Shown: piece after piece, positions 1 through 64,000 of the stretch
Layout: every line of letters begins with the position of its first letter
Numbering within the stretch: position 1 is the first letter of the stretch
Source: a virus
Virus record (IMG/VR): IMGVR_UViG_3300005264_000009
Location: 1-64,000 of that record
DNA length: 64,000 nt
Reading direction: 5' to 3' (one strand)
Translations under genes and position numbers: made by a program
The notes under the pieces: model-generated
What the model was told of the DNA's origin: nothing
Databases searched by the model: none
The model's input: only the letters and a program-made list of their open reading frames with translations

Positions 1-85
1 TTGGTTTGGTAATAGCTTGGCTTGGCTTGGCAATAGCTGGGCTTGGCTTGGTAATAGCTGGGCTTGGCTTGGCTTGGTAATAGTT
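1..85. repeat. GCTTGG-type tandem repeat
   Basis: The first 85 bases are a degenerate tandem array of TTGGC/TTGGT units punctuated by four TAATAG or CAATAG spacers. The composition is G/T-rich, unlike the surrounding AT-rich DNA. It ends about 35 bases before the first gene and probably continues upstream of the window. Function is unknown. Confidence 0.85.
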
Positions 86-122
86 GTTTTAAAAATATTA
101 TATAACAAAGAGGAAGATTAAA

Positions 123-620
123 ATGCATATTTCTAAAAGGAATAAAAATTTAGGGCAAAAAAAAGCTGATGAATTTTTGTATATTCCTTGCAAGAAATGC
201 AATTTTATTTTCAATTTCAATATTTTTAAACACGAGGCAGATGTATCGGCATATGTTATATCCAAAGATGTTGGATATACGGAGCATGTGCAGGCGATGA
301 ATGCTGAGCTATACAATAATTTGGATTCTCAAATGCTATGCGGATTTGGTGAAAATGCCAATTTATTAAAGATAAGTGATATGAAATTAATAATTAATCG
401 ATTGATTGATTTTATTAATTACTTACATAAAAAGTATAGCTTTCATATAATAGATGACTTTTATTTTCGTCCTGTGGATAAGAGTCGTTATGATAGTACG
501 CTATATATTGTACGTCGGATATTGAAAGATCCGCGGTGCATTTACAATGAGTGGAATTTAGAACACTCATATACAGCTACAGATCATGAATTTCATGGGA
601 CGATAGGCATAGTAACATGA
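123..620 (+). CDS. hypothetical protein
   Basis: A 165-residue protein that I do not recognise. The start follows an AGAGGAAG ribosome binding site. An N-terminal CKKC pair is the only metal-type motif and there is no membrane segment or signal peptide. Its stop overlaps the start of the ADP-ribosyltransferase-like gene by four bases, which suggests translational coupling and perhaps a joint role. It might act on, or be modified by, its neighbour, but nothing in the sequence proves this. Confidence 0.75.
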   Translation: MHISKRNKNLGQKKADEFLYIPCKKCNFIFNFNIFKHEADVSAYVISKDVGYTEHVQAMNAELYNNLDSQMLCGFGENANLLKISDMKLIINRLIDFINYLHKKYSFHIIDDFYFRPVDKSRYDSTLYIVRRILKDPRCIYNEWNLEHSYTATDHEFHGTIGIVT

Positions 621-976
621 GATATTATCACGGTACGAAATGCAAGGGATTGAAATGCTTAGAATCTCTTGACGTATTACGAATGAAGGGGTTATGTCCT
701 TCAGGTAGTACAGATGCGTATCGTGATAATTTTACAGATGCTGTATTTGTTACATCTGATAGAGATGTGGCATTACAGTATGCTGGGTTAGATGGTGTAG
801 TTTATGAGGTTATGCCGATTAATCCAGTTTTATATAGTATAGCATTTGAGGAACGGATGCTATCTGGTGCATTTACTGGAAAGAGTAGATGCTTATTGAA
901 AAAGAAATTAAAAAAATTGAAGAAATGCCGTAATAGTCATTCGAATTATATTTGTGATTATGCGAGCATTTTATAG
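617..976 (+). CDS. small ADP-ribosyltransferase-fold protein (candidate)
   Basis: A 119-residue protein. Near the N-terminus is YYHGT, then GLCPSG, then AVFVTSDRDVALQYA, then GVVYEV. This order (YHGT, an F-x-T-x-D loop, a helix A-L-x-Y-A, a beta strand V-Y-E-V) is what I expect from compact ADP-ribosyltransferase or Tpt1/PARP-like folds, where His binds NAD. The tail is Lys-rich (KKKLKKLKK). It overlaps the preceding gene by four bases. In phages such enzymes modify host RNA polymerase or other proteins, but the target here is unknown. The fold call is from recalled motifs only, and the catalytic Glu is not certain. Confidence 0.45.
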   Translation: MRYYHGTKCKGLKCLESLDVLRMKGLCPSGSTDAYRDNFTDAVFVTSDRDVALQYAGLDGVVYEVMPINPVLYSIAFEERMLSGAFTGKSRCLLKKKLKKLKKCRNSHSNYICDYASIL

Positions 977-985
977 GAGGAAGTT

Positions 986-1096
986 ATGGGTGATTTTGAA
1001 GTGGAATTTGGGAATATAGTATTTGATGATAGTTTTGGTAGTTTTGAGGAAGAAGTGGAAGAGAATGATTTTGAAATATATGCAACGGAGGAATAA
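986..1096 (+). CDS. tiny acidic protein
   Basis: A 36-residue ORF with an excellent ribosome binding site (ATAGGAGGAAGTT before ATG). The product is very acidic, rich in Glu, Asp and Phe, with almost no basic residues. This composition resembles DNA mimics or small inhibitory phage peptides, but it is too short for a family assignment. It lies directly downstream of the ADP-ribosyltransferase-like gene with nine bases between them. Confidence 0.5.
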   Translation: MGDFEVEFGNIVFDDSFGSFEEEVEENDFEIYATEE

Positions 1097-1136
1097 CGCA
1101 TATATTTTGAAAATAATTTAATTGTTTTATGGTTAT

Positions 1137-1162
1137 GGTGATTGCCAATGTGAAATATCACC
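1137..1162 (+). promoter_or_regulatory. GGTGAT...ATCACC leader hairpin
   Basis: Inverted repeat GGTGAT (1137-1142) with ATCACC (1157-1162), about 35 bases before the ATG at 1195. It is one of six related leader hairpins in the first 8.2 kb whose stem bases change in a compensating way (see findings). Confidence 0.5.
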
Positions 1163-1194
1163 AAGTTTATTAATGCACTAATTAGGAGGAAGTT

Positions 1195-1467
1195 ATGCGT
1201 ATTTCAAAAATTAGAACAATGTTAGAAGTGGCAGGTTATGCAATAAACTACAAAAACATTATTGACTGTATCGAAGATGCAGTTACAGATGTTAATGATG
1301 ACGGTACGATTACCGTCTATGGTTGGGACGAAATTTGGCAGGAGCATAAGTGTTATGAGTTTAATTTGGCTGATATAGTACATGGTCGGTTGGTACTTAA
1401 TATGGTGGGTTTTCGGACTGCATTTCAGCGTTGGCTGTTATGGAGTCGTTTGGAGCGAATGAGTTAG
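1195..1467 (+). CDS. small protein, paralog of the gene at 9637
   Basis: A 90-residue protein with a TTAGGAGGAAGTT ribosome binding site. Its N-terminus (K-I-R-T-M-L-E-V-A-G) and C-terminus (GFRTAFQRWLLWSRLER) match those of the 158-residue protein encoded at 9637 (V-K-K-M-L-E-M-A-G; GFKTSMQRFLLWQYIER). That longer paralog carries an extra zinc-type tail. No known domain recognised. It sits just before the first of the repeated hairpin modules. Confidence 0.75.
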   Translation: MRISKIRTMLEVAGYAINYKNIIDCIEDAVTDVNDDGTITVYGWDEIWQEHKCYEFNLADIVHGRLVLNMVGFRTAFQRWLLWSRLERMS

Positions 1468-1486
1468 ATTTTGAATTATGCTTTAT

Positions 1487-1535
1487 CATTCGGCATTCTT
1501 GAAAAAGGGTGTCGAATGAGTTTTATTTTTTTATT
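1487..1535 (+). terminator. repeat hairpin A1 followed by T-rich DNA
   Basis: CATTCGGCATTCTT (1487-1500), GAAA loop, AAGGGTGTCGAATG (1505-1518). As RNA this is a 14-bp stem with three G-U pairs and a GNRA tetraloop. It is followed at 1521 by a T-rich run, so it could act as an intrinsic terminator. Five further copies lie at 1766, 2248, 2663, 3112 and 3539. Confidence 0.65.
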
Positions 1536-1572
1536 TAAAGGAATTAGCATTTAGTTAATTTTTTTAAATAAA
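1531..1572 (+). repeat. repeat stem B (ATTTAA-GGAATTA)
   Basis: Immediately after hairpin A comes a second inverted repeat of the form ATTTAAAGGAATTA ... TAATTTTTTTAAAT. The same element recurs near 2293, 2708, 3155 and 3590, each time between hairpin A and the next leader. Other copies read TAATTCCTTTAAAT on the 3' side, restoring full pairing. Confidence 0.5.
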
Positions 1573-1654
1573 TGAATAAAATAAAAATTAAATCTCAATT
1601 TGAATTTGCATTCGGCATTCTCAAAAAAGGGGGTTTAAAATTTGGAGGATGATT

Positions 1655-1750
1655 ATGAAAGATGAAATTATTGAATTGTTGGAATGCATCGGAACAGTAG
1701 GTGCATTTCTAATGATGGAAGTTTCATTTATCCTTGCGATTGCAGGATAA
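1655..1750 (+). CDS. 31-residue membrane peptide
   Basis: A short ORF with the standard leader of this region (TTTGGAGGATGATT before ATG). Residues 13-31 are hydrophobic (GAFLMMEVSFILAIAG), compatible with a single membrane helix after an acidic N-terminus. It is flanked on both sides by copies of the intergenic hairpin modules, like its neighbours, which supports a real gene. Function unknown. Confidence 0.5.
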   Translation: MKDEIIELLECIGTVGAFLMMEVSFILAIAG

Positions 1751-1765
1751 ATGAAACTTGATTCG

Positions 1766-1797
1766 CATTCGGCATTCTAAGAAAAGGGTGTCGAATG
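1766..1797 (+). terminator. repeat hairpin A2
   Basis: Second copy of the CATTCGGCATTC...GGGTGTCGAATG hairpin. The loop here reads AAGAA instead of GAAA. It is followed by T-rich sequence. Confidence 0.6.
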
Positions 1798-1899
1798 ATG
1801 TTTTATTTATTATTTTTTATTATTTTTTATTAAATTCTCAATTTGAGTTTGCATTCGGCATTCTTAGAAAAGGGGGTTTAAAATTTGGAGGAATTGAAA

Positions 1900-2235
1900 A
1901 TGAGTAAATTTGAAAAAATGTTGGAAAAGATGGAAATGAATAAAGTTAATGAAAATTTAACAGTTGAGCATTCTGAATGGGAAAGCAAAACTGGTAGTAC
2001 CATAGCAATGCACATTCAGTGGGAGGGTGCATCTGAGTGGGAAATGGCAGAATTTGATGAATTTTTAAAATGCGGGGATGGAACAGCATCTTGCACAAAC
2101 ACTTATGAAATGATAGATGGGAAGGAAGTTCAAGGATGCTGGGCAACATATCCTTTATTGAAGTGTGTCTCTCAAACGGGATGCACTGGAGTTTTTAAAC
2201 CACCATGTAAATGGTGTTCATATTTGAGAGAATAA
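1900..2235 (+). CDS. small Cys-rich protein of a diverged local family
   Basis: 111 residues. I take the ATG at 1900, 8 bases after GGAGG, rather than the TTG at 1885 that overlaps it. A central stretch H-I-Q-W...E-M-A-E-F-D-E-F-L resembles positions in the proteins at 2410, 3276 and 3767 (hydrophobic-x-W or M, then E-x-x-E-F-x-x-F), suggesting strongly diverged paralogs. Six cysteines lie in the C-terminal half, ending CKWC. Flanked by the repeated intergenic modules. Function unknown. Confidence 0.7.
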   Translation: MSKFEKMLEKMEMNKVNENLTVEHSEWESKTGSTIAMHIQWEGASEWEMAEFDEFLKCGDGTASCTNTYEMIDGKEVQGCWATYPLLKCVSQTGCTGVFKPPCKWCSYLRE

Positions 2236-2247
2236 AATATGGTGTAT

Positions 2248-2279
2248 CATTCGGCATTCTTGAAAAAGGGTGTCGAATG
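2248..2279 (+). terminator. repeat hairpin A3
   Basis: Exact copy of hairpin A1 (CATTCGGCATTCTT, GAAA, AAGGGTGTCGAATG), then T-rich DNA and stem B at about 2293-2332. Confidence 0.65.
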
Positions 2280-2409
2280 ATGTTTTATTTTTTTATTTAA
2301 GGGAATTAAATGCTAATTCCTTTAAATAAATGAATAAAAATTAAATTTCATTTTGGGTTTGCATTCGGTGGATTCAAAAAAGGGGATTTAAAAATTGGAG
2401 GAAATGATT

Positions 2410-2652
2410 ATGTTGAATATTATAGCAACCAGAATGGATGACAAAATGCGAGTGCAGATGGTTGGGATTTTGAGCAATGCTAAAGAGGAAAAAAGATTCA
2501 AAGCATTTTGTAAGGGGCAGTTGGTCTATTGGCTGTATGACAAAAATACCAAAAAAGGATATGCCGAGAAAAATCTGTACATAAATGACATTTGGTGCAA
2601 GAAATTGTACTGTGTGAGGGGATGCAGGATTAAGCCTATGCCCTTACCTTAA
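2410..2652 (+). CDS. hypothetical protein
   Basis: 80 residues. The start is the second ATG of the ATGATTATG motif, 8 bases after GGAGG. The first ATG at 2404 would sit only two bases from the ribosome binding site. The protein is basic, with a segment EEKRFKAFCK resembling the E-x-x-F-x-x-F region of neighbours and a CYS-x2-basic end. No domain recognised. It is flanked by intergenic modules. Confidence 0.65.
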   Translation: MLNIIATRMDDKMRVQMVGILSNAKEEKRFKAFCKGQLVYWLYDKNTKKGYAEKNLYINDIWCKKLYCVRGCRIKPMPLP

Positions 2653-2662
2653 ATATGGTTAT

Positions 2663-2694
2663 CATTCGGCATTCTTGAAAAAGGGTGTCGAATG
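2663..2694 (+). terminator. repeat hairpin A4
   Basis: Exact copy of hairpin A1, followed by TTTTTGTTGGTTT and a stem B copy near 2708-2750. Confidence 0.65.
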
Positions 2695-2776
2695 AGTTTT
2701 TGTTGGTTTATTTAAGGGAATTAGCATTCGGTTAATTCCTTTAAATAAATGAATAAAAAAATCTCAATTTGAATTT

Positions 2777-2878
2777 ACATAGTGTATTTTCAAAAAAAGG
2801 GGTTTAAATGGTTTGTTGTGGGATGACCTGGCATTTACGCCGAATAACATGACCACATAATTAAAAAGGAGAATGATT
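2777..2878 (+). promoter_or_regulatory. duplicated structured leader D1
   Basis: About 100 bases that recur almost unchanged at 3664-3766. The core folds as GTGG-G-ATG ... CAT-GA-CCAC enclosing GGC-ATTTAC-GCC. It ends 5 bases before AAGGAG and the ATG. The same loop sequence GCATTTACGC appears again at 5880 in the leader of the gene at 5921. Confidence 0.5.
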
Positions 2879-3094
2879 ATGATAAATCTATATTCAAGAT
2901 GTTGGACAGAGAATTACATTGAAGGATTTGCAAGAAATATTAAATGTGAAAGGTGTGGGAAAGATGCGAGATGGACGCTACATGGTAAATCAAAAACATT
3001 GCATGATACTTGGACAATATGCAACAAGTGTTGTGAAATGTTTCATAAAGAATATAAACGAAGTATTCCTGCATTTTTAGGTGATGCAGGATAA
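2879..3094 (+). CDS. small zinc-ribbon-like protein
   Basis: 71 residues, starting at the second ATG of ATGATTATG, 7 bases after AAGGAG. It has two CxxC pairs (C-E-R-C near residue 24 and C-N-K-C near residue 50) spaced like a small zinc ribbon, plus a following C. It is basic overall. A nucleic-acid or protein-binding adaptor is plausible, but no specific family is recognised. Confidence 0.65.
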   Translation: MINLYSRCWTENYIEGFARNIKCERCGKDARWTLHGKSKTLHDTWTICNKCCEMFHKEYKRSIPAFLGDAG

Positions 3095-3111
3095 TTTGGA
3101 TTTGCATTCGG

Positions 3112-3143
3112 CATTCGGCACTCTTAGAAAAGGGTGTCGAATG
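3112..3143 (+). terminator. repeat hairpin A5
   Basis: CATTCGGCACTCTT, AGAA loop, AAGGGTGTCGAATG. Compared with A1 one G-U pair becomes an A-U or C-G type match, so pairing is kept despite base changes. A partial extra CATTCGG copy precedes it at 3105. Confidence 0.6.
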
Positions 3144-3275
3144 ATCTTTTGTTTTTTTATTTAAGGGAATTAAAATGTTAGTTCTTTTAAATAAATGAAT
3201 AAAAATTAAATTTCAATTTGGATTTGCATTCGGCATATTCAAAAAAAGGGATTTAAAATTTGGAGGGAATTGATT

Positions 3276-3527
3276 ATGAGTGAAAATCTTTTAAAGAAAA
3301 AAGAATGTTGGTCAAAGTGGAATGTAGGGGTAGGGCATACACTTACCATGCAGATCAACAAAAGAAGGGCAAATACTGCTGAGAATGCAGAGTTTGAGGC
3401 ATTTGCCCTTAAATGTGGAGAAAGTAAGAATGGTAGTACAGGAAAGACATGGGCTGTCTTGAATGTTTTAGACCAATCATATCGGGAGCATTTAGGGAGT
3501 GAATATGACTCCCGATATGATAATTAA
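3276..3527 (+). CDS. hypothetical protein of the diverged local family
   Basis: 83 residues, start ATG at 3276 preceded by TTTGGAGGGAATTGATT. The middle reads T-L-T-M-Q-I ... E-N-A-E-F-E-A-F, matching the pattern in the proteins at 1900 and 3767. No known domain. It is bracketed by copies of the intergenic modules. Confidence 0.65.
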   Translation: MSENLLKKKECWSKWNVGVGHTLTMQINKRRANTAENAEFEAFALKCGESKNGSTGKTWAVLNVLDQSYREHLGSEYDSRYDN

Positions 3528-3538
3528 AATTGAGTTTA

Positions 3539-3570
3539 CATTCGGCACTCTTAGAAAAGGGTGTCGAATG
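3539..3570 (+). terminator. repeat hairpin A6
   Basis: Same as A5 (CATTCGGCACTCTT, AGAA, AAGGGTGTCGAATG), followed by CTTTTTATGTTTTATTTTTT and stem B. Confidence 0.6.
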
Positions 3571-3663
3571 CTTTTTATGTTTTATTTTTTTATTTAAGGG
3601 AATTATCACTTGGCATTTAATTCCCTTACATAAGTAAATAAAAATTAAATTCCAATTTGAATT

Positions 3664-3766
3664 TACATAGTGTATTTTCAAAAAAAGGGGTTTAAATGGT
3701 TTGTTGTGGGAGGACTTGGCATTTACGCCGAATAACATGACCACATAATTAAAAAGGAGAATGATT
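3664..3766 (+). promoter_or_regulatory. duplicated structured leader D2
   Basis: Near-identical second copy of the leader at 2777-2878 (two visible base differences in the GTGGGA(T/G)GAC(C/T)TGG part). It ends at the ribosome binding site of the gene at 3767. Confidence 0.5.
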
Positions 3767-4045
3767 ATGATGACAGAAAAAGAATATGTAATGTGTTGTG
3801 AGATCGTGAAAAACAATAGAGAATGGAACTTATGTGCATACCATTCTAATGATTATAATGCCATGATAATTGAATGGCATGTGGATTATAATAAAAGTTC
3901 AACCGATGAGATTAATGAATTTGAAAGATTCATCAATCTCATTGGGGAGTATAGAGACAGTACCCGTTATCTATGCACATTAATAGATGATGATGATGGG
4001 GAAATGGATTGTGGATGCATAGAGTTCCACATTCCCGATTTTTAA
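3767..4045 (+). CDS. hypothetical protein of the diverged local family
   Basis: 92 residues. ATG at 3767 (or the adjacent 3770) is chosen over 3761 because of ribosome-binding-site spacing. It contains I-I-E-W-H-V ... E-I-N-E-F-E-R-F-I, the shared family pattern, followed by an acidic segment DDDDGEMDCGC. It is the last gene before a clear intrinsic terminator. Unknown function. Confidence 0.65.
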   Translation: MMTEKEYVMCCEIVKNNREWNLCAYHSNDYNAMIIEWHVDYNKSSTDEINEFERFINLIGEYRDSTRYLCTLIDDDDGEMDCGCIEFHIPDF

Positions 4046-4050
4046 AAGAT

Positions 4051-4097
4051 GAAAAGCCTTGTGGCATTTGCTGCAGGGCTTTTCGTGTTTTCGTTTT
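4051..4097 (+). terminator. rho-independent terminator
   Basis: Stem GAAAAGCCTTGTGG (4051-4064), loop CATTTG, CTGCAGGGCTTTTC (4071-4084), then GTGTTTTCGTTTTTAT. A second version with a better stem lies at 6435. Confidence 0.75.
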
Positions 4098-4119
4098 TAT
4101 ATTGCCAGAAAATGGTGTC

Positions 4120-4146
4120 GATGGCTACCTATTGGAAAATGCCATC
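4120..4146 (+). promoter_or_regulatory. GATGGC...GCCATC leader hairpin
   Basis: GATGGC (4120-4125) pairs with GCCATC (4141-4146), with TACC...AAAAT between. Same family as 1137, 4294, 5342, 7297 and 8114. Confidence 0.55.
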
Positions 4147-4176
4147 ATTTTATTTCAAATTTAGGGGATTTGAACT

Positions 4177-4269
4177 ATGAATGCTTTTGAAGACATAATG
4201 ATATGTGCTACAAATTCTGTAGCATTTATTTTTATCTTTGTTCTCATTTTGTTCTATTTTGGGGCATAA
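4177..4269 (+). CDS. 30-residue membrane peptide
   Basis: A short ORF after TTAGGGGATTTGAACT, closely matching the leader of the gene at 5396. Residues 14-29 are strongly hydrophobic (VAFIFIFVLILFYFG), a clear single membrane span. It is flanked by two copies of the GATGGC hairpin. Probably a small membrane peptide; role unknown. Confidence 0.5.
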   Translation: MNAFEDIMICATNSVAFIFIFVLILFYFGA

Positions 4270-4293
4270 TGAGAACAGGGGTTTAAAGGTTTT

Positions 4294-4319
4294 GATGGCT
4301 ACCTATGGAAAATGCCATC
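4294..4319 (+). promoter_or_regulatory. GATGGC...GCCATC leader hairpin
   Basis: Second GATGGC/GCCATC hairpin, 27 bases before the ATG at 4346. Confidence 0.55.
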
Positions 4320-4345
4320 ATTAAAATTTTATCGGAGGAATTATT

Positions 4346-4522
4346 ATGAGTTTTTTTGGCGGAGTGGCTGAATGGGCAGATGCTACAACACCATCTGTTG
4401 AATTACCATCTCATGAATGCCCTTGTTGTGAACTAAATGTTTATGATGAGGATTTTCGTGAGATGGGAAGTGATGAACCAGTTTGTAAGCATTGTTTTGA
4501 TGCTTTACAAAGTGATGAATAA
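4346..4522 (+). CDS. small CxxC protein
   Basis: 58 residues with a TCGGAGGAATTATT ribosome binding site. C-P-C-C near residue 26 and C-K-H-C near residue 48 give a treble-clef or rubredoxin-like four-Cys metal site. It is acidic elsewhere. No family recognised. Confidence 0.65.
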   Translation: MSFFGGVAEWADATTPSVELPSHECPCCELNVYDEDFREMGSDEPVCKHCFDALQSDE

Positions 4523-4528
4523 ATCTCA

Positions 4529-4557
4529 TTTTGGGAATGCATTCGGTATTCCCAAAA
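4529..4557 (+). promoter_or_regulatory. leader hairpin C (perfect 10-bp stem)
   Basis: TTTTGGGAAT (4529-4538), loop GCATTCGGT, ATTCCCAAAA (4548-4557), 18 bases before GGAGG and the ATG at 4585. It belongs to the module C leaders (1589, 1833, 2347, 3205, 4918), in which the stem varies but the loop GCATTCGG is kept. Confidence 0.55.
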
Positions 4558-4584
4558 AAAGGGTTTTAAAAATTGGAGGAAATT

Positions 4585-4914
4585 ATGTGTATCAAAACAG
4601 ATGTTAATGAAATTTTTGCAAATCTTCCCATTCCTGAAACAAAGAATGAGGAAGATATATTCGGTGCGACAATAATGTTGCATCGTATAATTAATGAAAA
4701 TGGTACTGATATAAATATGGATGAAATATGGAGTATGGAAAGAATGATACTGCCATTGATATGCAGATTACATAATAATGAGAAGTTGTTCTTTGATGGT
4801 TATTATGCCATTAAGGAATGCCTCAAAAAACACATTCAGGTACAGAATGCTAAACTGGTATTGGAAAATGCTAAACTGGTATTGGAAAATGCCAAAAAAG
4901 CATTAAATAAATAA
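4585..4914 (+). CDS. hypothetical protein with C-terminal heptad-like repeat
   Basis: 109 residues, start ATG at 4585 after GGAGGAAATT. The C-terminus repeats N-A-K-L-V-L-E-N-A-K-L-V-L-E-N-A-K-K-A-L, from a 24-base direct repeat at about 4847-4894. This forms an obvious amphipathic helix, perhaps for oligomerisation. The body is acidic and helical with no known domain. Confidence 0.65.
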   Translation: MCIKTDVNEIFANLPIPETKNEEDIFGATIMLHRIINENGTDINMDEIWSMERMILPLICRLHNNEKLFFDGYYAIKECLKKHIQVQNAKLVLENAKLVLENAKKALNK

Positions 4915-4917
4915 ATT

Positions 4918-4962
4918 AAATCTCATTTTGGGAGTGCATTGTGTGTTGCCAAAATGAGATTT
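4918..4962 (+). promoter_or_regulatory. leader hairpin C (perfect 14-bp stem)
   Basis: AAATCTCATTTTGG (4918-4931) pairs perfectly with CCAAAATGAGATTT (4949-4962), with a 17-base loop. It ends 10 bases before GGAGG. It starts within the stop region of the preceding gene and could separate the two transcripts or gate translation of the secreted protein at 4984. Confidence 0.6.
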
Positions 4963-4983
4963 AAAAATTTGGAGGAAATGATT

Positions 4984-5316
4984 ATGGGTAAGAGATTCAA
5001 AAAAATGATTTTAATTGGTGTTATGGGATTGAGCTTGGCATTTCCAAGTACATTAGTGTCGTATGCAGATGAGCTTGTAAATGTAATTCTGCTGAAAGAT
5101 GCTTATAAAATTGAAGATGAATATGGTAAAACAGTTACCATAATTGAATGTTATGAAAAGAGAATGATACAGGGTCATATGTATCATAAGGAAATGGAAT
5201 TGCTTGGTTTTGGTAAACAGGCATTAATGACAGAAGAGAAGAAAAAAGGGATGAGGATTGAATGTATTATTGAGAAAAGTAATCATTCATATAGTATATT
5301 AAAAATCATAAAATAA
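4984..5316 (+). CDS. small secreted or periplasmic protein
   Basis: 110 residues. The ATG at 4984 follows GGAGGAAATGATT. It begins with a textbook Sec signal peptide: basic MGKRFKK, a hydrophobic core (MILIGVMGLSLAF), then a likely signal-peptidase site after V-S-Y-A (residue 28). The mature part is about 82 residues, basic, with no recognised domain. It is the only clear exported protein in the window. Superinfection exclusion or host-envelope action would be plausible, but this is not shown. Confidence 0.75.
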   Translation: MGKRFKKMILIGVMGLSLAFPSTLVSYADELVNVILLKDAYKIEDEYGKTVTIIECYEKRMIQGHMYHKEMELLGFGKQALMTEEKKKGMRIECIIEKSNHSYSILKIIK

Positions 5317-5341
5317 ATGGATTAATGGTTTTGATGGTTTT

Positions 5342-5368
5342 GATGGCTACCAATTTTAAAATGCCATC
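5342..5368 (+). promoter_or_regulatory. GATGGC...GCCATC leader hairpin
   Basis: Third exact GATGGC/GCCATC pair, 27 bases upstream of the ATG at 5396 and preceded by a duplicated GGTTTTGATGG. Confidence 0.55.
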
Positions 5369-5395
5369 ATAAATTCAAATTTAGGGGATTTGAAA

Positions 5396-5704
5396 ATGCG
5401 TTTTGAGTTTACAGGAAAAACCAAAATGATGGGTAATGTCATTTTGAAACAAATTTATGATCCACGTTCCATTAAAGTTGGCGGATGGATTGAAAAGAGA
5501 GAAAACCTGATTGAGAATGCATGGATTTCTGGGAATGCCTGCATTTTTGGAAATGCGATAGCATCTGGTTTTTCTCAAATTTCTGGAAATGCAAGTGTTT
5601 CTGGAAATGCTACCATTTCAGGTGATGCTGTTGTTAGAAATATGATAGTGAATGGTAGTACGGTAATAAATGGTTCAAAAATATTTAAATGTAGGAGGAG
5701 TTAA
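5396..5704 (+). CDS. short left-handed beta-helix protein
   Basis: 102 residues, start ATG at 5396. It has the same N-terminal cap as the proteins at 6542, 7352 and 8165: a F-x-F-T-G-K-T strand, then GGWIEKRENL. The cap is followed by about eight hexapeptide turns of the type I-S-G-N-A. It is much shorter than its paralogs (239-287 residues), so it may be a truncated or minimal version. The fold is that of hexapeptide acyltransferases, but no catalytic His or CoA site is visible, so a structural or binding role is more likely. Confidence 0.75.
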   Translation: MRFEFTGKTKMMGNVILKQIYDPRSIKVGGWIEKRENLIENAWISGNACIFGNAIASGFSQISGNASVSGNATISGDAVVRNMIVNGSTVINGSKIFKCRRS

Positions 5705-5754
5705 AATGACTTGTTATGTTGCTAAATAAAACTTTAAAAAAATAAAAAAATAGC

Positions 5755-5783
5755 TTGACTTCCCTTGTATAGTGTGCTATAAG
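5755..5783 (+). promoter_or_regulatory. sigma70-type promoter
   Basis: TTGACT (5755-5760), 17-base spacer ending TGTGC, TATAAG (5778-5783), giving an extended -10. It drives the gene at 5921 through a leader of about 130 bases that contains GCATTTACGC. Confidence 0.85.
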
Positions 5784-5920
5784 GAAGCCAAACAATAAAA
5801 TTTATTGGTTATACTAATTGACCAGCATTCTCAAATGTGGGAAGCAAATAATATTATTAGAAAAGGGTATTAATTCCCTTGCATTTACGCAAAAAATTAA
5901 AATTAAAAAAGGAAATGATT

Positions 5921-6430
5921 ATGAAATTTTTAGCCGTTTATACATCAAAAGAGGCAATCGAAACAGGCAAATGTGCAATGTTAAGACTTTTAGAATGGGA
6001 TGATTTTTATCCCATGCACAACAAATTATTTGGAACAGGTCAAGTTTACACAGCACCCAATGATAGCCGATATTATTGGGAGAAAAATGGTAAAAATGTT
6101 GTTGAATTAGAGTTAAATGAGATGAACGGTCAAAGTGTTGCATGGCATTCATGCGGTGGAAATAGTATAGCGTACCAACATACATATATAAATGGTGTGG
6201 AGTGTATGCTTGTATGCATTAAATCAAGGAGGCATGGCATTCCTTGCAGTGCAATGAAGGGTTTTGAACCATCGGAGGTCATTTATTATAAAAGTAGTGC
6301 CGAATGGTGGGGTCCATTTGACACGCTGGATGATCATCCAAATGATAAAGAACTTTTTGAACCACCTTCCGAATGGGAGGATGGTGATGAATATAGCGAT
6401 CCAAAGAAAGAGAGAATGAGTCGCTTTTAA
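5921..6430 (+). CDS. hypothetical protein
   Basis: 169 residues. The ATG at 5921 follows AAAGGAAATGATT. An upstream in-frame ATG at 5879 has no ribosome binding site. Soluble, Trp-rich and acidic at the C-terminus (E-W-E-D-G-D-E). No domain recognised. It is the only gene between its own promoter (5755) and a strong terminator (6435), so it appears to be a single-gene transcription unit. Confidence 0.75.
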   Translation: MKFLAVYTSKEAIETGKCAMLRLLEWDDFYPMHNKLFGTGQVYTAPNDSRYYWEKNGKNVVELELNEMNGQSVAWHSCGGNSIAYQHTYINGVECMLVCIKSRRHGIPCSAMKGFEPSEVIYYKSSAEWWGPFDTLDDHPNDKELFEPPSEWEDGDEYSDPKKERMSRF

Positions 6431-6434
6431 AAAT

Positions 6435-6482
6435 GAAGAGCCTTGTGGCATTTGCCACAGGGCTTTTCGTGTTTTCGTTTTT
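6435..6482 (+). terminator. rho-independent terminator
   Basis: GAAGAGCCTTGTGG (6435-6448), loop CATTTG, CCACAGGGCTTTTC (6455-6468), then GTGTTTTCGTTTTT. It is nearly identical to the one at 4051. Confidence 0.85.
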
Positions 6483-6541
6483 ATTTAAAGGAATTAATTA
6501 TGAATGTAAAATTCACTGGAAAGTTTAAAAGGAGAATGGTT

Positions 6542-7261
6542 ATGAATTTTAATTTTACAGGAAAAACAATGGAAGTAGCATACACAACAGTTCACCAGAT
6601 TGAAAGAGATGGTGAAATTGGTGGATGGATTGAACATATACATAATATCAGTGGTAATGGGTGGGTTACTGATGATGCTTGTGTGATGGGCAATGCTTGT
6701 GTGATGGGTGATGCCGTTGTAAGTGGTAAAGCCATCATAATGGACAGTGCCATCATTAAAGGCAATGCACATGTTATGGGTAATGTGTGCATTAAACATT
6801 ATGCAGTCATCGATGAATTTACATATATAAAAGATCATTGTGTAATAGGTGGTAATGCCATTATACAGGGAAATGCTATTATTGAAGGAAATACATTTAT
6901 TTCTGACAATGTTGAAGTTTTTGGTATGGCAAGAATTTCAGGAAACAATCATATAAATGACAAAGTGAAAATTCATGGGCATTCTCAAATTTTAGGTCAT
7001 GCTTGTATTTTTGAAAATGCAAGAATTTTTGAAAATTGTACAATTCGGGAACAAGCATCTGTTTCTGGGAATGCAAAAATACAAGGAAATGCTATTATTG
7101 AAGGAAATGCAGAAATAAACGATGAAAGTATCGTTTCAGGAATTGCTAAAGTACACGGAAATGCCAAAGTATCAGGGCATTCTTATGTGTCAAAAAATTC
7201 ACACATATTTGGAAGTGCTATTGTTAAAAACGAAAATATTATGGGTAAAGTAATGTTTTAA
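6542..7261 (+). CDS. left-handed beta-helix protein
   Basis: 239 residues. I choose ATG 6542, behind AAAAGGAGAATGGTT, because its N-terminus then aligns with its paralogs (F-x-F-T-G-K-T-M-E). The in-frame ATG at 6500 adds M-N-V-K-F-T-G-K, a partial copy of the same cap. After GGWIEHIHN the protein is about 30 turns of hexapeptide repeat (G-N-A-x-I/V-x). No acyltransferase residues seen. A phage beta-helix protein of unknown ligand. Confidence 0.8.
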   Translation: MNFNFTGKTMEVAYTTVHQIERDGEIGGWIEHIHNISGNGWVTDDACVMGNACVMGDAVVSGKAIIMDSAIIKGNAHVMGNVCIKHYAVIDEFTYIKDHCVIGGNAIIQGNAIIEGNTFISDNVEVFGMARISGNNHINDKVKIHGHSQILGHACIFENARIFENCTIREQASVSGNAKIQGNAIIEGNAEINDESIVSGIAKVHGNAKVSGHSYVSKNSHIFGSAIVKNENIMGKVMF

Positions 7262-7296
7262 ATAGTGATTTAAAATTATGGTTTTATAATGGTTAT

Positions 7297-7323
7297 GGTG
7301 GTTACCTATTTTAAAATGCCACC
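7297..7323 (+). promoter_or_regulatory. GGTGGT...GCCACC leader hairpin
   Basis: GGTGGT (7297-7302) with GCCACC (7318-7323), 29 bases before the ATG at 7352. Compared with GATGGC/GCCATC the inner base pair has changed on both sides (A-T to G-C). Confidence 0.6.
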
Positions 7324-7351
7324 AAAAAAATAATTTAAAAGGAGAATGATT

Positions 7352-8071
7352 ATGAGTTTTACATTTACAGGAAAAACTATGGAAGTGAATGGCAGAAAAG
7401 TACGACAAATTGAAAAAGATGGCATTATAGGAGGGTGGATTCAGAAAAGAGAAAACCTAATTGAGAATGCATGGGTAAGTGAAAATGCATGTGTATATGG
7501 TAAAGCTGTAATTTCTGGAAATGCTGTAATTTCTGGAAATGCACTTGTTAGTAATAGTGCAATGGTTATGGGAAATGCTTGTATTAGAGAGAATGCTTGC
7601 ATTAAACATTATTGTACTATTTGCGATAGTGCTGTAATTTCGGGGGATGCTGTAATAGGTGATAATGCACATATAGCAGGATATACGATTATTTGTGCAG
7701 ATGCATATGTATTCGGGGATGTAGAAATATCAGGTAATGCAAGAATTTTGGGGAATGCACATATTACTGGGAATGCTATTATTCGTGGTAATGCAAATAT
7801 TTTAGATTATGCAAAAATATTTGGAAATGCTGAAATTTTTGAAAATGCAAAAGTATTGGGAAATGCAGATGTTTCGGGGTGTTCAAAAATATTTGGGTAT
7901 GCCGTTATTGATGGTAATGCTGTTATATCTAATAATGCAATAATTTCTGGGGCATCTCATATTTATGGGGATGCCGAAGTTTCTGGGCATTCTTATGTGT
8001 CAAGAAACTCATTTATATTTGGTAGTTCCAAAATAAAAAATGAAGTTATTTTAGATAAAACAATGGGTTAA
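7352..8071 (+). CDS. left-handed beta-helix protein
   Basis: 239 residues from ATG 7352 (second ATG of ATGATTATG, after AAAAGGAG). The cap is S-F-T-F-T-G-K-T-M-E-V then GGWIQKRENLIENAWV, followed by continuous hexapeptide turns (I-S-G-N-A-V) to near the C-terminus, which ends in a short unrelated tail. It is the closest relative of the proteins at 5396 and 6542. Soluble, likely trimeric by family analogy. Function unknown. Confidence 0.8.
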   Translation: MSFTFTGKTMEVNGRKVRQIEKDGIIGGWIQKRENLIENAWVSENACVYGKAVISGNAVISGNALVSNSAMVMGNACIRENACIKHYCTICDSAVISGDAVIGDNAHIAGYTIICADAYVFGDVEISGNARILGNAHITGNAIIRGNANILDYAKIFGNAEIFENAKVLGNADVSGCSKIFGYAVIDGNAVISNNAIISGASHIYGDAEVSGHSYVSRNSFIFGSSKIKNEVILDKTMG

Positions 8072-8113
8072 AATAACTTCTAAAATGACTTCTAATATTA
8101 GGTAAATGGTTAA

Positions 8114-8139
8114 GGTGGTTACCATTTTAAAATACCACC
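8114..8139 (+). promoter_or_regulatory. GGTGGT...ACCACC leader hairpin
   Basis: GGTGGT (8114-8119) with ACCACC (8134-8139), perfectly paired, 25 bases before the ATG at 8165. Confidence 0.6.
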
Positions 8140-8164
8140 AAATTAATTTTAAAGGAGAATGATT

Positions 8165-9028
8165 ATGCTTTATGCTTTTACTGGAAAAACAATGATTCAT
8201 CATGGTGTATTATTACAACAAATTATTAAAACCAAAACAAATGAAATTGGAGGATGGATTGAGGGCGAACATAACCTCCTTGGTGATGCTTGGGTAGATG
8301 ACCAAGCAAAAGTATGGGGAAATGCTCGAATTGATGGGTCAGCATTAATTTTTGGTAATGCTTGGGTTTTTGGGAATGCTAAAATAACAGGGAATGCCCA
8401 AATTTTTGAGAATGCCCAAGTTTTTGGGAATGCAAGAATTTTTGAAAATGCGAATATTTTTGGATGTGCAAGAGTAACAGATGCACTTGTTGATGGTAAT
8501 GCCATCATTAATGGTAATGTGAATGTAATGAGTAAAGCCGAAATTTGTGAAAATGCAAAAATTTCGGGTAATACATTAATTCAAGAAAATGCTTACGTGG
8601 GTGGGCATGCAAATATATTTGGAAATGCAAAAATACAAGGAAATGCCTTTGTAGATGGGCATGCAAACGTATTTGAAAGTGCATTGGTTTTTGGAAATGC
8701 AAGAGTTGGCGGGAAATCCTATGTATGTGGAGATACCAAATTGACAGGTAGATGTAATGTAAGAGGTAATGCTTTTATTACAGGAAAAGCTACTATTTAT
8801 GGTGATTCAACTATTGCAGAAAATGCTCGTGTAATGGGAAGTGCAAGAATTGGTGAAAACGCTTTTATTTATGAGAATGCCGTAATTTTTGGAAACGCTC
8901 ATATTAAAGGTGATGCAAGGGTTTTCGGAACAGTAAATGTGTTTGGTAATACTATTATTATAAATAAAGTATTAAGTGGTAATTGTAACATTTCAAATGA
9001 TGCAGATTTAGATTCATACAATTTCTAA
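8165..9028 (+). CDS. left-handed beta-helix protein
   Basis: 287 residues, ATG 8165 after AAAGGAGAATGATT. Longest of the four clustered beta-helix proteins, with roughly 38 hexapeptide turns after the F-T-G-K-T cap and GGWIEGEHNLLGDAWV. The repeats favour I-F-G-N-A and V-F-G-N-A. The C-terminus (D-A-D-L-D-S-Y-N-F) resembles the end of the next protein (A-D-L-N-S-D-N-F), hinting at recombination between gene ends. Confidence 0.8.
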   Translation: MLYAFTGKTMIHHGVLLQQIIKTKTNEIGGWIEGEHNLLGDAWVDDQAKVWGNARIDGSALIFGNAWVFGNAKITGNAQIFENAQVFGNARIFENANIFGCARVTDALVDGNAIINGNVNVMSKAEICENAKISGNTLIQENAYVGGHANIFGNAKIQGNAFVDGHANVFESALVFGNARVGGKSYVCGDTKLTGRCNVRGNAFITGKATIYGDSTIAENARVMGSARIGENAFIYENAVIFGNAHIKGDARVFGTVNVFGNTIIINKVLSGNCNISNDADLDSYNF

Positions 9029-9057
9029 ATCAAATATCATATTTTATAATTTTAAAT

Positions 9058-9084
9058 GGGCTGGCATCCCGAACTGCCGAAAGG
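9058..9084 (+). promoter_or_regulatory. candidate pseudoknot leader E1
   Basis: GGGCTGGCATCCC is a 3-bp hairpin whose loop GGCA can pair with TGCC five bases downstream (9075-9078), just before AAGG and the ATG at 9093. The element is repeated at 9602 with TGCT, which keeps pairing as G-U. Confidence 0.45.
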
Positions 9085-9092
9085 ATAATAAT

Positions 9093-9569
9093 ATGAATAA
9101 AGTAAAAGAATTATATGATAGAGAAGGCATAACCGAAGAGGAAATACATGAGGAGTGCGATATTATGGGTGAATGTAGTGCATGGTTTTTCGATCATGTA
9201 TTACCAGATGTATTATCAAAAGCTGGATTAGAATTTTCTAACATTAATTTTCATACAAAAATTAGAATTGATGTTAGAACAGGTAAAATTGATGTACATC
9301 AATATGCAGATGATATACAATCTGCTGATGATCCTTTTTTCATTACACTTGTGTCGGTTGAACCATTTAGACAAAGTTTTGATGAAATAAAAATTTGGTT
9401 GAAAGAAAACATTGAAGATGAATATTACAAACATCTTTCCGAAGATGAACAAAAAGTATTTTTTCATTCCTGTATGCTTATGGAACAAGATAATATATGG
9501 GAAGATTGGGAATATTGGAAAGCGAAAATAAAAGAGTATTATGCTGATTTAAATTCTGATAATTTCTAA
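9093..9569 (+). CDS. hypothetical acidic protein
   Basis: 158 residues, start after GAAAGGATAATAAT. Very acidic and helical, rich in Asp, Glu, Trp and Tyr, with no Cys clusters or membrane segments. No known domain. Its 5' leader and the sequence after its stop are near copies of each other (E1 and E2), so gene and spacer look like one duplicated cassette unit. Confidence 0.75.
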   Translation: MNKVKELYDREGITEEEIHEECDIMGECSAWFFDHVLPDVLSKAGLEFSNINFHTKIRIDVRTGKIDVHQYADDIQSADDPFFITLVSVEPFRQSFDEIKIWLKENIEDEYYKHLSEDEQKVFFHSCMLMEQDNIWEDWEYWKAKIKEYYADLNSDNF

Positions 9570-9601
9570 ATCAAATATATCACATTTTATATTTTTAAAC
9601 T

Positions 9602-9628
9602 GGGCTGGCATCCCGAACTGCTGAAAGG
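9602..9628 (+). promoter_or_regulatory. candidate pseudoknot leader E2
   Basis: GGGCTGGCATCCC, GAAC, TGCT, GAAAGG. Second copy of E1, upstream of the ATG at 9637. The preceding 35 bases (TTTCTAAATCAAATAT...) are also shared. Confidence 0.45.
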
Positions 9629-9636
9629 TTTTTAAA

Positions 9637-10113
9637 ATGAATACATTAAAAGTAAAAAAGATGTTAGAAATGGCTGGTGAGGCAATGCACTTTAAAAACA
9701 TTTTGCAAAATTTAGAAAACATCACATTTGATACATGTGCAGAAGATAAATATGAAGGTGATGCATACTATACCATTATGATAAATGGTTATAGTGATTA
9801 TTTCGATCAAATGCAGGAGGTTTATTTCAACAAGGAAAATGTGGCTATGGGATTAGGGATTTTACATAAATCAGGTTTTAAAACATCTATGCAAAGATTT
9901 CTACTTTGGCAATACATTGAAAGAAATGAAAGAAATGGAAATATTTGCACCGAAAAATCAAATACACATAGGATTAAAAAATGCAAAAATTGTAAAAAAT
10001 ATTTTTGTGATGAATGTGGTAATGTGTACAAAAAAACAAAAATTCCTGAAAATGTTGAAATGTTGGATGAAAAAGGCATTTGTAATAAATGTTGGAATAA
10101 AATAAAAAAATAA
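9637..10113 (+). CDS. zinc-tailed paralog of the gene at 1195
   Basis: 158 residues. Residues 1-95 match the 90-residue protein at 1195 (K-M-L-E-M-A-G at the start, GFKTSMQRFLLWQYIER at the end). Residues 105-158 add C-K-N-C, C-D-E-C and C-N-K-C, a likely zinc ribbon. The fusion of this unknown helical domain to a zinc module suggests nucleic-acid or protein binding. The gene ends the module-type region. Confidence 0.75.
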   Translation: MNTLKVKKMLEMAGEAMHFKNILQNLENITFDTCAEDKYEGDAYYTIMINGYSDYFDQMQEVYFNKENVAMGLGILHKSGFKTSMQRFLLWQYIERNERNGNICTEKSNTHRIKKCKNCKKYFCDECGNVYKKTKIPENVEMLDEKGICNKCWNKIKK

Positions 10114-10199
10114 ATTTCATTTTATGTTTTACATTTGATTTTGTAAAAAATGTTGTTAAATGTATTTTGTATTTTTTTATTTTTTTATTAAAATAGTAC

Positions 10200-10228
10200 T
10201 TGACAAAACTGAATTTTTTTGCTATAAG
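10200..10228 (+). promoter_or_regulatory. sigma70-type promoter
   Basis: TTGACA (10200-10205), 17 bases, TATAAG (10223-10228). It is the first of two tandem promoters before the ArdC gene. A T-rich TATTTTTTTATTAAAATAG tract precedes each. Confidence 0.8.
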
Positions 10229-10282
10229 TGAAGTTTGGTGTAAATTTACAGATATTTTTTTATTTTTTTATTAAAATAGTGC

Positions 10283-10311
10283 TTGACTTCCTTTGTATAG
10301 TGTGCTATATA
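10283..10311 (+). promoter_or_regulatory. sigma70-type promoter
   Basis: TTGACT (10283-10288), spacer TCCTTTGTATAGTGTGC, TATATA (10306-10311), extended -10. The spacer is identical to that at 11975 and nearly identical to 5755. Confidence 0.88.
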
Positions 10312-10345
10312 TAAGACAAGAATAAAACAGGTATTAAAAATTAAA

Positions 10346-10374
10346 ACAAGCAAATGCATTGGGCAAATGCTTGT
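10346..10374 (+). promoter_or_regulatory. leader hairpin F1
   Basis: ACAAGCA ... TGCTTGT outer stem, AA/AA internal loop, TGC/GCA inner stem, loop ATTGG. Near-identical copy at 12039. Both sit between the same promoter and a GGGAGATGAT start region. Confidence 0.6.
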
Positions 10375-10398
10375 CAAACAATTAAAAGGGAGATGATT

Positions 10399-11217
10399 AT
10401 GAAAACAGAAGCTATGAAAAAAATGTTAGAGGATCAAATTTTGGTACAACTTGAAAATGGTAATGTACCATGGAAAAAGAATTGGGAGGGCATTTTAGAT
10501 GCACCAAAATCATTGAGTACAGGAAATGAGTATGGTGGGTTTAATTATTTTATGCTTGCCATGCAAAATTACGAATCCCCATTCTGGGGAACGTATAAGC
10601 AAATAAAAAATTTAAAAGGAAATGTAAAAGAGGGTGAAAAGGGAACGAAAATCACATTTTATAAAACAGTGGTAAAAAATAAAGATACCGATGATGAGGA
10701 AAGATTCGGTTTGCTTAGATATTTCAATGTATTTAATGTTGACCAATGCGAAAATGTAAAAATACCCAAAAGATTTGAGCCTGAAGTAAATGAAACAGAA
10801 AATGATTATATAGAAAATTGCGAAAGTGTAATTTCAGGGTATAAAGATTGCCCTGAAATTAAATTTGGCATGAACCCTTGTTATATCCCATCAAAAGATA
10901 TTGTCGGAATGCCAAAGATAAACCAATTCCAAACTGCATCTGATTATTATGATGCGATGTTCCATGAGTTTGGGCATAGCACAAAAAGTAATTTTAGACT
11001 GACACGGAATGTAAGTAAAGACAGGGAGGAAATGGTAGCAGAATTTTGTTCATTTTATCTTTGTGCAATGACAGGAATTGAATCAGCCGTAATTGAAAAT
11101 CAAGCGGCATATATTAAAGGATGGAGTAAGAAAATCAAAGAGGATACAGGAATGATATTGCAGTGTAGTTCAATGGGTTGGAAAGCATCGCAATATATTC
11201 TTGGAAAACATTTATAA
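10399..11217 (+). CDS. ardC: ArdC-type antirestriction protein
   Basis: 272 residues. ATG 10399 is six bases after GGGAG. The N-terminal half has the ArdC ssDNA-binding domain pattern (I-L-V-Q-L-E-N-G-N-V-P-W, then G-N-E-Y-G-G-F-N, L-K-G-N-V-K-E-G-E-K-G). The C-terminal half is a zincin-like metallopeptidase with FHEFGHS (HExxH) near residue 195 and a downstream E-E-M-V-A-E-F as third ligand. ArdC proteins protect incoming DNA from restriction. It has its own tandem promoters and conserved leader, consistent with early expression, and is followed by a DUF1874-like gene, suggesting an anti-defence unit. Confidence 0.85.
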   Translation: MKTEAMKKMLEDQILVQLENGNVPWKKNWEGILDAPKSLSTGNEYGGFNYFMLAMQNYESPFWGTYKQIKNLKGNVKEGEKGTKITFYKTVVKNKDTDDEERFGLLRYFNVFNVDQCENVKIPKRFEPEVNETENDYIENCESVISGYKDCPEIKFGMNPCYIPSKDIVGMPKINQFQTASDYYDAMFHEFGHSTKSNFRLTRNVSKDREEMVAEFCSFYLCAMTGIESAVIENQAAYIKGWSKKIKEDTGMILQCSSMGWKASQYILGKHL

Positions 11218-11228
11218 TATTAATAAAT

Positions 11229-11253
11229 GAGCAACTACATTGGGTGGTTGCTC
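11229..11253 (+). promoter_or_regulatory. intergenic hairpin
   Basis: GAGCAACTAC (11229-11238) pairs with GTGGTTGCTC (11244-11253) with one G-U pair. It sits between the ArdC stop and the next ribosome binding site. No T-run follows, so processing or stability is more likely than termination. Confidence 0.45.
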
Positions 11254-11274
11254 AAAATATAAAAGGAGAAAAAA

Positions 11275-11499
11275 ATGGTAATTATCGATGTTGAATATGA
11301 GTGTATAGCAATTAAGAAACATACACTTTGCATTACAGATGAAATGGCAGAGGAATTAAAAAAAGTAAAAAATAAAAACATTTATAATGTAGCAGATATT
11401 TGTGATATTAAAAACTTTTTTGAAATGGATAAAACATCTACAATAATAAAGTGTATGCCAAAGAGTGATGGTAATGCACTAATATATGAAAGTGCATAA
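11275..11499 (+). CDS. hypothetical protein
   Basis: 74 residues, start behind AAAAGGAGAAAAA. Small mixed alpha/beta protein, V-I-I-D-V-E-Y-E-C-I at the N-terminus. Not recognised. It is probably co-transcribed with ArdC and the DUF1874-like gene, from which it is separated by a strong hairpin. Confidence 0.65.
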   Translation: MVIIDVEYECIAIKKHTLCITDEMAEELKKVKNKNIYNVADICDIKNFFEMDKTSTIIKCMPKSDGNALIYESA

Positions 11500-11516
11500 C
11501 ATTTAAACAGTGTTAG

Positions 11517-11550
11517 TAAACGGCTTAAAATGGTGGTTTTAAGCCGTTTA
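11517..11550 (+). terminator. 14-bp perfect hairpin, possible terminator
   Basis: TAAACGGCTTAAAA (11517-11530), loop TGGTGG, TTTTAAGCCGTTTA (11537-11550). Very stable, but followed by GTAATGTTGTTTAGG rather than a clean T-run, so it may attenuate rather than terminate ahead of the gene at 11621. Confidence 0.5.
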
Positions 11551-11620
11551 GTAATGTTGTTTAGGTAATGGGTATCTGAACAATTAAAACATGAACATTT
11601 ACACTATTAAAGGAGTCAGT

Positions 11621-11944
11621 ATGAAATTATTAAACAGTGCAGTAATGACAAGAGAAGGCGTTTATACTTGTAAAGACATAACATTTAAACAATTTAAGGA
11701 TAAACTTAAATTTCATTATAACAATAAAAGTTTAGAAACATTTATTGGATATCAACAAAATATTGATTTAATTAAAAAATGGGTAGGAATTAAATTACCC
11801 ATAAATAGAGTAGTATGCAAATTAAATGATAAGGATGAAATGTTGGTTATGAAATTAAATTATCGAATGATGGGACAAAAAGGAACACTTGTAAATGAAA
11901 ATAATTTCATATTTCAAGTAGTTTCATTTAGTAAATTAGATTAA
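11621..11944 (+). CDS. DUF1874 / AcrIII-1-like protein (candidate ring nuclease, His missing)
   Basis: 107 residues, start ATG 11621 after AAAGGAGTCAGT. The order of motifs follows the DUF1874 family (STIV B116, AcrIII-1): L-L-N-S-A-V-M-T at the start, F-I-G-Y at residues 41-44, then L-I-K-K-W-V-G, P-I-N-R-V at 60-64, and M-L-V-M-K-L-N-Y-R-M near 74-83. Family members have I-G-H, whose His is catalytic for cleaving cyclic tetra-adenylate, the type III CRISPR signal. Here it is Tyr44. It is placed just after ArdC. It could bind rather than cleave the signal, or do something else. Assignment is by recalled motif pattern only. Confidence 0.5.
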   Translation: MKLLNSAVMTREGVYTCKDITFKQFKDKLKFHYNNKSLETFIGYQQNIDLIKKWVGIKLPINRVVCKLNDKDEMLVMKLNYRMMGQKGTLVNENNFIFQVVSFSKLD

Positions 11945-11974
11945 TATTTTTTTATTTTTTTATTAATATAGTCC

Positions 11975-12003
11975 TTGACTTCCTTTGTATAGTGTGCTAT
12001 ATA
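11975..12003 (+). promoter_or_regulatory. sigma70-type promoter
   Basis: TTGACT (11975-11980), same 17-base spacer as 10283, TATATA (11998-12003). Confidence 0.88.
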
Positions 12004-12038
12004 TAAGGTAAATAATAAAACAGATATTAAAAATTAAA

Positions 12039-12067
12039 ACAAGCGAATGCATTGGGCAAATGCTTGT
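12039..12067 (+). promoter_or_regulatory. leader hairpin F2
   Basis: ACAAGCG...TGCTTGT with inner TGC/GCA and loop ATTGG. It differs from F1 by one base in the stem, which remains a G-U pair. Confidence 0.6.
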
Positions 12068-12093
12068 TAAACAACTAAAAGGGAGATGATATT

Positions 12094-12330
12094 ATGATTA
12101 CAAGAGACAACATTAACGATGTAATTGGGGCTTTAACTGATGATGAAAAAAATCAAATTAAAGAGTGTATGCATGAATATGTCATCTTGCACTTACACAT
12201 TGCCAATGCAGGTTGGGCAGTAACAATGGAATTAACCAATGATTATGCCGAACAAGATGTATCAACATCGGCAATCATTGAATTAGACTGGGCATTAGAT
12301 ATTTTAGAGGAGGAAAATGAAAATAAATAA
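12094..12330 (+). CDS. hypothetical protein
   Basis: 78 residues, acidic and helical, ATG after GGGAGATGATATT. Resembles small uncharacterised phage proteins, with no motif that gives a function. It is first in a short operon driven by the promoter at 11975 and overlaps the next gene by 14 bases. Confidence 0.7.
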   Translation: MITRDNINDVIGALTDDEKNQIKECMHEYVILHLHIANAGWAVTMELTNDYAEQDVSTSAIIELDWALDILEEENENK

Positions 12331-12550
12331 TGACAAAATAATTTCTTTGGAGCATAGCCTCACAAAAACATTTGACTATAATGGCTGTGAAAATTGTAAT
12401 AATAATCTTGGAAATGATGTTTATACAACAAAAGCATATTTCGACAATTTCAAAGATTATTATATTATTCAACTTTGCCATGAATGCTTGTGTGCATGGC
12501 ATAATGCTGAAGTATTGGATAAAAACTGTAAAAACACTTTTGAAATGTAA
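12317..12550 (+). CDS. small Cys-rich protein
   Basis: 77 residues. ATG 12317 follows AGAGGAGGAA inside the previous gene. C-E-N-C at residue 25 and C-H-E-C near residue 55 form a probable four-Cys zinc site. Unknown role. The in-frame stop overlaps no neighbour, and the next gene starts 12 bases on. Confidence 0.7.
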   Translation: MKINNDKIISLEHSLTKTFDYNGCENCNNNLGNDVYTTKAYFDNFKDYYIIQLCHECLCAWHNAEVLDKNCKNTFEM

Positions 12551-12561
12551 TGGGGGTTATT

Positions 12562-13056
12562 ATGAATTGTGAGTGTAAACATTTTGCTAATACTGTTAAG
12601 TGTGAATGTGGGCATCTTTTTTGTCAATGTTGTTCTGTTAATGTATCATTTATGCAAGAATGGGAAGACGATTCAGATTATCTTATATGTCCTAAATGTG
12701 GGGTTGATTTTTATTGTAAATGCCCTGAACAATTAAAAAAATATAAAGCTCATTATGACGGAGAAAATGGGGATGGTTACCACATTTTAAGTAAAAAAAT
12801 GGAAGTACCTAAATTTTTTGATAAAGCAAAATTAGTAAAAGAAAATGACATATATTATTATGTTGATAAATATAATGTTTTAGTAGCACCATTTGGTTGG
12901 TATGTAAATTCAGTTGTTTATTTTACAAAACATTTTAATCCAGTAAATGCCACCATTGAATTTACAGATGGTTTAAATGGTTATTATAAAAAAAAGGAAG
13001 TTAATGTAGATGATGTTTTAAAAATCTGGGAAGTGATAAATGACGATAAAGAATAA
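12562..13056 (+). CDS. zinc-finger-like protein
   Basis: 164 residues, ATG 12562 preceded by GGGGGTTATT. The N-terminal 60 residues hold about ten Cys/His (CECKH, CEC, CQCC, CPKC, CKC), like a RING-type or double zinc-ribbon knuckle. The C-terminal part is mixed alpha/beta without known motif. In the same frame just past the stop, a further 28 codons read as plausible protein up to 13145, so the current stop may be recent. Confidence 0.7.
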   Translation: MNCECKHFANTVKCECGHLFCQCCSVNVSFMQEWEDDSDYLICPKCGVDFYCKCPEQLKKYKAHYDGENGDGYHILSKKMEVPKFFDKAKLVKENDIYYYVDKYNVLVAPFGWYVNSVVYFTKHFNPVNATIEFTDGLNGYYKKKEVNVDDVLKIWEVINDDKE

Positions 13057-13228
13057 AAAATAACATATCTTGAAAAAAATGGTGTGTCTGATGAACATAC
13101 CATTAATGAATGTGGTATGTATTTTAATGAGTGCATATTATAAAGACAATAATGAATATAGTTATATGAATGTATTTTATGTGATGATTGCATTTTTGAA
13201 TACATTAAAATGTTACAAAGAGGTAAAA

Positions 13229-13489
13229 ATGGATTATAGCAATGACTATTATGAAATAAACAATATACCATTGGTATATGACTTAGATACACTAAAATAT
13301 GTTAAAATGCCAACTTTAACTATTATGGAGTATTTAAAATTAAATGGATTTAAAAATGAAATTGTTAATGAGGGTTTACCAAAAGAGCAATTCATTCCAA
13401 AAACCATTGAAAAGTTAGAACGTATAAAAAAAATGAATAAAAAAATATTATATGCAATTAATGCACAATGTGAATACAAGGAGAATTAA
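13229..13489 (+). CDS. hypothetical protein, start uncertain
   Basis: 86 residues from ATG 13229, which follows AAAGAGGTAAAA. The open frame extends upstream to 13070, but no ribosome binding site is seen there and the upstream segment also reads in another frame. Basic C-terminus (KKMNKKI). Not recognised. Its stop is one base before the next ATG. Confidence 0.55.
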   Translation: MDYSNDYYEINNIPLVYDLDTLKYVKMPTLTIMEYLKLNGFKNEIVNEGLPKEQFIPKTIEKLERIKKMNKKILYAINAQCEYKEN

Positions 13490-13490
13490 A

Positions 13491-13883
13491 ATGGGGGAAT
13501 TAAAAATAGTAATAGATGATGAGGTTGTAACATTAGATTATATAAATGATAATCAATACAAAGCTGATAATGGTTGTTCTTATTACATTTTTTGTGATTG
13601 TGCTGATGCTGGTGAGTATGTAAAATCATATTATGAAAATATGATTATGACAAGTAAAGATGATTTTATCTGCATTGTCGGGAGAGATACCCTTGTAGAT
13701 TGGGCATTAGGTTTTTATAACAATGGGTTTTGTTCTGTTGATGAATGGCTTGATGACTGGCTAAATAAACCAGAGGATCATTGGGCATCATATGATAATG
13801 AGGAGGTGGAAATTACACGAATGAATAAACATATGAAAGAAGAAATGGATAGTACATCATGTGTTATGTATAGATTTAATTGA
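13491..13883 (+). CDS. hypothetical protein, paralog of the gene at 14303
   Basis: 130 residues. Aligns over its length with the 134-residue protein at 14303: G-(E/N)-L-K at the start, Y-Y-I-F, D-A-G-E, a V-G-x-x-x-L-x-(D/E)-W segment, then D-E-W-L-D-x-W-L-N-x-P-E and a terminal N-K-x-M-x-E-E. Acidic, soluble. Family unknown to me. A promoter lies between the two paralogs, at 13915. Confidence 0.75.
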   Translation: MGELKIVIDDEVVTLDYINDNQYKADNGCSYYIFCDCADAGEYVKSYYENMIMTSKDDFICIVGRDTLVDWALGFYNNGFCSVDEWLDDWLNKPEDHWASYDNEEVEITRMNKHMKEEMDSTSCVMYRFN

Positions 13884-13914
13884 TTATTTTTTTCTGTATT
13901 TATTAAAATAGTGC

Positions 13915-13943
13915 TTGACAAGCCCGTTAAAGTGTGGTATAAC
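13915..13943 (+). promoter_or_regulatory. sigma70-type promoter
   Basis: TTGACA (13915-13920), spacer AGCCCGTTAAAGTGTGG, TATAAC (13938-13943). The same promoter with the identical spacer is found at 14842. A TTTTTTTCTGTATTTATT tract precedes both. Confidence 0.87.
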
Positions 13944-14025
13944 GTAGGTAAACAATAAAACAAAGCAAGTAAACCATTAAACAGAATGCTTATATTGAAT
14001 AAGTATTCAAAAAAGGAGAATGATT

Positions 14026-14310
14026 ATGAAAATTACAGTTGAGTATATGTGTACAGTATGGAAAGAAGTACAAATAGAGTGTACAAAGGAAGAGTTAGAA
14101 AAGTATATAAAAAAAGCAAAAGAAATGAACCCTGCATCAATGTATGGGTTATGCGAAATAATGAACAAAGACTTATATGAAATGGAAACAGAACAAACTG
14201 AAGATTCTGATGAACCATTGTGTGTATCCAAAAGATATAAAAACACAGTGGTTATGTTTGATGAAGAATATGGTGAAATATATACTAATGGAGAAATACA
14301 AAATGGGTAA
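14026..14310 (+). CDS. hypothetical protein
   Basis: 94 residues, ATG 14026 after AAAAGGAGAATGATT. Acidic with a central K-K-A-K-E-M-N-P helix. Not recognised. It overlaps the start of the next gene by eight bases, indicating coupling. Confidence 0.7.
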   Translation: MKITVEYMCTVWKEVQIECTKEELEKYIKKAKEMNPASMYGLCEIMNKDLYEMETEQTEDSDEPLCVSKRYKNTVVMFDEEYGEIYTNGEIQNG

Positions 14311-14707
14311 TTTAAAGTGTGTTTTAGATGATAAAGTCGTATCATTCGAAAAAGTTAATTTTATGAATGATATGTATAAGTGTAGTAATGGTAATAAATA
14401 CTACATTTTTATGAATAATGATGATGCTGGTGAAACCGCAAGAGAATATTATGCTGAAATGGCTGATAAATGCCCTGACGAAATCCTTTCAATGGTAGGT
14501 GTTCGTGCATTAATTGAATGGAGTAGGGGGTGTTCATATGCAGCAGGATGTATCGGTGTAAGTTCATTGGATGAATGGCTTGATTTATGGCTAAACAATC
14601 CAGAGGAACATTTTGCATGTGATGGGGTTGAAATTAATATAGAAAAAATGAATAAAAATATGCAAGAGGAGTTTTGTGGGTTAGAATGTGTTGCTTATAA
14701 GTGTTAA
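14303..14707 (+). CDS. hypothetical protein, paralog of the gene at 13491
   Basis: 134 residues from ATG 14303, the start that aligns with its paralog (M-G-N-L-K). A longer reading to 14177 lies inside the previous gene. Shares the D-A-G-E, (D/E)-E-W-L-D-x-W-L-N-N-P-E-E-H and N-K-N-M-Q-E-E blocks. Function unknown. It is the second example in this window of a promoter, gene and spacer duplicated together. Confidence 0.75.
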   Translation: MGNLKCVLDDKVVSFEKVNFMNDMYKCSNGNKYYIFMNNDDAGETAREYYAEMADKCPDEILSMVGVRALIEWSRGCSYAAGCIGVSSLDEWLDLWLNNPEEHFACDGVEINIEKMNKNMQEEFCGLECVAYKC

Positions 14708-14718
14708 GGAGAATTAAT

Positions 14719-14787
14719 ATGTATATATGGATATTGATAATATTGATATGGGAATATACCAATAGAAAATTTATCTTCGTCTATTAA
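14719..14787 (+). CDS. 22-residue membrane peptide
   Basis: AAGGAGAATTAAT precedes an ATG opening a 22-codon frame: M-Y-I-W-I-L-I-I-L-I-W then a polar end. Hydrophobic enough for one membrane helix. Kept at low confidence because of length. The good ribosome binding site is the main support. Confidence 0.35.
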   Translation: MYIWILIILIWEYTNRKFIFVY

Positions 14788-14841
14788 TTTAATAAATACA
14801 GAAAATATTTTCTTTTTTTCTGTATTTATTAAAAATAGTGC

Positions 14842-14870
14842 TTGACAAGCCCGTTAAAGTGTGGTATAAC
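14842..14870 (+). promoter_or_regulatory. sigma70-type promoter
   Basis: TTGACA (14842-14847), spacer identical to 13915, TATAAC (14865-14870). Confidence 0.87.
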
Positions 14871-14926
14871 GTAGGTAAACAATAAAACAAGGCAATTTAA
14901 AAACTTAATTTTAAAGGGGAATAAAA

Positions 14927-15289
14927 ATGGAAGTAAAAACATTAAAAGCAAGAATAAATGACAAGTGTGAAGAATTAAACATCCAAAATACCAAAATTGA
15001 CACAGATGAGTTTTTGGATAAATTCTTTTATGGAATGGATGAAAAATTAACACCCACAGGCACAAAATATACATTGGAACATTGTTCTATTGAGTGGTTA
15101 GTGGAACGACACATGACACATATTTATGTGTGTATCACAGATGAAAAACCTGAACAGTATTTCACAAACAAACAAACAAAAACATTTGAAAAAGTTTATA
15201 GTTTTTGTGATTATAGTGCAGATGCTATAATAAATGACATAAAAAGTGCGTCAAATGATATGTTAAAAACTATAACTTTTTTAGGGTAA
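14927..15289 (+). CDS. protein with a YSF-YSADAII C-terminal module
   Basis: 120 residues, start after AAAGGGGAATAAAA. The C-terminal third (K-V-Y-S-F-C-D-Y-S-A-D-A-I-I-N-D-I) resembles the ends of the proteins at 20701, 21433 and 61140 (Y-x-F-x-x-Y-x-A-x-D-I-I-x-x-I/L). The N-terminal half is charged and helical. A recurring phage domain of unknown function. Confidence 0.65.
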   Translation: MEVKTLKARINDKCEELNIQNTKIDTDEFLDKFFYGMDEKLTPTGTKYTLEHCSIEWLVERHMTHIYVCITDEKPEQYFTNKQTKTFEKVYSFCDYSADAIINDIKSASNDMLKTITFLG

Positions 15290-15302
15290 GGAGTGTAATA
15301 AA

Positions 15303-15479
15303 ATGGCAAAAAAGAAAAAAATAAAAGTAGAAAAAAAGACAAGATGTGTGTCATTACCAAAAGAACTTGAAAAAAATATTATTGTACAGGCAAGAAAAGA
15401 AAGGTTACGAAAAGCAAAATTCATAACCGAGGTAATGACAAAATATTTAAAATGGAGGATTGAAAAAAATGGGAAGTAA
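15303..15479 (+). CDS. ribbon-helix-helix DNA-binding protein (candidate)
   Basis: 58 residues: a very basic N-terminus (MAKKKKIKVEKK), a short strand T-R-C-V-S-L-P-K-E-L, then two helices (EKNIIVQARKER and KAKFITEVMTKYL). This is the MetJ/Arc/CopG layout. It overlaps the next gene, itself a likely ribbon-helix-helix protein, by 11 bases. The pair may form homo- or heterodimeric regulators. Confidence 0.6.
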   Translation: MAKKKKIKVEKKTRCVSLPKELEKNIIVQARKERLRKAKFITEVMTKYLKWRIEKNGK

Positions 15480-15645
15480 AAAAAAATATAATTATTTTAA
15501 GACTATGGTAACTTTACCGAATGAGTTACATGAAGAGTTAGAATTGGTGGCAATCGAAAAAGACATATCTGTATCAAAGGTGGTACAGAATGTTTTAAAA
15601 AAATATATTAAAAAACAAAACAAAAAGGAGAATCAAAATGGCTAA
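15469..15645 (+). CDS. ribbon-helix-helix DNA-binding protein (candidate)
   Basis: 58 residues from ATG 15469, ten bases after GGAGG. The TTG at 15460 is too close. Basic start, strand F-K-T-M-V-T-L-P-N-E-L, then helices ELVAIEKDISV and SKVVQNVLKKYIKK. Same architecture and same length as its upstream partner, so likely a diverged tandem duplicate. Overlaps the next gene by eight bases. Confidence 0.65.
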   Translation: MGSKKKYNYFKTMVTLPNELHEELELVAIEKDISVSKVVQNVLKKYIKKQNKKENQNG

Positions 15646-16009
15646 GAAAACAGATGTAAAAGTGTTAAGTGGTGATCAAGCAGCATTATTAAGTGAAGGC
15701 TGTAAACTTAATGCACAAAAAAAAGCGATAGAGGCAAGATTGAAAGAGATAAAAAGTGAAATGAAGATCAATAAAATAGGTACATACACTAATAAGGCAA
15801 ATGATAAGGTAGTAATTAGTGAAGTACAAAATTATTCACCAGTCGATCCGAAATTACTTTTTAAATATATGAGAGAAAACAAAATGACAAAACATTATTG
15901 GTCTTGTGTAAAAGTACAACTGACACCATTAAAAAAGCAAATAGCTGAAAGTAAATACAATAAATGGAGAAATAAATTGGATATAACTTTTAAATGGGCT
16001 TTTAAATAA
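15638..16009 (+). CDS. hypothetical DNA-processing-associated protein
   Basis: 123 residues: a helical N-terminus with coiled-coil character (residues 22-45, QKKAIEARLKEIKSEM), then a compact domain with Y-S-P-V-D-P-K-L-L-F-K-Y-M and W-S-C-V-K-V-Q-L-T-P-L-K. I recall similar small phage proteins near replication genes without assigned function. Coupled to the two ribbon-helix-helix genes. Confidence 0.6.
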   Translation: MAKKTDVKVLSGDQAALLSEGCKLNAQKKAIEARLKEIKSEMKINKIGTYTNKANDKVVISEVQNYSPVDPKLLFKYMRENKMTKHYWSCVKVQLTPLKKQIAESKYNKWRNKLDITFKWAFK

Positions 16010-16027
16010 AATAAATAGGGGGGAGTT

Positions 16028-16309
16028 ATGAGAACATTTCTATGTTCGTCAGACAAAAGTTTTGGTGCATGTACCCATAAAATTTATCGCATCAAAAATA
16101 ATCAACTCATTTATTTGGGTGAAAATAAAGTCAATACAGCCAGTATGAGGGGGTTTGACCATGAAACAGGTATATGGTTGGTAAAAAACAAATATATACC
16201 CAAAACGTGGATGACTGATGCTGGTTATATAGATTACAAAAAATATAGAAGTTTATATGGAGATGAAAAGGCGGAAAATCTATATAACATTATTGTTTTA
16301 GGAGGTTAA
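16028..16309 (+). CDS. hypothetical protein
   Basis: 93 residues with a strong GGGGGGAGTT ribosome binding site. Basic and Tyr-rich, no membrane segment, ends with a hydrophobic strand N-I-I-V-L-G-G. No domain recognised. The next gene begins two bases after its stop. Confidence 0.65.
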   Translation: MRTFLCSSDKSFGACTHKIYRIKNNQLIYLGENKVNTASMRGFDHETGIWLVKNKYIPKTWMTDAGYIDYKKYRSLYGDEKAENLYNIIVLGG

Positions 16310-16311
16310 AT

Positions 16312-16476
16312 ATGATTATAATTGATATTATTATTGTATTACTTTTAAACTTATTTTTTCCAGATGAAAAAAATAAAAAACAAGGCAATGGGGAGGGTGA
16401 TTTTATATTCTTTAATGAAGTAAGAAATTCATTTGAAAATCATCAAGAATTTATGGCTGATAATCCAGATTGGTAA
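16312..16476 (+). CDS. small membrane-anchored protein
   Basis: 54 residues after TTAGGAGGTTAAAT. Residues 1-16 are a hydrophobic anchor (IIIDIIIVLLLNLFF) and the rest is polar and acidic. It is the same size class as other tiny membrane peptides here (1655, 4177, 14719, 59762). Function unknown. Confidence 0.55.
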   Translation: MIIIDIIIVLLLNLFFPDEKNKKQGNGEGDFIFFNEVRNSFENHQEFMADNPDW

Positions 16477-16517
16477 AAACTTATAACATTATAAAATTTA
16501 AATTGGGAGATTATATT

Positions 16518-17189
16518 ATGAATGAGAAAGAAATTAAAAAAGTACAATTAAAGAATGGTGAAAAGTATTTTAGAATACAAAGAAATTCTGAATATAATGG
16601 GGATAAAAGACCAACTTGTCTTGTTGTAGGAAAACCCATTACAATACCATTCCTTCCAGAGTACAAATTTTTTACACAAAGAACTGAAAAGGGTTTATGG
16701 TCATTATCGGAAGTATCAACAGGATTGAGTCTGATAAGGAACAAAGATAAAAGAAAAGAATTAATTGACTCATTTAAAAAACATGTGGATACATGTACAA
16801 TAAAACGTTTTAAAGAGTTAGTAAAAAAAGCAAAAAAAGTAGATGAATACATAAACGATGTAGCAAGAATAAAAAAAGAAAAAGAAATTCTACCTTATGT
16901 TCTTATTACAAATAAGATAGATGTGTCTGTAATGAATAATAATGATAAACTTAATGTACAGGCATGTCTTGTTATCTTTAATGATTATAAAGAATTTACA
17001 TTTATTGTGTATAAAACTGATAATAGAAAATGGTGTTGTTATGAATACAAAACAGGTTTATCCGTATCATCATGGGGTGGTACAAGAAAAGGATGCATAA
17101 ATAACACACTCGAAAAGTTTGCAAAAATGCCAAACATACGTAAAACAATTTTATCAGCACATAAAGATTGTGAAATTTTAAATAAATAA
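16518..17189 (+). CDS. hypothetical protein
   Basis: 223 residues. ATG 16518 follows TTGGGAGATTATATT. The longer frame from 16470 lacks a ribosome binding site. Two related-looking halves each contain a strand set with (R/K)-G-L-W-S-L-S-E-V-S-T-G-L-S and R-K-W-C-C-Y-E-Y-K-T-G-L-S-V-S, so it may be an internal duplication of an about 90-residue domain. Basic. No known family. Confidence 0.65.
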   Translation: MNEKEIKKVQLKNGEKYFRIQRNSEYNGDKRPTCLVVGKPITIPFLPEYKFFTQRTEKGLWSLSEVSTGLSLIRNKDKRKELIDSFKKHVDTCTIKRFKELVKKAKKVDEYINDVARIKKEKEILPYVLITNKIDVSVMNNNDKLNVQACLVIFNDYKEFTFIVYKTDNRKWCCYEYKTGLSVSSWGGTRKGCINNTLEKFAKMPNIRKTILSAHKDCEILNK

Positions 17190-17212
17190 AAAAAATAAAC
17201 AATAAACCATAT

Positions 17213-17244
17213 GTTGATTTTACACTTATAAATGTAAAATCAGC
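17213..17244 (+). promoter_or_regulatory. intergenic hairpin
   Basis: GTTGATTTTACA (17213-17224), loop CTTATAAA, TGTAAAATCAGC (17233-17244). Twelve base pairs with one G-U. No T-run, 20 bases before the ATG at 17265. Confidence 0.45.
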
Positions 17245-17264
17245 ATAAAACTTAGGAGGATAAA

Positions 17265-17582
17265 ATGAATATTGATACTTTACCATATATAGATGATTTA
17301 CCTGATCATTTTGATGAATTTGAAGACTTTTTAAGTACACATTTTAAAATTAATATTGATAAAGAGTTTCTTATTTATATAGTAGAAATGCAACAAATAT
17401 TGCAAAATATTCATTATGGAAATTTACGTGCAGAAGTTGTTTTTGATATATTAAAAGAAAATTTAGAGTCAGAATATGGTGTTGAATGTTCTTTCTTTAT
17501 AAATGCTATTGACACACAATTTTATATTAATGGTGATAGTGTTTATAGTGCTGATGATATTTTAAATTGCATACAAAATTAA
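17265..17582 (+). CDS. hypothetical acidic protein
   Basis: 105 residues, very acidic (many Asp and Glu in the first 50), ribosome binding site TTAGGAGGATAAA. The acidic helical pattern is seen in some phage DNA-mimic or inhibitor proteins, but there is no direct support. Followed after ten bases by a zinc-type gene. Confidence 0.65.
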   Translation: MNIDTLPYIDDLPDHFDEFEDFLSTHFKINIDKEFLIYIVEMQQILQNIHYGNLRAEVVFDILKENLESEYGVECSFFINAIDTQFYINGDSVYSADDILNCIQN

Positions 17583-17592
17583 GGACTTAATT

Positions 17593-18039
17593 ATGGAAAA
17601 TTTATCTGTTATACATGAGCGATATTCAGGAGCAACAGTAATTGAAATGAGTTGTTATAAAGATGCAACTGATGAAGAAAAAGAAATGTTCTTTGATTTT
17701 GCTACTTTATGTGGTGGTCATAGCAAACTGTTTACAGGTGGTGTATTTACAAATGATACTAATTCTAATTTTATGATAGCACGTTATCGTATAAATGATG
17801 ATGGTAAAAAAGAAGTAGTTAGTGATATAACATTACAAAGTGGTGGTGATATTGGTGATGATATTTGTTGTAATCAATGTGGAGATCCTTTTAAATATGG
17901 ACATTTCCCATCAGGTATTGCTGTTTTAGATGTTCTTTTTTACGATAATACTAATAAAAATTTTTTAAATAGTATGGTTGGCGATGTTGTACAATGTTCA
18001 CGTTGTGGTGATTATTGTGCTTATGTAATAAAAAAATAA
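17593..18039 (+). CDS. zinc-ribbon protein next to radical SAM gene
   Basis: 148 residues. The C-terminal half has C-C-N-Q-C-G and C-S-R-C-G about 45 residues apart, typical of a zinc ribbon split by a beta domain. The N-terminus has a CGGH loop. It lies 21 bases before a radical SAM enzyme, and the two may be one functional unit (substrate or carrier protein plus enzyme), but this is only inferred from position. Confidence 0.65.
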   Translation: MENLSVIHERYSGATVIEMSCYKDATDEEKEMFFDFATLCGGHSKLFTGGVFTNDTNSNFMIARYRINDDGKKEVVSDITLQSGGDIGDDICCNQCGDPFKYGHFPSGIAVLDVLFYDNTNKNFLNSMVGDVVQCSRCGDYCAYVIKK

Positions 18040-18060
18040 GTATATACTTGGGAGATAATT

Positions 18061-18762
18061 ATGAAACAAAATATTGGTAATTTAATCATAGAAGTAACAA
18101 GAGATTGTAATTTAGAATGTGAACATTGCTTGCGTGGTGATAAACAAAAAATGGATATGTGTGAAGAATATGTAACATCAATGTTTTCACAATTAGAAAG
18201 AATAAATGTATTAACTTTAACAGGTGGTGAACCAGCATTAAGAATTTACAAAATAAAAATGATTCTCGAAAAAGCAAAAGAGTATAACGTAGAAATAGGT
18301 AATTTTTATATGGCAACAAATGGAACAGTTCAATCAATGGAGTTTATTAAAACACTAATTGACTTGTATGAATATTGTGATGATAATGAAATAACAAACG
18401 TTGTTATATCAAATGATTGTATGCATCAAGACGAAGAAGCTATTTATGAAAATAAATTAAAAGTATTAAGATTTGTAAATGATAAGTATAAAGAATTTAT
18501 TTATGATCCTTTTAAAATAAATATTATAAATGAGGGTTATGGTGCAAATTGGAATGGAAAAGATTTTAAATATATAAAATTAGATATGTATGATAATAAA
18601 GATGACTTTTTAAATGATGCTAATTTTTATTTAAACTGTAAAGGTAATGTTCTTCTTAATTGTGATTTTAGTTATGAATCACAAGATGATCCTGAACTTA
18701 TTTTTTGTAAAGTAAATGATTTTAGTGAAAAAATAAATGAGGTAGAATATGAAGATACTTAA
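18061..18762 (+). CDS. radical SAM protein
   Basis: 233 residues. Begins with the radical SAM cluster motif C16-N-L-E-C20-E-H-C23 followed by L-T-L-T-G-G-E-P (GGEP, SAM binding) near residue 57. The rest fits a shortened TIM barrel. There is no obvious C-terminal SPASM cluster, though C at about 198 and 205 remain. Substrate unknown. Phage radical SAM proteins have been linked to base modification or antiviral-type chemistry, but neither is shown here. It overlaps the membrane protein that follows by 14 bases. Confidence 0.85.
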   Translation: MKQNIGNLIIEVTRDCNLECEHCLRGDKQKMDMCEEYVTSMFSQLERINVLTLTGGEPALRIYKIKMILEKAKEYNVEIGNFYMATNGTVQSMEFIKTLIDLYEYCDDNEITNVVISNDCMHQDEEAIYENKLKVLRFVNDKYKEFIYDPFKINIINEGYGANWNGKDFKYIKLDMYDNKDDFLNDANFYLNCKGNVLLNCDFSYESQDDPELIFCKVNDFSEKINEVEYEDT

Positions 18763-18973
18763 TATATTTACTATTATAGAATTAATTAATGTTTTTATGA
18801 TATTGAATCCATTAAGTTTTCTTTTACTTTTTATTATTCTAAAAGTAAAAAAAGACAAGAATAAAGATGAAAAATTTGTGTTAAAAACATTATGTTGTGT
18901 AACAACTTTTCTTTTTCTTCTTAGTATTCATTATTTTATGTCAACTAATAATATTATAAAAGGGTGGGATTAA
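18749..18973 (+). CDS. two-helix membrane protein
   Basis: 74 residues. Hydrophobic stretches at about residues 5-33 and 48-64 flank a charged loop (KVKKDKNKDEK). Translation probably couples to the radical SAM gene (14-base overlap) and continues to the helicase, whose ATG follows its stop directly. No family. Confidence 0.6.
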   Translation: MKILNIFTIIELINVFMILNPLSFLLLFIILKVKKDKNKDEKFVLKTLCCVTTFLFLLSIHYFMSTNNIIKGWD

Positions 18974-20311
18974 ATGATAAAACTACATATTGAAGATGGT
19001 GCTTATTGGTATAACCTGCCATTAAAAGTACAGAAAAAAATAGAAAAGGATTTAACATTTAAAAATCCAACATACGAAAAAATGATAAAACAAGGAAAGT
19101 ATATAAATGCAAGTATTGCCCCTGAACTATACTTTTTTAATTGTGAAGGTAAAAATTATTATACACCAAAGGGTTATATATTCTTTTTAAAACGCTTTTT
19201 AGATAAACAAGGGGTAAAGGTATTGATAAACGACAAATCAGCTTTATTTAACCCTTTAAAGCTTAAATTTAACGGTACACTTAGAGACTATCAAGAACAA
19301 GCTGTAAAAGATCTGACTTCCTATCCAGTAGGAATGCTTCAAGCATTAACTGGAGGAGGAAAAACATTTACATCAATAGGTGTAATAGCAAAAATAAAAC
19401 AACCAACATTAATTATTGTTCATTCAAAAGAGTTACTATATCAATGGAGAGATGAGATAAAAAAAGTTTTAGACTTTGATTGTGGTTTATTAGGTGATGG
19501 GTGTAATGATGTACAGAAAATAACAGTTGGAATTATAAATACTGTTGAAAAAAACATAGATAAATTACACAATAAATTTGGAATGATAATTGTTGACGAA
19601 GTACATAAAACGGGTGGTAACAGGTATTATAAGACATTACCACAATTTACAGCAAAATATATGTATGGTGTTTCTGCCACACCATATCGACAGGATGGTT
19701 TAACTCATGTATTATCAGCATTATTTGGAAATAAAATAAAGATTGATGAAAAGCATTTAAGAAAAAAGGGTTATGTTTTAACTCCTGATATTCATAGAGT
19801 TTATACAAATTTTCATTATATGTTTACCAATGATTATACAAAAATGATTACTGCATTATGTGAAGATGAAAATAGAAATGTACTTATTGCAAGAACGATC
19901 TATGCTGATTTTAAAAAACATAAACAACCCATTATTGTAGTATCTGATAGAACAAAACATTTGGAAAGAATACAAGAAAAATTAATGATGGAAAGTTCCT
20001 TACTTACAGGGAAAACACCTAAAAAAGAAAGGGTAGAAATAACAAGAAAATTAAAAAACAATGAGTGTAAAGTTTTATTTAGTACATTAAGTTTAATTGC
20101 AGAGGGTTTTGATGCACCTAATTTATCAGCACTATTTATGGGAACGCCTATAAAATTTGCTGGTAGATTGTTACAGTCAGGAGGTAGAATTTTAAGACCA
20201 GCAGATGGTGCTAACCCAAGAGTTTATGATTTTAGAGATAATAATGTAAATGTTTTAAAATATTCTGGTTATGCAAGGGATAAAGTTTATTCTAAAGAAT
20301 GGGGTAAATAA
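18974..20311 (+). CDS. SF2 DNA helicase (UvsW/XPB-like)
   Basis: 445 residues, the usual length for a phage UvsW-type helicase. An N-terminal about 95-residue domain is followed by motif Q region R-D-Y-Q-E-Q-A-V, Walker A T-G-G-G-K-T (residue 126 region), motif II D-E-V-H, motif III S-A-T-P-Y-R, and motif VI region Q-S-G-G-R-I-L-R-P. Such helicases remodel recombination and replication intermediates (branch migration, R-loop unwinding). It sits away from the main replication block, between the radical SAM gene and Cys-rich genes. Confidence 0.9.
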   Translation: MIKLHIEDGAYWYNLPLKVQKKIEKDLTFKNPTYEKMIKQGKYINASIAPELYFFNCEGKNYYTPKGYIFFLKRFLDKQGVKVLINDKSALFNPLKLKFNGTLRDYQEQAVKDLTSYPVGMLQALTGGGKTFTSIGVIAKIKQPTLIIVHSKELLYQWRDEIKKVLDFDCGLLGDGCNDVQKITVGIINTVEKNIDKLHNKFGMIIVDEVHKTGGNRYYKTLPQFTAKYMYGVSATPYRQDGLTHVLSALFGNKIKIDEKHLRKKGYVLTPDIHRVYTNFHYMFTNDYTKMITALCEDENRNVLIARTIYADFKKHKQPIIVVSDRTKHLERIQEKLMMESSLLTGKTPKKERVEITRKLKNNECKVLFSTLSLIAEGFDAPNLSALFMGTPIKFAGRLLQSGGRILRPADGANPRVYDFRDNNVNVLKYSGYARDKVYSKEWGK

Positions 20312-20312
20312 A

Positions 20313-20699
20313 ATGAATAAAATTGCACCATACATACAAAGAATAATTGATTGTGAAACATGTGTATTTCACTTTGATTGTGAAACATGCCTAACATATA
20401 ATAAAATTTTTGATTGGCATACTTATTATAAAAATGAAAAAAATATAATAATAAAAAAAGTTTTTCGCAAAAGTTTAGACTATGTAGCATATGACACAAA
20501 AGTTAGATACGTAATAGGCACACCAACTTGTAATAATTGTAGAGTGAGAAATAGAAAAATATGTTTTTCTTGCTTTGAGTATGAACATTATTTATTTGAT
20601 TGGTGTTTAATTTGTTTAAAGAAACATACAAATAGATGTAATTTCTGTACACACTTATGTTTCTTTATTGGTGATTTTATTTATTCTAAAGGAGATTAA
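20313..20699 (+). CDS. Cys-rich protein
   Basis: 128 residues from ATG 20313, directly after the helicase stop. About fifteen cysteines arranged in pairs: CETC twice at the N-terminus (a duplicated phrase), then CNNC, CFSC, CLIC, CNFC. Probably binds several zinc ions. Role unknown. It could be a nucleic-acid-binding partner of the helicase, given the position. Confidence 0.7.
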   Translation: MNKIAPYIQRIIDCETCVFHFDCETCLTYNKIFDWHTYYKNEKNIIIKKVFRKSLDYVAYDTKVRYVIGTPTCNNCRVRNRKICFSCFEYEHYLFDWCLICLKKHTNRCNFCTHLCFFIGDFIYSKGD

Positions 20700-20700
20700 A

Positions 20701-21366
20701 ATGTTAAAAACAATCGCAGAAGTAAAATCCATTTTGGCAAGTGATGCACCATATTACAAAGATTATAAGTATATTAAACATTGTATTAAAACATACTTAG
20801 ATCATAATCAAGGTTCATTATCATTTACTGAAACTGCAATGCGTCATACAGGTTACGATTTTCCATCACCAGTTGTAGAAGCTGTATATATGGCAATCGG
20901 GTCAAGAACAGAAATAAGCGAAATTAAAGATTATACATTTGAAGGATTAATGATAAAAGAAAAAAGAAAAAAGGATAAAAAAAGAATTAATGATGGTCTT
21001 TTAAAATTAGCAAAAGAAAAAAAGGATGAAAAAAGAATTAAGGCTGAAATAAATGATGGTCTTTTAAAATTTATGAATGAACAAAATAATATAATAAAAA
21101 ACAATAAAGAACAAACAGAAAAGGTATTAACAAACTATTTTATGGGTTATGATGCGGTGGAGTATTCTGACAAAACTTTAGGTTATCAATTAAACCCACA
21201 AATGGTTATTTTAACTAAAATAAAAGAAACAGAACTTAAATGTTCATTTGTTTTTATTGGAACTAATGTAATGAAACAAAAAGTATATACTTTCGTGAAT
21301 TATACAGCAGAAGATATTATAAAAAGTTTACATGAACAGATTTGTAATGTATTACAAGTGTTGTGA
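20701..21366 (+). CDS. protein with the YSF-type C-terminal module
   Basis: 221 residues. ATG 20701 follows AAAGGAGATTAAA. The N-terminal domain is about 80 residues. A charged linker contains two copies of K-R-I-N-D-G-L-L-K-like segments. The C-terminal about 95-residue module (K-E-Q-T-E-K-V-L ... V-Y-T-F-V-N-Y-T-A-E-D-I-I) is shared with the next protein and the one at 61140. Unknown function. Confidence 0.7.
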   Translation: MLKTIAEVKSILASDAPYYKDYKYIKHCIKTYLDHNQGSLSFTETAMRHTGYDFPSPVVEAVYMAIGSRTEISEIKDYTFEGLMIKEKRKKDKKRINDGLLKLAKEKKDEKRIKAEINDGLLKFMNEQNNIIKNNKEQTEKVLTNYFMGYDAVEYSDKTLGYQLNPQMVILTKIKETELKCSFVFIGTNVMKQKVYTFVNYTAEDIIKSLHEQICNVLQVL

Positions 21367-21432
21367 TTTATAAGTTGTATTATGATAGTAGCAAGAACAG
21401 AAATAAACAAAATTTAAAGAGGATAATTAATT

Positions 21433-21918
21433 ATGATTGAATTTTTTGAATGTTTTAAAAGCAATAAAAATGATATTAATGATACATTAAAAGAAGTGAA
21501 AAGGAGTAAAACACGTATGAATAAAAGTGTAAAAAAAGGTCATATATTTGGAGGCTTAATGGCAAAAAAAATGATGGATGAGGAACAAAGAATTGATGAT
21601 GAAATAAAAGGGGGGTTTTTTAACTTTATAAACGAAAAAAAACATATAGTAAATAAAAATAAAGAACAAACGGAAAGTGCATTAAAAGTTTACTTTCAAG
21701 GATATAAAGGGGTGGAACATAAAGATAGAAATATAGTTTATAGTGTGCCTACACTTAACATACATATTGCAATGAGAATAAATCCTTCGGAACTTACATG
21801 TGTATTTGAATGTCCTAATTATAATAAGTCAAAAACATACAACTTCTTACATTATACAGCCGAAGATATTATAAGAAACATACATAAACAAATTTGTGAA
21901 TTATTAAAAATAAAATAA
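21433..21918 (+). CDS. protein with the YSF-type C-terminal module
   Basis: 161 residues, a paralog of the upstream protein. It has a shorter N-terminus with a G-x-F-N-F-I-N-E linker motif and then K-E-Q-T-E-S-A-L ... T-Y-N-F-L-H-Y-T-A-E-D-I-I-R-N-I-H. The two genes are probably a tandem duplication with N-terminal replacement. Confidence 0.7.
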   Translation: MIEFFECFKSNKNDINDTLKEVKRSKTRMNKSVKKGHIFGGLMAKKMMDEEQRIDDEIKGGFFNFINEKKHIVNKNKEQTESALKVYFQGYKGVEHKDRNIVYSVPTLNIHIAMRINPSELTCVFECPNYNKSKTYNFLHYTAEDIIRNIHKQICELLKIK

Positions 21919-21926
21919 TAAAACTG

Positions 21927-21955
21927 TTGACTTTTTATTAAAAGTGTAGTAGAGT
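21927..21955 (+). promoter_or_regulatory. sigma70-type promoter
   Basis: TTGACT (21927-21932), 17 bases, TAGAGT (21950-21955). The weaker -10 is partly offset by the conserved AAAAGTGTAG before it. Drives the structured leader at 21963. Confidence 0.7.
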
Positions 21956-21962
21956 CTTATTC

Positions 21963-22057
21963 AAAGTGATTGGAGCAGTTTTGCAAACTGTTTTTGATTT
22001 CCCTGATCAAATATCTTCAATCACTTTACAAATTCAGGGAATTAAATATTCAGGGAA
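21963..22057 (+). promoter_or_regulatory. structured 5' leader with nested hairpin and possible pseudoknot
   Basis: Outer stem AAAGTGATTG (21963-21972) with CAATCACTTT (22018-22027). Inner hairpin CAGTTT-TGC-AAACTG (21976-21990). Loop segment TTCCCTGA (21999-22006) can pair with TCAGGGAA present twice downstream (22034, 22050), close to the GAGGGAG ribosome binding site of the gene at 22078. Confidence 0.6.
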
Positions 22058-22077
22058 TTAAACAGAGGGAGTTTAAA

Positions 22078-22299
22078 ATGATAAAATCAATTCTTTATAC
22101 ATCAAAACCATGCCCATTAGAAATAGAATTTATATTTTTTGGTAATGAAATTGAATATCATAATATTCAATTAATTATTGATGATGTAACTTTAAAAAAC
22201 ACACCAGAGGAATTACAAGACCATTTAGCCGATGTGTTTTGCGATGAATGGAGTAAAGAAATAAAGGAACAAATTGAATATATACCAAAATGTTATTGA
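22078..22299 (+). CDS. hypothetical protein with leader-controlled expression
   Basis: 73 residues from ATG 22078, behind AGAGGGAGTTTAAA. The frame is open to 21970, but that part is the structured leader. Acidic, small alpha/beta. No family seen. It is the only gene behind the promoter at 21927, followed by 415 bases of non-coding DNA. Confidence 0.65.
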   Translation: MIKSILYTSKPCPLEIEFIFFGNEIEYHNIQLIIDDVTLKNTPEELQDHLADVFCDEWSKEIKEQIEYIPKCY

Positions 22300-22306
22300 T
22301 TATAAT

Positions 22307-22437
22307 GATTAAGGTTTTAAACAATACTTTCCTTAATCTTATATATGTTTTAAAGGGGTTAATTTTATATTAAATTTTATGGATTAGGATAAAATATAAG
22401 GACTTTAACAATGGGTTATCGGAATCCCTTTAAAACA
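22307..22437 (+). ncRNA. structured non-coding segment (candidate RNA)
   Basis: Two nested elements without any ORF: GATTAAGG (22307-22314) with CCTTAATC (22331-22338), and a perfect 12-bp pair TGTTTTAAAGGG (22346-22357) with CCCTTTAAAACA (22426-22437) that encloses about 68 bases with further T/A stems. It is not a tRNA, because no acceptor or T-arm geometry fits. Confidence 0.35.
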
Positions 22438-22475
22438 ACCTTTATAAGAGTTTTAATATAGAAGGATACGATCAT

Positions 22476-22689
22476 AATGCACTGGTTACAATGTGTTGTA
22501 GCACAAAACTTGACAACATCTCATCACGATGTATTTGCTACACTCCTACTAATTCTATGCAGTGGTTTTGATAGATTAATTGTAACACAACCACATTTTT
22601 TAAAAAAACATCATTGATTACAATGTGCCAAAGTCATCTCCCAAAAGTTCTATGTCATGGTTTTGATAGACTAATTGTGATACAACCAT
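22476..22689 (+). ncRNA. tandem pair of structured RNA-like elements
   Basis: Two homologous copies. Copy 1 (about 22476-22594) has GGTTACAATGTG, an arm TGTAGCA/TGCTACA holding ACATC/GATGT, then TTCTATG and a hairpin GTGGTT...AACCAC (22562, 22589). Copy 2 (about 22612-22689) has GATTACAATGTG, TTCTATG and ATGGTT...AACCAT (22657, 22684). The closing base pair changes on both sides (G-C to A-T), which supports an RNA fold. No ORF. Function unknown. Confidence 0.45.
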
Positions 22690-22714
22690 ACTTTAAAATA
22701 TAATAAGGGGTTAT

Positions 22715-22939
22715 ATGTTTAATAGAAAAAGTAAGAAAAAACAAAGGGATAAACGACACTTAAAAATTTGGTATTCACCAAAAATAAAAAAACCCATACA
22801 AATGAAAAAACAATATAAAAAACAAAGTGATAGATGGGGCATACAAAAAACTAAAATGGATAATTGGCGACTCAATGAATTTTATAAATGTTATTATATG
22901 GATTCTAATAACATTTATGCAACATGTACTTTCTTTTAA
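22715..22939 (+). CDS. small basic protein
   Basis: 74 residues, ATAAGGGGTTAT before ATG. Extremely basic N-terminus (NRKSKKKQRDKRH), so probably binds nucleic acid. Tyr-rich end. It is the first gene after the non-coding 22.3-22.7 kb segment. Confidence 0.6.
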   Translation: MFNRKSKKKQRDKRHLKIWYSPKIKKPIQMKKQYKKQSDRWGIQKTKMDNWRLNEFYKCYYMDSNNIYATCTFF

Positions 22940-22948
22940 GAGGATAAA

Positions 22949-23233
22949 ATGATTTGTTTAAGGGAATTTAAAGCACAAATAGTACACGATTTTGAAAGAG
23001 GATGGATTAAAAAAATAGTATTAGAAAATGAGTTATTGGGGGTAATAAAAAAAGATTTAAAAAAATTAAATAAAAGAATAGCAGGTAAAAAAGTTATTTT
23101 AATTGAAATCACATATGAAAACAATAATAAGTATTACTTTGAAAAACAAGATGGTAAATTTTTAATATTTCCTGAATTATTTTTGGAATTAGCAGGGAAA
23201 ACCCAATTTGTATATGAGGATGAGAATGATTAA
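22949..23233 (+). CDS. hypothetical protein
   Basis: 94 residues, AAGAGGATAAA before ATG. Basic helical N-terminus then a small beta part (V-I-L-I-E-I-T-Y). Not recognised. It overlaps the next small gene by eight bases. Confidence 0.65.
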   Translation: MICLREFKAQIVHDFERGWIKKIVLENELLGVIKKDLKKLNKRIAGKKVILIEITYENNNKYYFEKQDGKFLIFPELFLELAGKTQFVYEDEND

Positions 23234-23384
23234 ATTAAGTATGGTAATAAATCAAGTTAGGTATAGACTCTTTAATATGATTACAGCGAATTTCATAAGT
23301 AAAGATGTTTTATATACAGAAGATGAAATTAAAATCGTAAAAGCTGAATTATGGGCTTTAAAAAACTTACAAAAAATGTATTAA
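23226..23384 (+). CDS. small hypothetical protein
   Basis: 52 residues from ATG 23226 (ATG 23220 is too close to GAGG). Helical and basic with a T-E-D-E-I-K-I-V-K-A-E-L-W-A-L-K-N-L end, typical of short phage helical proteins. Coupled to the previous gene by overlap. Confidence 0.5.
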   Translation: MIKLSMVINQVRYRLFNMITANFISKDVLYTEDEIKIVKAELWALKNLQKMY

Positions 23385-23400
23385 AAAAGGGGTGTAAATT

Positions 23401-23763
23401 ATGAGTATTCAAAAGTGTGCTGGGTGTGTTTATGAACCAGAGGAGTGGAGTGAAATACATTATGGTCCTAAATGGAGTTATAAAGAGGGTTTGTGTAAAA
23501 AAGAAAATGTTCTTGTTCGTATATATATAAATGTTCCAATAGATATTTGTAGTGATTATAAACAAAAAGATGTAGAGGAATTAAATAATGAAATATTGGA
23601 GTTGTGTAAAAAGGCATATAAAAAACCTATTGTAAGTACAGGTAGTGGTTTACGTTGTTTCTTTTGTGATAAATACCAAACTGATGATGGTTTATTAAGG
23701 GATAGACATTACTCCGATTGTGATTTTTTAAAATATAAAAAAGTAATGAAAAAGTACAAGTAA
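23401..23763 (+). CDS. Cys-rich protein, paralog of the next gene
   Basis: 120 residues. N-terminus (Q-K-C-A-G-C-V-Y-E-P-E-E-W) and the following S-Y-K-E-G-L-C-K-K-E-N match the next protein (Q-K-C-D-D-C-L-Y-E-P-K-K-W; F-K-K-G-L-C-E-K-K-N). A second Cys pair C-F-F-C lies near residue 82. Probably zinc-binding. Function unknown. Confidence 0.7.
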   Translation: MSIQKCAGCVYEPEEWSEIHYGPKWSYKEGLCKKENVLVRIYINVPIDICSDYKQKDVEELNNEILELCKKAYKKPIVSTGSGLRCFFCDKYQTDDGLLRDRHYSDCDFLKYKKVMKKYK

Positions 23764-23773
23764 GGTGTAAATT

Positions 23774-24295
23774 ATGTTACAAAAATGTGATGATTGTTTG
23801 TATGAACCAAAAAAATGGGATGATATACACTTGGTGCATCATAATTCTAAAGTGTATTTTAAAAAAGGTTTGTGTGAAAAAAAGAATGAACTTATTTATT
23901 CTTATACAGATAACCAAATGAATACAGATTATTACCCTTCTACATGTGTATGTGCATGTACTTCTATTTGTACTTGTAAGTGTAATGAATATAAACAAAA
24001 GGAAAAAACAGGAATGAAAAATTTTAAATTAATAGATAAAAAAGAATTTTGTGCACTTATAGAGTGTAAAAACATTTACAAGATAGTTGATTGTGTTGAT
24101 TGTGTTGATTGTAATGTAACACGGTTTAATAATTGGGTAGAAAACATTAAAAAAGGAATAATGATAGCACCAAAAGAAGTAAAAAAAGTAAAAGAAGAAA
24201 ATCAATTTGATTTTACAGCCAGTAGGAGTGTTATGGATACTTTCCCAAAAAAAGAGGAGGATAAAATAAAATTATTAGTTAAATTATTAAAATAA
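23774..24295 (+). CDS. Cys-rich protein, paralog of the previous gene
   Basis: 173 residues. The same Q-K-C-x-x-C start, then an insertion dense in Cys (C-V-C-A-C-T-S-I-C-T-C-K-C). It is followed by a unique domain with a repeated V-D-C-V-D-C (from a 9-base direct repeat near 24090) and an acidic end. Tandem duplication with divergence. Confidence 0.7.
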   Translation: MLQKCDDCLYEPKKWDDIHLVHHNSKVYFKKGLCEKKNELIYSYTDNQMNTDYYPSTCVCACTSICTCKCNEYKQKEKTGMKNFKLIDKKEFCALIECKNIYKIVDCVDCVDCNVTRFNNWVENIKKGIMIAPKEVKKVKEENQFDFTASRSVMDTFPKKEEDKIKLLVKLLK

Positions 24296-24310
24296 AAATA
24301 GGTATATATT

Positions 24311-24613
24311 ATGATAATAGAAGAACATATCAAATTGAAGTATTTAGAAAAAGGTTGGTGTGATAACGATATTGTAATGCTTCACGCATGTTTTCAATTA
24401 TTAGAAGATTGTGTAGAGCAAGAAGATATATTTAATGTGATTGTTTGGGATAATTCTTCTGACCTTTTAGAAGTTAAACATAAAATAAAAAAACTATATG
24501 ATTGGTGGAAGTCAAGATTGACTGCTGATAATTTTGTATCAAGTGATCAATATGACGAAGATAGTAATAAATTAATAGAATTAATAAAATTAAGGGGTTA
24601 CTTATGGACTTAA
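24311..24613 (+). CDS. hypothetical protein
   Basis: 100 residues, weak ribosome binding site (AATAGGTATATATT). Acidic and helical. No motif. Positioned between the Cys-rich paralog pairs and the B-box-like genes. Confidence 0.6.
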   Translation: MIIEEHIKLKYLEKGWCDNDIVMLHACFQLLEDCVEQEDIFNVIVWDNSSDLLEVKHKIKKLYDWWKSRLTADNFVSSDQYDEDSNKLIELIKLRGYLWT

Positions 24614-24628
24614 TAAAGGAATTAGCTA

Positions 24629-24832
24629 ATGAGTATATTAGATTTTTTTCAAGTAGAAAATAACCAAAATTGTTATTTATGTGGTGAAAGTGCACAAACT
24701 GTTTGTGAACATTGTGAAGAATTTATTTGCTTAAATTGTTGTTGTATTCATACAGAAAATACATTTATTGAATATAACTTATGTTTAGAATGTTATGATT
24801 ATATAAAATTAAAGGAGGAATTAAATGCATAG
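24629..24832 (+). CDS. small zinc protein (B-box-like)
   Basis: 67 residues: C-Y-L-C, C-E-H-C, C-L-N-C-C, C-L-E-C spaced as a double-zinc cross-brace, similar to B-box or RING-like knuckles. The next gene is a shorter paralog and overlaps it by eight bases. Likely a protein- or RNA-binding module. Confidence 0.7.
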   Translation: MSILDFFQVENNQNCYLCGESAQTVCEHCEEFICLNCCCIHTENTFIEYNLCLECYDYIKLKEELNA

Positions 24833-24992
24833 TTATGATTCACAACAATGCACTATATGTGAAAGAATAACTGAAACAACTTGTGAAATTTGTGGGAATT
24901 ACATTTGTTTTCATTGTTGTTATACTTTTTGTAATTTTGAAGAATTGAATATTAAATTGTGTCTTGAATGTTTTTGTAAAAAGGAGGATTAA
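24825..24992 (+). CDS. small zinc protein, paralog of the previous
   Basis: 55 residues after TAAAGGAGGAATTAA. C-T-I-C, C-E-I-C, C-F-H-C-C, C-L-E-C-F-C repeats the spacing of the upstream protein. Its stop is directly next to the following ATG. It forms a tandem duplicate pair. Confidence 0.7.
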   Translation: MHSYDSQQCTICERITETTCEICGNYICFHCCYTFCNFEELNIKLCLECFCKKED

Positions 24993-25991
24993 ATGAAAGA
25001 TGATGTTGCTCCAAAAGATATTATTGAAAAATCTGATTTATCTACTATACCTTTAGATTTACTTGATGAATTATTAGACCCAACCTATGCAGAGGGGCTA
25101 TTCAAGTATTACAAAGAATCATGGCGTAAAGGATTTCCTATTTCTGTTTTATATTCAGCTTTAAGAAGACACTTAAATCAATTTTTCTTTGAAAGAGAAG
25201 ACTTTGATAAAGAAACTTTTGAAAAGTATGGTATTCAAAAAACACACTTAGGGGCTATTATTTTTTGCTGTATTAGTATGTATAATTCTTTAAAATTAAA
25301 CAAAGGTTTTGATGATAGACCTTATATAAAAAAGAAAAAAGAAAATAAACACAATATAAAAAAGAAAAAAGGTAATAAACCCAATATAAAAAAGGAAGAA
25401 ATAGTTAAAGAAAAGTATAACAAAATATTTGATTATGATTTAGAGTTACAAAGTGATCTTGATGATTTTCTTAAAGATGATTTATTACCACAAGATGATA
25501 TGAATGATTTTCTTAAAAATGATTTATTACCACAAGATGATATTGATGATTTTCTTAAAAATGAGATATTACCACAAGATGATATTGATGATTTTCTTAA
25601 AAATGATAAAAAAGAAGAAAAAAAATTCAAGTATGAAAAAGAATTAATAGATTTTATTAATCAACAAGTTAGAGATAATAAGTTACATGATGTTTTACTT
25701 ACACAAGACGAAGTTACAAAAATGTTTGACTTACCTGATAAGGGTAAAAAACATGATTATGTTTGTAAATATATACCAAAAAACAATGCTGATATTAAGG
25801 AAAAATGTTTGTCTTGCAAATCATTTGATGAAGAATATTTTATGGCATGTATGAATAGTTTAAAATGTGATAATTACTCTTTATATGAAGAATCACATTG
25901 TTCTACTTGTAAAAAACAATATAGTACTTTTGTAAATTTTAAAGAAATAGTGTGTAAACATTGTTCGATCAACCCTAAAAATAGAATATAA
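24993..25991 (+). CDS. protein with 14-residue tandem repeats and zinc C-terminus
   Basis: 332 residues. The N-terminal 100 residues are a helical domain. Then comes a Lys-rich linker (K-K-K-K-E-N-K and repeats), followed by about 3.3 tandem 14-residue repeats (L-L-P-Q-D-D-I-D-D-F-L-K-N-D; DNA 25464-25604). The C-terminus has CLSC, C-x-S-L-K-C, CSTC and CKHC. The acidic repeats look like copies of a short helix that might bind one partner several times. Whole-protein function unknown. Confidence 0.7.
   Translation: MKDDVAPKDIIEKSDLSTIPLDLLDELLDPTYAEGLFKYYKESWRKGFPISVLYSALRRHLNQFFFEREDFDKETFEKYGIQKTHLGAIIFCCISMYNSLKLNKGFDDRPYIKKKKENKHNIKKKKGNKPNIKKEEIVKEKYNKIFDYDLELQSDLDDFLKDDLLPQDDMNDFLKNDLLPQDDIDDFLKNEILPQDDIDDFLKNDKKEEKKFKYEKELIDFINQQVRDNKLHDVLLTQDEVTKMFDLPDKGKKHDYVCKYIPKNNADIKEKCLSCKSFDEEYFMACMNSLKCDNYSLYEESHCSTCKKQYSTFVNFKEIVCKHCSINPKNRI
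25464..25604 (+). repeat. 42-bp in-frame tandem repeat
   Basis: Three full units and one partial unit of a 42-base repeat starting GATTTTCTTAAA inside the gene at 24993. Units differ by one to three bases, so the expansion is recent and keeps the frame. Confidence 0.85.
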
Positions 25992-26003
25992 AGGAAAATT
26001 AAA

Positions 26004-26579
26004 ATGGATTTCAAAGATTTACAATTTGGAGATAGTGTACATTCTATATTAAACGGTTGGGGAACATACACAAGTAATGATTCTATTCACTATCTTGTTG
26101 ATTTTCCAGATGGTTTTACTAAAAAATATAATGTAAATGGTTTTTTCTTTGAACATGATATTAAACCTGAAATTATTGATGTTAAAAGAAGACATTGGCA
26201 ACCAAAAAAAACAGATGACATGTATATAATTAATGCAAATGGTAAAATACATAATACTAAAGCAAGAGATGAAAAATGTTTGGAGACTGGTAGAATTTAC
26301 CATACATACAAACAAGCAAAACACGTATATGAAAAAACAATTAAACCATGCCAAAGATTAGCCTCTTGGATTAGTGAAAACGATCCTAATAATATATATG
26401 ATATTAATTGGGGGGATAAAACACAAGGCAAATATTTCATTTATTACTATTATAAAAATTCTGAATGGCTTTTAAATTATACTTTAGAGCATCAAATAGT
26501 TGGAGTACCATATATTTTATGTAAAAAAACAGCAGAAAAACTTGTAAATGGTCTTAACAATAAAACCATAATTTTATAA
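26004..26579 (+). CDS. hypothetical protein, paralog of the next gene
   Basis: 191 residues. N-terminus F-K-D-L-Q-F-G-D-S-V-x-S-x-L-x-G-W-G has the look of a KOW/SH3-type beta barrel. C-terminal part contains T-Y-K-Q-A-K-x-V-Y-x-x-x-x-x-P-C-Q-R-L-A-S-W and a final G-L-N-N-K-T-I-I-L. All are shared with the next gene. Not assigned to a family. Confidence 0.75.
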   Translation: MDFKDLQFGDSVHSILNGWGTYTSNDSIHYLVDFPDGFTKKYNVNGFFFEHDIKPEIIDVKRRHWQPKKTDDMYIINANGKIHNTKARDEKCLETGRIYHTYKQAKHVYEKTIKPCQRLASWISENDPNNIYDINWGDKTQGKYFIYYYYKNSEWLLNYTLEHQIVGVPYILCKKTAEKLVNGLNNKTIIL

Positions 26580-26654
26580 GGATTAAAATGGATTTAAATT
26601 CTTATGCCATCCACACAAACTTCCAAAAATAAACATATTAAAAAGGAGAATGAA

Positions 26655-27245
26655 ATGAATTTCAAAGATTTAAAAATTGGTGATGAAGTAAAATCAAGTT
26701 TAAAGGGTTGGGGCAATTATGCTGGAAAAACTGATAATAATAAATATGTTGTCAGGTACACATCTAATGGTGGTTATAAATTTGATGTGTATGATGCTAT
26801 TTATACAGAAGATGGTTTTGCATCTGATAAAGATATTAAGCCTGAAATTATTAAAGTAAAAAAATTTGATTGGAATCCAAGTATAAATAATAGTGCACAT
26901 ATACAAGCATCAGGTTTTATAATATCCACAAAAAACGTAATACCAGACTATGAGGGGAGAACATATAAAACAACAAAAGAAGCAAAGCAAGTTTATCATC
27001 AAATATTAAGACCCTGCCAAAGAATGGCAGCATGGGCACAAGAACATGCACCTGATGATATATACAATATTGATTTTGGTAATGAAAATCAATACAAGTA
27101 TTATGTATATTATAATTCTTTATCAAAAAAGTGGGAAGTAAAAAGATCTATATATTATATTTATGTTGGTTGTACTTACTTTTTAAAATTAAGTATAGCA
27201 GAACAATTAGCTAAAGGTTTAAATGATAAAACTATAAAACTATAA
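26655..27245 (+). CDS. hypothetical protein, paralog of the previous gene
   Basis: 196 residues from ATG 26655 (AAAAGGAGAATGAA). An upstream in-frame extension to 26604 has no ribosome binding site. Shares the F-K-D-L-K-I-G-D-E-V start, P-C-Q-R-M-A-A-W-A and G-L-N-D-K-T-I-K-L end with its upstream paralog. Tandem duplicate. Role unknown. Confidence 0.75.
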   Translation: MNFKDLKIGDEVKSSLKGWGNYAGKTDNNKYVVRYTSNGGYKFDVYDAIYTEDGFASDKDIKPEIIKVKKFDWNPSINNSAHIQASGFIISTKNVIPDYEGRTYKTTKEAKQVYHQILRPCQRMAAWAQEHAPDDIYNIDFGNENQYKYYVYYNSLSKKWEVKRSIYYIYVGCTYFLKLSIAEQLAKGLNDKTIKL

Positions 27246-27263
27246 TTTTATAAAAGGAAACTT

Positions 27264-27434
27264 ATGGATTTTAAAGTAAAGTGTATTGGTTGTAATACAA
27301 TTAATAACATAAAATTAAGTACATCTAAATTAGAATTACTATTTAATATAGAATTAAAATGTTTTAAGTGTAACAGAATACTTTTTATTGATTGGTTAAA
27401 ATTAAAAGCGGATAAATCCTTAGAAAAACATTAA
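27264..27434 (+). CDS. small zinc-ribbon protein
   Basis: 56 residues after AAAAGGAAACTT. C-I-G-C at residue 7 and C-F-K-C near residue 33 form a compact zinc ribbon. Similar in size and motif to the next gene. Confidence 0.6.
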   Translation: MDFKVKCIGCNTINNIKLSTSKLELLFNIELKCFKCNRILFIDWLKLKADKSLEKH

Positions 27435-27446
27435 AAAAGGTGTAAA

Positions 27447-27641
27447 ATGCATATAGATTTTACGTGTAAAGATTGCCAACAAAAAGGACATATTGATGTG
27501 CCTTTTAGTGTTATAGACGATTATAATATAAGAGGTGATGCAATTCTTATAGAGATTGGTTGTAATTGTGGTTCAAGAATTAATGTAGGTGAATTAATAA
27601 AATTAAAACAAGGGGAAGAAAATGACAGAAAGAAAAATTAA
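27447..27641 (+). CDS. small zinc-ribbon protein
   Basis: 64 residues. C-K-D-C at residue 7 and C-N-C near residue 46. Basic tail. Overlaps the ThyX-like gene by 20 bases, suggesting co-expression. Confidence 0.65.
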   Translation: MHIDFTCKDCQQKGHIDVPFSVIDDYNIRGDAILIEIGCNCGSRINVGELIKLKQGEENDRKKN

Positions 27642-28164
27642 GGTTGAAAAAATTACAGATCATTCATGGATATTACGAGCCAATGCAAAAACTACTGGTA
27701 AAGTATCAAAACAGTCTGTTTTTAATGCATACAGAAGTGAACATAGCCCCATACGTAGTCAAATTTTTTGGATCGATTGCGATAATATTGAAACTTTTGT
27801 TGCTAATCATATAGTGAGACATCACATTGGAGTTGAAAAGTTTGTACAGTCGCAAAGAATTGATAGAGGTGGTGATGAAGATTCAAATCGTTATACACTA
27901 ACTAATATGGGTTTATTTATTAATGCACAATCATTAATAAATATGATGAAAGTTCGTTTATGTAAAAAAGCAAGCCAAGAAACATACAGTGTAGCAATGG
28001 ATATAAGAAATAAAATGTTTGATATAGATTATGAGCTTGGTAAGTTTTTTGTACCAACATGCATCTATAGAAATGGTCTTTGTCCAGAAGGTAAAAGTGG
28101 ATGTGGATTAAATAAAAACATAAAAGATTCTATATATTCTTATTATGCAAATATGTTTGATTAA
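27622..28164 (+). CDS. ThyX-like (flavin-dependent thymidylate synthase family) protein
   Basis: 180 residues. The segment V-R-H-H-I-G-V-E-K-F-V-Q-S-Q-R aligns with the ThyX signature R-H-R-x7-S (here the second Arg is His). N-A-Q-S-L-I-N-M-M-K-V-R-L-C matches the C-terminal substrate helix. The end, P-T-C-I-Y-R-N-G-L-C-P-E, is shared by phage ThyX-like proteins I recall. ThyX makes dTMP from dUMP, which would pair with the dCMP deaminase at 58818. The changed signature and short length leave open a binding or altered role. Confidence 0.65.
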   Translation: MTERKIKVEKITDHSWILRANAKTTGKVSKQSVFNAYRSEHSPIRSQIFWIDCDNIETFVANHIVRHHIGVEKFVQSQRIDRGGDEDSNRYTLTNMGLFINAQSLINMMKVRLCKKASQETYSVAMDIRNKMFDIDYELGKFFVPTCIYRNGLCPEGKSGCGLNKNIKDSIYSYYANMFD

Positions 28165-28192
28165 TAAAATCTTAAAATTTATTAAAAATATA

Positions 28193-28221
28193 TTGACTTC
28201 CTATTAAAAGTGTGTTAGCCT
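28193..28221 (+). promoter_or_regulatory. sigma70-type promoter
   Basis: TTGACT (28193-28198), spacer TCCTATTAAAAGTGTGT, TAGCCT (28216-28221). The -35 and spacer are typical of this phage and the -10 is weak. Drives primase. Confidence 0.7.
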
Positions 28222-28233
28222 GTTTTTAAATCT

Positions 28234-28338
28234 TGTGGGGGAAGATTATTAATAATACTGATACTACCCTTGTCTAAATTTACCCCCACATTTTCCTTCA
28301 TTTTAAAAAATAATATTTATATACAATTTGGAAGGTTT
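28234..28338 (+). promoter_or_regulatory. structured leader before primase
   Basis: TGTGGGGG (28234-28241) pairs perfectly with CCCCCACA (28283-28290) around a 41-base loop. Downstream, CCTTC near 28305 can pair with GAAGG (28331-28335), the ribosome binding site of the ATG at 28339. Same promoter-hairpin-gene layout as 21963 and 34429. Confidence 0.55.
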
Positions 28339-29241
28339 ATGAAAAATATTTATAAACAATTAGAATTTGTTGATATTAGGAATGTTTTGGATGATCTTAA
28401 TATTGAATACAATGAGGCAGGTAAAAACATTGGTAATGAATGGCTTGGTATTGAGATTTGTCCGTTCTGCCAAAGTACAAATAACCATTTAGGAATTAAT
28501 ATTAATTCCCCTGTTTTTAGTTGTTTTGCATGCGGTGAGAAAGGAAACACATTAAAATATTTAGTTAAAGAACTAAATTCATATCCAAAAGCTATTCAAA
28601 TCTTAGAAAAACATCTTCCTTTAGAATTTAAGAAACAAAATAAAAAAATAAAAAACAATAATATAAATGTAAAACTACCCACGAGTAATAAAAACCCAAG
28701 TATATACCAAAAGAATTATTTAATAAATAGAGACTTCAACCCTGATGAATTAATCGAGAAATACGATTTATACTTTTGTGGTCCTACAGGTAAATGGGCT
28801 AATAGAATAATAGTACCTATATTTAAAAACAGGATGTTAATTACTTTCACAAGTATAGATATTCATAAAGGTTCTAAAATGAGATACAAACATTTATCGG
28901 AAGAGAAAAGTATAATACCTATTAAAAAACATTTATTTGGTCTTGAAAACCAAAGAGATTCTGTTATTGTAGTTGAAGGAATTTTCGATAAATTTAGAAT
29001 AGGTACTAATTGTGTTTGTTCTTTCGGTACACAACAAACACAAGATCAAACAGCAATTTTAAGTGAATTTAAAAGGGTTATAATAGCCTTTGATGGTGAT
29101 AAGGCTGGCAATATAGCTATGAACAGATTAGGGGCTAATTTAGCCACGTTATCAGAGGTAATACAGGTAACTTTACCAACTGGAAAAGATCCTGATATGC
29201 TTTCCAATAAAGAAGTAAAAGAAATAAGAAGTTTATTATGA
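28339..29241 (+). CDS. dnaG: DnaG-type DNA primase
   Basis: 300 residues from ATG 28339 after GGAAGG. The longer frame from 28270 runs through the leader. N-terminal CHC2-like zinc ribbon (C-P-F-C and C-F-A-C near residues 42 and 65). Then a TOPRIM core with V-V-E-G-I-F-D (catalytic Glu) and I-A-F-D-G-D-K-A-G (metal-binding DxD). At 300 residues it is short for DnaG and lacks a helicase-binding tail, as in many phages. Primes lagging-strand synthesis with the DnaB-type helicase at 37102. Confidence 0.88.
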   Translation: MKNIYKQLEFVDIRNVLDDLNIEYNEAGKNIGNEWLGIEICPFCQSTNNHLGININSPVFSCFACGEKGNTLKYLVKELNSYPKAIQILEKHLPLEFKKQNKKIKNNNINVKLPTSNKNPSIYQKNYLINRDFNPDELIEKYDLYFCGPTGKWANRIIVPIFKNRMLITFTSIDIHKGSKMRYKHLSEEKSIIPIKKHLFGLENQRDSVIVVEGIFDKFRIGTNCVCSFGTQQTQDQTAILSEFKRVIIAFDGDKAGNIAMNRLGANLATLSEVIQVTLPTGKDPDMLSNKEVKEIRSLL

Positions 29242-29634
29242 ATATTTTGACAATTAAAGATTATATTGATAAATACCCAAACAATAAAAAATATTTACAT
29301 ATGTTTGGTTTAAATCCAAAATTACAAGCAACAATATTTTAGATTGGAAAGTAAAAAATATTATAGATTTAAAAATGATAAAAGTAAATGATGATTGAAA
29401 TAATTATCAAGGTAATTACATACTTTTACAAATGACAGAAAAATATAATAATATTAAACAAATTAATCAGCCTTATTACTTAACTGCATTAGGCTTTGAC
29501 GATTTTTATATGCGAAAAGAGTATGGTTTTACAAGTGATGGTAAAAAAAAAGAAAATGGTTAAAGAATTTCATAACTTAAATAAAACAATTAATATTAAT
29601 ACTTTATTGAAAATGGGGTTTACTATTGAATGAA
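29238..29634 (+). pseudogene. decayed gene remnant
   Basis: A good start overlapping the primase stop opens 34 codons (29238-29342). Reading continues in shifted frames with a TGA at 29396 and a second frameshift at a poly-A run near 29540, ending in a TGA that overlaps the following methyltransferase ATG. Joined, the pieces give a plausible about 125-residue helical protein, so I read this as a recently broken gene rather than three genes. Function not recognised. Confidence 0.6.
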
Positions 29635-30586
29635 TTATCGTTATTTACAGGGATTGGTGGTGGCTTATTAGCCTCAAAATATTTATTAAAATGGAAAACA
29701 ATAGGGATGGTAGAATATGAAACGTATCCTCAAAAAGTGTTACAGCAAAGACAAAAAGATAAACTGCTTGATAAATGCCCCATCTTTGGGGATATCAGAA
29801 AATTTATCGATCAAGGGTATGCGGAAAGCTATAAGGGAATGGTTGATGTCATCACAGGAGGTTTCCCATGCCAACCATTTAGTGTTGCAGGAAAACAAAG
29901 AGGTGATGCAGACGAAAGAAATATGTGGGATGCCATGTGCAAAGTTATCGAAATCATCCAACCAAGATATGTATTGGCAGAAAATGTCCCAGGACTTATT
30001 TCATGTGGATACATCGGAACAGTCCTTAAAGATATTTCCCAAATCGGGTACAATGCGAGATGGCAAACTTTATCTGCAAAAGCCGTTAATGCCTGTCATA
30101 AAAGGCAAAGATTATGGATCTTTGCATATAAATAAGAAAAATTTACCAACACCACGAGCATGTGATGGGTTAAGTAGTGGTATAACTGATGCTCTTTTTT
30201 CAGGTATAGGTTGGTATAGAATAAATAAAAAAGGTGAAAGGTTTGGTGTACGTTTAGCAGATGCTGTTTATGCTATTACACACTTAAATAAGAATAAAAA
30301 GTGTGATTCAAAAAATACATTATCATTAAAACCAAAAGGTGAAAAAGATGGGTTAAATCCTGATTGGGTTGAATGGTTAATGCATATGCCTATTGGTTGG
30401 ACAGATATAAAAGAGTTAAAAGAATTAATATGGCTTGATCCCTTAATTGATCCTCACCCTAAATTAAAAAGAACAACACAAAATAAAGTAAATAGAAGTT
30501 CAAGGCTTAAAGGAATAGGAAATGCCCAATATTGTTTAACAGTTTATTATGTTTGGCGTATTTTATTCTTAAAAAAAACATTTTAA
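29626..30586 (+). pseudogene. C5-cytosine DNA methyltransferase, frameshifted mosaic
   Basis: The first 169 codons (29626-30135) hold C5-methyltransferase motifs I (L-S-L-F-T-G-I-G-G), IV (G-G-F-P-C-Q-P-F-S, catalytic Cys), VI (A-E-N-V) and VIII (K-R-Q-R-L-W). The rest of a methyltransferase, including L-P-T-P-R-A-C-D-G and the final G-N-A-Q-Y motif X region, continues in another frame to 30586. The frameshift near 30125-30140 coincides with a drop in GC from about 41 % (29761-30120) to about 30 % after, consistent with recombination between unlike genes. Probably inactive unless frameshifting occurs. Confidence 0.7.
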
Positions 30587-30598
30587 AAGAGGATAATA

Positions 30599-31192
30599 AT
30601 GAAAAAAGATTGGACAGGAAATTCAAAAACCACATTTACCACTTTAGGTGCAAGTAGTCATACAAGAGAGAAAAGAGAAGAAAATGATTATTATGCAACA
30701 CATCCAGAAGCTGTAAGAATGTTATTTAAGTTAGAAGATTTTAATAGTGTTCTTGAACCATCATGTGGTGAGGGTCATCTTGCAAAAGAAATTAAAAAAA
30801 TAAAAGGTGATGTTACAGCATCAGATTTAATTGATAGAGGTTACGGTACAAAAAAGAATTTCTTACAATACAATAAATGGGATGGTGATATTATCACAAA
30901 TCCACCATATAAATATGCAAAAGAGTTTATATTGCATGCTTTAAAAATTATTCCTGATGGTAATAAAGTAGCAATGTTTTTAAAATTACAATTTTTAGAG
31001 GGACAAAATAGAAAAGGTTTATTTCTAAACCATCCTTTTAGAACATTATATGTTTCTTCATCACGTATTTTATGTGCAAAAAATGGTGAGTTTACTAAAA
31101 ATGGTAAAAAAATATCATCCGCCGTAGCATATGGTTGGTATGTTTGGCATAAAGGTTTCCACGGTAATCCTATTATAAAATGGTTTAATTAG
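30599..31192 (+). CDS. N6-adenine DNA methyltransferase
   Basis: 197 residues. L-E-P-S-C-G-E-G-H-L (SAM-binding motif I) near residue 56 and T-N-P-P-Y (catalytic motif IV) near residue 99 place it in the gamma-like adenine methyltransferases. Short, with no obvious recognition domain, as in phage stand-alone enzymes. Probably protects phage DNA from host restriction. Part of the methyltransferase island 29.6-33.1 kb. Confidence 0.8.
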   Translation: MKKDWTGNSKTTFTTLGASSHTREKREENDYYATHPEAVRMLFKLEDFNSVLEPSCGEGHLAKEIKKIKGDVTASDLIDRGYGTKKNFLQYNKWDGDIITNPPYKYAKEFILHALKIIPDGNKVAMFLKLQFLEGQNRKGLFLNHPFRTLYVSSSRILCAKNGEFTKNGKKISSAVAYGWYVWHKGFHGNPIIKWFN

Positions 31193-31199
31193 GTACTAC

Positions 31200-31925
31200 A
31201 TGAAATATATGGGAAGTAAAAGACGTATTGCCAAGTATATTTTACCTTATATTTTACAAGGTAGAAGTAAAAATCAGTGGTATATAGAGCCTTTTGTTGG
31301 TGGTGCTAATATCATAGATAAGGTTAAGGGCAAAAGGCTTGGAAGTGATATAAATAACTATCTAATAGAGGCTTTAAAAGCTATTCAAGATGGTTGGCTA
31401 CCACCAATGAAAATTACCGAAGAAGAGTATTATGATATTAAGAAAAATAAAGATAATTATCCTGATTATTTCGTGGGTTATGTTGGATTTACTATGAGTT
31501 TTGGTGCTAAATGGTTTGATGGTTATGCCAAAGGTGATAATAGAGATTATGCAAAACAGGCTTTTAAAAGTACAAAAAAACAAGCAACCAAACTTAAAGA
31601 TATTATATTTAAAACATGTGAATATAACGAATTAGAAACACCTCCTAATAGTATTATTTATTGTGACCCACCTTATAAAGGCACAAAAGAATATAAAAAT
31701 AAAAAATTTAATCATGATAAATTTTGGGAGTGGTGTAGAAAAAAAGTAAAAGAAGGACATAAAGTTTTTATAAGTGAGTACAATGCACCACCAGATTTTA
31801 TTTGTATTTGGGAAAAAAAGGTAAAAATAACAACATCTTTAGATAATTATAAAACAAGTATAGAAAAATTATTCCAACATAAAAGCCAAGTTATAAAGCG
31901 AGAAAAACAAAGTTTATTATTTTAA
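31200..31925 (+). CDS. dam: Dam-family (D12 class) adenine methyltransferase
   Basis: 241 residues. Starts M-K-Y-M-G-S-K-R-R, then Y-I-E-P-F-V-G-G-A-N (motif I) and Y-C-D-P-P-Y-K-G-T (motif IV), as in the D12 class that includes Dam. N6-methylates adenine in a short site; the specificity cannot be read from sequence. No cognate endonuclease is nearby, so it is an orphan protective enzyme. Confidence 0.88.
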   Translation: MKYMGSKRRIAKYILPYILQGRSKNQWYIEPFVGGANIIDKVKGKRLGSDINNYLIEALKAIQDGWLPPMKITEEEYYDIKKNKDNYPDYFVGYVGFTMSFGAKWFDGYAKGDNRDYAKQAFKSTKKQATKLKDIIFKTCEYNELETPPNSIIYCDPPYKGTKEYKNKKFNHDKFWEWCRKKVKEGHKVFISEYNAPPDFICIWEKKVKITTSLDNYKTSIEKLFQHKSQVIKREKQSLLF

Positions 31926-31935
31926 AAGGAGGATT

Positions 31936-32313
31936 ATGAAAATTTATTTAGCTGTACCTTACATGAGTGATGACATTAATATTATTGAAGAACGTGTCAG
32001 ATTAGTTAATGAAATGGCTGGTAAGATAATGGAACTTGGGCATACTGTATTTAGTCCAATTTCACACAGTCATCCCATATCAAAGACTATGGAAACAAAG
32101 GATGATGCTTTCTGGATCAAACAAGATTATTCTTTTATAAAATGGTGTGATGTTCTTTGTATTTATCAATTAACAGGATGGGAAGAATCAAAAGGTATTA
32201 AAAAAGAAACAGCTTATGCTATGCTTTTAGATAAAACAGTATGTAATACTGAACATATATTTAAAAATAATATATATAATTGGAGAAATAAATATATTAA
32301 AGGAGTAAAATGA
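31936..32313 (+). CDS. nucleoside deoxyribosyltransferase-like (DUF1937-type) protein
   Basis: 125 residues. I-Y-L-A-V-P-Y-M at the N-terminus, then R-V-R-L-V-N-E-M-A-G-K-I-M-E-L-G-H-T-V-F-S-P, and S-K-G-I-K-K-E-T-A-Y-A in the C-terminal half. This is the pattern of DUF1937 and the related nucleoside 2-deoxyribosyltransferases, which act on nucleosides or nucleotides. Substrate not known. It overlaps the next methyltransferase by four bases. Confidence 0.65.
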   Translation: MKIYLAVPYMSDDINIIEERVRLVNEMAGKIMELGHTVFSPISHSHPISKTMETKDDAFWIKQDYSFIKWCDVLCIYQLTGWEESKGIKKETAYAMLLDKTVCNTEHIFKNNIYNWRNKYIKGVK

Positions 32314-33074
32314 AATTTATAAATAAAATAATTTGTGGGGATTGTTTAGAGGTGATGGATCAGCTTATTGCAAATAATGTAAAAGTGGATGCTATTATTA
32401 CTGATCCACCGTTCGGAACTATCAGTAATTCTTGGGATGTGGTAATTCCTATAGATAAAATGTGGGAAAGATTAAATAAATTAATAAAAAAGAAAGGGGC
32501 TACGGTTATATTCGGCACTGAACCATTCTGCTCAAAAGTTAGAATAGCAAATTTAGATAATTATAAGTATGATTGGGTTTGGGAAAAATCTGGTGTTGGG
32601 GGTTATCTTTTAGCAAAAACACGTCCCTTAACAAATTATGAAAATATAATGGTATTTTATCAAGCCCCTCTACATGGTAATGGTGGTGACGATAACGGAA
32701 ATTATTATCCACAAGGTACTAAAAAAACAAAAAAATGGGTAAAAACACCAAGAAGAATCACTCCATGCAACAGATCAATATCTAAAAAAGAAGTAATATT
32801 ACAAGATACAACAAATTATCCTAAACGAATTTTACGTTTTAACAAAGAGCCTTTAAGTCTTCACTCTTCCCAAAAACCTTTAAATTTAATGGATTACTTG
32901 GTAAAAACGTACACTAAAGAGGGTGAAACAGTCCTTGACTTCACCTGCGGTTCAGGAAGTACACTTGTATCTTGCAAACGTAATAAAAGGCAATTTATAG
33001 GTATAGAACAAGACAGTAAATTTGTAGATATATCTAAAAAAAGATTAAACAATATAACATTAAATTTATTTTAA
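32310..33074 (+). CDS. beta-class N4/N6 DNA methyltransferase (intact copy)
   Basis: 254 residues. Motif IV T-D-P-P-F-G near residue 32 comes before motif I (L-D-F-T-C-G-S-G-S-T) near residue 208, the beta-class order. N-terminus C-G-D-C-L-E-V-M-D-Q-L-I is nearly the same as the broken copies at 43603, 43691 and 61861, making this the intact reference. The spacer between motifs is about 175 residues, with S-S-Q-K-P in the usual place. Likely protective. Confidence 0.85.
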   Translation: MKFINKIICGDCLEVMDQLIANNVKVDAIITDPPFGTISNSWDVVIPIDKMWERLNKLIKKKGATVIFGTEPFCSKVRIANLDNYKYDWVWEKSGVGGYLLAKTRPLTNYENIMVFYQAPLHGNGGDDNGNYYPQGTKKTKKWVKTPRRITPCNRSISKKEVILQDTTNYPKRILRFNKEPLSLHSSQKPLNLMDYLVKTYTKEGETVLDFTCGSGSTLVSCKRNKRQFIGIEQDSKFVDISKKRLNNITLNLF

Positions 33075-33087
33075 AAGGTGAGTTAAA

Positions 33088-33681
33088 ATGGATAGACAAG
33101 TAATTATACATCAACATATATTACAAACGCATTTACCAGATGCTTGTAAATTATTAATGGGAAAAATAACTGAATTTGTTGACTGTAATATTGTTAATAT
33201 AAATAAAAAAGAAATAACTGATTTTTTTAATTGGAATATTCATAAAGTAAATAAGTGTTTACAAAAGTTAGAAAAAGAAAATATAATTGAAATTATAGAT
33301 AATAAAACAATAAAATTATTTTATTATCATCGATATTTACCAGAATTTCAATTTTTACATTTAGATGATGTAAGCGTATTACGTAAAATATATAATGATT
33401 TAGAAGATGATGACAATATATACACAAATTTGTATTGTGGTAATGTAATAACAAAAAGTTTACTTGCTTTAAATTTAAATGATGCTTGTACTCTTTTAAT
33501 GAGTGAACTTCTATTAAATGAATGGGTAAGGGATAAAAAGAAAAAAACAATAAAAATATCAAAAATATCAATTAAAAAAACTTTATATTGGAGTATTAAA
33601 AAAATTGATAGAATATTAACAAGATTAAGAAAAGAAAAAATACTAAAGTACAAAAAAGGAGCACATATACTATTATTTTAA
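33088..33681 (+). CDS. winged-helix protein (two-domain), paralog of next
   Basis: 197 residues with two similar halves, each with D-A-C-x-L-L-M followed by a helix-turn-helix such as I-T-D-F-F-N-W-N-I-H-K-V-N-K-C-L-Q-K-L-E-K-E-N-I. Very Lys-rich. Looks like a DNA-binding duplication of a winged-helix domain. The first of five such genes leading up to the replicative helicase. Confidence 0.7.
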   Translation: MDRQVIIHQHILQTHLPDACKLLMGKITEFVDCNIVNINKKEITDFFNWNIHKVNKCLQKLEKENIIEIIDNKTIKLFYYHRYLPEFQFLHLDDVSVLRKIYNDLEDDDNIYTNLYCGNVITKSLLALNLNDACTLLMSELLLNEWVRDKKKKTIKISKISIKKTLYWSIKKIDRILTRLRKEKILKYKKGAHILLF

Positions 33682-33694
33682 AAGGAGAATAAAA

Positions 33695-34366
33695 ATGGAA
33701 AACCCTAAGATGCTTACATTATATTCACAACTGTTAGAAACAAGTATGCCTGATAGTTGTAAATTATTAATGGGAAAACTTACTGAATCTATATGTGAAA
33801 AGAAACTCCAATTAGGTTTGACTGGAAATAACTATTGTGTAGTAGAAATCAATAGACAGGAATTAGCTGATTTTTTTAAATGGCATATTAAAAAAATACA
33901 CATAGGTTTAAAAAGATTAGAGAAAGAAAATATAGTACAAATTATAGATAATAGAAAAATAAAAGTATTTAATTACCATATATACATGGATATTTTTCAG
34001 TTAAAAAATCAAGATGGTATTGAGGGATTAAAAAAGTTTTTTAATGATTTAAATGATGATACTTCCATGTATTTGTATTTAGGTGAGGATAATATACAAA
34101 TACCGTATAGTGTTGCATCTTCAAAATTAGATGATGCTTGTAAAGTTTTATTGGCTGAACTTTCTGCATACCAATTACTTAAAAACGATGATCCCGAAGA
34201 TACTTATGTTGTTAATATTCACCAGAAACATACAATAGGTTTTTTAAATTGGACTTTTAAAAAGTTGAATAAGAAATTGGTTTTATTAGAAAAAGAGGGA
34301 TTTATAAAACGTGTAGATGATAACTATTACGAAATTTTAGAGCCTGTTGATTTAGAATTAGTATAA
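33695..34366 (+). CDS. winged-helix protein (two-domain)
   Basis: 223 residues, a full-length paralog of the previous: D-S-C-K-L-L-M-G-K-L-T-E, then L-A-D-F-F-K-W-H-I-K-K-I-H-I-G-L-K-R-L-E-K-E, and again D-D-A-C-K-V-L-L-A-E-L near residue 145. Slightly acidic tail. DNA binding likely. Possibly regulates or helps load the replication proteins. Confidence 0.7.
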   Translation: MENPKMLTLYSQLLETSMPDSCKLLMGKLTESICEKKLQLGLTGNNYCVVEINRQELADFFKWHIKKIHIGLKRLEKENIVQIIDNRKIKVFNYHIYMDIFQLKNQDGIEGLKKFFNDLNDDTSMYLYLGEDNIQIPYSVASSKLDDACKVLLAELSAYQLLKNDDPEDTYVVNIHQKHTIGFLNWTFKKLNKKLVLLEKEGFIKRVDDNYYEILEPVDLELV

Positions 34367-34383
34367 ACTTTTTTAAAAAGTTC

Positions 34384-34412
34384 TTGACAAACAAACTTTG
34401 TTGTGATAGTGT
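34384..34412 (+). promoter_or_regulatory. sigma70-type promoter
   Basis: TTGACA (34384-34389), 17 bases, TAGTGT (34407-34412), preceded by TGA as a possible extended -10. Feeds the leader at 34429 and the replication genes. Confidence 0.72.
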
Positions 34413-34428
34413 GCCTTTTAAGACTTCA

Positions 34429-34533
34429 AAGTGGGGAACGGATTAGCTATCTGTTGTGTAAGTTCTTGTCCTCTTGCACTATTCCCCACTTCCTTTTTCT
34501 CATGGACATAGCAGATTAAGATTAGGACAAGAA
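34429..34533 (+). promoter_or_regulatory. structured leader with long-loop hairpin and start-proximal pairing
   Basis: AAGTGGGGAA (34429-34438) pairs perfectly with TTCCCCACTT (34492-34501). The loop contains TTCTTGTCC (34463-34471), complementary to GGACAAGAA (34525-34533), which ends one base before the ATG at 34535. A pseudoknot would cover the start region, suggesting translational control. Confidence 0.65.
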
Positions 34534-34534
34534 A

Positions 34535-34696
34535 ATGAAAAGTGTTACATTCTATACAAAAAATCACATTTTAAAAATTAAAATTAAAAATAATCACTTA
34601 GGATACATTTATCTTGAATCTTATGAGAGAGATATAATGTATAATGAAAACATTTGTAAAGATTTACTATTACATTTAAAACAAGGAGGGAACTAA
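34535..34696 (+). CDS. small hypothetical protein under leader control
   Basis: 53 residues starting two bases after the paired GGACAAGAA. Basic, with K-I-K-I-K-N-N, then an acidic helix. The real ribosome binding site is weak, consistent with leader regulation. Not recognised. Confidence 0.55.
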   Translation: MKSVTFYTKNHILKIKIKNNHLGYIYLESYERDIMYNENICKDLLLHLKQGGN

Positions 34697-34698
34697 AA

Positions 34699-34974
34699 GT
34701 GAAGCAAAATTCTTCAATGGGTATTTCAAGGCAAAATTATCATCAAATATTACAGAATGATAAAAAAGATAGTAGTACACTTTTTTTATACTTTTTCTTT
34801 TTAGATTGTGTACAAAAACAAAAAACAAAAACAATTAAAATAACAAGTGCACAATGCAAACGAGAATTAAAGTGGGGAGAAAAGAAATTTAAAAAAGCAA
34901 AAAATGTACTATTAGAATTAAAAATAATAGAGCAAGTAAATAAAAAGCAAGTAAAAGTAAATAATAATAAATAG
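34699..34974 (+). CDS. winged-helix-like protein, GTG start
   Basis: 91 residues. GTG at 34699, eight bases after GGAGGG. Contains K-R-E-L-K-W-G-E-K-K-F-K-K-A-K-N-V-L-L-E-L-K-I-I, a helix-turn-helix with wing similar to neighbours. Strongly basic. One of the run of DNA-binding proteins in front of the helicase. Confidence 0.65.
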   Translation: MKQNSSMGISRQNYHQILQNDKKDSSTLFLYFFFLDCVQKQKTKTIKITSAQCKRELKWGEKKFKKAKNVLLELKIIEQVNKKQVKVNNNK

Positions 34975-34985
34975 AGGAAATAAAA

Positions 34986-35309
34986 ATGAAAAACATAAAA
35001 TATGGTGATATATTTAATAACCACAAAGGACTTTCGGGTTTAAATATACCTGATAATATTGCTGAATCAAATTTACATGATTCAAGTAAAATACTTTTAG
35101 GAAGATTGATTGCATTCACAAATAAAAATGGGGAATGTTCTCCCACAAGAAAAACATTAATGAAAACATTATGTTGGAAAAAAACAAAATTAGATAGAAA
35201 TATACAAATATTAAAGGAGAAAAAACTAATAAAAACAAAACAAAAGGATTATGGTTCACCAAGTAATTATTACTTTTTATGGCATCCTTTTTATGAAAAA
35301 AACAATTAG
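34986..35309 (+). CDS. winged-helix-like protein
   Basis: 107 residues with D-S-S-K-I-L-L-G-R-L-I-A-F-T-N-K-N-G-E-C-S-P-T-R-K-T-L, L-C-W-K-K-T-K-L-D-R-N-I-Q-I-L-K-E-K-K-L-I-K. This is the DnaD/RepA-like N-terminal winged helix used by many plasmid and phage initiators. It may be a stand-alone accessory of the larger protein at 35362. Confidence 0.65.
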   Translation: MKNIKYGDIFNNHKGLSGLNIPDNIAESNLHDSSKILLGRLIAFTNKNGECSPTRKTLMKTLCWKKTKLDRNIQILKEKKLIKTKQKDYGSPSNYYFLWHPFYEKNN

Positions 35310-35361
35310 AAATAACAAGGTTGAAAATATCATGTATTAATAAAAATAGGAGAAAATAAGT

Positions 35362-37059
35362 ATGGAGAATAACAACTATTACTTTACTATGCAACAAATC
35401 CCAACTATTGCATCTTGCAATCCATTATTATCACCATCGGATAAATTGGTTTTTTCCAGTATTTATTTTTTAAAAGAGTCAAAACATGGTTCTTGTTTTG
35501 CATCAAATAAGTATTTAGCTGAATATCATGGATTAAGTGAAATTGCTATTAAAAAATCAGTGCAAAAATTAGAACATTTAGGTTATATAAAAAGAAAAAC
35601 AGAAAAAAAATTAGTAAGAACAATACCTGGAAATTACCCTAATGAATATAGATCATATAGAATTATTAATATTTTAAAACAAAATTTATGGTTACTACTA
35701 TCAGATGTTTGGAATATGGCTTATCCACAAAAAGATGAAGAAGCAAGACACTTTTGGTATATAATAACAAACATAATAAAAGATTACGAAAAAACAATCA
35801 AAAAAGACAAAAAAGTGTTCAAGATCGTTGAGGCTGTAAGTTTATCCATAGGGGGTATAAAAATTTATCTTCAAGAGGATAAAAATTTATCTTCAAGAGG
35901 ATACAAAATTATACCCTTATTAAAAGAATATATTAAAAGTAGTGAAGATCTAACTAAAGTTAGATCACACAACCTATCGGTTGTTGATAAAAAGGATGGT
36001 TATTTAATACAAGAGGATAATTCTTGCAATATAAATGATTTTGGGGAAACAAATAAAAAAATAAACAATTCTTGTAATAAAGAAAATTTTTCGCCAGCAA
36101 ATAAAAAAATAAATAAATCTTCTTTAAATTCTTGTGATCGCAAAATAAATAAAAAAATAAAAACAAAGAGACCTAAATATAAAATAACTACATCTACATA
36201 TTCTTGTTATACTCAATTTATTAATGCTGGTGCAACAAAACATAAAGAAGATTCAAAAGCATTTATAATAACAATGGAAAATATACATTCTTTATTTGAT
36301 AATAAATGTCTTCCTCCATATAGAGATGCTTTTGTTCCCGAAAAATTCATAGATTATAAATGGAGTAAAGATGAAGTTATAGATACATTTGTGTATCAAT
36401 TAAAAAACGCAAAATCAGAAGGTTTTGCATTAATTAAATCTGCTGGGGCATTTATTTTTCAAAAAGGTTTTAATGGCAAAAAAGCTTGGAGTCCTCTTTT
36501 ATTCTGGAATCAAAAGATGAATAAGACAGAAAAAGACGTTTTAACGCCCGAAAGTGTCGTTTTTAGAGACTTACTGAATAAAAACAATATAAACCACACA
36601 GAATTACTCCCAAGCGATTTAAACAGGCTTTCTGGTAGTTTAGAAAAAGCTAAAAAATATTATACATTTTTTAGTGCCTCAATGAAAATACAGCATAAAA
36701 CATTTGCACACCACTTTGTAAACGTTTATTTACCAAAACAATTTAACAATAAGCAATTCAGGCTTGTTTATATTAGAAAAAAAGGTTTTATCCAACAATA
36801 CATGAAAGAATGTGCTTATGCTAAAGTATATACAAAGATAAAAATAAATTATGAAACTTTTAAAGGCAAGAAAATAACAAGAAAGGAGTATCTACAAATA
36901 CCTGTTGAAGAAAGAAGAAAAGAAATAGATAAAGAATTAGAAGGGAAGACAGAATATTATCAAGGTAAGTATATACCAGCTATAGAATACCATAAAATAC
37001 CATTTGATGACAGATTACATGATATAGAATTAACAAAAATGAGACGTAGAAACAGGTAA
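35362..37059 (+). CDS. probable replication initiator / helicase loader
   Basis: 565 residues. The N-terminal 90 residues form a winged helix typical of initiators (S-P-S-D-K-L-V-F-S-S-I-Y-F-L ... S-N-K-Y-L-A-E-Y-H-G-L-S-E-I-A-I-K-K-S-V-Q-K-L). The middle (about 170-280) is low-complexity Asn/Lys linker. The C-terminal about 280 residues are an unassigned helical domain with basic end (M-R-R-R-N). Placement right before the DnaB-type helicase supports an origin-binding or loading role. No origin iterons are obvious. Confidence 0.55.
   Translation: MENNNYYFTMQQIPTIASCNPLLSPSDKLVFSSIYFLKESKHGSCFASNKYLAEYHGLSEIAIKKSVQKLEHLGYIKRKTEKKLVRTIPGNYPNEYRSYRIINILKQNLWLLLSDVWNMAYPQKDEEARHFWYIITNIIKDYEKTIKKDKKVFKIVEAVSLSIGGIKIYLQEDKNLSSRGYKIIPLLKEYIKSSEDLTKVRSHNLSVVDKKDGYLIQEDNSCNINDFGETNKKINNSCNKENFSPANKKINKSSLNSCDRKINKKIKTKRPKYKITTSTYSCYTQFINAGATKHKEDSKAFIITMENIHSLFDNKCLPPYRDAFVPEKFIDYKWSKDEVIDTFVYQLKNAKSEGFALIKSAGAFIFQKGFNGKKAWSPLLFWNQKMNKTEKDVLTPESVVFRDLLNKNNINHTELLPSDLNRLSGSLEKAKKYYTFFSASMKIQHKTFAHHFVNVYLPKQFNNKQFRLVYIRKKGFIQQYMKECAYAKVYTKIKINYETFKGKKITRKEYLQIPVEERRKEIDKELEGKTEYYQGKYIPAIEYHKIPFDDRLHDIELTKMRRRNR
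35859..35902 (+). repeat. 22-bp tandem repeat read in two frames
   Basis: AAAAATTTATCTTCAAGAGG-AT occurs twice in direct tandem (35859-35880 and 35881-35902). As 22 is not a multiple of three, the second copy is translated in a different frame (K-I-Y-L-Q-E-D then K-N-L-S-S-R-G), within the linker of the initiator-like gene. Confidence 0.85.
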
Positions 37060-37101
37060 TACAAGGTGATTTCTTATAATGTTTTATAAAAAGGATTAAA
37101 A

Positions 37102-39801
37102 ATGGAAATAATTAAAGTTAATATTACAGAAGAAAAAAGAATAACACTTGGTTTTATATTAAGTAATAGGTTTCATAGAAATGTACATGACTTCTTTGAA
37201 TTAGATTATATTACAAATGTTTATTTAAAACAAATAAGTTCTCTTTGTATTGAATTTTTTAATGAATTTCAAGATGCACCGAAAAAAGCTATAAAAGATA
37301 TTTTTTTTGATTATAGCAAAAATTTAGAAAGTGCAGAAAAAGAAAACATGAAAAATATTTTGCGTGAATTATACACACAAATTTCTGATGGTATTAATGT
37401 TGATTATTATATTCAAGTAGCAAAAGAATATTGTCAAAAACGATTTGTACAAATCCACATAAACAATATGCAGTTGTTAGATGAAAAAGAGGATTATGAA
37501 CAGGCTGAACAGTTAATATTACAATATAACACATTTGCTGATAAAATGAGTGAGGGTGTCATCCTTGATATGGATGATGATGATGTTTATGAAAGATTAT
37601 TTGATAAATTAGTAAATGAAGATTCTAACTTTTTTAAATTTCCAGGTGCGGTTGGTAAATATTTAGGTAATATGAAAAGAGGTGATGTTGTAGGTTACGT
37701 AGCACCTCAAAAACGTGGGAAATGCGTATCTGAAAATTCATTGATAACATTATCAGATGGTACATTAAAAACTATAAAAGAAGTAGTACAAAAAAAGATA
37801 GTAAATGTTTTATGTAAAAATGAAAAAGATAAAATTGTAAAAGGGAAAGTTATTGATTGGATGTATTGTGGGGAAAAAACAGAATACGAGGTTACAACAA
37901 AATCAGGTAGAAAAACAAAAGTAGCAATAGATCATAAATTTTATACACCAATGGGGTATAAGAAATTGCAAGATTTACAAGTGGGGGATAGAGTTGGCTT
38001 GTGCAAACATAAACCTTGTTATTCTCATAAAATAGTAAAAAAATCAGAATTACGCATTTTAGCCTATTTACTTGCTGATGGTCATTTAGGCGAAGGTATG
38101 AGTTTCACAAAACATTCACCTAATGTAATGGCTGATTTTTGTAAAAATTTACATGAAACAGATAAATACACAATATTTGATAATGGTTGTATTTTAAGAT
38201 TACATAGAACACAAACATACAGATTTATACAAAAATTAGGTTTGCAATATAAATTATCGGCTGATAAATTTATTCCTGATTTTGTTTTAAAAAGTAATAA
38301 TAAAAGTATATCCGAATTTTTAAATGTTTTATTTACTTGTGATGGTTCTATTTGGAAAGATCGAAATTGTGTACAAATTGATTATAGTACAAAAAGTTTT
38401 ATGCTTTGTAATCAAGTAGTATCTTGTTTGTCAAGATTCAATATATTTGGAAAAATACGTGAAAGGATAGTTAATAACACAAAATATTATGAAATTGTAT
38501 TGTCAAGCAATAAATCTATTATTGCTTTTATGAAACATATTGGTTTTTCTTTTCATAAAGCAGAAAAAGCAAAGAAATTAACATTTGAATTGGTAGATAA
38601 ACGTGATTACATAGATGTAATACCACATGAGTATGTTCTAAAATATGGGAAGGAATTACGTGAATCTGGAAAAGGATTTAATAATGAGTCATTTAGAATA
38701 GCTTTTAATACTGGAAAACATGTATCAAAAAAAGCATTTAAAAGAACTGTTGGAGATCAACCTGTATTACACACTGATCTATTATGGGATTCAATAAAAA
38801 GTATAAAAAAGTTAGGTAAAGTTAAAATGTACGATTTAGAAGTTGCAGAACACCATAACTTTATTTCCGATTCTTTTATTGTACATAATAGTTTCTGGTT
38901 GATAGAACACTTAGCACAAGCCGTAGCACAAAAGAGAAAAACAGTATTTTGGTCTGTAGAAATGACAGAGGTAGAAATTTTTATGCGTGTATTAAAAGCA
39001 TTTTATCCTATGATAAATATGGATGAAGCAAGAGAGTTTTCAGACAACCATGAATATCCCTTTCCTGAATTGGATTGTAAGTTAAATCAAAATGGTGATT
39101 GTAATAATAGAGAATCAACAGTTATTGTTTTGGATGGGGATGATATGCCTATGTTTGATAAAAAACATGTACCTTGTAAAAAATGTAAGGGTACAGATAA
39201 ATACAAATATACTTTATATACATCTTATATGAAAAGACCTATACTTGAAAAGTTTGAGGGTTATAAAATAAAAGAAAAATTTAAGCGTTTATTTAAAAAG
39301 TATATAAAAATAAGTGTACATCCTAAATATTCATTATCATATCAAAACATGATTTCTGATTTAAGTAAATTAGCAAGAACAAAGAATTTTGTTCCTGATA
39401 AACTTATAATAGATTATATTGATATTTTAAAAATAGATTCATCATTTGATGATTATAGATTAGTAGATGAACAATGGAAATTATTAGCACAATTAGCTGG
39501 TGAAACAAAAACATTAGTTGTAACAGCAACACAAGCAAATAAAGCAGGGTTAGACTCAACAAGATTAAACAGTTCACATCAAGGGGGTTTTTATGGTAAA
39601 AGTAGGCATGTAAATTTAATGGTGGGTATAAACCAAACAGCAGAACAAAAAGAACAAGGAATAATAGAATTAGGAATTACAGATAGACGTGAGGGTTTCT
39701 TTTCTGAAAATGAATCATGTTTAGTTTTACAAGATTTAAAAACAGGACAAGCCCACTTAGAAGGATTAATTGTATATAACACAAAGGGGAAATATATATG
39801 A
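37102..39801 (+). CDS. dnaB: DnaB-type replicative helicase with intein
   Basis: 899 residues in total: extein residues 1-207 and 597-899 (510 residues), intein 208-596. The N-terminal extein is a helical domain. The RecA core starts G-A-V-G-K-Y-L-G-N-M-K-R-G-D and Walker A A-P-Q-K-R-G-K, interrupted by the intein before S. Walker B is L-I-I-D-Y-I-D-I-L and a later T-A-T-Q-A-N follows. A Cys cluster (C-x...C, C-K-K-C) lies within the core and is also kept in the paralog at 39798. It unwinds DNA at the fork with primase 28339. Overlaps the next gene by four bases. Confidence 0.88.
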   Translation: MEIIKVNITEEKRITLGFILSNRFHRNVHDFFELDYITNVYLKQISSLCIEFFNEFQDAPKKAIKDIFFDYSKNLESAEKENMKNILRELYTQISDGINVDYYIQVAKEYCQKRFVQIHINNMQLLDEKEDYEQAEQLILQYNTFADKMSEGVILDMDDDDVYERLFDKLVNEDSNFFKFPGAVGKYLGNMKRGDVVGYVAPQKRGKCVSENSLITLSDGTLKTIKEVVQKKIVNVLCKNEKDKIVKGKVIDWMYCGEKTEYEVTTKSGRKTKVAIDHKFYTPMGYKKLQDLQVGDRVGLCKHKPCYSHKIVKKSELRILAYLLADGHLGEGMSFTKHSPNVMADFCKNLHETDKYTIFDNGCILRLHRTQTYRFIQKLGLQYKLSADKFIPDFVLKSNNKSISEFLNVLFTCDGSIWKDRNCVQIDYSTKSFMLCNQVVSCLSRFNIFGKIRERIVNNTKYYEIVLSSNKSIIAFMKHIGFSFHKAEKAKKLTFELVDKRDYIDVIPHEYVLKYGKELRESGKGFNNESFRIAFNTGKHVSKKAFKRTVGDQPVLHTDLLWDSIKSIKKLGKVKMYDLEVAEHHNFISDSFIVHNSFWLIEHLAQAVAQKRKTVFWSVEMTEVEIFMRVLKAFYPMINMDEAREFSDNHEYPFPELDCKLNQNGDCNNRESTVIVLDGDDMPMFDKKHVPCKKCKGTDKYKYTLYTSYMKRPILEKFEGYKIKEKFKRLFKKYIKISVHPKYSLSYQNMISDLSKLARTKNFVPDKLIIDYIDILKIDSSFDDYRLVDEQWKLLAQLAGETKTLVVTATQANKAGLDSTRLNSSHQGGFYGKSRHVNLMVGINQTAEQKEQGIIELGITDRREGFFSENESCLVLQDLKTGQAHLEGLIVYNTKGKYI
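37723..38889 (+). other. intein in DnaB (389 residues, LAGLIDADG type)
   Basis: Residues 208-596 of the helicase gene. First residue Cys (C-V-S-E-N-S-L-I), block B-like region near T-K-V-A-I-D-H-K-F, two LAGLIDADG-type motifs (L-A-Y-L-L-A-D-G-H-L and L-N-V-L-F-T-C-D-G-S-I), and C-terminal F-I-V-H-N followed by Ser of the extein. All splice-junction residues (C1, HN, +1 S) are present and both endonuclease helices look intact. Confidence 0.93.
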
Positions 39802-40790
39802 AGAAAAAACCATGTTTAAAATTAACAGGTGATTTGGGAGATTATTTAGGTGATTTTAATAAATCAGAACTTATTTGTTATTCAGGATTACCAAAGGTTG
39901 GTAAGAACTTCGTTTTATTAGAACATTTTAAACAAGCTATTTTACAAAAGAAAAAGGTTGTCTTTTTTTCTAATAAAATGACAGAGGATGATATTTTACG
40001 TAGAATTAATAAGTTATTTGTACCAATGGTAGATGAGGAAGGTTTTTACCATCAACCTGTTTTTGATTGCATAGATAATCAAAATGGAAAGTGTGATAAT
40101 AGAGCATCTACTGTAGTTGTTTTGGATGATGGTGAATTATCACATTGTAAAAGACATGAACCTTGTGTAAAATGTAAAGGTAAATCATATGATTATAAAG
40201 AGTCTGTTTATCATGTTCCTATTTTTCGTGAGAGTGAAAATATAGATACAATTAGAAAATATATACCAGATTTGAAAATATTAAATACATATGGTCGTGT
40301 ATGTGTTTACCCTAAATACACATTAAAATATGATGATATTTTCAAAGAATTACGAGCATTAGCAAATAATAACTTCTTTGCAGATATTATAATTGTAGAT
40401 TATGCTGATATTTTACAACTGGATGATAAATATATTAGTAAACCAGATTTTATTTGGAAAGCACTATCAGATCTTGCTAAATTAACTAATAGTTTAGTGA
40501 TAACTGTAACACAAGCTAATAAAAAAGCCTTTGAAAGTTATAAACAAGTAAGTAGTGAATTTTATCCCGATAATGAATATATTGATTTTATGTGTGGTTT
40601 ATTCGCTAATAATGAGGAAAAACAACAAGGGGTTTTAAATTTTAGTATAACAAAGTCAAAAAATAAAATATATAATAAAACATGTACTGTTTTACAAGAT
40701 TTAAGTGCAGGACAAGTTGTGTTAGATTCTTACACCAATAATTCTCAAAATATTTTTGCTCCTTTTAATAAAAAGAACTTGACAGATTGA
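39798..40790 (+). CDS. degenerate DnaB-like paralog
   Basis: 330 residues, aligned with the C-terminal core of the upstream helicase: Walker A region G-L-P-K-V-G-K-N (the Thr/Ser of GKS/T is Asn), V-D-Y-A-D-I-L, V-T-Q-A-N-K-K-A-F, and the same Cys cluster (N-Q-N-G-K-C, C-V-K-C). It lacks the N-terminal domain. Probably a duplicated subunit with weakened ATPase function, acting with or on the helicase. The altered P-loop also removes the site used by the intein. Confidence 0.75.
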   Translation: MKKKPCLKLTGDLGDYLGDFNKSELICYSGLPKVGKNFVLLEHFKQAILQKKKVVFFSNKMTEDDILRRINKLFVPMVDEEGFYHQPVFDCIDNQNGKCDNRASTVVVLDDGELSHCKRHEPCVKCKGKSYDYKESVYHVPIFRESENIDTIRKYIPDLKILNTYGRVCVYPKYTLKYDDIFKELRALANNNFFADIIIVDYADILQLDDKYISKPDFIWKALSDLAKLTNSLVITVTQANKKAFESYKQVSSEFYPDNEYIDFMCGLFANNEEKQQGVLNFSITKSKNKIYNKTCTVLQDLSAGQVVLDSYTNNSQNIFAPFNKKNLTD

Positions 40791-40865
40791 TTTTATTGTG
40801 TTACAAGGTTATTAAATACTTAATAAAAGGTGATTAAAATTTTATTAAGTGTTTAAAAAAAAGGC

Positions 40866-40894
40866 TTGACACAAACAAAGAAGTGTGTTAAGTT
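40866..40894 (+). promoter_or_regulatory. sigma70-type promoter
   Basis: TTGACA (40866-40871), 17 bases, TAAGTT (40889-40894) with TGT before it. Confidence 0.78.
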
Positions 40895-40945
40895 GTTTTT
40901 ACAATAAAGATTGAACAGATAACGACTCTTCAATTATTATAATAG

Positions 40946-41620
40946 ATGGATCGTAACCATCAAATTACACCACACCTTAAAATTATGAAAAAAATTAAGA
41001 AAATCAAAAGTGATCGTAGTTTACAGGAATTATTAGTAAATAAAGATTGTACGTTTAAGTGCCCTATAAAAGGGTATCAAACTATAATCGAAATTTGCCA
41101 TTACTGTAACGTGTATAACTCTTGTGATGTATTTACTAAGGCAGAAAAGGTTTTGCTAAGTGAACATACATTACAATTACCAGTACCATATACTGTACCA
41201 AAAAAGGGGACTAAAATGAAGAAAAAAGATGTAAAAGATGTAAAGGAAGAAAAAGATGTAAAGGAAGTTAAGGAAGTTAAGGAAGAAAAAGATGTAAAGG
41301 AAGTTAATAAAAATAAAGAAAAACCAAATGATCCTAACAAGGTCAGCCAAAAGAAATTTAAGGAACATTCCAACATCTTAAATAAAATTTTGGTTGAAAA
41401 TAAATTAAAGAAAATCAAAAAAAGTAAATCAAAAAAACAATCAATAATGAACTTCATGGCATCTTTTACTGAATTAAATGATGCTAACCTTTTATATTTA
41501 ATTCCAAGAGGAACTATCAATGTAATGTGTGTGTTCCTAAGTGATAGAATTGAATGGTTGGAAAAAGAAAAAGCAAAAAAAGAAAAGGAGGAAAAAGTAG
41601 AAAAAAATGTATCTAAATAA
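40946..41620 (+). CDS. Lys/Glu-rich protein with Cys motif
   Basis: 224 residues from 40946. The ATG at 40985 is an alternative; neither has a clear ribosome binding site. Four cysteines at about residues 34-59 (C-x3-C, C-H-Y-C, C) suggest a small zinc module. The middle is a charged repeat (K-D-V-K-E-V-K-E-E) encoded by near-identical 15-18-base units at 41220-41300. The C-terminus is helical and highly charged. Unknown. It overlaps the next methyltransferase by 14 bases. Confidence 0.6.
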   Translation: MDRNHQITPHLKIMKKIKKIKSDRSLQELLVNKDCTFKCPIKGYQTIIEICHYCNVYNSCDVFTKAEKVLLSEHTLQLPVPYTVPKKGTKMKKKDVKDVKEEKDVKEVKEVKEEKDVKEVNKNKEKPNDPNKVSQKKFKEHSNILNKILVENKLKKIKKSKSKKQSIMNFMASFTELNDANLLYLIPRGTINVMCVFLSDRIEWLEKEKAKKEKEEKVEKNVSK

Positions 41621-42575
41621 TATCATTTCTTGTTTTGATGGTATAAGTTGTGCTCAAATTGCTCTTGAATATGCTGGTATTGTATTTGATAATTATTTTG
41701 CATCTGAAACAGATAAATCTGCAATAAAAGTTACGCAAAGTAATTATCCTAATACAATACAGATTGGTGATATTACAAAAATAAATACCAATAAGTTACC
41801 ACAAATAGATTTGATTATTGGTGGTAGCCCTTGTCAAGGTTTTTCACAGTCGGGGAAAAAATTGAATTTTACCGATCCAAGAAGTAAATTATTTTTTGAT
41901 TACGTTAAACTTTTAAAAAAAATAAAACCTAAATATTTTTTATTAGAAAACGTAAAAATGAAAAAAAAATGGAGTGATACAATAACACAATATTTAGGTG
42001 TTCATCCAATAGAAATAGATAGTACATTAGTTTCTGCCCAAAAAAGAAAAAGATTGTATTGGACGAACATACCAAATGTTACACAACCAAAAAACAAACA
42101 TATTTTTCTTAAAGATATTATTGAAAATGATGTTAATACAAAGTATTTTTTAACAGCTAAAGATATAAATATTGAAAAAGCTAAAAAACAAAATATGGTT
42201 GTTGCTTTCACCGAAAGAAGAACACGAGAAGCCAAAAGTATAAGAAAAGATTATCAAAAAAAGTATAATACTGATTTTTCGCCAAGAAGAGGTAAAGAAT
42301 TAATACATAGAATAGATGGTAAAATGAATTGTTTAACAGCCACTTATTCATTGAAAGAACATACTTTACTTGATAAACAAATGAATTATAGGAAATTAAC
42401 ACCAATAGAATTTGAGAGATTGCAAAATGTTCCTGATAATTACACACATTTATTAAGTGATAATTTAAGGTACAAAGTATTAGGTAATGGTTTTACAGTG
42501 TGTGTAATTGCACATATTTTAAAATGTATAAATAATAAGAATAATAAAATTAATGTAATAAAAAACTTATTTTAA
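41607..42575 (+). CDS. dcm: C5-cytosine DNA methyltransferase
   Basis: 322 residues. Motif I F-D-G-I-S-C-A-Q, motif IV G-G-S-P-C-Q-G-F-S (catalytic Cys), motif VI L-E-N-V, motif VIII Q-K-R-K-R-L, motif IX/X G-N-G-F-T. The variable recognition region is about 110 residues. Unlike the copy at 29626 it is intact and unrelated in detail. It sits in the replication block just before the sliding clamp. Protective role likely. Confidence 0.88.
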   Translation: MYLNNIISCFDGISCAQIALEYAGIVFDNYFASETDKSAIKVTQSNYPNTIQIGDITKINTNKLPQIDLIIGGSPCQGFSQSGKKLNFTDPRSKLFFDYVKLLKKIKPKYFLLENVKMKKKWSDTITQYLGVHPIEIDSTLVSAQKRKRLYWTNIPNVTQPKNKHIFLKDIIENDVNTKYFLTAKDINIEKAKKQNMVVAFTERRTREAKSIRKDYQKKYNTDFSPRRGKELIHRIDGKMNCLTATYSLKEHTLLDKQMNYRKLTPIEFERLQNVPDNYTHLLSDNLRYKVLGNGFTVCVIAHILKCINNKNNKINVIKNLF

Positions 42576-42584
42576 GAGGTGAAA

Positions 42585-43610
42585 ATGAATATTAACGATT
42601 TGAAAGATGCTTTAAATATTGTTAAACCAGCATTGAATCCAAATGGAATGAACACTGCATCAGAATATATTTACTTTTCTGGTGAAAAAGTAATGATTAG
42701 TGACCAATCTATGTGTATTCAAACAGATTTGGAAACATCATTTGATGCTTGGATTAAAGGTAAAGATTTAATAAATATTGTTTCTAAAATAAAAAACAAT
42801 AAAATTAAATTCAGTAAAAAAGATAACAATATTAATTTACAAACAAAAACGTCAAATATTAACTTTAAGTTAGAAGAAGTTATTGATGATTATAATACTT
42901 ATATAAATAGTATTGTTGATGAAAGTACAAGTGATGATTATACCAATATACCAGATGACTTCTTGGAAAATATCTTGGTTGCATCAAAATATTGCCTTAG
43001 TGATGACTTTGATAGTTCTTTAGCTTGCGTGGGTGTTAAGGATGGTATTATAAGTGCAATGGATAAAAAACAAGCATTTACCACAACAAGTAAGATAGAA
43101 GTCGATGATATGCTATTAATGTGTACTACTGTTAAAAAAATAGTAGAAATTAAACCCACTAAATATTTTATATCTGAAAATTGGTATCACTTTAAAAATG
43201 ATATATCGGTTATTTCTATAAGAAAAACTGATGGTGAGTTACCATCATTGCAGAAAATAACATCATTTACGGGGCAGAAATTCAATATTTATGCATCTAT
43301 TCTTGATGATATAACCCTTACAGCATCATTTACAGACCATTTTTTGACTTTTATTAAGGTAAAGTTAAGAGATAACAAAATCCAATTAAGTATTAATGCA
43401 GAGTCAGGAACAATTAAAACACAAGCTAAAATAAATTATAGTGATGATGAATTAATTTTTAAAATTAATCCTGAATACTTTGCTAACTTAGTAGAGAATT
43501 GTACAGACTTTGAGATTAACGAGGATAGTACACTTCTAAAGGGTGTTTCTGATACGGCAATAATAGTAGCAGCCTTATTTAATACACAAGAGACGGAAAC
43601 GTATGAATAA
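42585..43610 (+). CDS. dnaN: DNA polymerase sliding clamp
   Basis: 341 residues from ATG 42585. The GTG at 42579 overlaps the ribosome binding site AGAGGTG. Beta-strand-rich, three-fold repeat pattern consistent with a phage DnaN/beta clamp: V-K-P-A-L-N-P near the start, W-I-K-G-K-D-L-I-N-I-V-S-K, and a final I-I-V-A-A-L-F-N. It is typically a dimeric ring tethering the PolA-type polymerase at 45184. Loaded by the gene product at 51214. Confidence 0.7.
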   Translation: MNINDLKDALNIVKPALNPNGMNTASEYIYFSGEKVMISDQSMCIQTDLETSFDAWIKGKDLINIVSKIKNNKIKFSKKDNNINLQTKTSNINFKLEEVIDDYNTYINSIVDESTSDDYTNIPDDFLENILVASKYCLSDDFDSSLACVGVKDGIISAMDKKQAFTTTSKIEVDDMLLMCTTVKKIVEIKPTKYFISENWYHFKNDISVISIRKTDGELPSLQKITSFTGQKFNIYASILDDITLTASFTDHFLTFIKVKLRDNKIQLSINAESGTIKTQAKINYSDDELIFKINPEYFANLVENCTDFEINEDSTLLKGVSDTAIIVAALFNTQETETYE

Positions 43611-43698
43611 ACGTTTTAGATTGTACAATGGTGATTGCCTTGAAATTATGGATAGATTGATAGGTGAGAATGTTATGGGATATCTAATACATGGATAA
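43603..43698 (+). pseudogene. methyltransferase N-terminal scrap
   Basis: 31 codons opening with L-Y-N-G-D-C-L-E-I-M-D-R-L-I, the N-terminus of beta-class methyltransferases, then ending V-M-G-Y-L-I-H-G. The last part resembles V-M-D-Y-L-I of the next copy, so it looks like a deletion joining two repeats of the same segment. It overlaps both neighbours. Confidence 0.7.
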
Positions 43699-44500
43699 AA
43701 AAAACATTAAGGAGAAAATACCATACGGTGTGGTTATTAATGATAGCTATAGTTTGTATAATGGTGATTGCTTAGATGTCATGGACTATCTAATATCACA
43801 AAACATTATATGTGATGCTATTATCACAGACCCACCGTATGGTTGAGTTAGTACTACTGCTTGTTCATGGGATTCATTAATTCCATTTGAACCTATGTGG
43901 AATAAAATATATAAACTTATTAAAGATAAAGGAACAATAGTTTTATTTGGAAGTGAACCTTTCAGTAGTCACTTACGTATGAGTAACATTAAAAATTATA
44001 GTTATGATTGGGTTTGGAATAAAAAAAAGGCAGGTAATATTTTCTTAATAAAAAGTCAACCCTTACGTGTACATGAAAATATAATAATTTTTAATGGTAA
44101 CAAAGACACTTATAATAGTCAAAAAACAAAAAGGAGTACAATAAAAAAATCAAAAAATTATGGTAGTGGTGAAACTATGCTTGGGGAACATAAAAGTAAC
44201 AAAATATATACTTATAAAGATAGACATCCTATAAGTATAATAAAAGTAAGTAATGCAAGTCAAAAAAATAACTTACACCCCACACAAAAACCTGTTCGTT
44301 TATTAGAATACTTAGTTAAAACATATTCAAAAGAAAATGAACTTGTTTTAGACTTTACTACAGGGTCAGGAACAACAGGTGTAGCTTGTTTAAATAATAA
44401 TCGAAGATTTATTGGTATTGAAAAAGAAAAAAAATATTGTAAAATAGCCAGTCAAAGATTAAATGAAGCATCTCAATGTTTTATATTTGAAGGGAGTTAA
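43691..44500 (+). pseudogene. beta-class DNA methyltransferase interrupted by TGA in motif IV
   Basis: Reading from ATG 43691 gives N-G-D-C-L-D-V-M-D-Y-L-I and T-D-P-P-Y-G, then TGA at 43844-43846, then V-S-T-T-A-C-S-W-D-S and the complete rest with motif I L-D-F-T-T-G-S-G-T-T near the end. Homologs have G-T-T-A or G-T-I at this place, so nine bases (TGAGTTAGT) appear inserted in frame right behind the catalytic motif. Without readthrough the enzyme is dead. The downstream frame shows no further lesions. Confidence 0.8.
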
Positions 44501-44506
44501 TTGAAA

Positions 44507-44725
44507 ATGAGTGTTATGTCTTGTGCAAGAAATGGTTGTAAAAATATAATGTGTTATAGGTCTTGCAGATATGGTTATATTTGCAATGAATGTTTTGATG
44601 AGCTTGTATTAAGTGGTCCTGAAACAAATTTAGAGCTTTTTATGAAATCAATTAAAACCTATAATTGTGAAAAAGAAAAAGAAGCAGCTTTTGCACGTTT
44701 TGATATTGAATGTTCTGTTTTTTAA
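44507..44725 (+). CDS. small zinc protein
   Basis: 72 residues; ATG 44507, with TTG 44501 possible. C-A-R-N-G-C-K-N-I-M-C-Y-R and Y-G-Y-I-C-N-E-C-F, a Cys pattern I recall from small gut-phage proteins near replication genes. Function unknown. Confidence 0.7.
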   Translation: MSVMSCARNGCKNIMCYRSCRYGYICNECFDELVLSGPETNLELFMKSIKTYNCEKEKEAAFARFDIECSVF

Positions 44726-44740
44726 ATTAAGGGGGAAAAA

Positions 44741-45094
44741 ATGAATGATTGGGTACATAAGTTAAAAAAAGGTGATAAAGTGATAGTAACAAATCACTAT
44801 CATTTAGATGTGGTTCAAAAAATAGATAGAGTAACAAAAACATTGCTAATTGTAAACAAAGTGAGGTTTTCAAAAGCAACATTAACATATACAGGACAAC
44901 GTGAGGCTTGGAGTTATTCACCACATTTAATAGAATACACAAAAGAAAAGGAAGAAAAATTACAAAATATAAAAAGTAAAAATGAATTATGTAAAGAAAT
45001 TAAAGATATTAAGTGGGAAAAATTCACATTAATTGGATTGCAAAAAATAAAGGAAATGATAGTAGCGACTGGTTATTTTGATAAAAAGGAGTAA
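44741..45094 (+). CDS. hypothetical KOW-like protein
   Basis: 117 residues behind AAGGGGGAAAAA. N-terminal L-K-K-G-D-K-V-I-V-T-N-H and V-Q-K-I-D-R-V-T-K-T look like an SH3/KOW-type beta barrel, followed by a charged helical tail. May bind nucleic acid. No family. Confidence 0.6.
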   Translation: MNDWVHKLKKGDKVIVTNHYHLDVVQKIDRVTKTLLIVNKVRFSKATLTYTGQREAWSYSPHLIEYTKEKEEKLQNIKSKNELCKEIKDIKWEKFTLIGLQKIKEMIVATGYFDKKE

Positions 45095-45183
45095 GTTTGG
45101 ATTATATTTAGTTGTTGTTTTGTGGCTTCTTTTTAAGTGACTAAATTTATAAATAAACGTAGAAAAATAATAGGAGAATAATT

Positions 45184-47844
45184 ATGGATTTATTCAATAC
45201 AGCGGAATTAAACGATGCAAAAATAAAGGTAAACCCTAATCATTTACAGCCAAATTGTAAAAAATGTGATTTAAATAAAGCACCTAAAATAGAAGTTTCA
45301 GGAGAGGGTAAAAAAGAAATTCTTGTTATAGGAGAATCAACATTAAATGAGGAAATGACTTATGGAAGTGCTTTTGTTGATGATACAGGATTTCTTTTAA
45401 ATAAAATACTAAGAAAACAAAACATATCTTTAAATAAAGATTGTTGGAAAATAAATGCTGTTAAATGTTATTCACATATAAAAACCAATCATAAACAAAT
45501 AAATTGTTGCCGACCAGCATTAGAAAAACTTATATATAAATTAAAACCCAAAACAATATTATTATGTGGAGATGTGGCTGTAACATCATTATTTGGAGAA
45601 GATTTTTCTAATAGAAGTATTTTTCGTTGGAGAATGTATTGTATTCCTGATGAAAAATATAAGTGTAATATTATACCCATTTTACACCCACGTTATGTTT
45701 TAGATAATGATAAAGATAGTGGTATGTATCGACAATACGAAAGAGATGTTACAAAAGCATGTTATTTAATGAAAAGACCTTTTCTTAAAAACAAAAAGTA
45801 TGAATCTTACGTTACTGTTGTTACTGACTTTACTAAATTAAAACGTATTTTAACTAAAGTAATAAAAAACAAAACAAAAATAGCTTATGATTATGAAACT
45901 ACAGGTTTAAAACCATATAGAAATAGACAAAAAATAGTAACAATAGCATTTGCCGTAAGTATGACAAAAGCATTTGCTTTTCCATTTGATTATAAAACTT
46001 TTTGGACAGAAAAAGAACGTAATGAAATTTACACATTATGGCAAACAATTTTAAGAGATGATAAAATAAATAAAATAGCTTATAACGAAAAATTTGAAAA
46101 AATCTGGTCAATGGAAATTTTCAAAGCAAAACCCAAATGTTTTTTTGATCCTATGATAGTTTTGCACATTTTAGACAACCGTAGTGGCATATTAGGATTG
46201 AAATTCCAAACATTTGTAAATTATGGTGTAAGACCATATGATAAACATATTCAAAAATACTTAAAGGCAAAAAAAGCAAGTGATTATAACAGTGTTGAGG
46301 AAGCCCCCTTTAACGACTTATTGATTTATAATGGCTTGGATTGTATCTTTACATATATGTTATATGACGAATTAATGGGTAAATTAGGAAAAAACAGTGA
46401 ATTATTAAGTGCTTATAATTTCTTTATTCGTGGGTTAGATATTATGGCTATTATGCAACATAATGGAATACCTGCAAGTGCTGATTATTATGAACAAACA
46501 GATGTTTACTTGCACGAAAAAATACAAAAATTAGAAACAGAATTAATGACAGGTAGAGAAGCCACAAAATTTAAAGAAAAGTATAAAAGAGATATTAAAA
46601 TCAAGTCAAATCAAGACTTAGGTAAGCTGTTTTACGAGGTTTTGGGTAAGCCAGCTATAAAGACTTCTAAAGGTAATTACAAGACAGATAAACCTACCTT
46701 AGAGACACTTAAACTACCCTTTGTAGATAAACTCTTAGATATTAAAAAATACGAAAAAGCAAAGGGTACTTACTTGGGGCAATTTAAACGAGAGATTGTA
46801 AGTAATAAAATACATCCCTTTTTTAATTTACACTTACCTGTTTCATACAGATCAAGTGCAAGTAGTCCTTCATTTCAAAATATACCAAAAAGAGATCCTG
46901 AAATATCTAATTTAGTTAGAAAAGGTTTATTTGCACCTAAAAATTGTGTTATTTCAGAAACGGATTTTTCTGGAAGTGAAATTATTGGTTCTGCAAGTTG
47001 TCATCGTGATCCTAATTTTATTCATTATTTACAAAACCCTGAAACAGACATGCATAGAGATATTGCCGAAGATATTTGGCAATTACCAAAAGACATGTTA
47101 AACGATCCTAATTATAATAAGGAACAGAAAAAGAAAGCAAAAATGATAAGATTTTTTGCTAAAAATAATTGGACTTTTGCTCAATTTTATGGAGACTGGT
47201 TTCTACCTTGTGGTACAAATTTGTGGGAAAATGTTATTAATGGTAATTTAGAACTACCAACAGGTCAATCAGTACTTGATTACACAAATGAAAAAGGTAT
47301 TTACGAGCTTGGAGAGATAATACAAGGTGTTGTAACACCTGGAAGTTTTCTTGACCATCTGAAAAAAGTTGAAAAGAAAATGTGGTATGATAGATTTCCA
47401 CAATATACACAATGGAAAAATGACATATACGAGCAATATCAAGATTATGGTTATATTGAAAACCACTTTGGATTTAGATTTACGGGTTATATGTCAAAAA
47501 ATCAATGCTGTAATTATCCCATACAATCTGTTTCATTTCATCTTTTACTTGATTCTTTAATTGTATTATATAAGAGTTTACGTAAACACAAAATGAAAAC
47601 AAAATTAATAGGACAGATACATGATTCTTGCTTGGCTATTGTACCAGAAAATGAAATTGTAACATACCATACTATTGTACATGATATTATTGCTAATTTA
47701 CATAATAAATTTAAGTGGATGGTTGTTCCAATGGATTCAGAAATAGAAATATCTAAATTAGGTAAAAATGGTGGGAACTTTACTGAAATGAGTGAAATTT
47801 CTATAACAGATATTCAAGAAGGTAAATATAAAGCAATTATATAA
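45184..47844 (+). CDS. polA: SPO1-type DNA polymerase: UDG-like domain fused to PolA
   Basis: 886 residues. Residues about 15-200 are a family-4 uracil-DNA glycosylase-like domain with the Fe-S-type C-K-K-C and N-C-C-R-P cysteines, G-E-S near residue 51, N-A-V-K-C and H-P-R-Y-V-L. Residues about 220-410 are a DnaQ-type 3'-5' exonuclease (Y-D-Y-E-T-T-G-L, A-Y-N-E-K-F, Y-N-G-L-D-C). The rest is family A polymerase: motif A E-T-D-F-S-G-S-E-I, O-helix K-M-I-R-F-F-A-K-N-N-W-T-F-A-Q-F-Y-G, motif C Q-I-H-D-S. The 5'-nuclease is separate (57158). Main replicative polymerase. Confidence 0.92.
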   Translation: MDLFNTAELNDAKIKVNPNHLQPNCKKCDLNKAPKIEVSGEGKKEILVIGESTLNEEMTYGSAFVDDTGFLLNKILRKQNISLNKDCWKINAVKCYSHIKTNHKQINCCRPALEKLIYKLKPKTILLCGDVAVTSLFGEDFSNRSIFRWRMYCIPDEKYKCNIIPILHPRYVLDNDKDSGMYRQYERDVTKACYLMKRPFLKNKKYESYVTVVTDFTKLKRILTKVIKNKTKIAYDYETTGLKPYRNRQKIVTIAFAVSMTKAFAFPFDYKTFWTEKERNEIYTLWQTILRDDKINKIAYNEKFEKIWSMEIFKAKPKCFFDPMIVLHILDNRSGILGLKFQTFVNYGVRPYDKHIQKYLKAKKASDYNSVEEAPFNDLLIYNGLDCIFTYMLYDELMGKLGKNSELLSAYNFFIRGLDIMAIMQHNGIPASADYYEQTDVYLHEKIQKLETELMTGREATKFKEKYKRDIKIKSNQDLGKLFYEVLGKPAIKTSKGNYKTDKPTLETLKLPFVDKLLDIKKYEKAKGTYLGQFKREIVSNKIHPFFNLHLPVSYRSSASSPSFQNIPKRDPEISNLVRKGLFAPKNCVISETDFSGSEIIGSASCHRDPNFIHYLQNPETDMHRDIAEDIWQLPKDMLNDPNYNKEQKKKAKMIRFFAKNNWTFAQFYGDWFLPCGTNLWENVINGNLELPTGQSVLDYTNEKGIYELGEIIQGVVTPGSFLDHLKKVEKKMWYDRFPQYTQWKNDIYEQYQDYGYIENHFGFRFTGYMSKNQCCNYPIQSVSFHLLLDSLIVLYKSLRKHKMKTKLIGQIHDSCLAIVPENEIVTYHTIVHDIIANLHNKFKWMVVPMDSEIEISKLGKNGGNFTEMSEISITDIQEGKYKAII

Positions 47845-47856
47845 AAGGAGAGATAA

Positions 47857-48900
47857 ATGAAAAATTACAAATTAACAAATCATGTTAAACAGATAGAAGT
47901 ATTTAACAATGGCAAAAAAGAGATTAAAACACTATATCAAATACAAGCTATTAAAGATATTGGTGATATAAAAAAAGGTCAATTAGGTGGTTATATTGAA
48001 AAAGAAAGTAATTTATCAGGTAATGCTTGGGTTTACCCATATGCAGTAGTTTATGATAATGCTATAGTTTCTGGGATGGCAAGAATACTGCACATTTCTA
48101 AAGTGTATGGTAATGCTATTATCACACATAATGCAAAAGTGTTTCATGATGCTCAAGTATATGGAAGTGCTATAATACGTGATGATGCTACTGTAGGTGG
48201 TGTTGCCCGTGTTTATGATAATGCCATAATTACAGGAAGTGTTGAAATTGTTGGTGCTAAAGTATTTAATTGTGCACAAGTAGAAGATAATGCACGTATT
48301 TATAATAGTGCTAAAGTATATGGTGATAGTCGGGTTTATCAAAATGCTGTAGTAGCATCTAATGCAAAAATTTTTGGATATAGTGAAATTTATGGTAATG
48401 CAAAAATTTATGGTAATGCTAAGGTTTATGATATAGCCGAAGTTTTTGGAAATGCTTTAGTTTTTGATAACGCTTGTATTTACAATAGTGCTAAAGTATA
48501 TGGTAATAGTGAAGTTTGTGGAAATGCTGAAATTTTTGATCATGCAGAAGTTTACGGAAAAGGAAAAGTATCTTGTTATTCTAAAGTTCATAATAATGAT
48601 GTTATTATAAGTAATTTAAACACAAAAAATAAAACAAAAGAAAAACAAGATGTAACAAGTATTATAAAGAAAAAAAGACACAATATTAATGATGAAGTTT
48701 GGCTTATCAGAGATGCTAAAGTAAAAAAATTAATTGTTTTTGAAGTTATAGAAAGAATGTCTGATGCTTTCTATAATAATGAAATTGATACTATTTATAA
48801 GTTAAGTAAAACAAGAGAGGATTGGAATAATAGTATATATGAGACATATAAAGAGAGATATGTTTTTGGAAGTAAACAAGAATTAATTGCTTCTTTATAA
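47857..48900 (+). CDS. YdcK-like left-handed beta-helix protein
   Basis: 347 residues. N-terminal cap (K-E-I-K-T-L-Y-Q-I-Q-A-I-K-D-I-G-D-I-K-K-G-Q-L-G-G-Y-I) is the same as in the protein at 50083 and similar to E. coli YdcK. About 30 hexapeptide turns (V-Y-G-N-A-x) follow, then a unique about 90-residue C-terminal domain ending E-L-I-A-S-L that is also shared with 50083. Unknown role. Beta-helix proteins here total six. Confidence 0.8.
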   Translation: MKNYKLTNHVKQIEVFNNGKKEIKTLYQIQAIKDIGDIKKGQLGGYIEKESNLSGNAWVYPYAVVYDNAIVSGMARILHISKVYGNAIITHNAKVFHDAQVYGSAIIRDDATVGGVARVYDNAIITGSVEIVGAKVFNCAQVEDNARIYNSAKVYGDSRVYQNAVVASNAKIFGYSEIYGNAKIYGNAKVYDIAEVFGNALVFDNACIYNSAKVYGNSEVCGNAEIFDHAEVYGKGKVSCYSKVHNNDVIISNLNTKNKTKEKQDVTSIIKKKRHNINDEVWLIRDAKVKKLIVFEVIERMSDAFYNNEIDTIYKLSKTREDWNNSIYETYKERYVFGSKQELIASL

Positions 48901-48905
48901 AAAGG

Positions 48906-49066
48906 AAGTAGAATTGAACTTACAGATATTTGCCATGATTGTAAAATGTTACTATTTGTTTTGATGATAGTGATGAAATAACTATTACAAATAATACTAT
49001 TTATCAACCACCCAAAAAAGTGTATTATTTTATAAGTGTAATGTTTGTTATAATAAAAAGAAATAT
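48906..49066 (+). pseudogene. truncated duplicate of the gene at 49086
   Basis: A broken copy of the next gene: D-I-C-H-D-C-K, then F-V, D-D-S-D-E-I-T-I-T, Y-Q-P, and in another frame the segment matching L-F-Y-K-C-N-I-C-Y-D. It is shortened by several deletions and frameshifts. It shows a former tandem duplication with one copy decaying. Confidence 0.7.
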
Positions 49067-49085
49067 TTATAAAAAAGGAAATAAA

Positions 49086-49436
49086 ATGAAATTAGAAACA
49101 ATAAGAAAGTATTTTAAAGACAATGATGCAAATCAAATTATATTTTCAGGTAATTGTCATGATTGTAAAAAAGACGTTTTTGTTTATTGTAATCTTGATG
49201 ATGAAGGTGAAATAACTATTACAGGTGGAGCAGTTTATCAACCTGAAAATTTAAACCGTGAACCTAAAAAATTATTTTATAAGTGTAATATTTGTTACGA
49301 TAAAAATAAAACATTGGAAAAATATAATCCTTGTGAAGTTTATTCAAGAATTGTAGGTTATTTACGTCCAATTAATCAGTGGAATAAAGGTAAACTGGCT
49401 GAATGGGATGAAAGGGTTGAATTTAAAAAAATATAA
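49086..49436 (+). CDS. zinc-type hypothetical protein
   Basis: 116 residues from ATG 49086 (AAAGGAAATAAA); the open frame to 49020 runs through the pseudogene. C-H-D-C near residue 26 and C-N-I-C near residue 72 with a beta segment between. Conserved next to its own decayed copy. Function unknown. Confidence 0.65.
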   Translation: MKLETIRKYFKDNDANQIIFSGNCHDCKKDVFVYCNLDDEGEITITGGAVYQPENLNREPKKLFYKCNICYDKNKTLEKYNPCEVYSRIVGYLRPINQWNKGKLAEWDERVEFKKI

Positions 49437-49454
49437 AATTAAATTAAAAAATTC

Positions 49455-49483
49455 TTGACAACTGATTAAAAACCTGTTATATT
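49455..49483 (+). promoter_or_regulatory. sigma70-type promoter
   Basis: TTGACA (49455-49460), spacer ending CCTGT, TATATT (49478-49483). A near-consensus extended -10 promoter. Confidence 0.87.
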
Positions 49484-49543
49484 CTTAATAAAGTGAAACA
49501 AAGAATAAACACAACATAGTTGATTATATATGAAAGGGTGATT

Positions 49544-49753
49544 ATGTACGAGGCAACAAAATCAGAGCGTGAAAAATTAATAGAAGTATATGATTACACA
49601 CATGAAGCAATCAACAAACTTGATATTGCAAGTGATAAAGTTAGGAAAGGAATAACTATCGATTTTATGTTGGCTACTATTGTTTGTGAATATCAGTCAA
49701 AACTACAGAGAATACGTAAATCTAAAAAAAACTGGTGGCAATTTTGGTTGTAA
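49544..49753 (+). CDS. small helical protein
   Basis: 69 residues from ATG 49544 (AAAGGGTGATT). Acidic-basic helical pattern ending K-K-N-W-W-Q-F-W-L, an aromatic tail that could touch a membrane or partner. It overlaps the antirepressor-like gene by 19 bases. Confidence 0.6.
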   Translation: MYEATKSEREKLIEVYDYTHEAINKLDIASDKVRKGITIDFMLATIVCEYQSKLQRIRKSKKNWWQFWL

Positions 49754-50013
49754 ATGAATTATACGATAAAGATACAGAAAAAATAGATGCAAAGAAGTTA
49801 CACACTTTTTTAAACATTGAAACAAGTTATTTTGATTGGTTTAATGAAGAGGTTGAAAATAAAACTATAATTAGTGTTTCTTCAAATTCTACTTGGGAAG
49901 TCAAGTCTGGATTTTTTATGTCTATTCAGGATGCAAAAAATATAACAATGAAAGTGAAAAATTACAGAGGGTATAAGGCAATTAATTTTTTAAATACGTT
50001 AAAAACTTCTTGA
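49735..50013 (+). CDS. AntA/AntB-type antirepressor domain protein
   Basis: 92 residues with GTG start inside the previous gene. I-D-A-K-K-L-H-T-F-L-N-I-E-T-S-Y-F-D-W-F matches the AntA/AntB N-terminal pattern (A-x-x-L-H-x-F-L-x-V-x-x-x-F-x-x-W). A-K-N-I-T-M-K-V-K-N-Y-R-G-Y-K-A matches the following A-K-E-L-A-M block. In temperate phages these domains antagonise repressors. Here it is a short stand-alone form, so a regulatory role is only probable. Its end overlaps the next promoter. Confidence 0.6.
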   Translation: MAILVVNELYDKDTEKIDAKKLHTFLNIETSYFDWFNEEVENKTIISVSSNSTWEVKSGFFMSIQDAKNITMKVKNYRGYKAINFLNTLKTS

Positions 50014-50038
50014 CTTTTTAATAAAAACGTGTTATACG
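50010..50038 (+). promoter_or_regulatory. sigma70-type promoter
   Basis: TTGACT (50010-50015), spacer TTTTAATAAAAACGTGT, TATACG (50033-50038). The -35 overlaps the end of the antirepressor-like gene. Confidence 0.85.
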
Positions 50039-50082
50039 TAGTTATAACAATCAATAATAACATTTACGAAAGGATTTTGCTT

Positions 50083-50946
50083 ATGAAAAGTGACTCACAC
50101 TTCATTCTAACAAGTTTTGTTAGACAAGTAGAAGTTGTTAAAAATGGTAAAAAAGAAAATATATACTTACGACAAATACAAGCTATTAAAGATTTTGGTT
50201 ATGTAAAAAAAGGTCAATTAGGTGGGTATATTGAAAAAGAAAGTAATTTAAAAGATAGAGCTTGGGTATATAATAATGCATGTGTTTATAATAATGCTGT
50301 AGTATCTGAAAATGCACATATACAACATAATACACGAGTTTTTGGGAGTGCACAAGTACGAAATAATGCTATAATATCTGGAAGTGCATATATTTATGAT
50401 AATGCAATGGTATATGGGAATGCCATGGTATATGGAAATGCAAAAATATATAATAGTGCTAAAATTTTTGATCGATCAAAAATTTATGGGAATGCAATGG
50501 TATATGGAAATGCAATGGTATATGGAAATGCAAAAATATATAATAGTGCTAAAATTTTTGATCGATCAAAAATTTATGGGAATGCACAGGTTTATGATAT
50601 TTCACTGGTATATGGAAAAGCTAAAATTTCTGGTAATACACATGTTTTTGGTGATGCAGAGGTATATCGTGATGATCTAATTTACGATGATATTATTAAT
50701 AAAGAAGTAAACAAACAGTGTTCAAAAGTAAAACATAAAATATTTGATCACGTTTGGGTAATAGTAAATAATAAAATAAAAAAGTTATCTATATTTCTAA
50801 TTAAAGAAGTTGCTGTTTCATTTGATGAAACACAAATATTTTATGAATTAAGTGAATCAATGGATCAGTGGCGAAAAGATAATTACGTAAACGTGCAAGC
50901 AGATCTTCTTTTTCAATCAAAAGAGGATTTAATAAAATCTTTATAA
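50083..50946 (+). CDS. YdcK-like left-handed beta-helix protein
   Basis: 287 residues from ATG 50083 behind GAAAGGATTTTGCTT. The upstream frame to 50029 lies in the promoter. N-terminus Y-L-R-Q-I-Q-A-I-K-D-F closely resembles YdcK (L-R-Q-V-I-A-I-K-D-F). The hexapeptide helix contains a recent 30-residue internal duplication (DNA 50401-50580). C-terminal about 90 residues match the end of the protein at 47857. Unknown role. Confidence 0.82.
   Translation: MKSDSHFILTSFVRQVEVVKNGKKENIYLRQIQAIKDFGYVKKGQLGGYIEKESNLKDRAWVYNNACVYNNAVVSENAHIQHNTRVFGSAQVRNNAIISGSAYIYDNAMVYGNAMVYGNAKIYNSAKIFDRSKIYGNAMVYGNAMVYGNAKIYNSAKIFDRSKIYGNAQVYDISLVYGKAKISGNTHVFGDAEVYRDDLIYDDIINKEVNKQCSKVKHKIFDHVWVIVNNKIKKLSIFLIKEVAVSFDETQIFYELSESMDQWRKDNYVNVQADLLFQSKEDLIKSL
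50401..50580 (+). repeat. 90-bp in-frame tandem duplication
   Basis: 50401-50490 and 50491-50580 are identical except at two positions. Each encodes 30 residues, exactly five hexapeptide turns, so the helix was lengthened without breaking its register. Confidence 0.95.
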
Positions 50947-50959
50947 AAAGGGGATTAAT

Positions 50960-51202
50960 ATGAGTAAAACTATATCAATAACAATACCAGATCAATTAGA
51001 AGCCAAACTACAATTAAGTGCTGATAAAGCTGGTATATCAAGATCAAGATATATAGGTAATTTATTACTACAATGGGGTGAACATCAAAGAGAAACCTTA
51101 AATTGTAAGTATAGGAATGATAAAGACGGAACGTGTCTTACTTCCTATAAAGATTTGTGTACTACAAATATTATGGAAACTTGTAGAATGAGAACAACAT
51201 AA
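50960..51202 (+). CDS. ribbon-helix-helix protein with Cys tail
   Basis: 80 residues: strand K-T-I-S-I-T-I-P-D-Q-L, helices E-A-K-L-Q-L-S-A-D-K and S-R-S-R-Y-I-G-N-L-L-L (CopG/Arc type), then a tail with four Cys (C-K-Y, C-L-T, C-T-T, C-R-M). Likely a small DNA-binding regulator stabilised by metal. Confidence 0.7.
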   Translation: MSKTISITIPDQLEAKLQLSADKAGISRSRYIGNLLLQWGEHQRETLNCKYRNDKDGTCLTSYKDLCTTNIMETCRMRTT

Positions 51203-51213
51203 AGGTATAAAAT

Positions 51214-53526
51214 ATGTCATTACAACATGATTACAGACCAAAATCTTTTAAAACTTTTGTTGGTAATAAAAGTACTATTGAATCAATCCAAAGTGTAATT
51301 AAAAAGAACCCACCAAGAGCTTTTTTAATTACTGGAAATTCGGGATGCGGCAAATGTGTATCAGATGATACTTATATTTTTTCAGAATTAGGTATGAAAA
51401 CAATAAAGTCATTTGCACCTAATGCTCCTTTAGGTTTTTCTGATTTACAAATAAGTGTGGCTTCTAAAAATGAAATAGATACCACATCACATTTTTATAA
51501 AGAAGAAAATTGTGAAACTAAAAAAATTGTAACAGAATATGGGTATGGTGTTACAGGAACATATAAACACCCTGTGCTTGTTTATGATGTTGATAAAGCA
51601 GAACATGTGTATAAACATTTAAAAGATGTAAAAACAACAGATTATACATGTATAAACAGAGATATTAATTTATTTTCAAAAAGTAATTCTCCTTTATACT
51701 TTTCTTATGTGAAAGATAAAATGGATGGGAATGGACACACATTCAGATCACCTTGTGAAGTTAATTGTGCTTTATCAGCTATATTAGGGTATTTAATAGC
51801 TAATGGATCACAAAACAAAAACAAAAACAAATCGAGTGGTTTTTTATTTTCATCAAATTCAAGTAAAATACAAGCTGATTTTGTAAATAAATGTGATGAA
51901 TTACACGTAGATGGTTGTACAACATCTGTAAGTAATAGTAATAGTAATATATGTGGTGTATGTAGAGTAAGTAACACTCAATTTGCTACATTTATAAATA
52001 CACTATTTAAAACAGGATTCCAAACAGCAAGGTATAAAGTAGTTCCTAATTGTATTTTAGAATCAAAGAAAGAAATGCAAAGAATATTTTTAAGAACACT
52101 TTTTGATTGTGATTCTTACTTTAGTGGTATGGTTTTTGAATATTATACTGCATCCGAAGTACTTGCTAAACAAGTTCATTTAATATTATTAAATTTTGGT
52201 ATAGTTTCTAAATTAAAACCAAAAACAGATGTTAAAATCAAAACAAAAGTCTATGATCATACTTATTGGACTGTGGCTGTTGGGTCACAAAATTTGGATT
52301 TTTTATGGAAAACTATTTTATTTGATAGTTTAAAATATGACAAATTAAAAAAAGTAATAAGAAATCCTAATAACGACATTATACCAAATTTAGGTTTGTA
52401 CATTAAAACTTATATTTCAAAATATTTAAAAGTGAATAAAAGTGGTAAATTTAAAATAGGTGGTAAATATTTTTCTAATAAATTATTTGTTGGTGCAAAT
52501 ATATATGATGGTATGACATTTGAAAGATTGGAAAAATTAATAGATAATTTTTCTAAAATGCCTGAATTAAAAGAATTATCTATTTTAAAACAACAATTAA
52601 GTGACATATACACAAATCATTACTATTATGATAAAATAAAAACTATATCAGAGGATAAAAAACAAACAGTGTATGATTTTACAATACCTAAAACACACTC
52701 ATTTATTGGTGGTGGGATTGTGAATCATAATTCAACTTTGTCATATATTATTGCCAAAGCATTAGGTTGTTCCAAAATGGATTTTGTTAAAAAAGATGCA
52801 TCATCTGATAGAACGATTGCAGGCATAAAAAAATTAAAAGAAGATTGCCAATTTTTACCAATGGTGGGCAAAAAGAAAGTTTTTCTTTTAGAAGAGTTTA
52901 ATAATGTACCAAAAATATCACAACAGGCATTATTAGATACTTTAGAAAATCCACCAAAACATGTACACTTTATAATTTGTACAACCAACCCTGAAAACTT
53001 ATTAGATACAGTAGTACGTAGATGCCATAATTATAAATTACTACCATTAAAAGATGCACAAGTAAGAAAAAACATTCTATTACGTACAATTAAAAAAGAA
53101 AAAGTAACAACCGTTCCTGATACCGTATTAGATAAAATTATTGACTTATCTGATGGATCACCAGGAATTGCTTTAAAGTACTTAGATCTTGTAATAGACC
53201 AAACAGATGAAAAAAAAGCTATAAGTGTTTTACAAAGTGCAGGTGCAGATAATACAGAGATAATTGAAATTTGCAGAGTTCTTTGTCAATTTCAAATGAG
53301 TGCTAAAAACCGATGGTATAAATTAAAGAATTTATTGAAAAAGTTTGATGGTGATCCTGAAAGTTCAAGAAGAGCTGTATTAGGTTATTTAACCAAAGTT
53401 ATACTTAATTCAGATGAGGAAGATGTTGTTTTTATGGCAGAAAAATTTGAAAAGAATTTTTTTGATTCAGGAAAAAATGGTTTTATTATAGCTTGTAAAA
53501 AAGCTGTCATGGAGATAAGTGAATGA
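51214..53526 (+). CDS. clamp loader ATPase with intein
   Basis: 770 residues in total: extein 1-47 and 507-770 (311 residues), intein 48-506. Extein starts D-Y-R-P-K-S-F-K-T-F-V-G (RFC/DnaX box), Walker A T-G-N-S-G-C-G-K interrupted before S-T. After it come V-F-L-L-E-E-F-N-N (Walker B, here L-L-E-E rather than DExx), C-T-T-N-P-E (sensor 1) and a DnaX-like domain III. It loads the clamp at 42585. The stop overlaps the next gene. Confidence 0.85.
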   Translation: MSLQHDYRPKSFKTFVGNKSTIESIQSVIKKNPPRAFLITGNSGCGKCVSDDTYIFSELGMKTIKSFAPNAPLGFSDLQISVASKNEIDTTSHFYKEENCETKKIVTEYGYGVTGTYKHPVLVYDVDKAEHVYKHLKDVKTTDYTCINRDINLFSKSNSPLYFSYVKDKMDGNGHTFRSPCEVNCALSAILGYLIANGSQNKNKNKSSGFLFSSNSSKIQADFVNKCDELHVDGCTTSVSNSNSNICGVCRVSNTQFATFINTLFKTGFQTARYKVVPNCILESKKEMQRIFLRTLFDCDSYFSGMVFEYYTASEVLAKQVHLILLNFGIVSKLKPKTDVKIKTKVYDHTYWTVAVGSQNLDFLWKTILFDSLKYDKLKKVIRNPNNDIIPNLGLYIKTYISKYLKVNKSGKFKIGGKYFSNKLFVGANIYDGMTFERLEKLIDNFSKMPELKELSILKQQLSDIYTNHYYYDKIKTISEDKKQTVYDFTIPKTHSFIGGGIVNHNSTLSYIIAKALGCSKMDFVKKDASSDRTIAGIKKLKEDCQFLPMVGKKKVFLLEEFNNVPKISQQALLDTLENPPKHVHFIICTTNPENLLDTVVRRCHNYKLLPLKDAQVRKNILLRTIKKEKVTTVPDTVLDKIIDLSDGSPGIALKYLDLVIDQTDEKKAISVLQSAGADNTEIIEICRVLCQFQMSAKNRWYKLKNLLKKFDGDPESSRRAVLGYLTKVILNSDEEDVVFMAEKFEKNFFDSGKNGFIIACKKAVMEISE
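51355..52731 (+). other. intein in clamp loader (459 residues)
   Basis: Residues 48-506. C1 (C-V-S-D-D-T-Y-I), block B near Y-G-V-T-G-T-Y-K-H-P, LAGLIDADG-like motifs I-L-G-Y-L-I-A-N-G-S (Asp replaced by Asn) and L-R-T-L-F-D-C-D-S-Y-F, then I-V-N-H-N and extein Ser. Splicing residues are intact. The first endonuclease acidic residue looks lost, so homing may be weakened. Confidence 0.92.
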
Positions 53527-53729
53527 TTCGTTGTAAAAATTGCAAATCATTTGAAAGAGCTATATGGCATTCATGTATGACAAAAAAAGAAGAAGAGCAA
53601 CAATTTGGTGGTTTTTGTGTATTACTAAAAGAGGCATTAGGATTAACTAATGTTGATTTACGTTTTCAAAAAACACTTTATGTTATGGAGTCTTTCGGTT
53701 GTGTTTTAGGTAAGGAGAGATTAGAATGA
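53523..53729 (+). CDS. small Cys-rich protein
   Basis: 68 residues, starts within the clamp-loader stop (ATGA overlap) and ends overlapping the next ATG. C-K-N-C-K-S-F and three further Cys. The coupled position in the replisome operon suggests a small accessory factor. Unknown. Confidence 0.65.
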   Translation: MIRCKNCKSFERAIWHSCMTKKEEEQQFGGFCVLLKEALGLTNVDLRFQKTLYVMESFGCVLGKERLE

Positions 53730-54232
53730 AAAATGCAATAAGAAATTATGATGAGGACATAAAAATTAATGAAAATAATATAGAGGAAATGTGGTTAGAA
53801 CAGCCAAGTTTAAATATGTATTATAATGATTTATATGCTGCATCCATCTTTGTAAGAGATAGGTGTAAAATACAAACAGAATATATATATGCACAATTAG
53901 ATACAAAAATCAGGCAAGATTGGAAATCATTTGGGTTTGAAAGTAAACCAACTGAAACAGCCATTAAAAATAAAATTCTTATGCAAGATGAATATAAAAA
54001 AATAATATACAAAACATTAAAAGCATCTAAAGATGCCAATTTAATGGCAGGAGTTAAAACAAGTTTTGAACATAGAAAACATGCTTTAAGTAATATTGTT
54101 TCTTTAAGGATTTCAGGGTTTCATTCAGAACCACGAAATATAATAAAGGACATAAAAAATAAAAAAGTTAGTGAGAATCATTTAATGCAAAAACAAAATT
54201 TAAAAAGGAGGAAAAAGAAACAAAAAGATTAA
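53726..54232 (+). CDS. UvsY-like recombination mediator (candidate)
   Basis: 168 residues, helical and charged. E-E-M-W-L-E-Q-P-S-L, K-P-T-E-T-A-I-K-N-K-I, H-R-K-H-A-L-S-N-I-V-S-L and a basic tail. I recall proteins with this pattern between clamp loader and SSB in phages with a UvsX-type recombinase, where a UvsY-like mediator is expected. By context it would load the recombinase at 55198 onto SSB-coated DNA. No direct motif proves it. Confidence 0.45.
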   Translation: MKNAIRNYDEDIKINENNIEEMWLEQPSLNMYYNDLYAASIFVRDRCKIQTEYIYAQLDTKIRQDWKSFGFESKPTETAIKNKILMQDEYKKIIYKTLKASKDANLMAGVKTSFEHRKHALSNIVSLRISGFHSEPRNIIKDIKNKKVSENHLMQKQNLKRRKKKQKD

Positions 54233-54286
54233 GTTTAATTGACCATTAATGAGTCCAACAAACAAAAAAATTTAAAGGAGAATAAC

Positions 54287-55189
54287 ATGAGTTTTAGAGA
54301 CAGAATGAGAAAAAAAAGAAAAAGTATTAGTACAAGACACCAAAAAACACAAAAAAAAAGTGGTAGTAGATTCCCTACATTTTTTAAAAAAGAAGCAATA
54401 CCAGAAGGTATTGAATTTTTTACATCCAAAGAGGGTGAGCACATAATTGATATAATCCCTTGGGAGGTTGGTAAAGATATGCCTTTTGACGAAAATGATC
54501 AACCAATTACAGAGGAGGGTGATCTGGATTATGTTTTGGATTTAGAAGTCCATATGAATGTGGGTTCTATGAAAGCACCTTTTATTTGCCCTTATGAAAA
54601 TTTTGGTAAACCTTGTCCTATTTGTGAGTATATAAAGGCAAATAGATTGCCAAAGGAAGAGTGGTCAGCATTAAGAACAAAACGAAGAGTTTTATATCTT
54701 GTATGGGTACATGACAGTCGTGAGGAAGAGAAAAAAGGTTTACAAATTTTTCACGCTTCACATTATCTTATGGAAGAAAAACTTGCAGAAGTTGCAAAAT
54801 TACCAAGAGGTGGTGGTTACGAAGAGTTTTCGGATTTCGATAATGGTAAATCTATTGTTTGGACAAGAAAAGGGGCTGGTAGAGATACAACATATATTGG
54901 ACATAAATTAATTGATAGAGATAGAAAAATACCTGATGCTATTTTAGATAAAGCATTCCCTCTTGATAGTATTGTAAAAATGCACCCAACATATGAAGAA
55001 ATAGATTCAGCTTTTCACGGCACATCTGAATCTGATGAAGCTCCTTATATTGAACAACAAGAAGAAGAAACAAAACCATCTCGCAGACGTAAAAAGAAAA
55101 AGAAAAAAACTGTAAGAACATATGAACCTGTAGATGAACCTACAGAGGAAGACTATGAAGATTATGATGATGATGACATACCATTTTAA
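54287..55189 (+). CDS. ssb: single-stranded DNA-binding protein (gp32-like)
   Basis: 300 residues from ATG 54287 (TTAAAGGAGAATAAC). Basic N-terminus, OB-fold region around F-T-S-K-E-G-E-H-I-I-D-I-I-P-W, zinc-type C-P-Y-E ... C-P-I-C, and a long acidic tail ending D-D-D-D-I-P-F. That tip is the classic SSB protein-interaction motif (also in bacterial SSB). It binds ssDNA at forks and during recombination. Confidence 0.85.
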   Translation: MSFRDRMRKKRKSISTRHQKTQKKSGSRFPTFFKKEAIPEGIEFFTSKEGEHIIDIIPWEVGKDMPFDENDQPITEEGDLDYVLDLEVHMNVGSMKAPFICPYENFGKPCPICEYIKANRLPKEEWSALRTKRRVLYLVWVHDSREEEKKGLQIFHASHYLMEEKLAEVAKLPRGGGYEEFSDFDNGKSIVWTRKGAGRDTTYIGHKLIDRDRKIPDAILDKAFPLDSIVKMHPTYEEIDSAFHGTSESDEAPYIEQQEEETKPSRRRKKKKKKTVRTYEPVDEPTEEDYEDYDDDDIPF

Positions 55190-55197
55190 GGTGAGTT

Positions 55198-56319
55198 ATG
55201 AAAAAAATTAAAAAAATTAAAAAAATTAAAAAAGCCATAGATGGTATAAAAAAGGTTGTGGATAATAAAAAAAGTGATCCACAACCTATTATTCTATTAC
55301 CATCAGGATCTACAACATTAAATCTGGAATGTTCTGGGTCTATTGATGGTGCATATCAAATTGGAAAAATGACAAATATCATAGGTGACTCATCATCATC
55401 GAAAAGCCAGTTGATGCTCACAATGTTTGCAGAATGTTCCAAATTAGCACAATTTGATGATTATAAATTTATTTATGATGATACAGAAGCTGCTAATGAA
55501 TTTGATATTGCTACCCTTTTTGGTGAAAATGTAAAAAAGCGTATTGAAGCACCAAAAGTTATTGATGAAAATGATGTGTTTAGCAAAACCATTGAAGATT
55601 TTAATGATAATGTTGCTCATGCATTAGAATCAGATGAACCTTTTATTTATGTACTTGATTCTTTTGATGCCTTAACATCAGAAGCCTTTGTAAGTAAGGA
55701 TGAAGATAACAGACAACAAAGGGATAAAGGAAATAAAATAAAAGGTTCTTACGGTGATGGTAAAGCTAAGATTTTTTCTGATTTTTGTAAAAACAGAATA
55801 CAAGATTTAAAAAAGAAACAATCTGCTTTAATTATTATTTCACAAACAAGAGATAATATTGGTTTTGGGGCTATGTTTACACCCAAAACAAGAGCAGGTG
55901 GTAAAGCACTTAAATTTTATGCCTGTCACGAAATTTGGTTAGCAAAACAAAAAACAGAAAAAAAAGGTAAACGTGTTGTTACAACACAAATACAAGCAAA
56001 AATAACAAAAAATAAATTAACAGGTAATCATGGGGAGGCATTTTTTCCTGTATTAAGAGATTATGGTGTTGATGACATTACATCATGTATTAATTTTTTG
56101 ATTGATGAAGGACCTTGGAAAGGTCCTAAAAATAAAATTAATACAAAAGGGTTTGTAGAAGATACTATAAGTCAATTAAAATTGATTGATTTTATCGAAG
56201 ATAATAATAAAGAATTTGAATTAAGGCAGATATGTCAAGATGCGTTTCTTGATGTAATGCATGAATTAAAACCTTTACGAAAACAGAAGTATATTAAGGA
56301 GAATGAAAATGGCAGTTAG
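55198..56319 (+). CDS. RecA/UvsX-like recombinase
   Basis: 373 residues. Lys/Ile-rich start (K-K-I-K-K-I-K-K-I, repeated AAAATT units). Walker A G-D-S-S-S-S-K-S near residue 63, F-I-Y-V-L-D-S-F-D (Walker B), L-I-I-I-S-Q-T-R-D-N-I-G and G-G-K-A-L-K-F-Y (loop region and recombinase core). Similar to phage UvsX-type and RecA-family ATPases. It performs strand exchange in recombination-dependent replication together with SSB and the UvsY-like protein. Confidence 0.85.
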   Translation: MKKIKKIKKIKKAIDGIKKVVDNKKSDPQPIILLPSGSTTLNLECSGSIDGAYQIGKMTNIIGDSSSSKSQLMLTMFAECSKLAQFDDYKFIYDDTEAANEFDIATLFGENVKKRIEAPKVIDENDVFSKTIEDFNDNVAHALESDEPFIYVLDSFDALTSEAFVSKDEDNRQQRDKGNKIKGSYGDGKAKIFSDFCKNRIQDLKKKQSALIIISQTRDNIGFGAMFTPKTRAGGKALKFYACHEIWLAKQKTEKKGKRVVTTQIQAKITKNKLTGNHGEAFFPVLRDYGVDDITSCINFLIDEGPWKGPKNKINTKGFVEDTISQLKLIDFIEDNNKEFELRQICQDAFLDVMHELKPLRKQKYIKENENGS

Positions 56320-57073
56320 AAAAAGAAAAGCAGTAAAGAAGACAAAAGATGTAGAAACAGTGGATAATAGAAGTATTGAAAAAACTCCACCTGTTATAGA
56401 AAAAAGCAAACCTGTTGATATTGATTCTGAATATTCCCTTAACAGGTGTGTTTCCGCTTCTATTGGTAAAACAATAAACGTAGGCAATTTTGAGTCTGTC
56501 AAAATAAGTACAGGTTATACTTGTACTATTAAAGATTCGGCTGATATGGATAGTGCTTACCTACACATTTTTGATAAATTAGAAAATTTATTAAGTATCA
56601 AAACAAATCAGATTGAAAAAGAATATGATTTAATTCCTGATAATTTTGTAGCTGATGATGTTACCCCAGAAAAGGTTAATGAAAAGAAAGAAAAACCAAA
56701 AAAGAAAGAAGAAAAACCAAAAAAGAAAGAAGAAAAATCAAAAAAGAAAGAACCTGTAGAAGAAGTGGAATTAACAGAAGTCATGATTAACAAAATGACA
56801 AAATCTGAATTAATAAAAGTAATTCAAGATGAGGAATTGGAAATTGCAACAACATTAAGAATTAATGAAATGCGATTAGCTATCTTGGATGAACTTTTTG
56901 AGGAAGTCATTGATGATTTTGAAGATGATGATGATTTAGATGATGATGATTTAGATGATGATGATTTAGATGATGATGATTTAGATGATGATGATTTAGA
57001 TGATGATGCTTTAGATGATGATGATTTTGATGACGATTTTGATGATGATGATGATGATGAGTGGGATGATTAA
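56309..57073 (+). CDS. acidic-tailed protein of unknown function
   Basis: 254 residues from ATG 56309, seven bases after AAGGAG and overlapping the recombinase. A conserved-looking core (N-R-C-V-S-A-S-I-G-K-T-I-N-V-G-N-F) is followed by Lys/Glu repeats (K-K-K-E-E-K-P), a short SAP-like helix (M-T-K-S-E-L-I-K-V-I) and a tail with about 40 Asp from a 15-base repeat. The acidic tail could mimic DNA or bind the basic recombination proteins. Confidence 0.65.
   Translation: MAVRKRKAVKKTKDVETVDNRSIEKTPPVIEKSKPVDIDSEYSLNRCVSASIGKTINVGNFESVKISTGYTCTIKDSADMDSAYLHIFDKLENLLSIKTNQIEKEYDLIPDNFVADDVTPEKVNEKKEKPKKKEEKPKKKEEKSKKKEPVEEVELTEVMINKMTKSELIKVIQDEELEIATTLRINEMRLAILDELFEEVIDDFEDDDDLDDDDLDDDDLDDDDLDDDDLDDDALDDDDFDDDFDDDDDDEWDD
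56925..57062 (+). repeat. GAT-rich 15-bp tandem repeats encoding poly-Asp
   Basis: Tandem units of GATGATGATTTAGAT and variants at the 3' end of the gene at 56309, each giving D-D-D-L-D. Length variation by slippage is likely. Confidence 0.85.
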
Positions 57074-57092
57074 TATTTAAAATATACACTTT

Positions 57093-57141
57093 ACAGGGTA
57101 ACAACATAAAATTTATTTTATGTTGTTACCCTGTATTTTTA
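57093..57141 (+). terminator. strong rho-independent terminator
   Basis: ACAGGGTAACAACATAAAA (57093-57111), loop TTTA, TTTTATGTTGTTACCCTGT (57116-57134): 19 perfect base pairs followed by ATTTTTAT. Ends the clamp loader-SSB-recombinase operon. Confidence 0.93.
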
Positions 57142-57157
57142 TAAATGGAGTATATAA

Positions 57158-58015
57158 ATGAAAGAACGTATATTATTGATAGATACATCAACATTATTGT
57201 ATGCCGCAAAATTCAGTTTAGGCAAAAGTAAATTAAGTGCCAATAAAATAAAAACAGGTATTATCTTTGGTTTTTTATTAAAATTACAATTAATAACATC
57301 AATAGTAAAACCAACCTTAATAGTTTTTGCTATTGATAGTAAACAATCAAAAAGAAAAGAAATCTATCCTGATTATAAAGGGAATAGAAAAAATGATAAA
57401 ACACCAGAAGAAAAAGCATTTGATGATGAATGTTATAAACAATTTAATATTATTACTTATACTATTCTAAAAGATCTTGGTTATAGAAATTTACTTCATG
57501 TAGGTGGCTTAGAGGCTGATGATATTATTGCATCTATTTGTAAAAAATATATAGATAATGAAATAATAATAGCTTCCACCGATGAGGATATGTACCAATT
57601 ATTAACAGATAATGTTTGTATGTTTAAAACAAGTAAAAACAAGTATTATACAAAATCAGATTTTATTCGTGAATTTGATATTGAACCTAAAATTTGGAAA
57701 CGTATCAAAAGTTGGAGTGGTTGTTCAAGTGATAAAGTTGCTGGTGTAAAAGGTGTGGGTGTAAAAACAGCTATTAAGTATTACAAGAATGAATTAAAAC
57801 CACATTTAAAAACATATATAGCATTAAAAAGTAAAGAGGGTAAAGAAATAATTAATAGGAATAAAAAATTAGTTATATTACCTTTTAAAGGAACGCCTAA
57901 ATTTAATTTAAAACCCAATAGAGTTACACCACATAAAGTATTAAAGGTAGCTAAAGAATATAATATAAAATCAATAGAACGTGATGTTGAAAATTGGTAT
58001 TATAAATTAAGGTAA
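57158..58015 (+). CDS. 5'-3' exonuclease / flap endonuclease
   Basis: 285 residues. L-L-I-D-T-S-T-L-L at the N-terminus, Y-P-D-Y-K-G-N-R-K, G-G-L-E-A-D-D-I-I-A-S, A-S-T-D-E-D-M-Y-Q-L-L (metal-binding acidic residues) and helix-hairpin-helix V-A-G-V-K-G-V-G-V-K-T-A. This is the FEN/T5-exonuclease family, here separate from the PolA protein, and removes RNA primers. Confidence 0.92.
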   Translation: MKERILLIDTSTLLYAAKFSLGKSKLSANKIKTGIIFGFLLKLQLITSIVKPTLIVFAIDSKQSKRKEIYPDYKGNRKNDKTPEEKAFDDECYKQFNIITYTILKDLGYRNLLHVGGLEADDIIASICKKYIDNEIIIASTDEDMYQLLTDNVCMFKTSKNKYYTKSDFIREFDIEPKIWKRIKSWSGCSSDKVAGVKGVGVKTAIKYYKNELKPHLKTYIALKSKEGKEIINRNKKLVILPFKGTPKFNLKPNRVTPHKVLKVAKEYNIKSIERDVENWYYKLR

Positions 58016-58018
58016 ATA

Positions 58019-58501
58019 ATGAATAAACAATTAAGAAAAAAGGATGTACCTAAACTAAGGGAAAAGATATTAAAAAAACAAGGTGGTGTTTGCTGGATTT
58101 GTAAAAGAATACCTAAAATAGCTTGTTTGGACCACCACCACAGTAAAAAAGTAAAAGGAAGTGGCAAAATAAGAGGTGTTTTATGCTCCTCATGCAATAT
58201 ATTTATAGCTAAAAGTGAGAATAATTGTGTAAGGTATGGTATAAAACAAGATACCCTGCCTTATATACTAAGGAGAGTGGCTGATTACTTGGAAAAGAAA
58301 CAATATCCTTATATACACCCTTCCGAAGCACCAAAACCCTTAAAATTGCAACGTAATAGCTTTAATAAGCTAAAAAAGGCTTTTATTAAAAAGTATCCTA
58401 AAAGAAAAATCCCTGAATACCCTAAATCAGGTAAACTTATTAAATCTTTAGAAAAACTATATAAAGAATTTAATATAGAACCTAAATATCTAAAAAAATA
58501 A
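58019..58501 (+). CDS. recombination endonuclease VII
   Basis: 160 residues. C-W-I-C near residue 23, D-H-H-H near residue 38, G-V-L-C-S-S-C-N near residue 58: the zinc and catalytic pattern of T4 gp49-type endonuclease VII, which cuts branched DNA before packaging. The C-terminal 70 residues are basic (K-R-K-I-P). Starts three bases after the exonuclease stop. Confidence 0.85.
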   Translation: MNKQLRKKDVPKLREKILKKQGGVCWICKRIPKIACLDHHHSKKVKGSGKIRGVLCSSCNIFIAKSENNCVRYGIKQDTLPYILRRVADYLEKKQYPYIHPSEAPKPLKLQRNSFNKLKKAFIKKYPKRKIPEYPKSGKLIKSLEKLYKEFNIEPKYLKK

Positions 58502-58513
58502 AAAGAGAAAAAA

Positions 58514-58729
58514 GTGAAAACACATGAATTAGCACATTTATTATTAAAAATGCCTGATAGTAGAATAACAGTAAGTACCGATATAAGCACTTGTGATGAT
58601 GACTATGATAATAGAGCTTTTGGGGATACTTTGTATGATTACATCTATACGGATAAACATATAACACTTATCTTTATTGATGGTTCACTAAATTTTAATT
58701 ATAAAACACTTAGTGGTAATATTAAATAA
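58514..58729 (+). CDS. hypothetical protein, GTG start
   Basis: 71 residues. GTG 58514 follows AAAGAGAAAAAA. K-T-H-E-L-A-H-L-L-L-K-M-P-D-S-R-I-T-V is a pattern common in small phage proteins near replication genes (L-A-x-x-L-L-x-x-P-D). Function unknown. Confidence 0.65.
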   Translation: MKTHELAHLLLKMPDSRITVSTDISTCDDDYDNRAFGDTLYDYIYTDKHITLIFIDGSLNFNYKTLSGNIK

Positions 58730-58755
58730 AAAATCAGTATCTTATTAAAAACTTC

Positions 58756-58784
58756 TTGACTTCTTAATAAAAACCTGTTAAGAC
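58756..58784 (+). promoter_or_regulatory. sigma70-type promoter
   Basis: TTGACT (58756-58761), spacer TCTTAATAAAAACCTGT, TAAGAC (58779-58784). Confidence 0.83.
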
Positions 58785-58817
58785 TATAAACAATCAAACA
58801 ATCATAAAAGGAAAAAC

Positions 58818-59255
58818 ATGAATAAAAAATGGGATCTTAGGTTTATGAAATTGGCAAAGGAAGTATCCACTTGGAGTAAAGATATAAGTACCAAGTGTGG
58901 ATCAGTTATTGTGAATAATGACAAAAGAATTATTAGTACTGGTTTTAATGGTTATCCAAAAGGAGTTGACGATGATAATTATATGGATAGAGATTTAAAA
59001 TTAGCTCAAATAATTCATGGAGAGCTAAACGCAATTTTATTTGCAAAAAGATGTTTAAATGATTGCACAATATATGTTTACCCAATGCCACCTTGTTCTC
59101 AATGTATGGGTGCTATAATACAATCAGGTATAACAAGGGTTGTAACTAAAAAAATGACACCAGAACAAGAAGAAAGGTGGGGTTCTTCTATGGAAATTTC
59201 ATATCGAATGGCTAATAATGTTGGTCTAAGAATAGTAACTTTAAAAGAAATATAG
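58818..59255 (+). CDS. dCMP deaminase
   Basis: 145 residues. H-G-E-L-N-A zinc/proton site near residue 67 and P-P-C-S-Q-C-M-G near residue 93, the cytidine/dCMP deaminase signature. N-terminal S-T-K-C-G-S-V-I-V typical of the dCMP branch. Makes dUMP, the substrate for thymidylate synthesis (ThyX-like 27622). Confidence 0.9.
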   Translation: MNKKWDLRFMKLAKEVSTWSKDISTKCGSVIVNNDKRIISTGFNGYPKGVDDDNYMDRDLKLAQIIHGELNAILFAKRCLNDCTIYVYPMPPCSQCMGAIIQSGITRVVTKKMTPEQEERWGSSMEISYRMANNVGLRIVTLKEI

Positions 59256-59263
59256 GTTAATTT

Positions 59264-59707
59264 ATGAAATTAACATTTAATGAATATAAAGATTTTGAAT
59301 ATTGTAAGTATATTAAGTGTCAAAAAACACAATGTAAAGAGTGTGATGCTTATAAATACCATGATTATTTAATAAAAAAGAATTTTAAAATCATACAAAA
59401 CAATTTGAACATATCACCAGAATATCAGTATGACCATCTTTTACGCCTTGATTCTAATTATGTTTTAAAAGGAAATACTTGTTGGAGTATAAAACAGGGT
59501 ATGGATATAGGTCCTATGCCTTACTATATAACTGAAATTATAAGTGTTATAGAATTACCTAACCAATTAATTGTATTTGCTAAAGTAGAGGAAAAAGAAG
59601 CATCTTTTGTTTGTATGCTTAATACTAAGATTTGGACAGTTTACGAGGATACAACCAACAAAAAAGATAATTTTATAAAAAAGATTAAAAAGTTCTTGAC
59701 TTTTTAA
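59264..59707 (+). CDS. Cys-motif protein, paralog of the gene at 61140
   Basis: 147 residues. Y-C-K-Y-I-K-C-Q-K-T-Q-C-K-E-C-D-A-Y-K-Y-H-D-Y-L is matched by Y-C-K-S-I-G-C-D-K-F-Y-C-K-D-C-G-A-Y in the protein at 61140, giving a C-x3-C-x4-C-x2-C zinc-like site. It lacks that protein's C-terminal module. Its end overlaps a promoter. Confidence 0.7.
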   Translation: MKLTFNEYKDFEYCKYIKCQKTQCKECDAYKYHDYLIKKNFKIIQNNLNISPEYQYDHLLRLDSNYVLKGNTCWSIKQGMDIGPMPYYITEIISVIELPNQLIVFAKVEEKEASFVCMLNTKIWTVYEDTTNKKDNFIKKIKKFLTF

Positions 59708-59724
59708 TAGAAACGTGTTAAGAC
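59696..59724 (+). promoter_or_regulatory. sigma70-type promoter
   Basis: TTGACT (59696-59701), spacer TTTTAATAGAAACGTGT, TAAGAC (59719-59724). The -35 lies in the last codons of the preceding gene. Confidence 0.83.
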
Positions 59725-59761
59725 TACAACTAAACTTAACAATTAAACAAAGGGGTGGATT

Positions 59762-59845
59762 ATGAATTTTAAAGTATTTAGTAATGTAGTAAGGCATAGT
59801 AGATTTGGAATTTTAATAGTTTTTTTATTAGGTGATTTTGAATAA
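59762..59845 (+). CDS. 27-residue membrane peptide
   Basis: AAAGGGGTGGATT precedes an ATG opening 27 codons with a hydrophobic end (F-G-I-L-I-V-F-L-L-G) and basic start. First gene of the promoter at 59696. Low confidence because of size. Confidence 0.4.
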   Translation: MNFKVFSNVVRHSRFGILIVFLLGDFE

Positions 59846-59856
59846 AGGAGATTATA

Positions 59857-60963
59857 GTGAGAAAATTAGCTACAATACAAAGAATAAAAAATTTAACACC
59901 AATCAAAAAAGCTGATAGGATAGAATTAGCCTACATATTAGGTTGGGAGTGTGTAGTAAAAAAAGGGGAGTTCAAAATTAATGATTATTGTGTTTATTTT
60001 GAGGTTGACTCCATTTTGCCAGAGAAAGAAGTCTTTGAATTTATGCGTCCAAGAAAATTCAAGGTGAAAACAGCTAAATTTAGAAAACAAATATCACAAG
60101 GGTTAGCTTTACCTATTTCTATATTAGATAAAAATATTGTTATTAAAGAGGGGATGGATCTAACAACAATATTAAATATCACTAAATACGATCCTGAAAA
60201 AATCAAAGAGTGTAAAAGAAGTAAGAGTAAAAATATATTTGTTAATTATATGATGAAGTATAAAATTTTTAGAAAATGTTACTTATTTATTTTTCCTAAA
60301 TTAAAAGGTTGTTTTCCTGATTTTATACCTAAAACAGATGAAGAACGATTGCAAAACATACCAAATATAATAGAAAAAAATAATGGTGAAAACTTTTATT
60401 GTATGGAAAAATTAGATGGTCAAAGTTTAACTGTTTTTTATAATAATAAATTAAATAAATGGTATAAACCTTGGATAAATAATGCTTTTGGTGTTTGTTC
60501 AAGAAATATTTGGAGGAAAAGAAAAGATATGTCTAATTGGTGGTTTGTTGTAAAAAACTTAGATATTGAAAGGAAGTTGAAAAAATACTGTAAACAAACA
60601 AAAACTAACTTAGCTATCCAAGGTGAAATTATAGGACCTAATATACAAAATAATAGATATAATATAAAACAAAAGCAATTACATATTTTTTCTATTTTTA
60701 ATATAGACACACAAAAATACTTAAACTTCCATGATAAATCACATGTAATACATCAGTTAGGTTTAACAGAAGTTCCTTTTTATAATATAATTCAATTTAA
60801 TACGTCAATACACACAGTAAAATGGTTTACAGAGCGAACTAATAAAAAGAGTAAGATTAATAACGAAGTCTTAATGGAAGGACTTGTCTATAGATCTATT
60901 AAAAATGACGATATAAGTTTTAAAGTAATTAACCCTAATTTTTTATTAAAGTACAATTTGTAA
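59857..60963 (+). CDS. RNA ligase (DraRnl/Rnl5-like)
   Basis: 368 residues, GTG start at 59857 behind AAAGGAGATTATA. The N-terminal OB domain opens with L-A-T-I-Q-R-I-K-N-L-T-P-I and G-W-E-C-V-V-K-K-G-E-F, as in the Deinococcus Rnl family. Motif I is M-E-K-L-D-G-Q-S (nucleotidyl-Lys near 190), motif III/IIIa region L-A-I-Q-G-E-I-I-G-P, motif IV E-G-L-V-Y-R, motif V F-K-V-I-N. Seals 3'-OH/5'-P nicks, so it may repair RNA damage made by host defence nucleases. Confidence 0.87.
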   Translation: MRKLATIQRIKNLTPIKKADRIELAYILGWECVVKKGEFKINDYCVYFEVDSILPEKEVFEFMRPRKFKVKTAKFRKQISQGLALPISILDKNIVIKEGMDLTTILNITKYDPEKIKECKRSKSKNIFVNYMMKYKIFRKCYLFIFPKLKGCFPDFIPKTDEERLQNIPNIIEKNNGENFYCMEKLDGQSLTVFYNNKLNKWYKPWINNAFGVCSRNIWRKRKDMSNWWFVVKNLDIERKLKKYCKQTKTNLAIQGEIIGPNIQNNRYNIKQKQLHIFSIFNIDTQKYLNFHDKSHVIHQLGLTEVPFYNIIQFNTSIHTVKWFTERTNKKSKINNEVLMEGLVYRSIKNDDISFKVINPNFLLKYNL

Positions 60964-60972
60964 AGGAGATAA

Positions 60973-61140
60973 ATGAAACCAATATGTAACATATGTAAAA
61001 AACAAGTTGAATTTGATTTTACGTTAATGTGTTTTACTTGCTATAATAAGACTTGTAATAATTACCATAAAAATTTATATAGTTTAAAATCAAATAATAA
61101 AATATATGCTGATAAAACAGCATTTAAAAGGACTAAATAA
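60973..61140 (+). CDS. small zinc-ribbon protein
   Basis: 55 residues after AAAGGAGATAA. C-N-I-C at residue 5 and C-F-T-C near residue 20, plus C; basic end. Stop overlaps the next ATG by one base (TAATG). Confidence 0.6.
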   Translation: MKPICNICKKQVEFDFTLMCFTCYNKTCNNYHKNLYSLKSNNKIYADKTAFKRTK

Positions 61141-61877
61141 TGGAAATTAATTATATTGAATATAAAAATAAGGCTTATTGCAAATCTATTGGTTGTGATA
61201 AATTTTACTGTAAAGATTGTGGTGCTTATAGATTTCACGAGTATTTACAGGAAAACAATTTTTTAATAATTAAAAAAGATTCTGAAATTATTACAAGAAA
61301 TAATTATGATTTAATGTTCAGGAAAAAAGTAAAACATGATTTTATTAATTATATTTTTGTTAATAAAAAAACAAAAAAGGTACTGGCTCAACCCCCTTTT
61401 AAAACCACAAAATATGTGTCAATAATAGAAAAGGATAATGAAGTTTTAATTACAGATTATATAAAAGATAAAGAAGTAAAAATGGTTTATATAATTGATA
61501 AAGATGAATGGCATTTGATAAGTACACAAAATGTTATTAAACCATCTTTTAAAAATTTAATAGCAAAACAAATAAGTAATGTAGCAAAAAACAGAAAAGA
61601 TATTTTATCTGCTTTAGATGATTATTTTAAGGGATACAGTGATAAACAAATAGTAAGTGATAATACTACTATTTATAATATACCAGTGTTTAATATAAAA
61701 GTGTATGTTAATGTACTTGATACACACATTACTTTTTCTCTTATGGGACAAATGAAAAAGATAAATACTGTATATAGTTTTGTAAATGAACAAGATATAC
61801 CTTGTATTATGAAAGATTTAGATACTAAAATATACAATGTTTTAATTGAAGGTGATTTAAATGATCAAAATATTTAA
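61140..61877 (+). CDS. fusion of Cys-motif domain and YSF-type module
   Basis: 245 residues. Residues 1-140 match the protein at 59264 (Cys motif). Residues 150-245 (D-I-L-S-A-L-D-D-Y-F-K-G-Y ... V-Y-S-F-V-N-E-Q-D-I) match the C-terminal module of 20701 and 21433. So two phage domains found separately elsewhere in this window are joined here. Overlaps the methyltransferase scrap at 61861 by 17 bases. Confidence 0.7.
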   Translation: MEINYIEYKNKAYCKSIGCDKFYCKDCGAYRFHEYLQENNFLIIKKDSEIITRNNYDLMFRKKVKHDFINYIFVNKKTKKVLAQPPFKTTKYVSIIEKDNEVLITDYIKDKEVKMVYIIDKDEWHLISTQNVIKPSFKNLIAKQISNVAKNRKDILSALDDYFKGYSDKQIVSDNTTIYNIPVFNIKVYVNVLDTHITFSLMGQMKKINTVYSFVNEQDIPCIMKDLDTKIYNVLIEGDLNDQNI

Positions 61878-61962
61878 GGGTGATTGTTTAACTGTAATGG
61901 ATCAATTAATATTGGATGGTGTTAAGGTGGATGCAGTAATAACAGATCCACCTTTACAATAA
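61861..61962 (+). pseudogene. methyltransferase N-terminal scrap ending at motif IV
   Basis: 33 codons with a good ribosome binding site: G-D-C-L-T-V-M-D-Q-L-I, V-K-V-D-A-V-I-T-D-P-P, then L-Q and stop. Nearly identical to residues 1-34 of the intact enzyme at 32310 up to the catalytic D-P-P, where it breaks. An HNH endonuclease gene starts 15 bases later. No further methyltransferase sequence follows. Confidence 0.8.
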
Positions 61963-61977
61963 GGGGTACAATTAAAT

Positions 61978-62595
61978 ATGAAAAATAAAATAATTAAAGA
62001 GTATATTGCAGGAGTTACCTCTTTAAGAGAGGTTGCTATTATCTGTGGGACTGACCATCACAATGTGAAGAGAACATTAATTAAAGCAAATATAACGATA
62101 GTAAGAGCCAAGACAAAAGCACATACAAAAGCACATTGTAAAGCTATATCTAAGGCATGCAAAGGTAGAAAATGTTGGGTTAAGGGTAAAAAAATGCCAA
62201 AAGCATCACTTTACAAGAACATGTCTGCACACTTAAAGTGGGACGTTACATCAGAATGGTTGGCGAAGTTTGATGACATCGAAAAACTTAAATTTATAAA
62301 CAGGGCTATAACAAACAGGGATGGTAGGTATCCGTTTACAACAGATGAGTATAAAGAATACATAAATAAGTTTTATAATGATCTGAAATTCAACACACTT
62401 TACAAGAAGTGGTTGGGGACTAACAATAAATATTTGAAACCATCATTAGATCATATAATTCCAAAGTCAAAAGGTGGTACTAATAACTTAGATAATTTAC
62501 AGTTTCTAAGTTGGTTTGAAAATAGATGTAAAAGTGATATGTCTCAAAAGGAATGGGATTTACTTAAGAATAATATAAGCGATTATTTAATGTGA
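61978..62595 (+). CDS. HNH homing endonuclease
   Basis: 205 residues. N-terminal helix-turn-helix-like segment (T-S-L-R-E-V-A-I-I-C-G-T-D-H-H-N-V-K-R-T), a basic middle with a C-W-V-K-G-K-K-M-P motif typical of phage HNH proteins, and the HNH core L-D-H-I-I-P-K-S-K-G-G-T-N-N-L-D-N-L-Q near residue 160. Likely a free-standing mobile endonuclease. It sits exactly where the methyltransferase copy is cut off. Confidence 0.85.
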   Translation: MKNKIIKEYIAGVTSLREVAIICGTDHHNVKRTLIKANITIVRAKTKAHTKAHCKAISKACKGRKCWVKGKKMPKASLYKNMSAHLKWDVTSEWLAKFDDIEKLKFINRAITNRDGRYPFTTDEYKEYINKFYNDLKFNTLYKKWLGTNNKYLKPSLDHIIPKSKGGTNNLDNLQFLSWFENRCKSDMSQKEWDLLKNNISDYLM

Positions 62596-62641
62596 AGATT
62601 AAATAATATATCAGGTAATTCACTTTTTTATTAAAAACTTC

Positions 62642-62670
62642 TTGACTTCCTAATAAAAACGTGTTAAGAC
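62642..62670 (+). promoter_or_regulatory. sigma70-type promoter
   Basis: TTGACT (62642-62647), spacer TCCTAATAAAAACGTGT, TAAGAC (62665-62670). Confidence 0.84.
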
Positions 62671-62723
62671 TTTAATCAAGATAACAAAGGTATTTTTAAT
62701 TACTACTTTATAAAGGAGCTATT

Positions 62724-63071
62724 ATGGGTAGAGAGTTAAAACGTGTAAGCAAAGATTTTACGTGGGAATTAAATAAGATTTGGAAGGGTTATATAAATTC
62801 TGCTACATTAGAAGAACCACCTGCTGGTAAATACTATCAATTATGGGAAACAGTATCAGAAGGAAGCCCTGTATCACCAGCATTTAAAACAAAATTTGAA
62901 TTAGCAAAATATTTAGCTAAAGTTAAACACTTAAATATATCTGATTATAATACTTGGTTACATTTTTTAAATAATTATACTTGGAGTGTTTCCAGTGTAG
63001 GTACAAATGGAAAACTTATGAGTGGTGTTGAATATTTATATTATAAAGATAAAGATAAAGGAAAAATTTAA
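62724..63071 (+). CDS. conserved phage protein (GRELKRV family)
   Basis: 115 residues. G-R-E-L-K-R-V-S-K-D-F-T-W-E-L-N-K-I-W-K-G-Y is a start I recall from many gut-phage proteins of unknown function that usually carry a zinc insert; this one has no cysteines. Downstream of its own promoter, one base before the ligase gene. Confidence 0.7.
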   Translation: MGRELKRVSKDFTWELNKIWKGYINSATLEEPPAGKYYQLWETVSEGSPVSPAFKTKFELAKYLAKVKHLNISDYNTWLHFLNNYTWSVSSVGTNGKLMSGVEYLYYKDKDKGKI

Positions 63072-64000
63072 ATGGAAACATTAAAAACGGTATATGAACA
63101 ATTAGAAATAATTAAAAAAACAAGTAGTAAAATTAAAAAAGAAGAACTTATTAAAAAATATGCTAAAGATGATACTTTTAAAACTGTTTTAGTATTTGCA
63201 TACAATCCTTACATGCAATATAAAATTAAAAAAATACCAAAAGAAAAAGTAATATCCGAATTTTCTATAAATAATATTTTTACCTTTTTAACTACTCTTT
63301 CAAATAAAAAAGGTGCTACCAATGAAGATTATTACAAATTAGGAAGCCTTTGCAATATTGATGATGAAACATACAATGTAATTCATCGTGTGGTAAACAA
63401 AGATTTGAAGTGTGGTTTTTCAGCAAAAACAATTAATAAGGCTATTCCTTATTGTATTCCTGTCGTGCCTTATATGCGTTGTAGTAACGAAAAGAAATTA
63501 AAACATATTGATTATCCTGCTATTGTACAAGAAAAAGCAGATGGGGTTTTTGTAAATGTAATAATTGACAATAATAATGGAAATGGTATTAAAGTTGTTA
63601 CCAGAAATGGTAAAGAAGTTCATCAATTAAATCATTTAAAACACTTATTTAATACAGAATTAGATGGCGTTTTTATGGGTGAATTAGTTGTTATAGAAAA
63701 TAATATACTAATACTTAGTAGAAAAAAGGGTAATGGCATTATTAATTCATGTTTACATGGTACATGTTCACCAGTTGATTCTGCTAAAATACGCATACTT
63801 GTATGGGATGTTATACCACTTATAAATTTTTATGATGGTATTCCTTGTAATATACCATATATTGAAAGATTTAATCAATGTAGAAATACTGTTAAAAAAA
63901 TCAAACATAGATTTATCAAAACAATAAAAACAAAAAAAGTAAATAATATTGATGAAGCAAGAGAGTTTTATACTTTAATGCGTTCAGAGGGTAAAGAAGG
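63072..64000 (+). CDS. ATP-dependent DNA ligase (partial, runs off the window)
   Basis: 309 codons present, open at the 3' end. N-terminal helical domain with L-G-S-L-C-N-I and V-V-N-K-D-L-K-C-G-F-S-A-K-T-I-N-K-A-I-P as in T4-type ligases. Motif I is V-Q-E-K-A-D-G-V-F (nucleotidyl-Lys), then G-E-L-V-V (motif III) and I-R-I-L-V-W-D-V-I-P (motif IIIa). Joins Okazaki fragments. Remaining domains lie beyond 64000. Confidence 0.88.
   Translation, partial: METLKTVYEQLEIIKKTSSKIKKEELIKKYAKDDTFKTVLVFAYNPYMQYKIKKIPKEKVISEFSINNIFTFLTTLSNKKGATNEDYYKLGSLCNIDDETYNVIHRVVNKDLKCGFSAKTINKAIPYCIPVVPYMRCSNEKKLKHIDYPAIVQEKADGVFVNVIIDNNNGNGIKVVTRNGKEVHQLNHLKHLFNTELDGVFMGELVVIENNILILSRKKGNGIINSCLHGTCSPVDSAKIRILVWDVIPLINFYDGIPCNIPYIERFNQCRNTVKKIKHRFIKTIKTKKVNNIDEAREFYTLMRSEGKE

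Follow-up and report, generated by a model that had tools for sequence, protein, structure and literature searches.

The window, that is, the whole stretch of 64,000 nucleotides of viral DNA analysed here, contains at about 1.1–8.2 kb an array of small genes and repeated structured spacers; all features given below lie on the plus strand. The preliminary description placed it at 1.0–5.4 kb. The array itself is there, but its end is not at 5.4 kb, as the last GATGGC-type hairpin is found at 8113. The spacers are composed of hairpin A (six copies), hairpin B (five), leader C (eight, two of them with the extension D), the GATGGC-type or G-family hairpin (six), the F leader (two) and the T2 terminator (two). 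The F leader, T2 and the promoter modules P1 and P2 are additions to the modules listed earlier.

The first gene, g1 (986–1096), is an acidic ORF of 36 aa with the Shine-Dalgarno sequence GGAGG. It is followed by g2 (1195–1467, 90 aa), a paralog of 9637–10113, and by the 31-aa ORF g3 (1655–1750). The paralogs g4 (1900–2235, 111 aa) and g7 (3276–3527, 83 aa) are separated by g5 (2410–2652, 80 aa), an ORFan by homologue search, and g6 (2879–3094, 71 aa), which has zinc-ribbon-like CxxC pairs and yields weak, sub-threshold matches. By sequence comparison, g8 (3767–4045, 92 aa) may be a distant relative of g4 and g7, and it is unrelated to g6. Further downstream are the hydrophobic 30-aa g9 (4177–4269), g10 (4346–4522, 58 aa) with CxxC pairs, the ORFan g11 (4585–4914, 109 aa) and g12 (4984–5316, 110 aa), whose N-terminus resembles a signal peptide. 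Protein searches gave no convincing homologue for the small genes of the array. The next genes encode hexapeptide-repeat protein 1, identified by protein search (5396–5704), and a 169-aa ORFan with no phage match (5921–6430).

The genes starting at 1900, 2410, 3276 and 3767 had been taken for strongly diverged paralogs. This is so for 1900 and 3276 (phmmer 9e-5), whose score of 71 compares with 28 on average for shuffled sequences. The gene at 3767 belongs to them weakly, as a third member, and for 2410 no kinship is detectable. A stronger pair, 1195 and 9637 (phmmer 3.5e-12), had been overlooked. These pairs are real and 3767 joins weakly, which favours one protein family that diverges fast under diversifying selection, the spacers being passive remnants of duplication. 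However, such a family is very unlikely, as g1, g3, g5, g6 and g9–g12 have no convincing relation to each other, and the products are of different kinds: CxxC pairs occur in two, two are hydrophobic peptides of about 30 aa, and one has a signal-like N-terminus. The models of g4 (AlphaFold2 pLDDT 65, no significant Foldseek match) and 9637 (pLDDT 56) were too weak for function inference and were set aside. The tetramers GCAT/ATGC exceed dinucleotide shuffles 1.9-fold in 1–9 kb; as a DNA motif they were rejected, having no longer consensus and not exceeding the trinucleotide expectation in the coding parts.

Two modules follow the 3' ends of genes. Hairpin A, present in six copies as proposed, occupies 1486–1519, 1766–1797 (in a spacer lacking B), 2244–2283, 2662–2695, 3112–3143 and 3539–3570, the last two being variant 2. 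All six were found by the terminator scan, and all except the second also by folding. T2 is found at 4049–4086 and 6433–6470, also in the terminator scan; its copies are 92% alike over 60 nt (the second stretch being 6425–6484), and each follows an unrelated gene. The region 1–16 kb has 17 terminator-like sites against 4.9 expected from shuffles, and the A copies, with their U-rich tails, rank among the strongest. Hairpin B was expected in about five copies, and folding yields exactly five, with stems of 24–28 bp: 1521–1581 (27 pairs), 2283–2339, 2697–2759, 3147–3204 and 3580–3643. Its stems are kept, and the loops vary in length and sequence. The folding energy of the A+B spacers is −39 to −49 kcal/mol (z −8.3 to −11.7). 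In Rfam no family reached the gathering score, below which there were only spurious matches to miRNA models.

Leader C, a repeat that also folds, was correctly recognised, but with eight copies rather than about six: 1588–1638, 1830–1881, 2341–2391, 2759–2805, 3206–3256, 3645–3695, 4520–4568 and 4916–4964. The hairpin ends just before the Shine-Dalgarno sequence, as in the first copy; the eighth copy, with 22 bp, is the strongest (z −5.8), and the fourth and sixth are of the D type. Their extensions, 2809–2855 and 3697–3743, are the two D copies described before, 95% identical over 132 nt. The several GATGGC hairpins of the preliminary description are six, assigned by stem family and covariation: 1136–1163 (GGTGAT/ATCACC), 4119–4147, 4293–4320, 5341–5369, 7296–7324 (GGTGGT/GCCACC) and 8113–8140 (GGTGGT/ACCACC). 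These stems stay paired through double changes, with a covariation score reached by one of 500 shuffles. In the C leaders covariation does not exceed that of shuffles, and variation is mostly on one side of the pairs. A reading of the compensatory changes in terms of RNA only was dropped, since both arms can also be altered together by template switching at palindromes. The F leader copies are 9058–9084 and 9602–9628.

The P1 promoter module (TTGACT-17-TATAAG, extended −10) is first seen at 5755–5783, and again at 10283 and 11975; it is 91% alike over 134 nt ahead of 10399 and 12094. P2 occurs at 13915 and 14842. No repeated extended −10 promoter lies within 986–5316, and the promoter scan as a whole gave no excess over shuffles, non-sigma-70 promoters being invisible to this method. 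Six terminator-like hairpins follow one another with no promoters in between, which is hard to reconcile with one long transcript, except at a high level of read-through or antitermination.

The spacers and the genes appear to have separate histories. Spacer copies are 85–95% identical, whereas the flanking genes, which had been said to differ greatly and indeed do, show 46–55% nucleotide identity, the level of shuffled sequences. The same leader of 127–135 nt precedes unrelated genes. The D leader stands ahead of the unrelated g6 and g8, and the F leader (85% over 106 nt) ahead of the unrelated 9093 and 9637, while the paralogs 1195 and 9637 have different leaders. At the level of sequence, then, the modules are structured, repeated two to eight times and not tied to the coding sequences that they accompany. 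The spacers are also mosaic: site patterns in A join spacers S5 and S6, and those in B/C join S3 with S5 and S4 with S6. The compatibility permutation test for conflicting ancestries gives p = 0.015, based on 15 informative sites in five spacers, some of the sites being linked by base pairing.

The same spacers could be alike through shared functional constraint, the genes having arisen as tandem duplicates that diverged where they stand, without recombination or swapping. The kinship of g4 and g7, the recurrence of spacers with a two-gene period of 865–888 nt and the kept stems of B with their variable loops all agree with this. Nevertheless, we consider it unlikely: the period predicts that the pair g5/g6 should be related to g7/g8, which it is not; the 132-nt stretch conserved between the D leaders is partly unpaired in the fold, and the genes behind it are dissimilar; and the groupings given by the A segments of these spacers conflict with those given by their C segments.

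A candidate engine for shuffling is encoded in the same window. The gene at 55198–56319 encodes a UvsX-like recombinase (phrog_97 6e-39, Pfam RecA 8e-18), and that at 54239–55189 a gp32-like ssDNA-binding protein (phrog_1192 6e-12; PF08804 1.2e-5, at 25.8 bits just below the cut-off of 26.8). The phage also has SbcC-type and metallophosphatase-type (SbcCD-like) genes. Spacers had been proposed to let homologous recombination swap cassettes. Within this genome, cassette exchange is supported by comparison of its sequences, namely the unrelated genes behind the same leader, the conflicting spacer ancestries and the UvsX/gp32/SbcCD set. Exchange between close relatives has no such support: the searches found no close relative covering the array, so that no exact-spacer swap was seen.

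The array region has no DNA match in phages, and the family A DNA polymerase is at best about 24% identical to that of known phages. Exact patterns of hairpin A had no match in viral contigs, nor did the SSB query in genome contigs; the 5921 ORFan retrieved no relative. With the clamp loader and the 37102 protein as queries, the only matches were a relative at 25% and a 4-kb piece of the same virus. The hexapeptide-repeat proteins yielded 28 loci, which had no match to the array DNA except one weak stretch within a hexapeptide-repeat gene. With the tail protein we obtained 38 loci, and none of the 21 records tested contained array DNA; the tail-protein gene itself is scattered over otherwise dissimilar phages.

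One relative, of 102.6 kb, has a DNA polymerase about 54% identical and, at the syntenic place, its own row of small genes separated by eight copies of another hairpin. It shares with the window array neither a gene nor a spacer, only the layout. A fixed gene order with spacers diverging like genes, named earlier as an argument against cassettes, was not seen there, since the matching region is a comparable array with no common gene or spacer. The relative's hairpins have no U-tract, hence termination is not the function common to both arrays. This bears on the possibility of a phage antiterminator that makes the whole array accessible at a fixed moment, graded read-through setting the dosage by position. 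Such a ladder would agree with the A hairpins, six strong ones in series whose tails are U-rich, and with the lack of a recognisable promoter in 986–5316. However, no antiterminator or put/nut-like site was identified in this phage, and the promoter argument is bounded by a scan that sees sigma-70 types; we regard the ladder as improbable.

The loops of the relative's hairpins are found in either orientation, as CTACGGTGTAG and as CTACACCGTAG. This, and the position of hairpins between ORF cassettes, might point to hairpins that are the substrate of a site-specific system like that of integrons or invertases. Integron cassettes need a tyrosine recombinase and attC boxes. As the preliminary description held, neither is seen: no tyrosine or serine recombinase was found in the 87-kb record and three relatives (possibly fragments), although positive controls were detected, and RYYYAAC/GTTRRRY boxes are absent from all ten spacers. 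A site-specific system is thus largely refuted, and we give it hardly any credence. The two orientations are, on the other hand, the cited basis of palindrome-driven template switching. It is conceivable, if tentative, that a group of phages dedicates a site to accessory genes, in which hairpin spacers lacking promoters become alike in each genome and are replaced between lineages. Cassettes would then be traded by means of RNA-punctuation elements, and not of integrases or promoter cassettes, with template switching at palindromes and UvsX/SbcCD as the homogenising engine.

For the array itself, we favour as fairly probable interchangeable RNA punctuation modules around each small gene, the spacers doubling as recombination homology. 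Each gene would have a 3'-end hairpin (A or T2), mostly the long hairpin B in A-type spacers, and a 5' leader hairpin (C, D, G or F) stopping just short of the Shine-Dalgarno sequence. Upstream promoters would give long transcripts covering the array genes; A and T2 would cap and partly terminate the 3' ends, and B may be a cut or a barrier, like RNase III sites of T7 early RNA. The leader may keep the ribosome site open and protect the 5' end, so any ORF placed between modules would be expressed. Near-identical spacers would provide homology for the UvsX-type recombination of the phage, which could keep spacers alike within the genome while genes are duplicated, lost and exchanged.

RNase III processing sites of the T7 early region were reportedly described by Dunn and Studier in 1973 (cited in PMC5371410); early RNA processing in SP82 is a comparable system. 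There, too, stable hairpins lie between small early genes, and they yield single-gene mRNAs with hairpin ends. However, the T7 sites have no tie to gene shuffling, and the hairpins considered here are described by their fold stability.

A closer parallel is provided by the PeSLs (promoter early stem-loops) of T4-type phages, reportedly the subject of Arbiol et al. (2010) and Comeau et al. (2014). In the papers that cite these studies, PeSLs are promoter/stem-loop cassettes, near-identical and repeated around small non-conserved ORFs as in our array (PMC4503421, PMC3950731). Modular shuffling by homologous recombination has been proposed for them, with the same role in gene duplication, loss and exchange, and T4-like recombination genes are present in this phage. 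The stem-loop terminator of the PeSL cassettes has counterparts in the terminator-like hairpins A and T2. In the haloarchaeal myovirus HGTV-1, a conserved motif that includes an inverted repeat lies ahead of most ORFs along one side of the genome, the left arm, and has been compared to PeSLs (PMC3950731). The earlier statement that no described phage system has such a layout does not stand, since PeSLs and the left arm of HGTV-1 nearly match it. The array is real and is kin to already described phage cassettes, but it is built differently. PeSLs carry an early promoter, whereas the A-B-C spacers have no recognisable one (an unknown type is possible) and possess an extra hairpin of 24–28 bp and a leader hairpin at the Shine-Dalgarno sequence; PeSL carriers are T4-type, and this phage is not at the DNA level, despite its UvsX- and gp32-like proteins. 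The HGTV-1 motif contains a TATA-like box (PMC3950731), and host and genome are unrelated to those of this phage.

Accessory genes of phages, serving host takeover and anti-defence, turn over faster than most other genes, and a newly acquired ORF has to obtain correct expression signals from some source. Outside the T4 group, the array offers a solution that can be tested directly: RNA end-modules of a standard kind would suit any ORF and also be recombination homology. Genes and control signals look interchangeable in it. What is new is a PeSL-like layout of different build, with its own spacer version in a related phage. The recurrence of the layout with unrelated spacers in the relative suggests that homogenisation within a genome is conserved, and not the spacer sequence. 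The array is probably part of a hyperplastic region of accessory genes in a large phage of the lytic type. At 10399, in the same left arm as the array, there is an ArdC-type anti-restriction gene, as expected if the region serves host takeover.

The array consists of twelve small ORFs (g1–g12; 30–111 aa) within 986–5316, and none has a convincing family match. The spacers between g2 and g8 (1195 to 4045) are built from at most three hairpins, always arranged in the same sequence: the terminator-like hairpin A, a 13–18-pair stem containing GC and followed by a U-rich run; hairpin B, an AT-rich stem of 24–28 pairs with the U-run inside its 5' arm; and leader C, a stem in two or three parts ending about 8 nt upstream of the Shine-Dalgarno (SD) site. 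In two copies, C is extended by an additional structured block, D. Towards the right, C is replaced by GATGGC-type (G family) and F-type leaders, and A by the terminator T2. Structured, repeated, ORF-independent modules stand at both ends of most genes. Comparison of the upstream regions of 144 gene starts places the long common leaders in 1–15 kb, with shorter common segments at 50029, 58818, 62724 and 64452; one spacer used as a query against the whole record yields 13 matches, all within 1.5–6.5 kb. A protein family with hexapeptide repeats (left-handed beta-helix type) is encoded at 5396–9028, 47857 and 50029, several of its genes being situated behind leaders also used by array genes.

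Terminator-like sites number 17 against 4.9 expected, and the combined A+B folds are 8–12 standard deviations below shuffles. Three of the seven G-family pairs have changed on both sides with pairing kept, and the covariation score is matched by only one of 500 shuffles. The C family retains 93% of its pairs, mostly through one-sided changes, hence its covariation is not significant by itself. In 1–9 kb, coding and spacer DNA alike and in every frame, GCAT/ATGC is about 1.9-fold over dinucleotide shuffles; the ratio falls to 1.35-fold in 9–14 kb and does not exceed about 1.1-fold elsewhere. No longer consensus emerges from the excess in 1–9050.

The contrast of near-constant spacers and variable coding parts noted in the preliminary description is borne out: in global nucleotide identity the two D leaders are 0.94 alike, whereas the genes behind them are at 0.46 (0.51 when shuffled). 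The picture is the same for F, T2, C1/C2, C3/C5 and C2/C5. Among the coding parts taken there for diverged paralogs, this holds for g4 (1900–2235) and g7 (3276–3527), protein paralogs with no remaining nucleotide similarity, although their leaders are 85% alike. Conversely, the leaders of paralogs 1195 and 9637 differ. By these comparisons, the histories of spacers and genes are separate. In the five full spacers, the A sites group S5 with S6, while the B/C sites mostly group S3 with S5 and S4 with S6, and compatibility of neighbouring sites exceeds the permutation expectation (p = 0.015). This is the trace that recombination inside the spacers would be expected to leave, with the caveats of gene conversion and of base-pairing linkage between sites.

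No repeated promoter is recognisable inside the array; several strong extended -10 promoters lie to its right. A promoter module, CTTGACTTCCYTTGTATAGTGTGCTATA, occurs at 5755, 10283 and 11975; its core, a near-palindrome (for the first copy, CCTTGTATAG..CTATAAGG), overlaps the -10 and is operator-like. A second promoter is repeated identically at 13915 and 14842. The record begins (1–83) within 3.4 tandem copies of a 21-nt unit, TTGGCTTGGTAATAGCTGGGC, where the contig probably broke, so an upstream promoter of the array may lie just outside the record start.

The layout had been thought to have no described phage counterpart. However, the promoter early stem-loop (PeSL) cassettes found in T4-type phages come closest to it, and HGTV-1 offers another precedent (PMC4503421, PMC3950731). 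The array shares with PeSLs the stem-loops and their multiplicity, but, as far as the DNA allows one to tell, lacks a promoter within the cassette. Hence it would be a new variant working like the PeSL system rather than a PeSL itself. As noted before, there is no visible integrase: none was found, and the phage has a gene set of the UvsX/gp32/SbcCD type.

A search with the DNA polymerase alignment led to a relative, G027 (102,562 bp), in which 25 homologs can be detected, sharing as much as 61% identity (UvsX, 59%). It has a gene order that wraps over the record ends, like that of a circularly permuted genome. The counterpart of the window's left arm, at about 65.2–69.3 kb of the reverse complement, contains small ORFs separated by a hairpin, GGTTTCCTAC-GGT/ACC-GTAGGAAACC, that is present in eight copies; these hairpins have no U-tract. 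Of 23 proteins from the window's left arm, none has a homolog in G027 or six other records, and no spacer is shared. What is conserved is the layout, not the genes or the spacers. Two further relatives, G022 and G023, stop short of the equivalent region. Lactobacillus phage LfeInf (L013; 2039–2550, 12397–12777) has 54–159-nt repeats of about 80–83% identity, largely intergenic, between annotated genes, possibly a further example.

In what we take to be the most likely working, A and B would punctuate long transcripts into gene-sized mRNAs, C-type leaders would keep every SD accessible, and spacer homology would feed UvsX-type recombination, shuffling cassettes and homogenising spacers. Spacer hairpin loops of G027 (reverse complement 65248–69292, L128–L133) occur in either orientation, CTACGGTGTAG / CTACACCGTAG, which suggests inversion or template switching at palindromes and hints at the homogenising step. 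In the window, the AATGC loop of one B is the reverse complement of GCATT in two other B loops, which as a sign of this step is suggestive only, that word being common here.

The record from which the window takes the first 64 kb is 87,209 bp long and is treated as a fragment because no terminal repeat was found in it. Genes are on the + strand up to about 73 kb, and tail and lysis-type genes beyond are on the - strand; GC is 28%, and the SD sites (GGAGG) are strong. No deposited phage matches the array region at the DNA level, and identity between the family A DNA polymerase and those already known reaches only about 24%. An intein containing a LAGLIDADG domain splits a clamp-loader gene (DNA polymerase III delta'-like, 51214–53526). 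Two neighbouring genes at 37102–40790, the end of one ORF being the start of the next, both match DnaB-like helicase profiles and are perhaps a split or duplicated helicase. A protein matching the Tad3 (Thoeris inhibitor) Pfam (E 8.5e-21; record 67439–68041, L010:3439–4041) and ArdC at 10399–11217 suggest anti-defence cargo.
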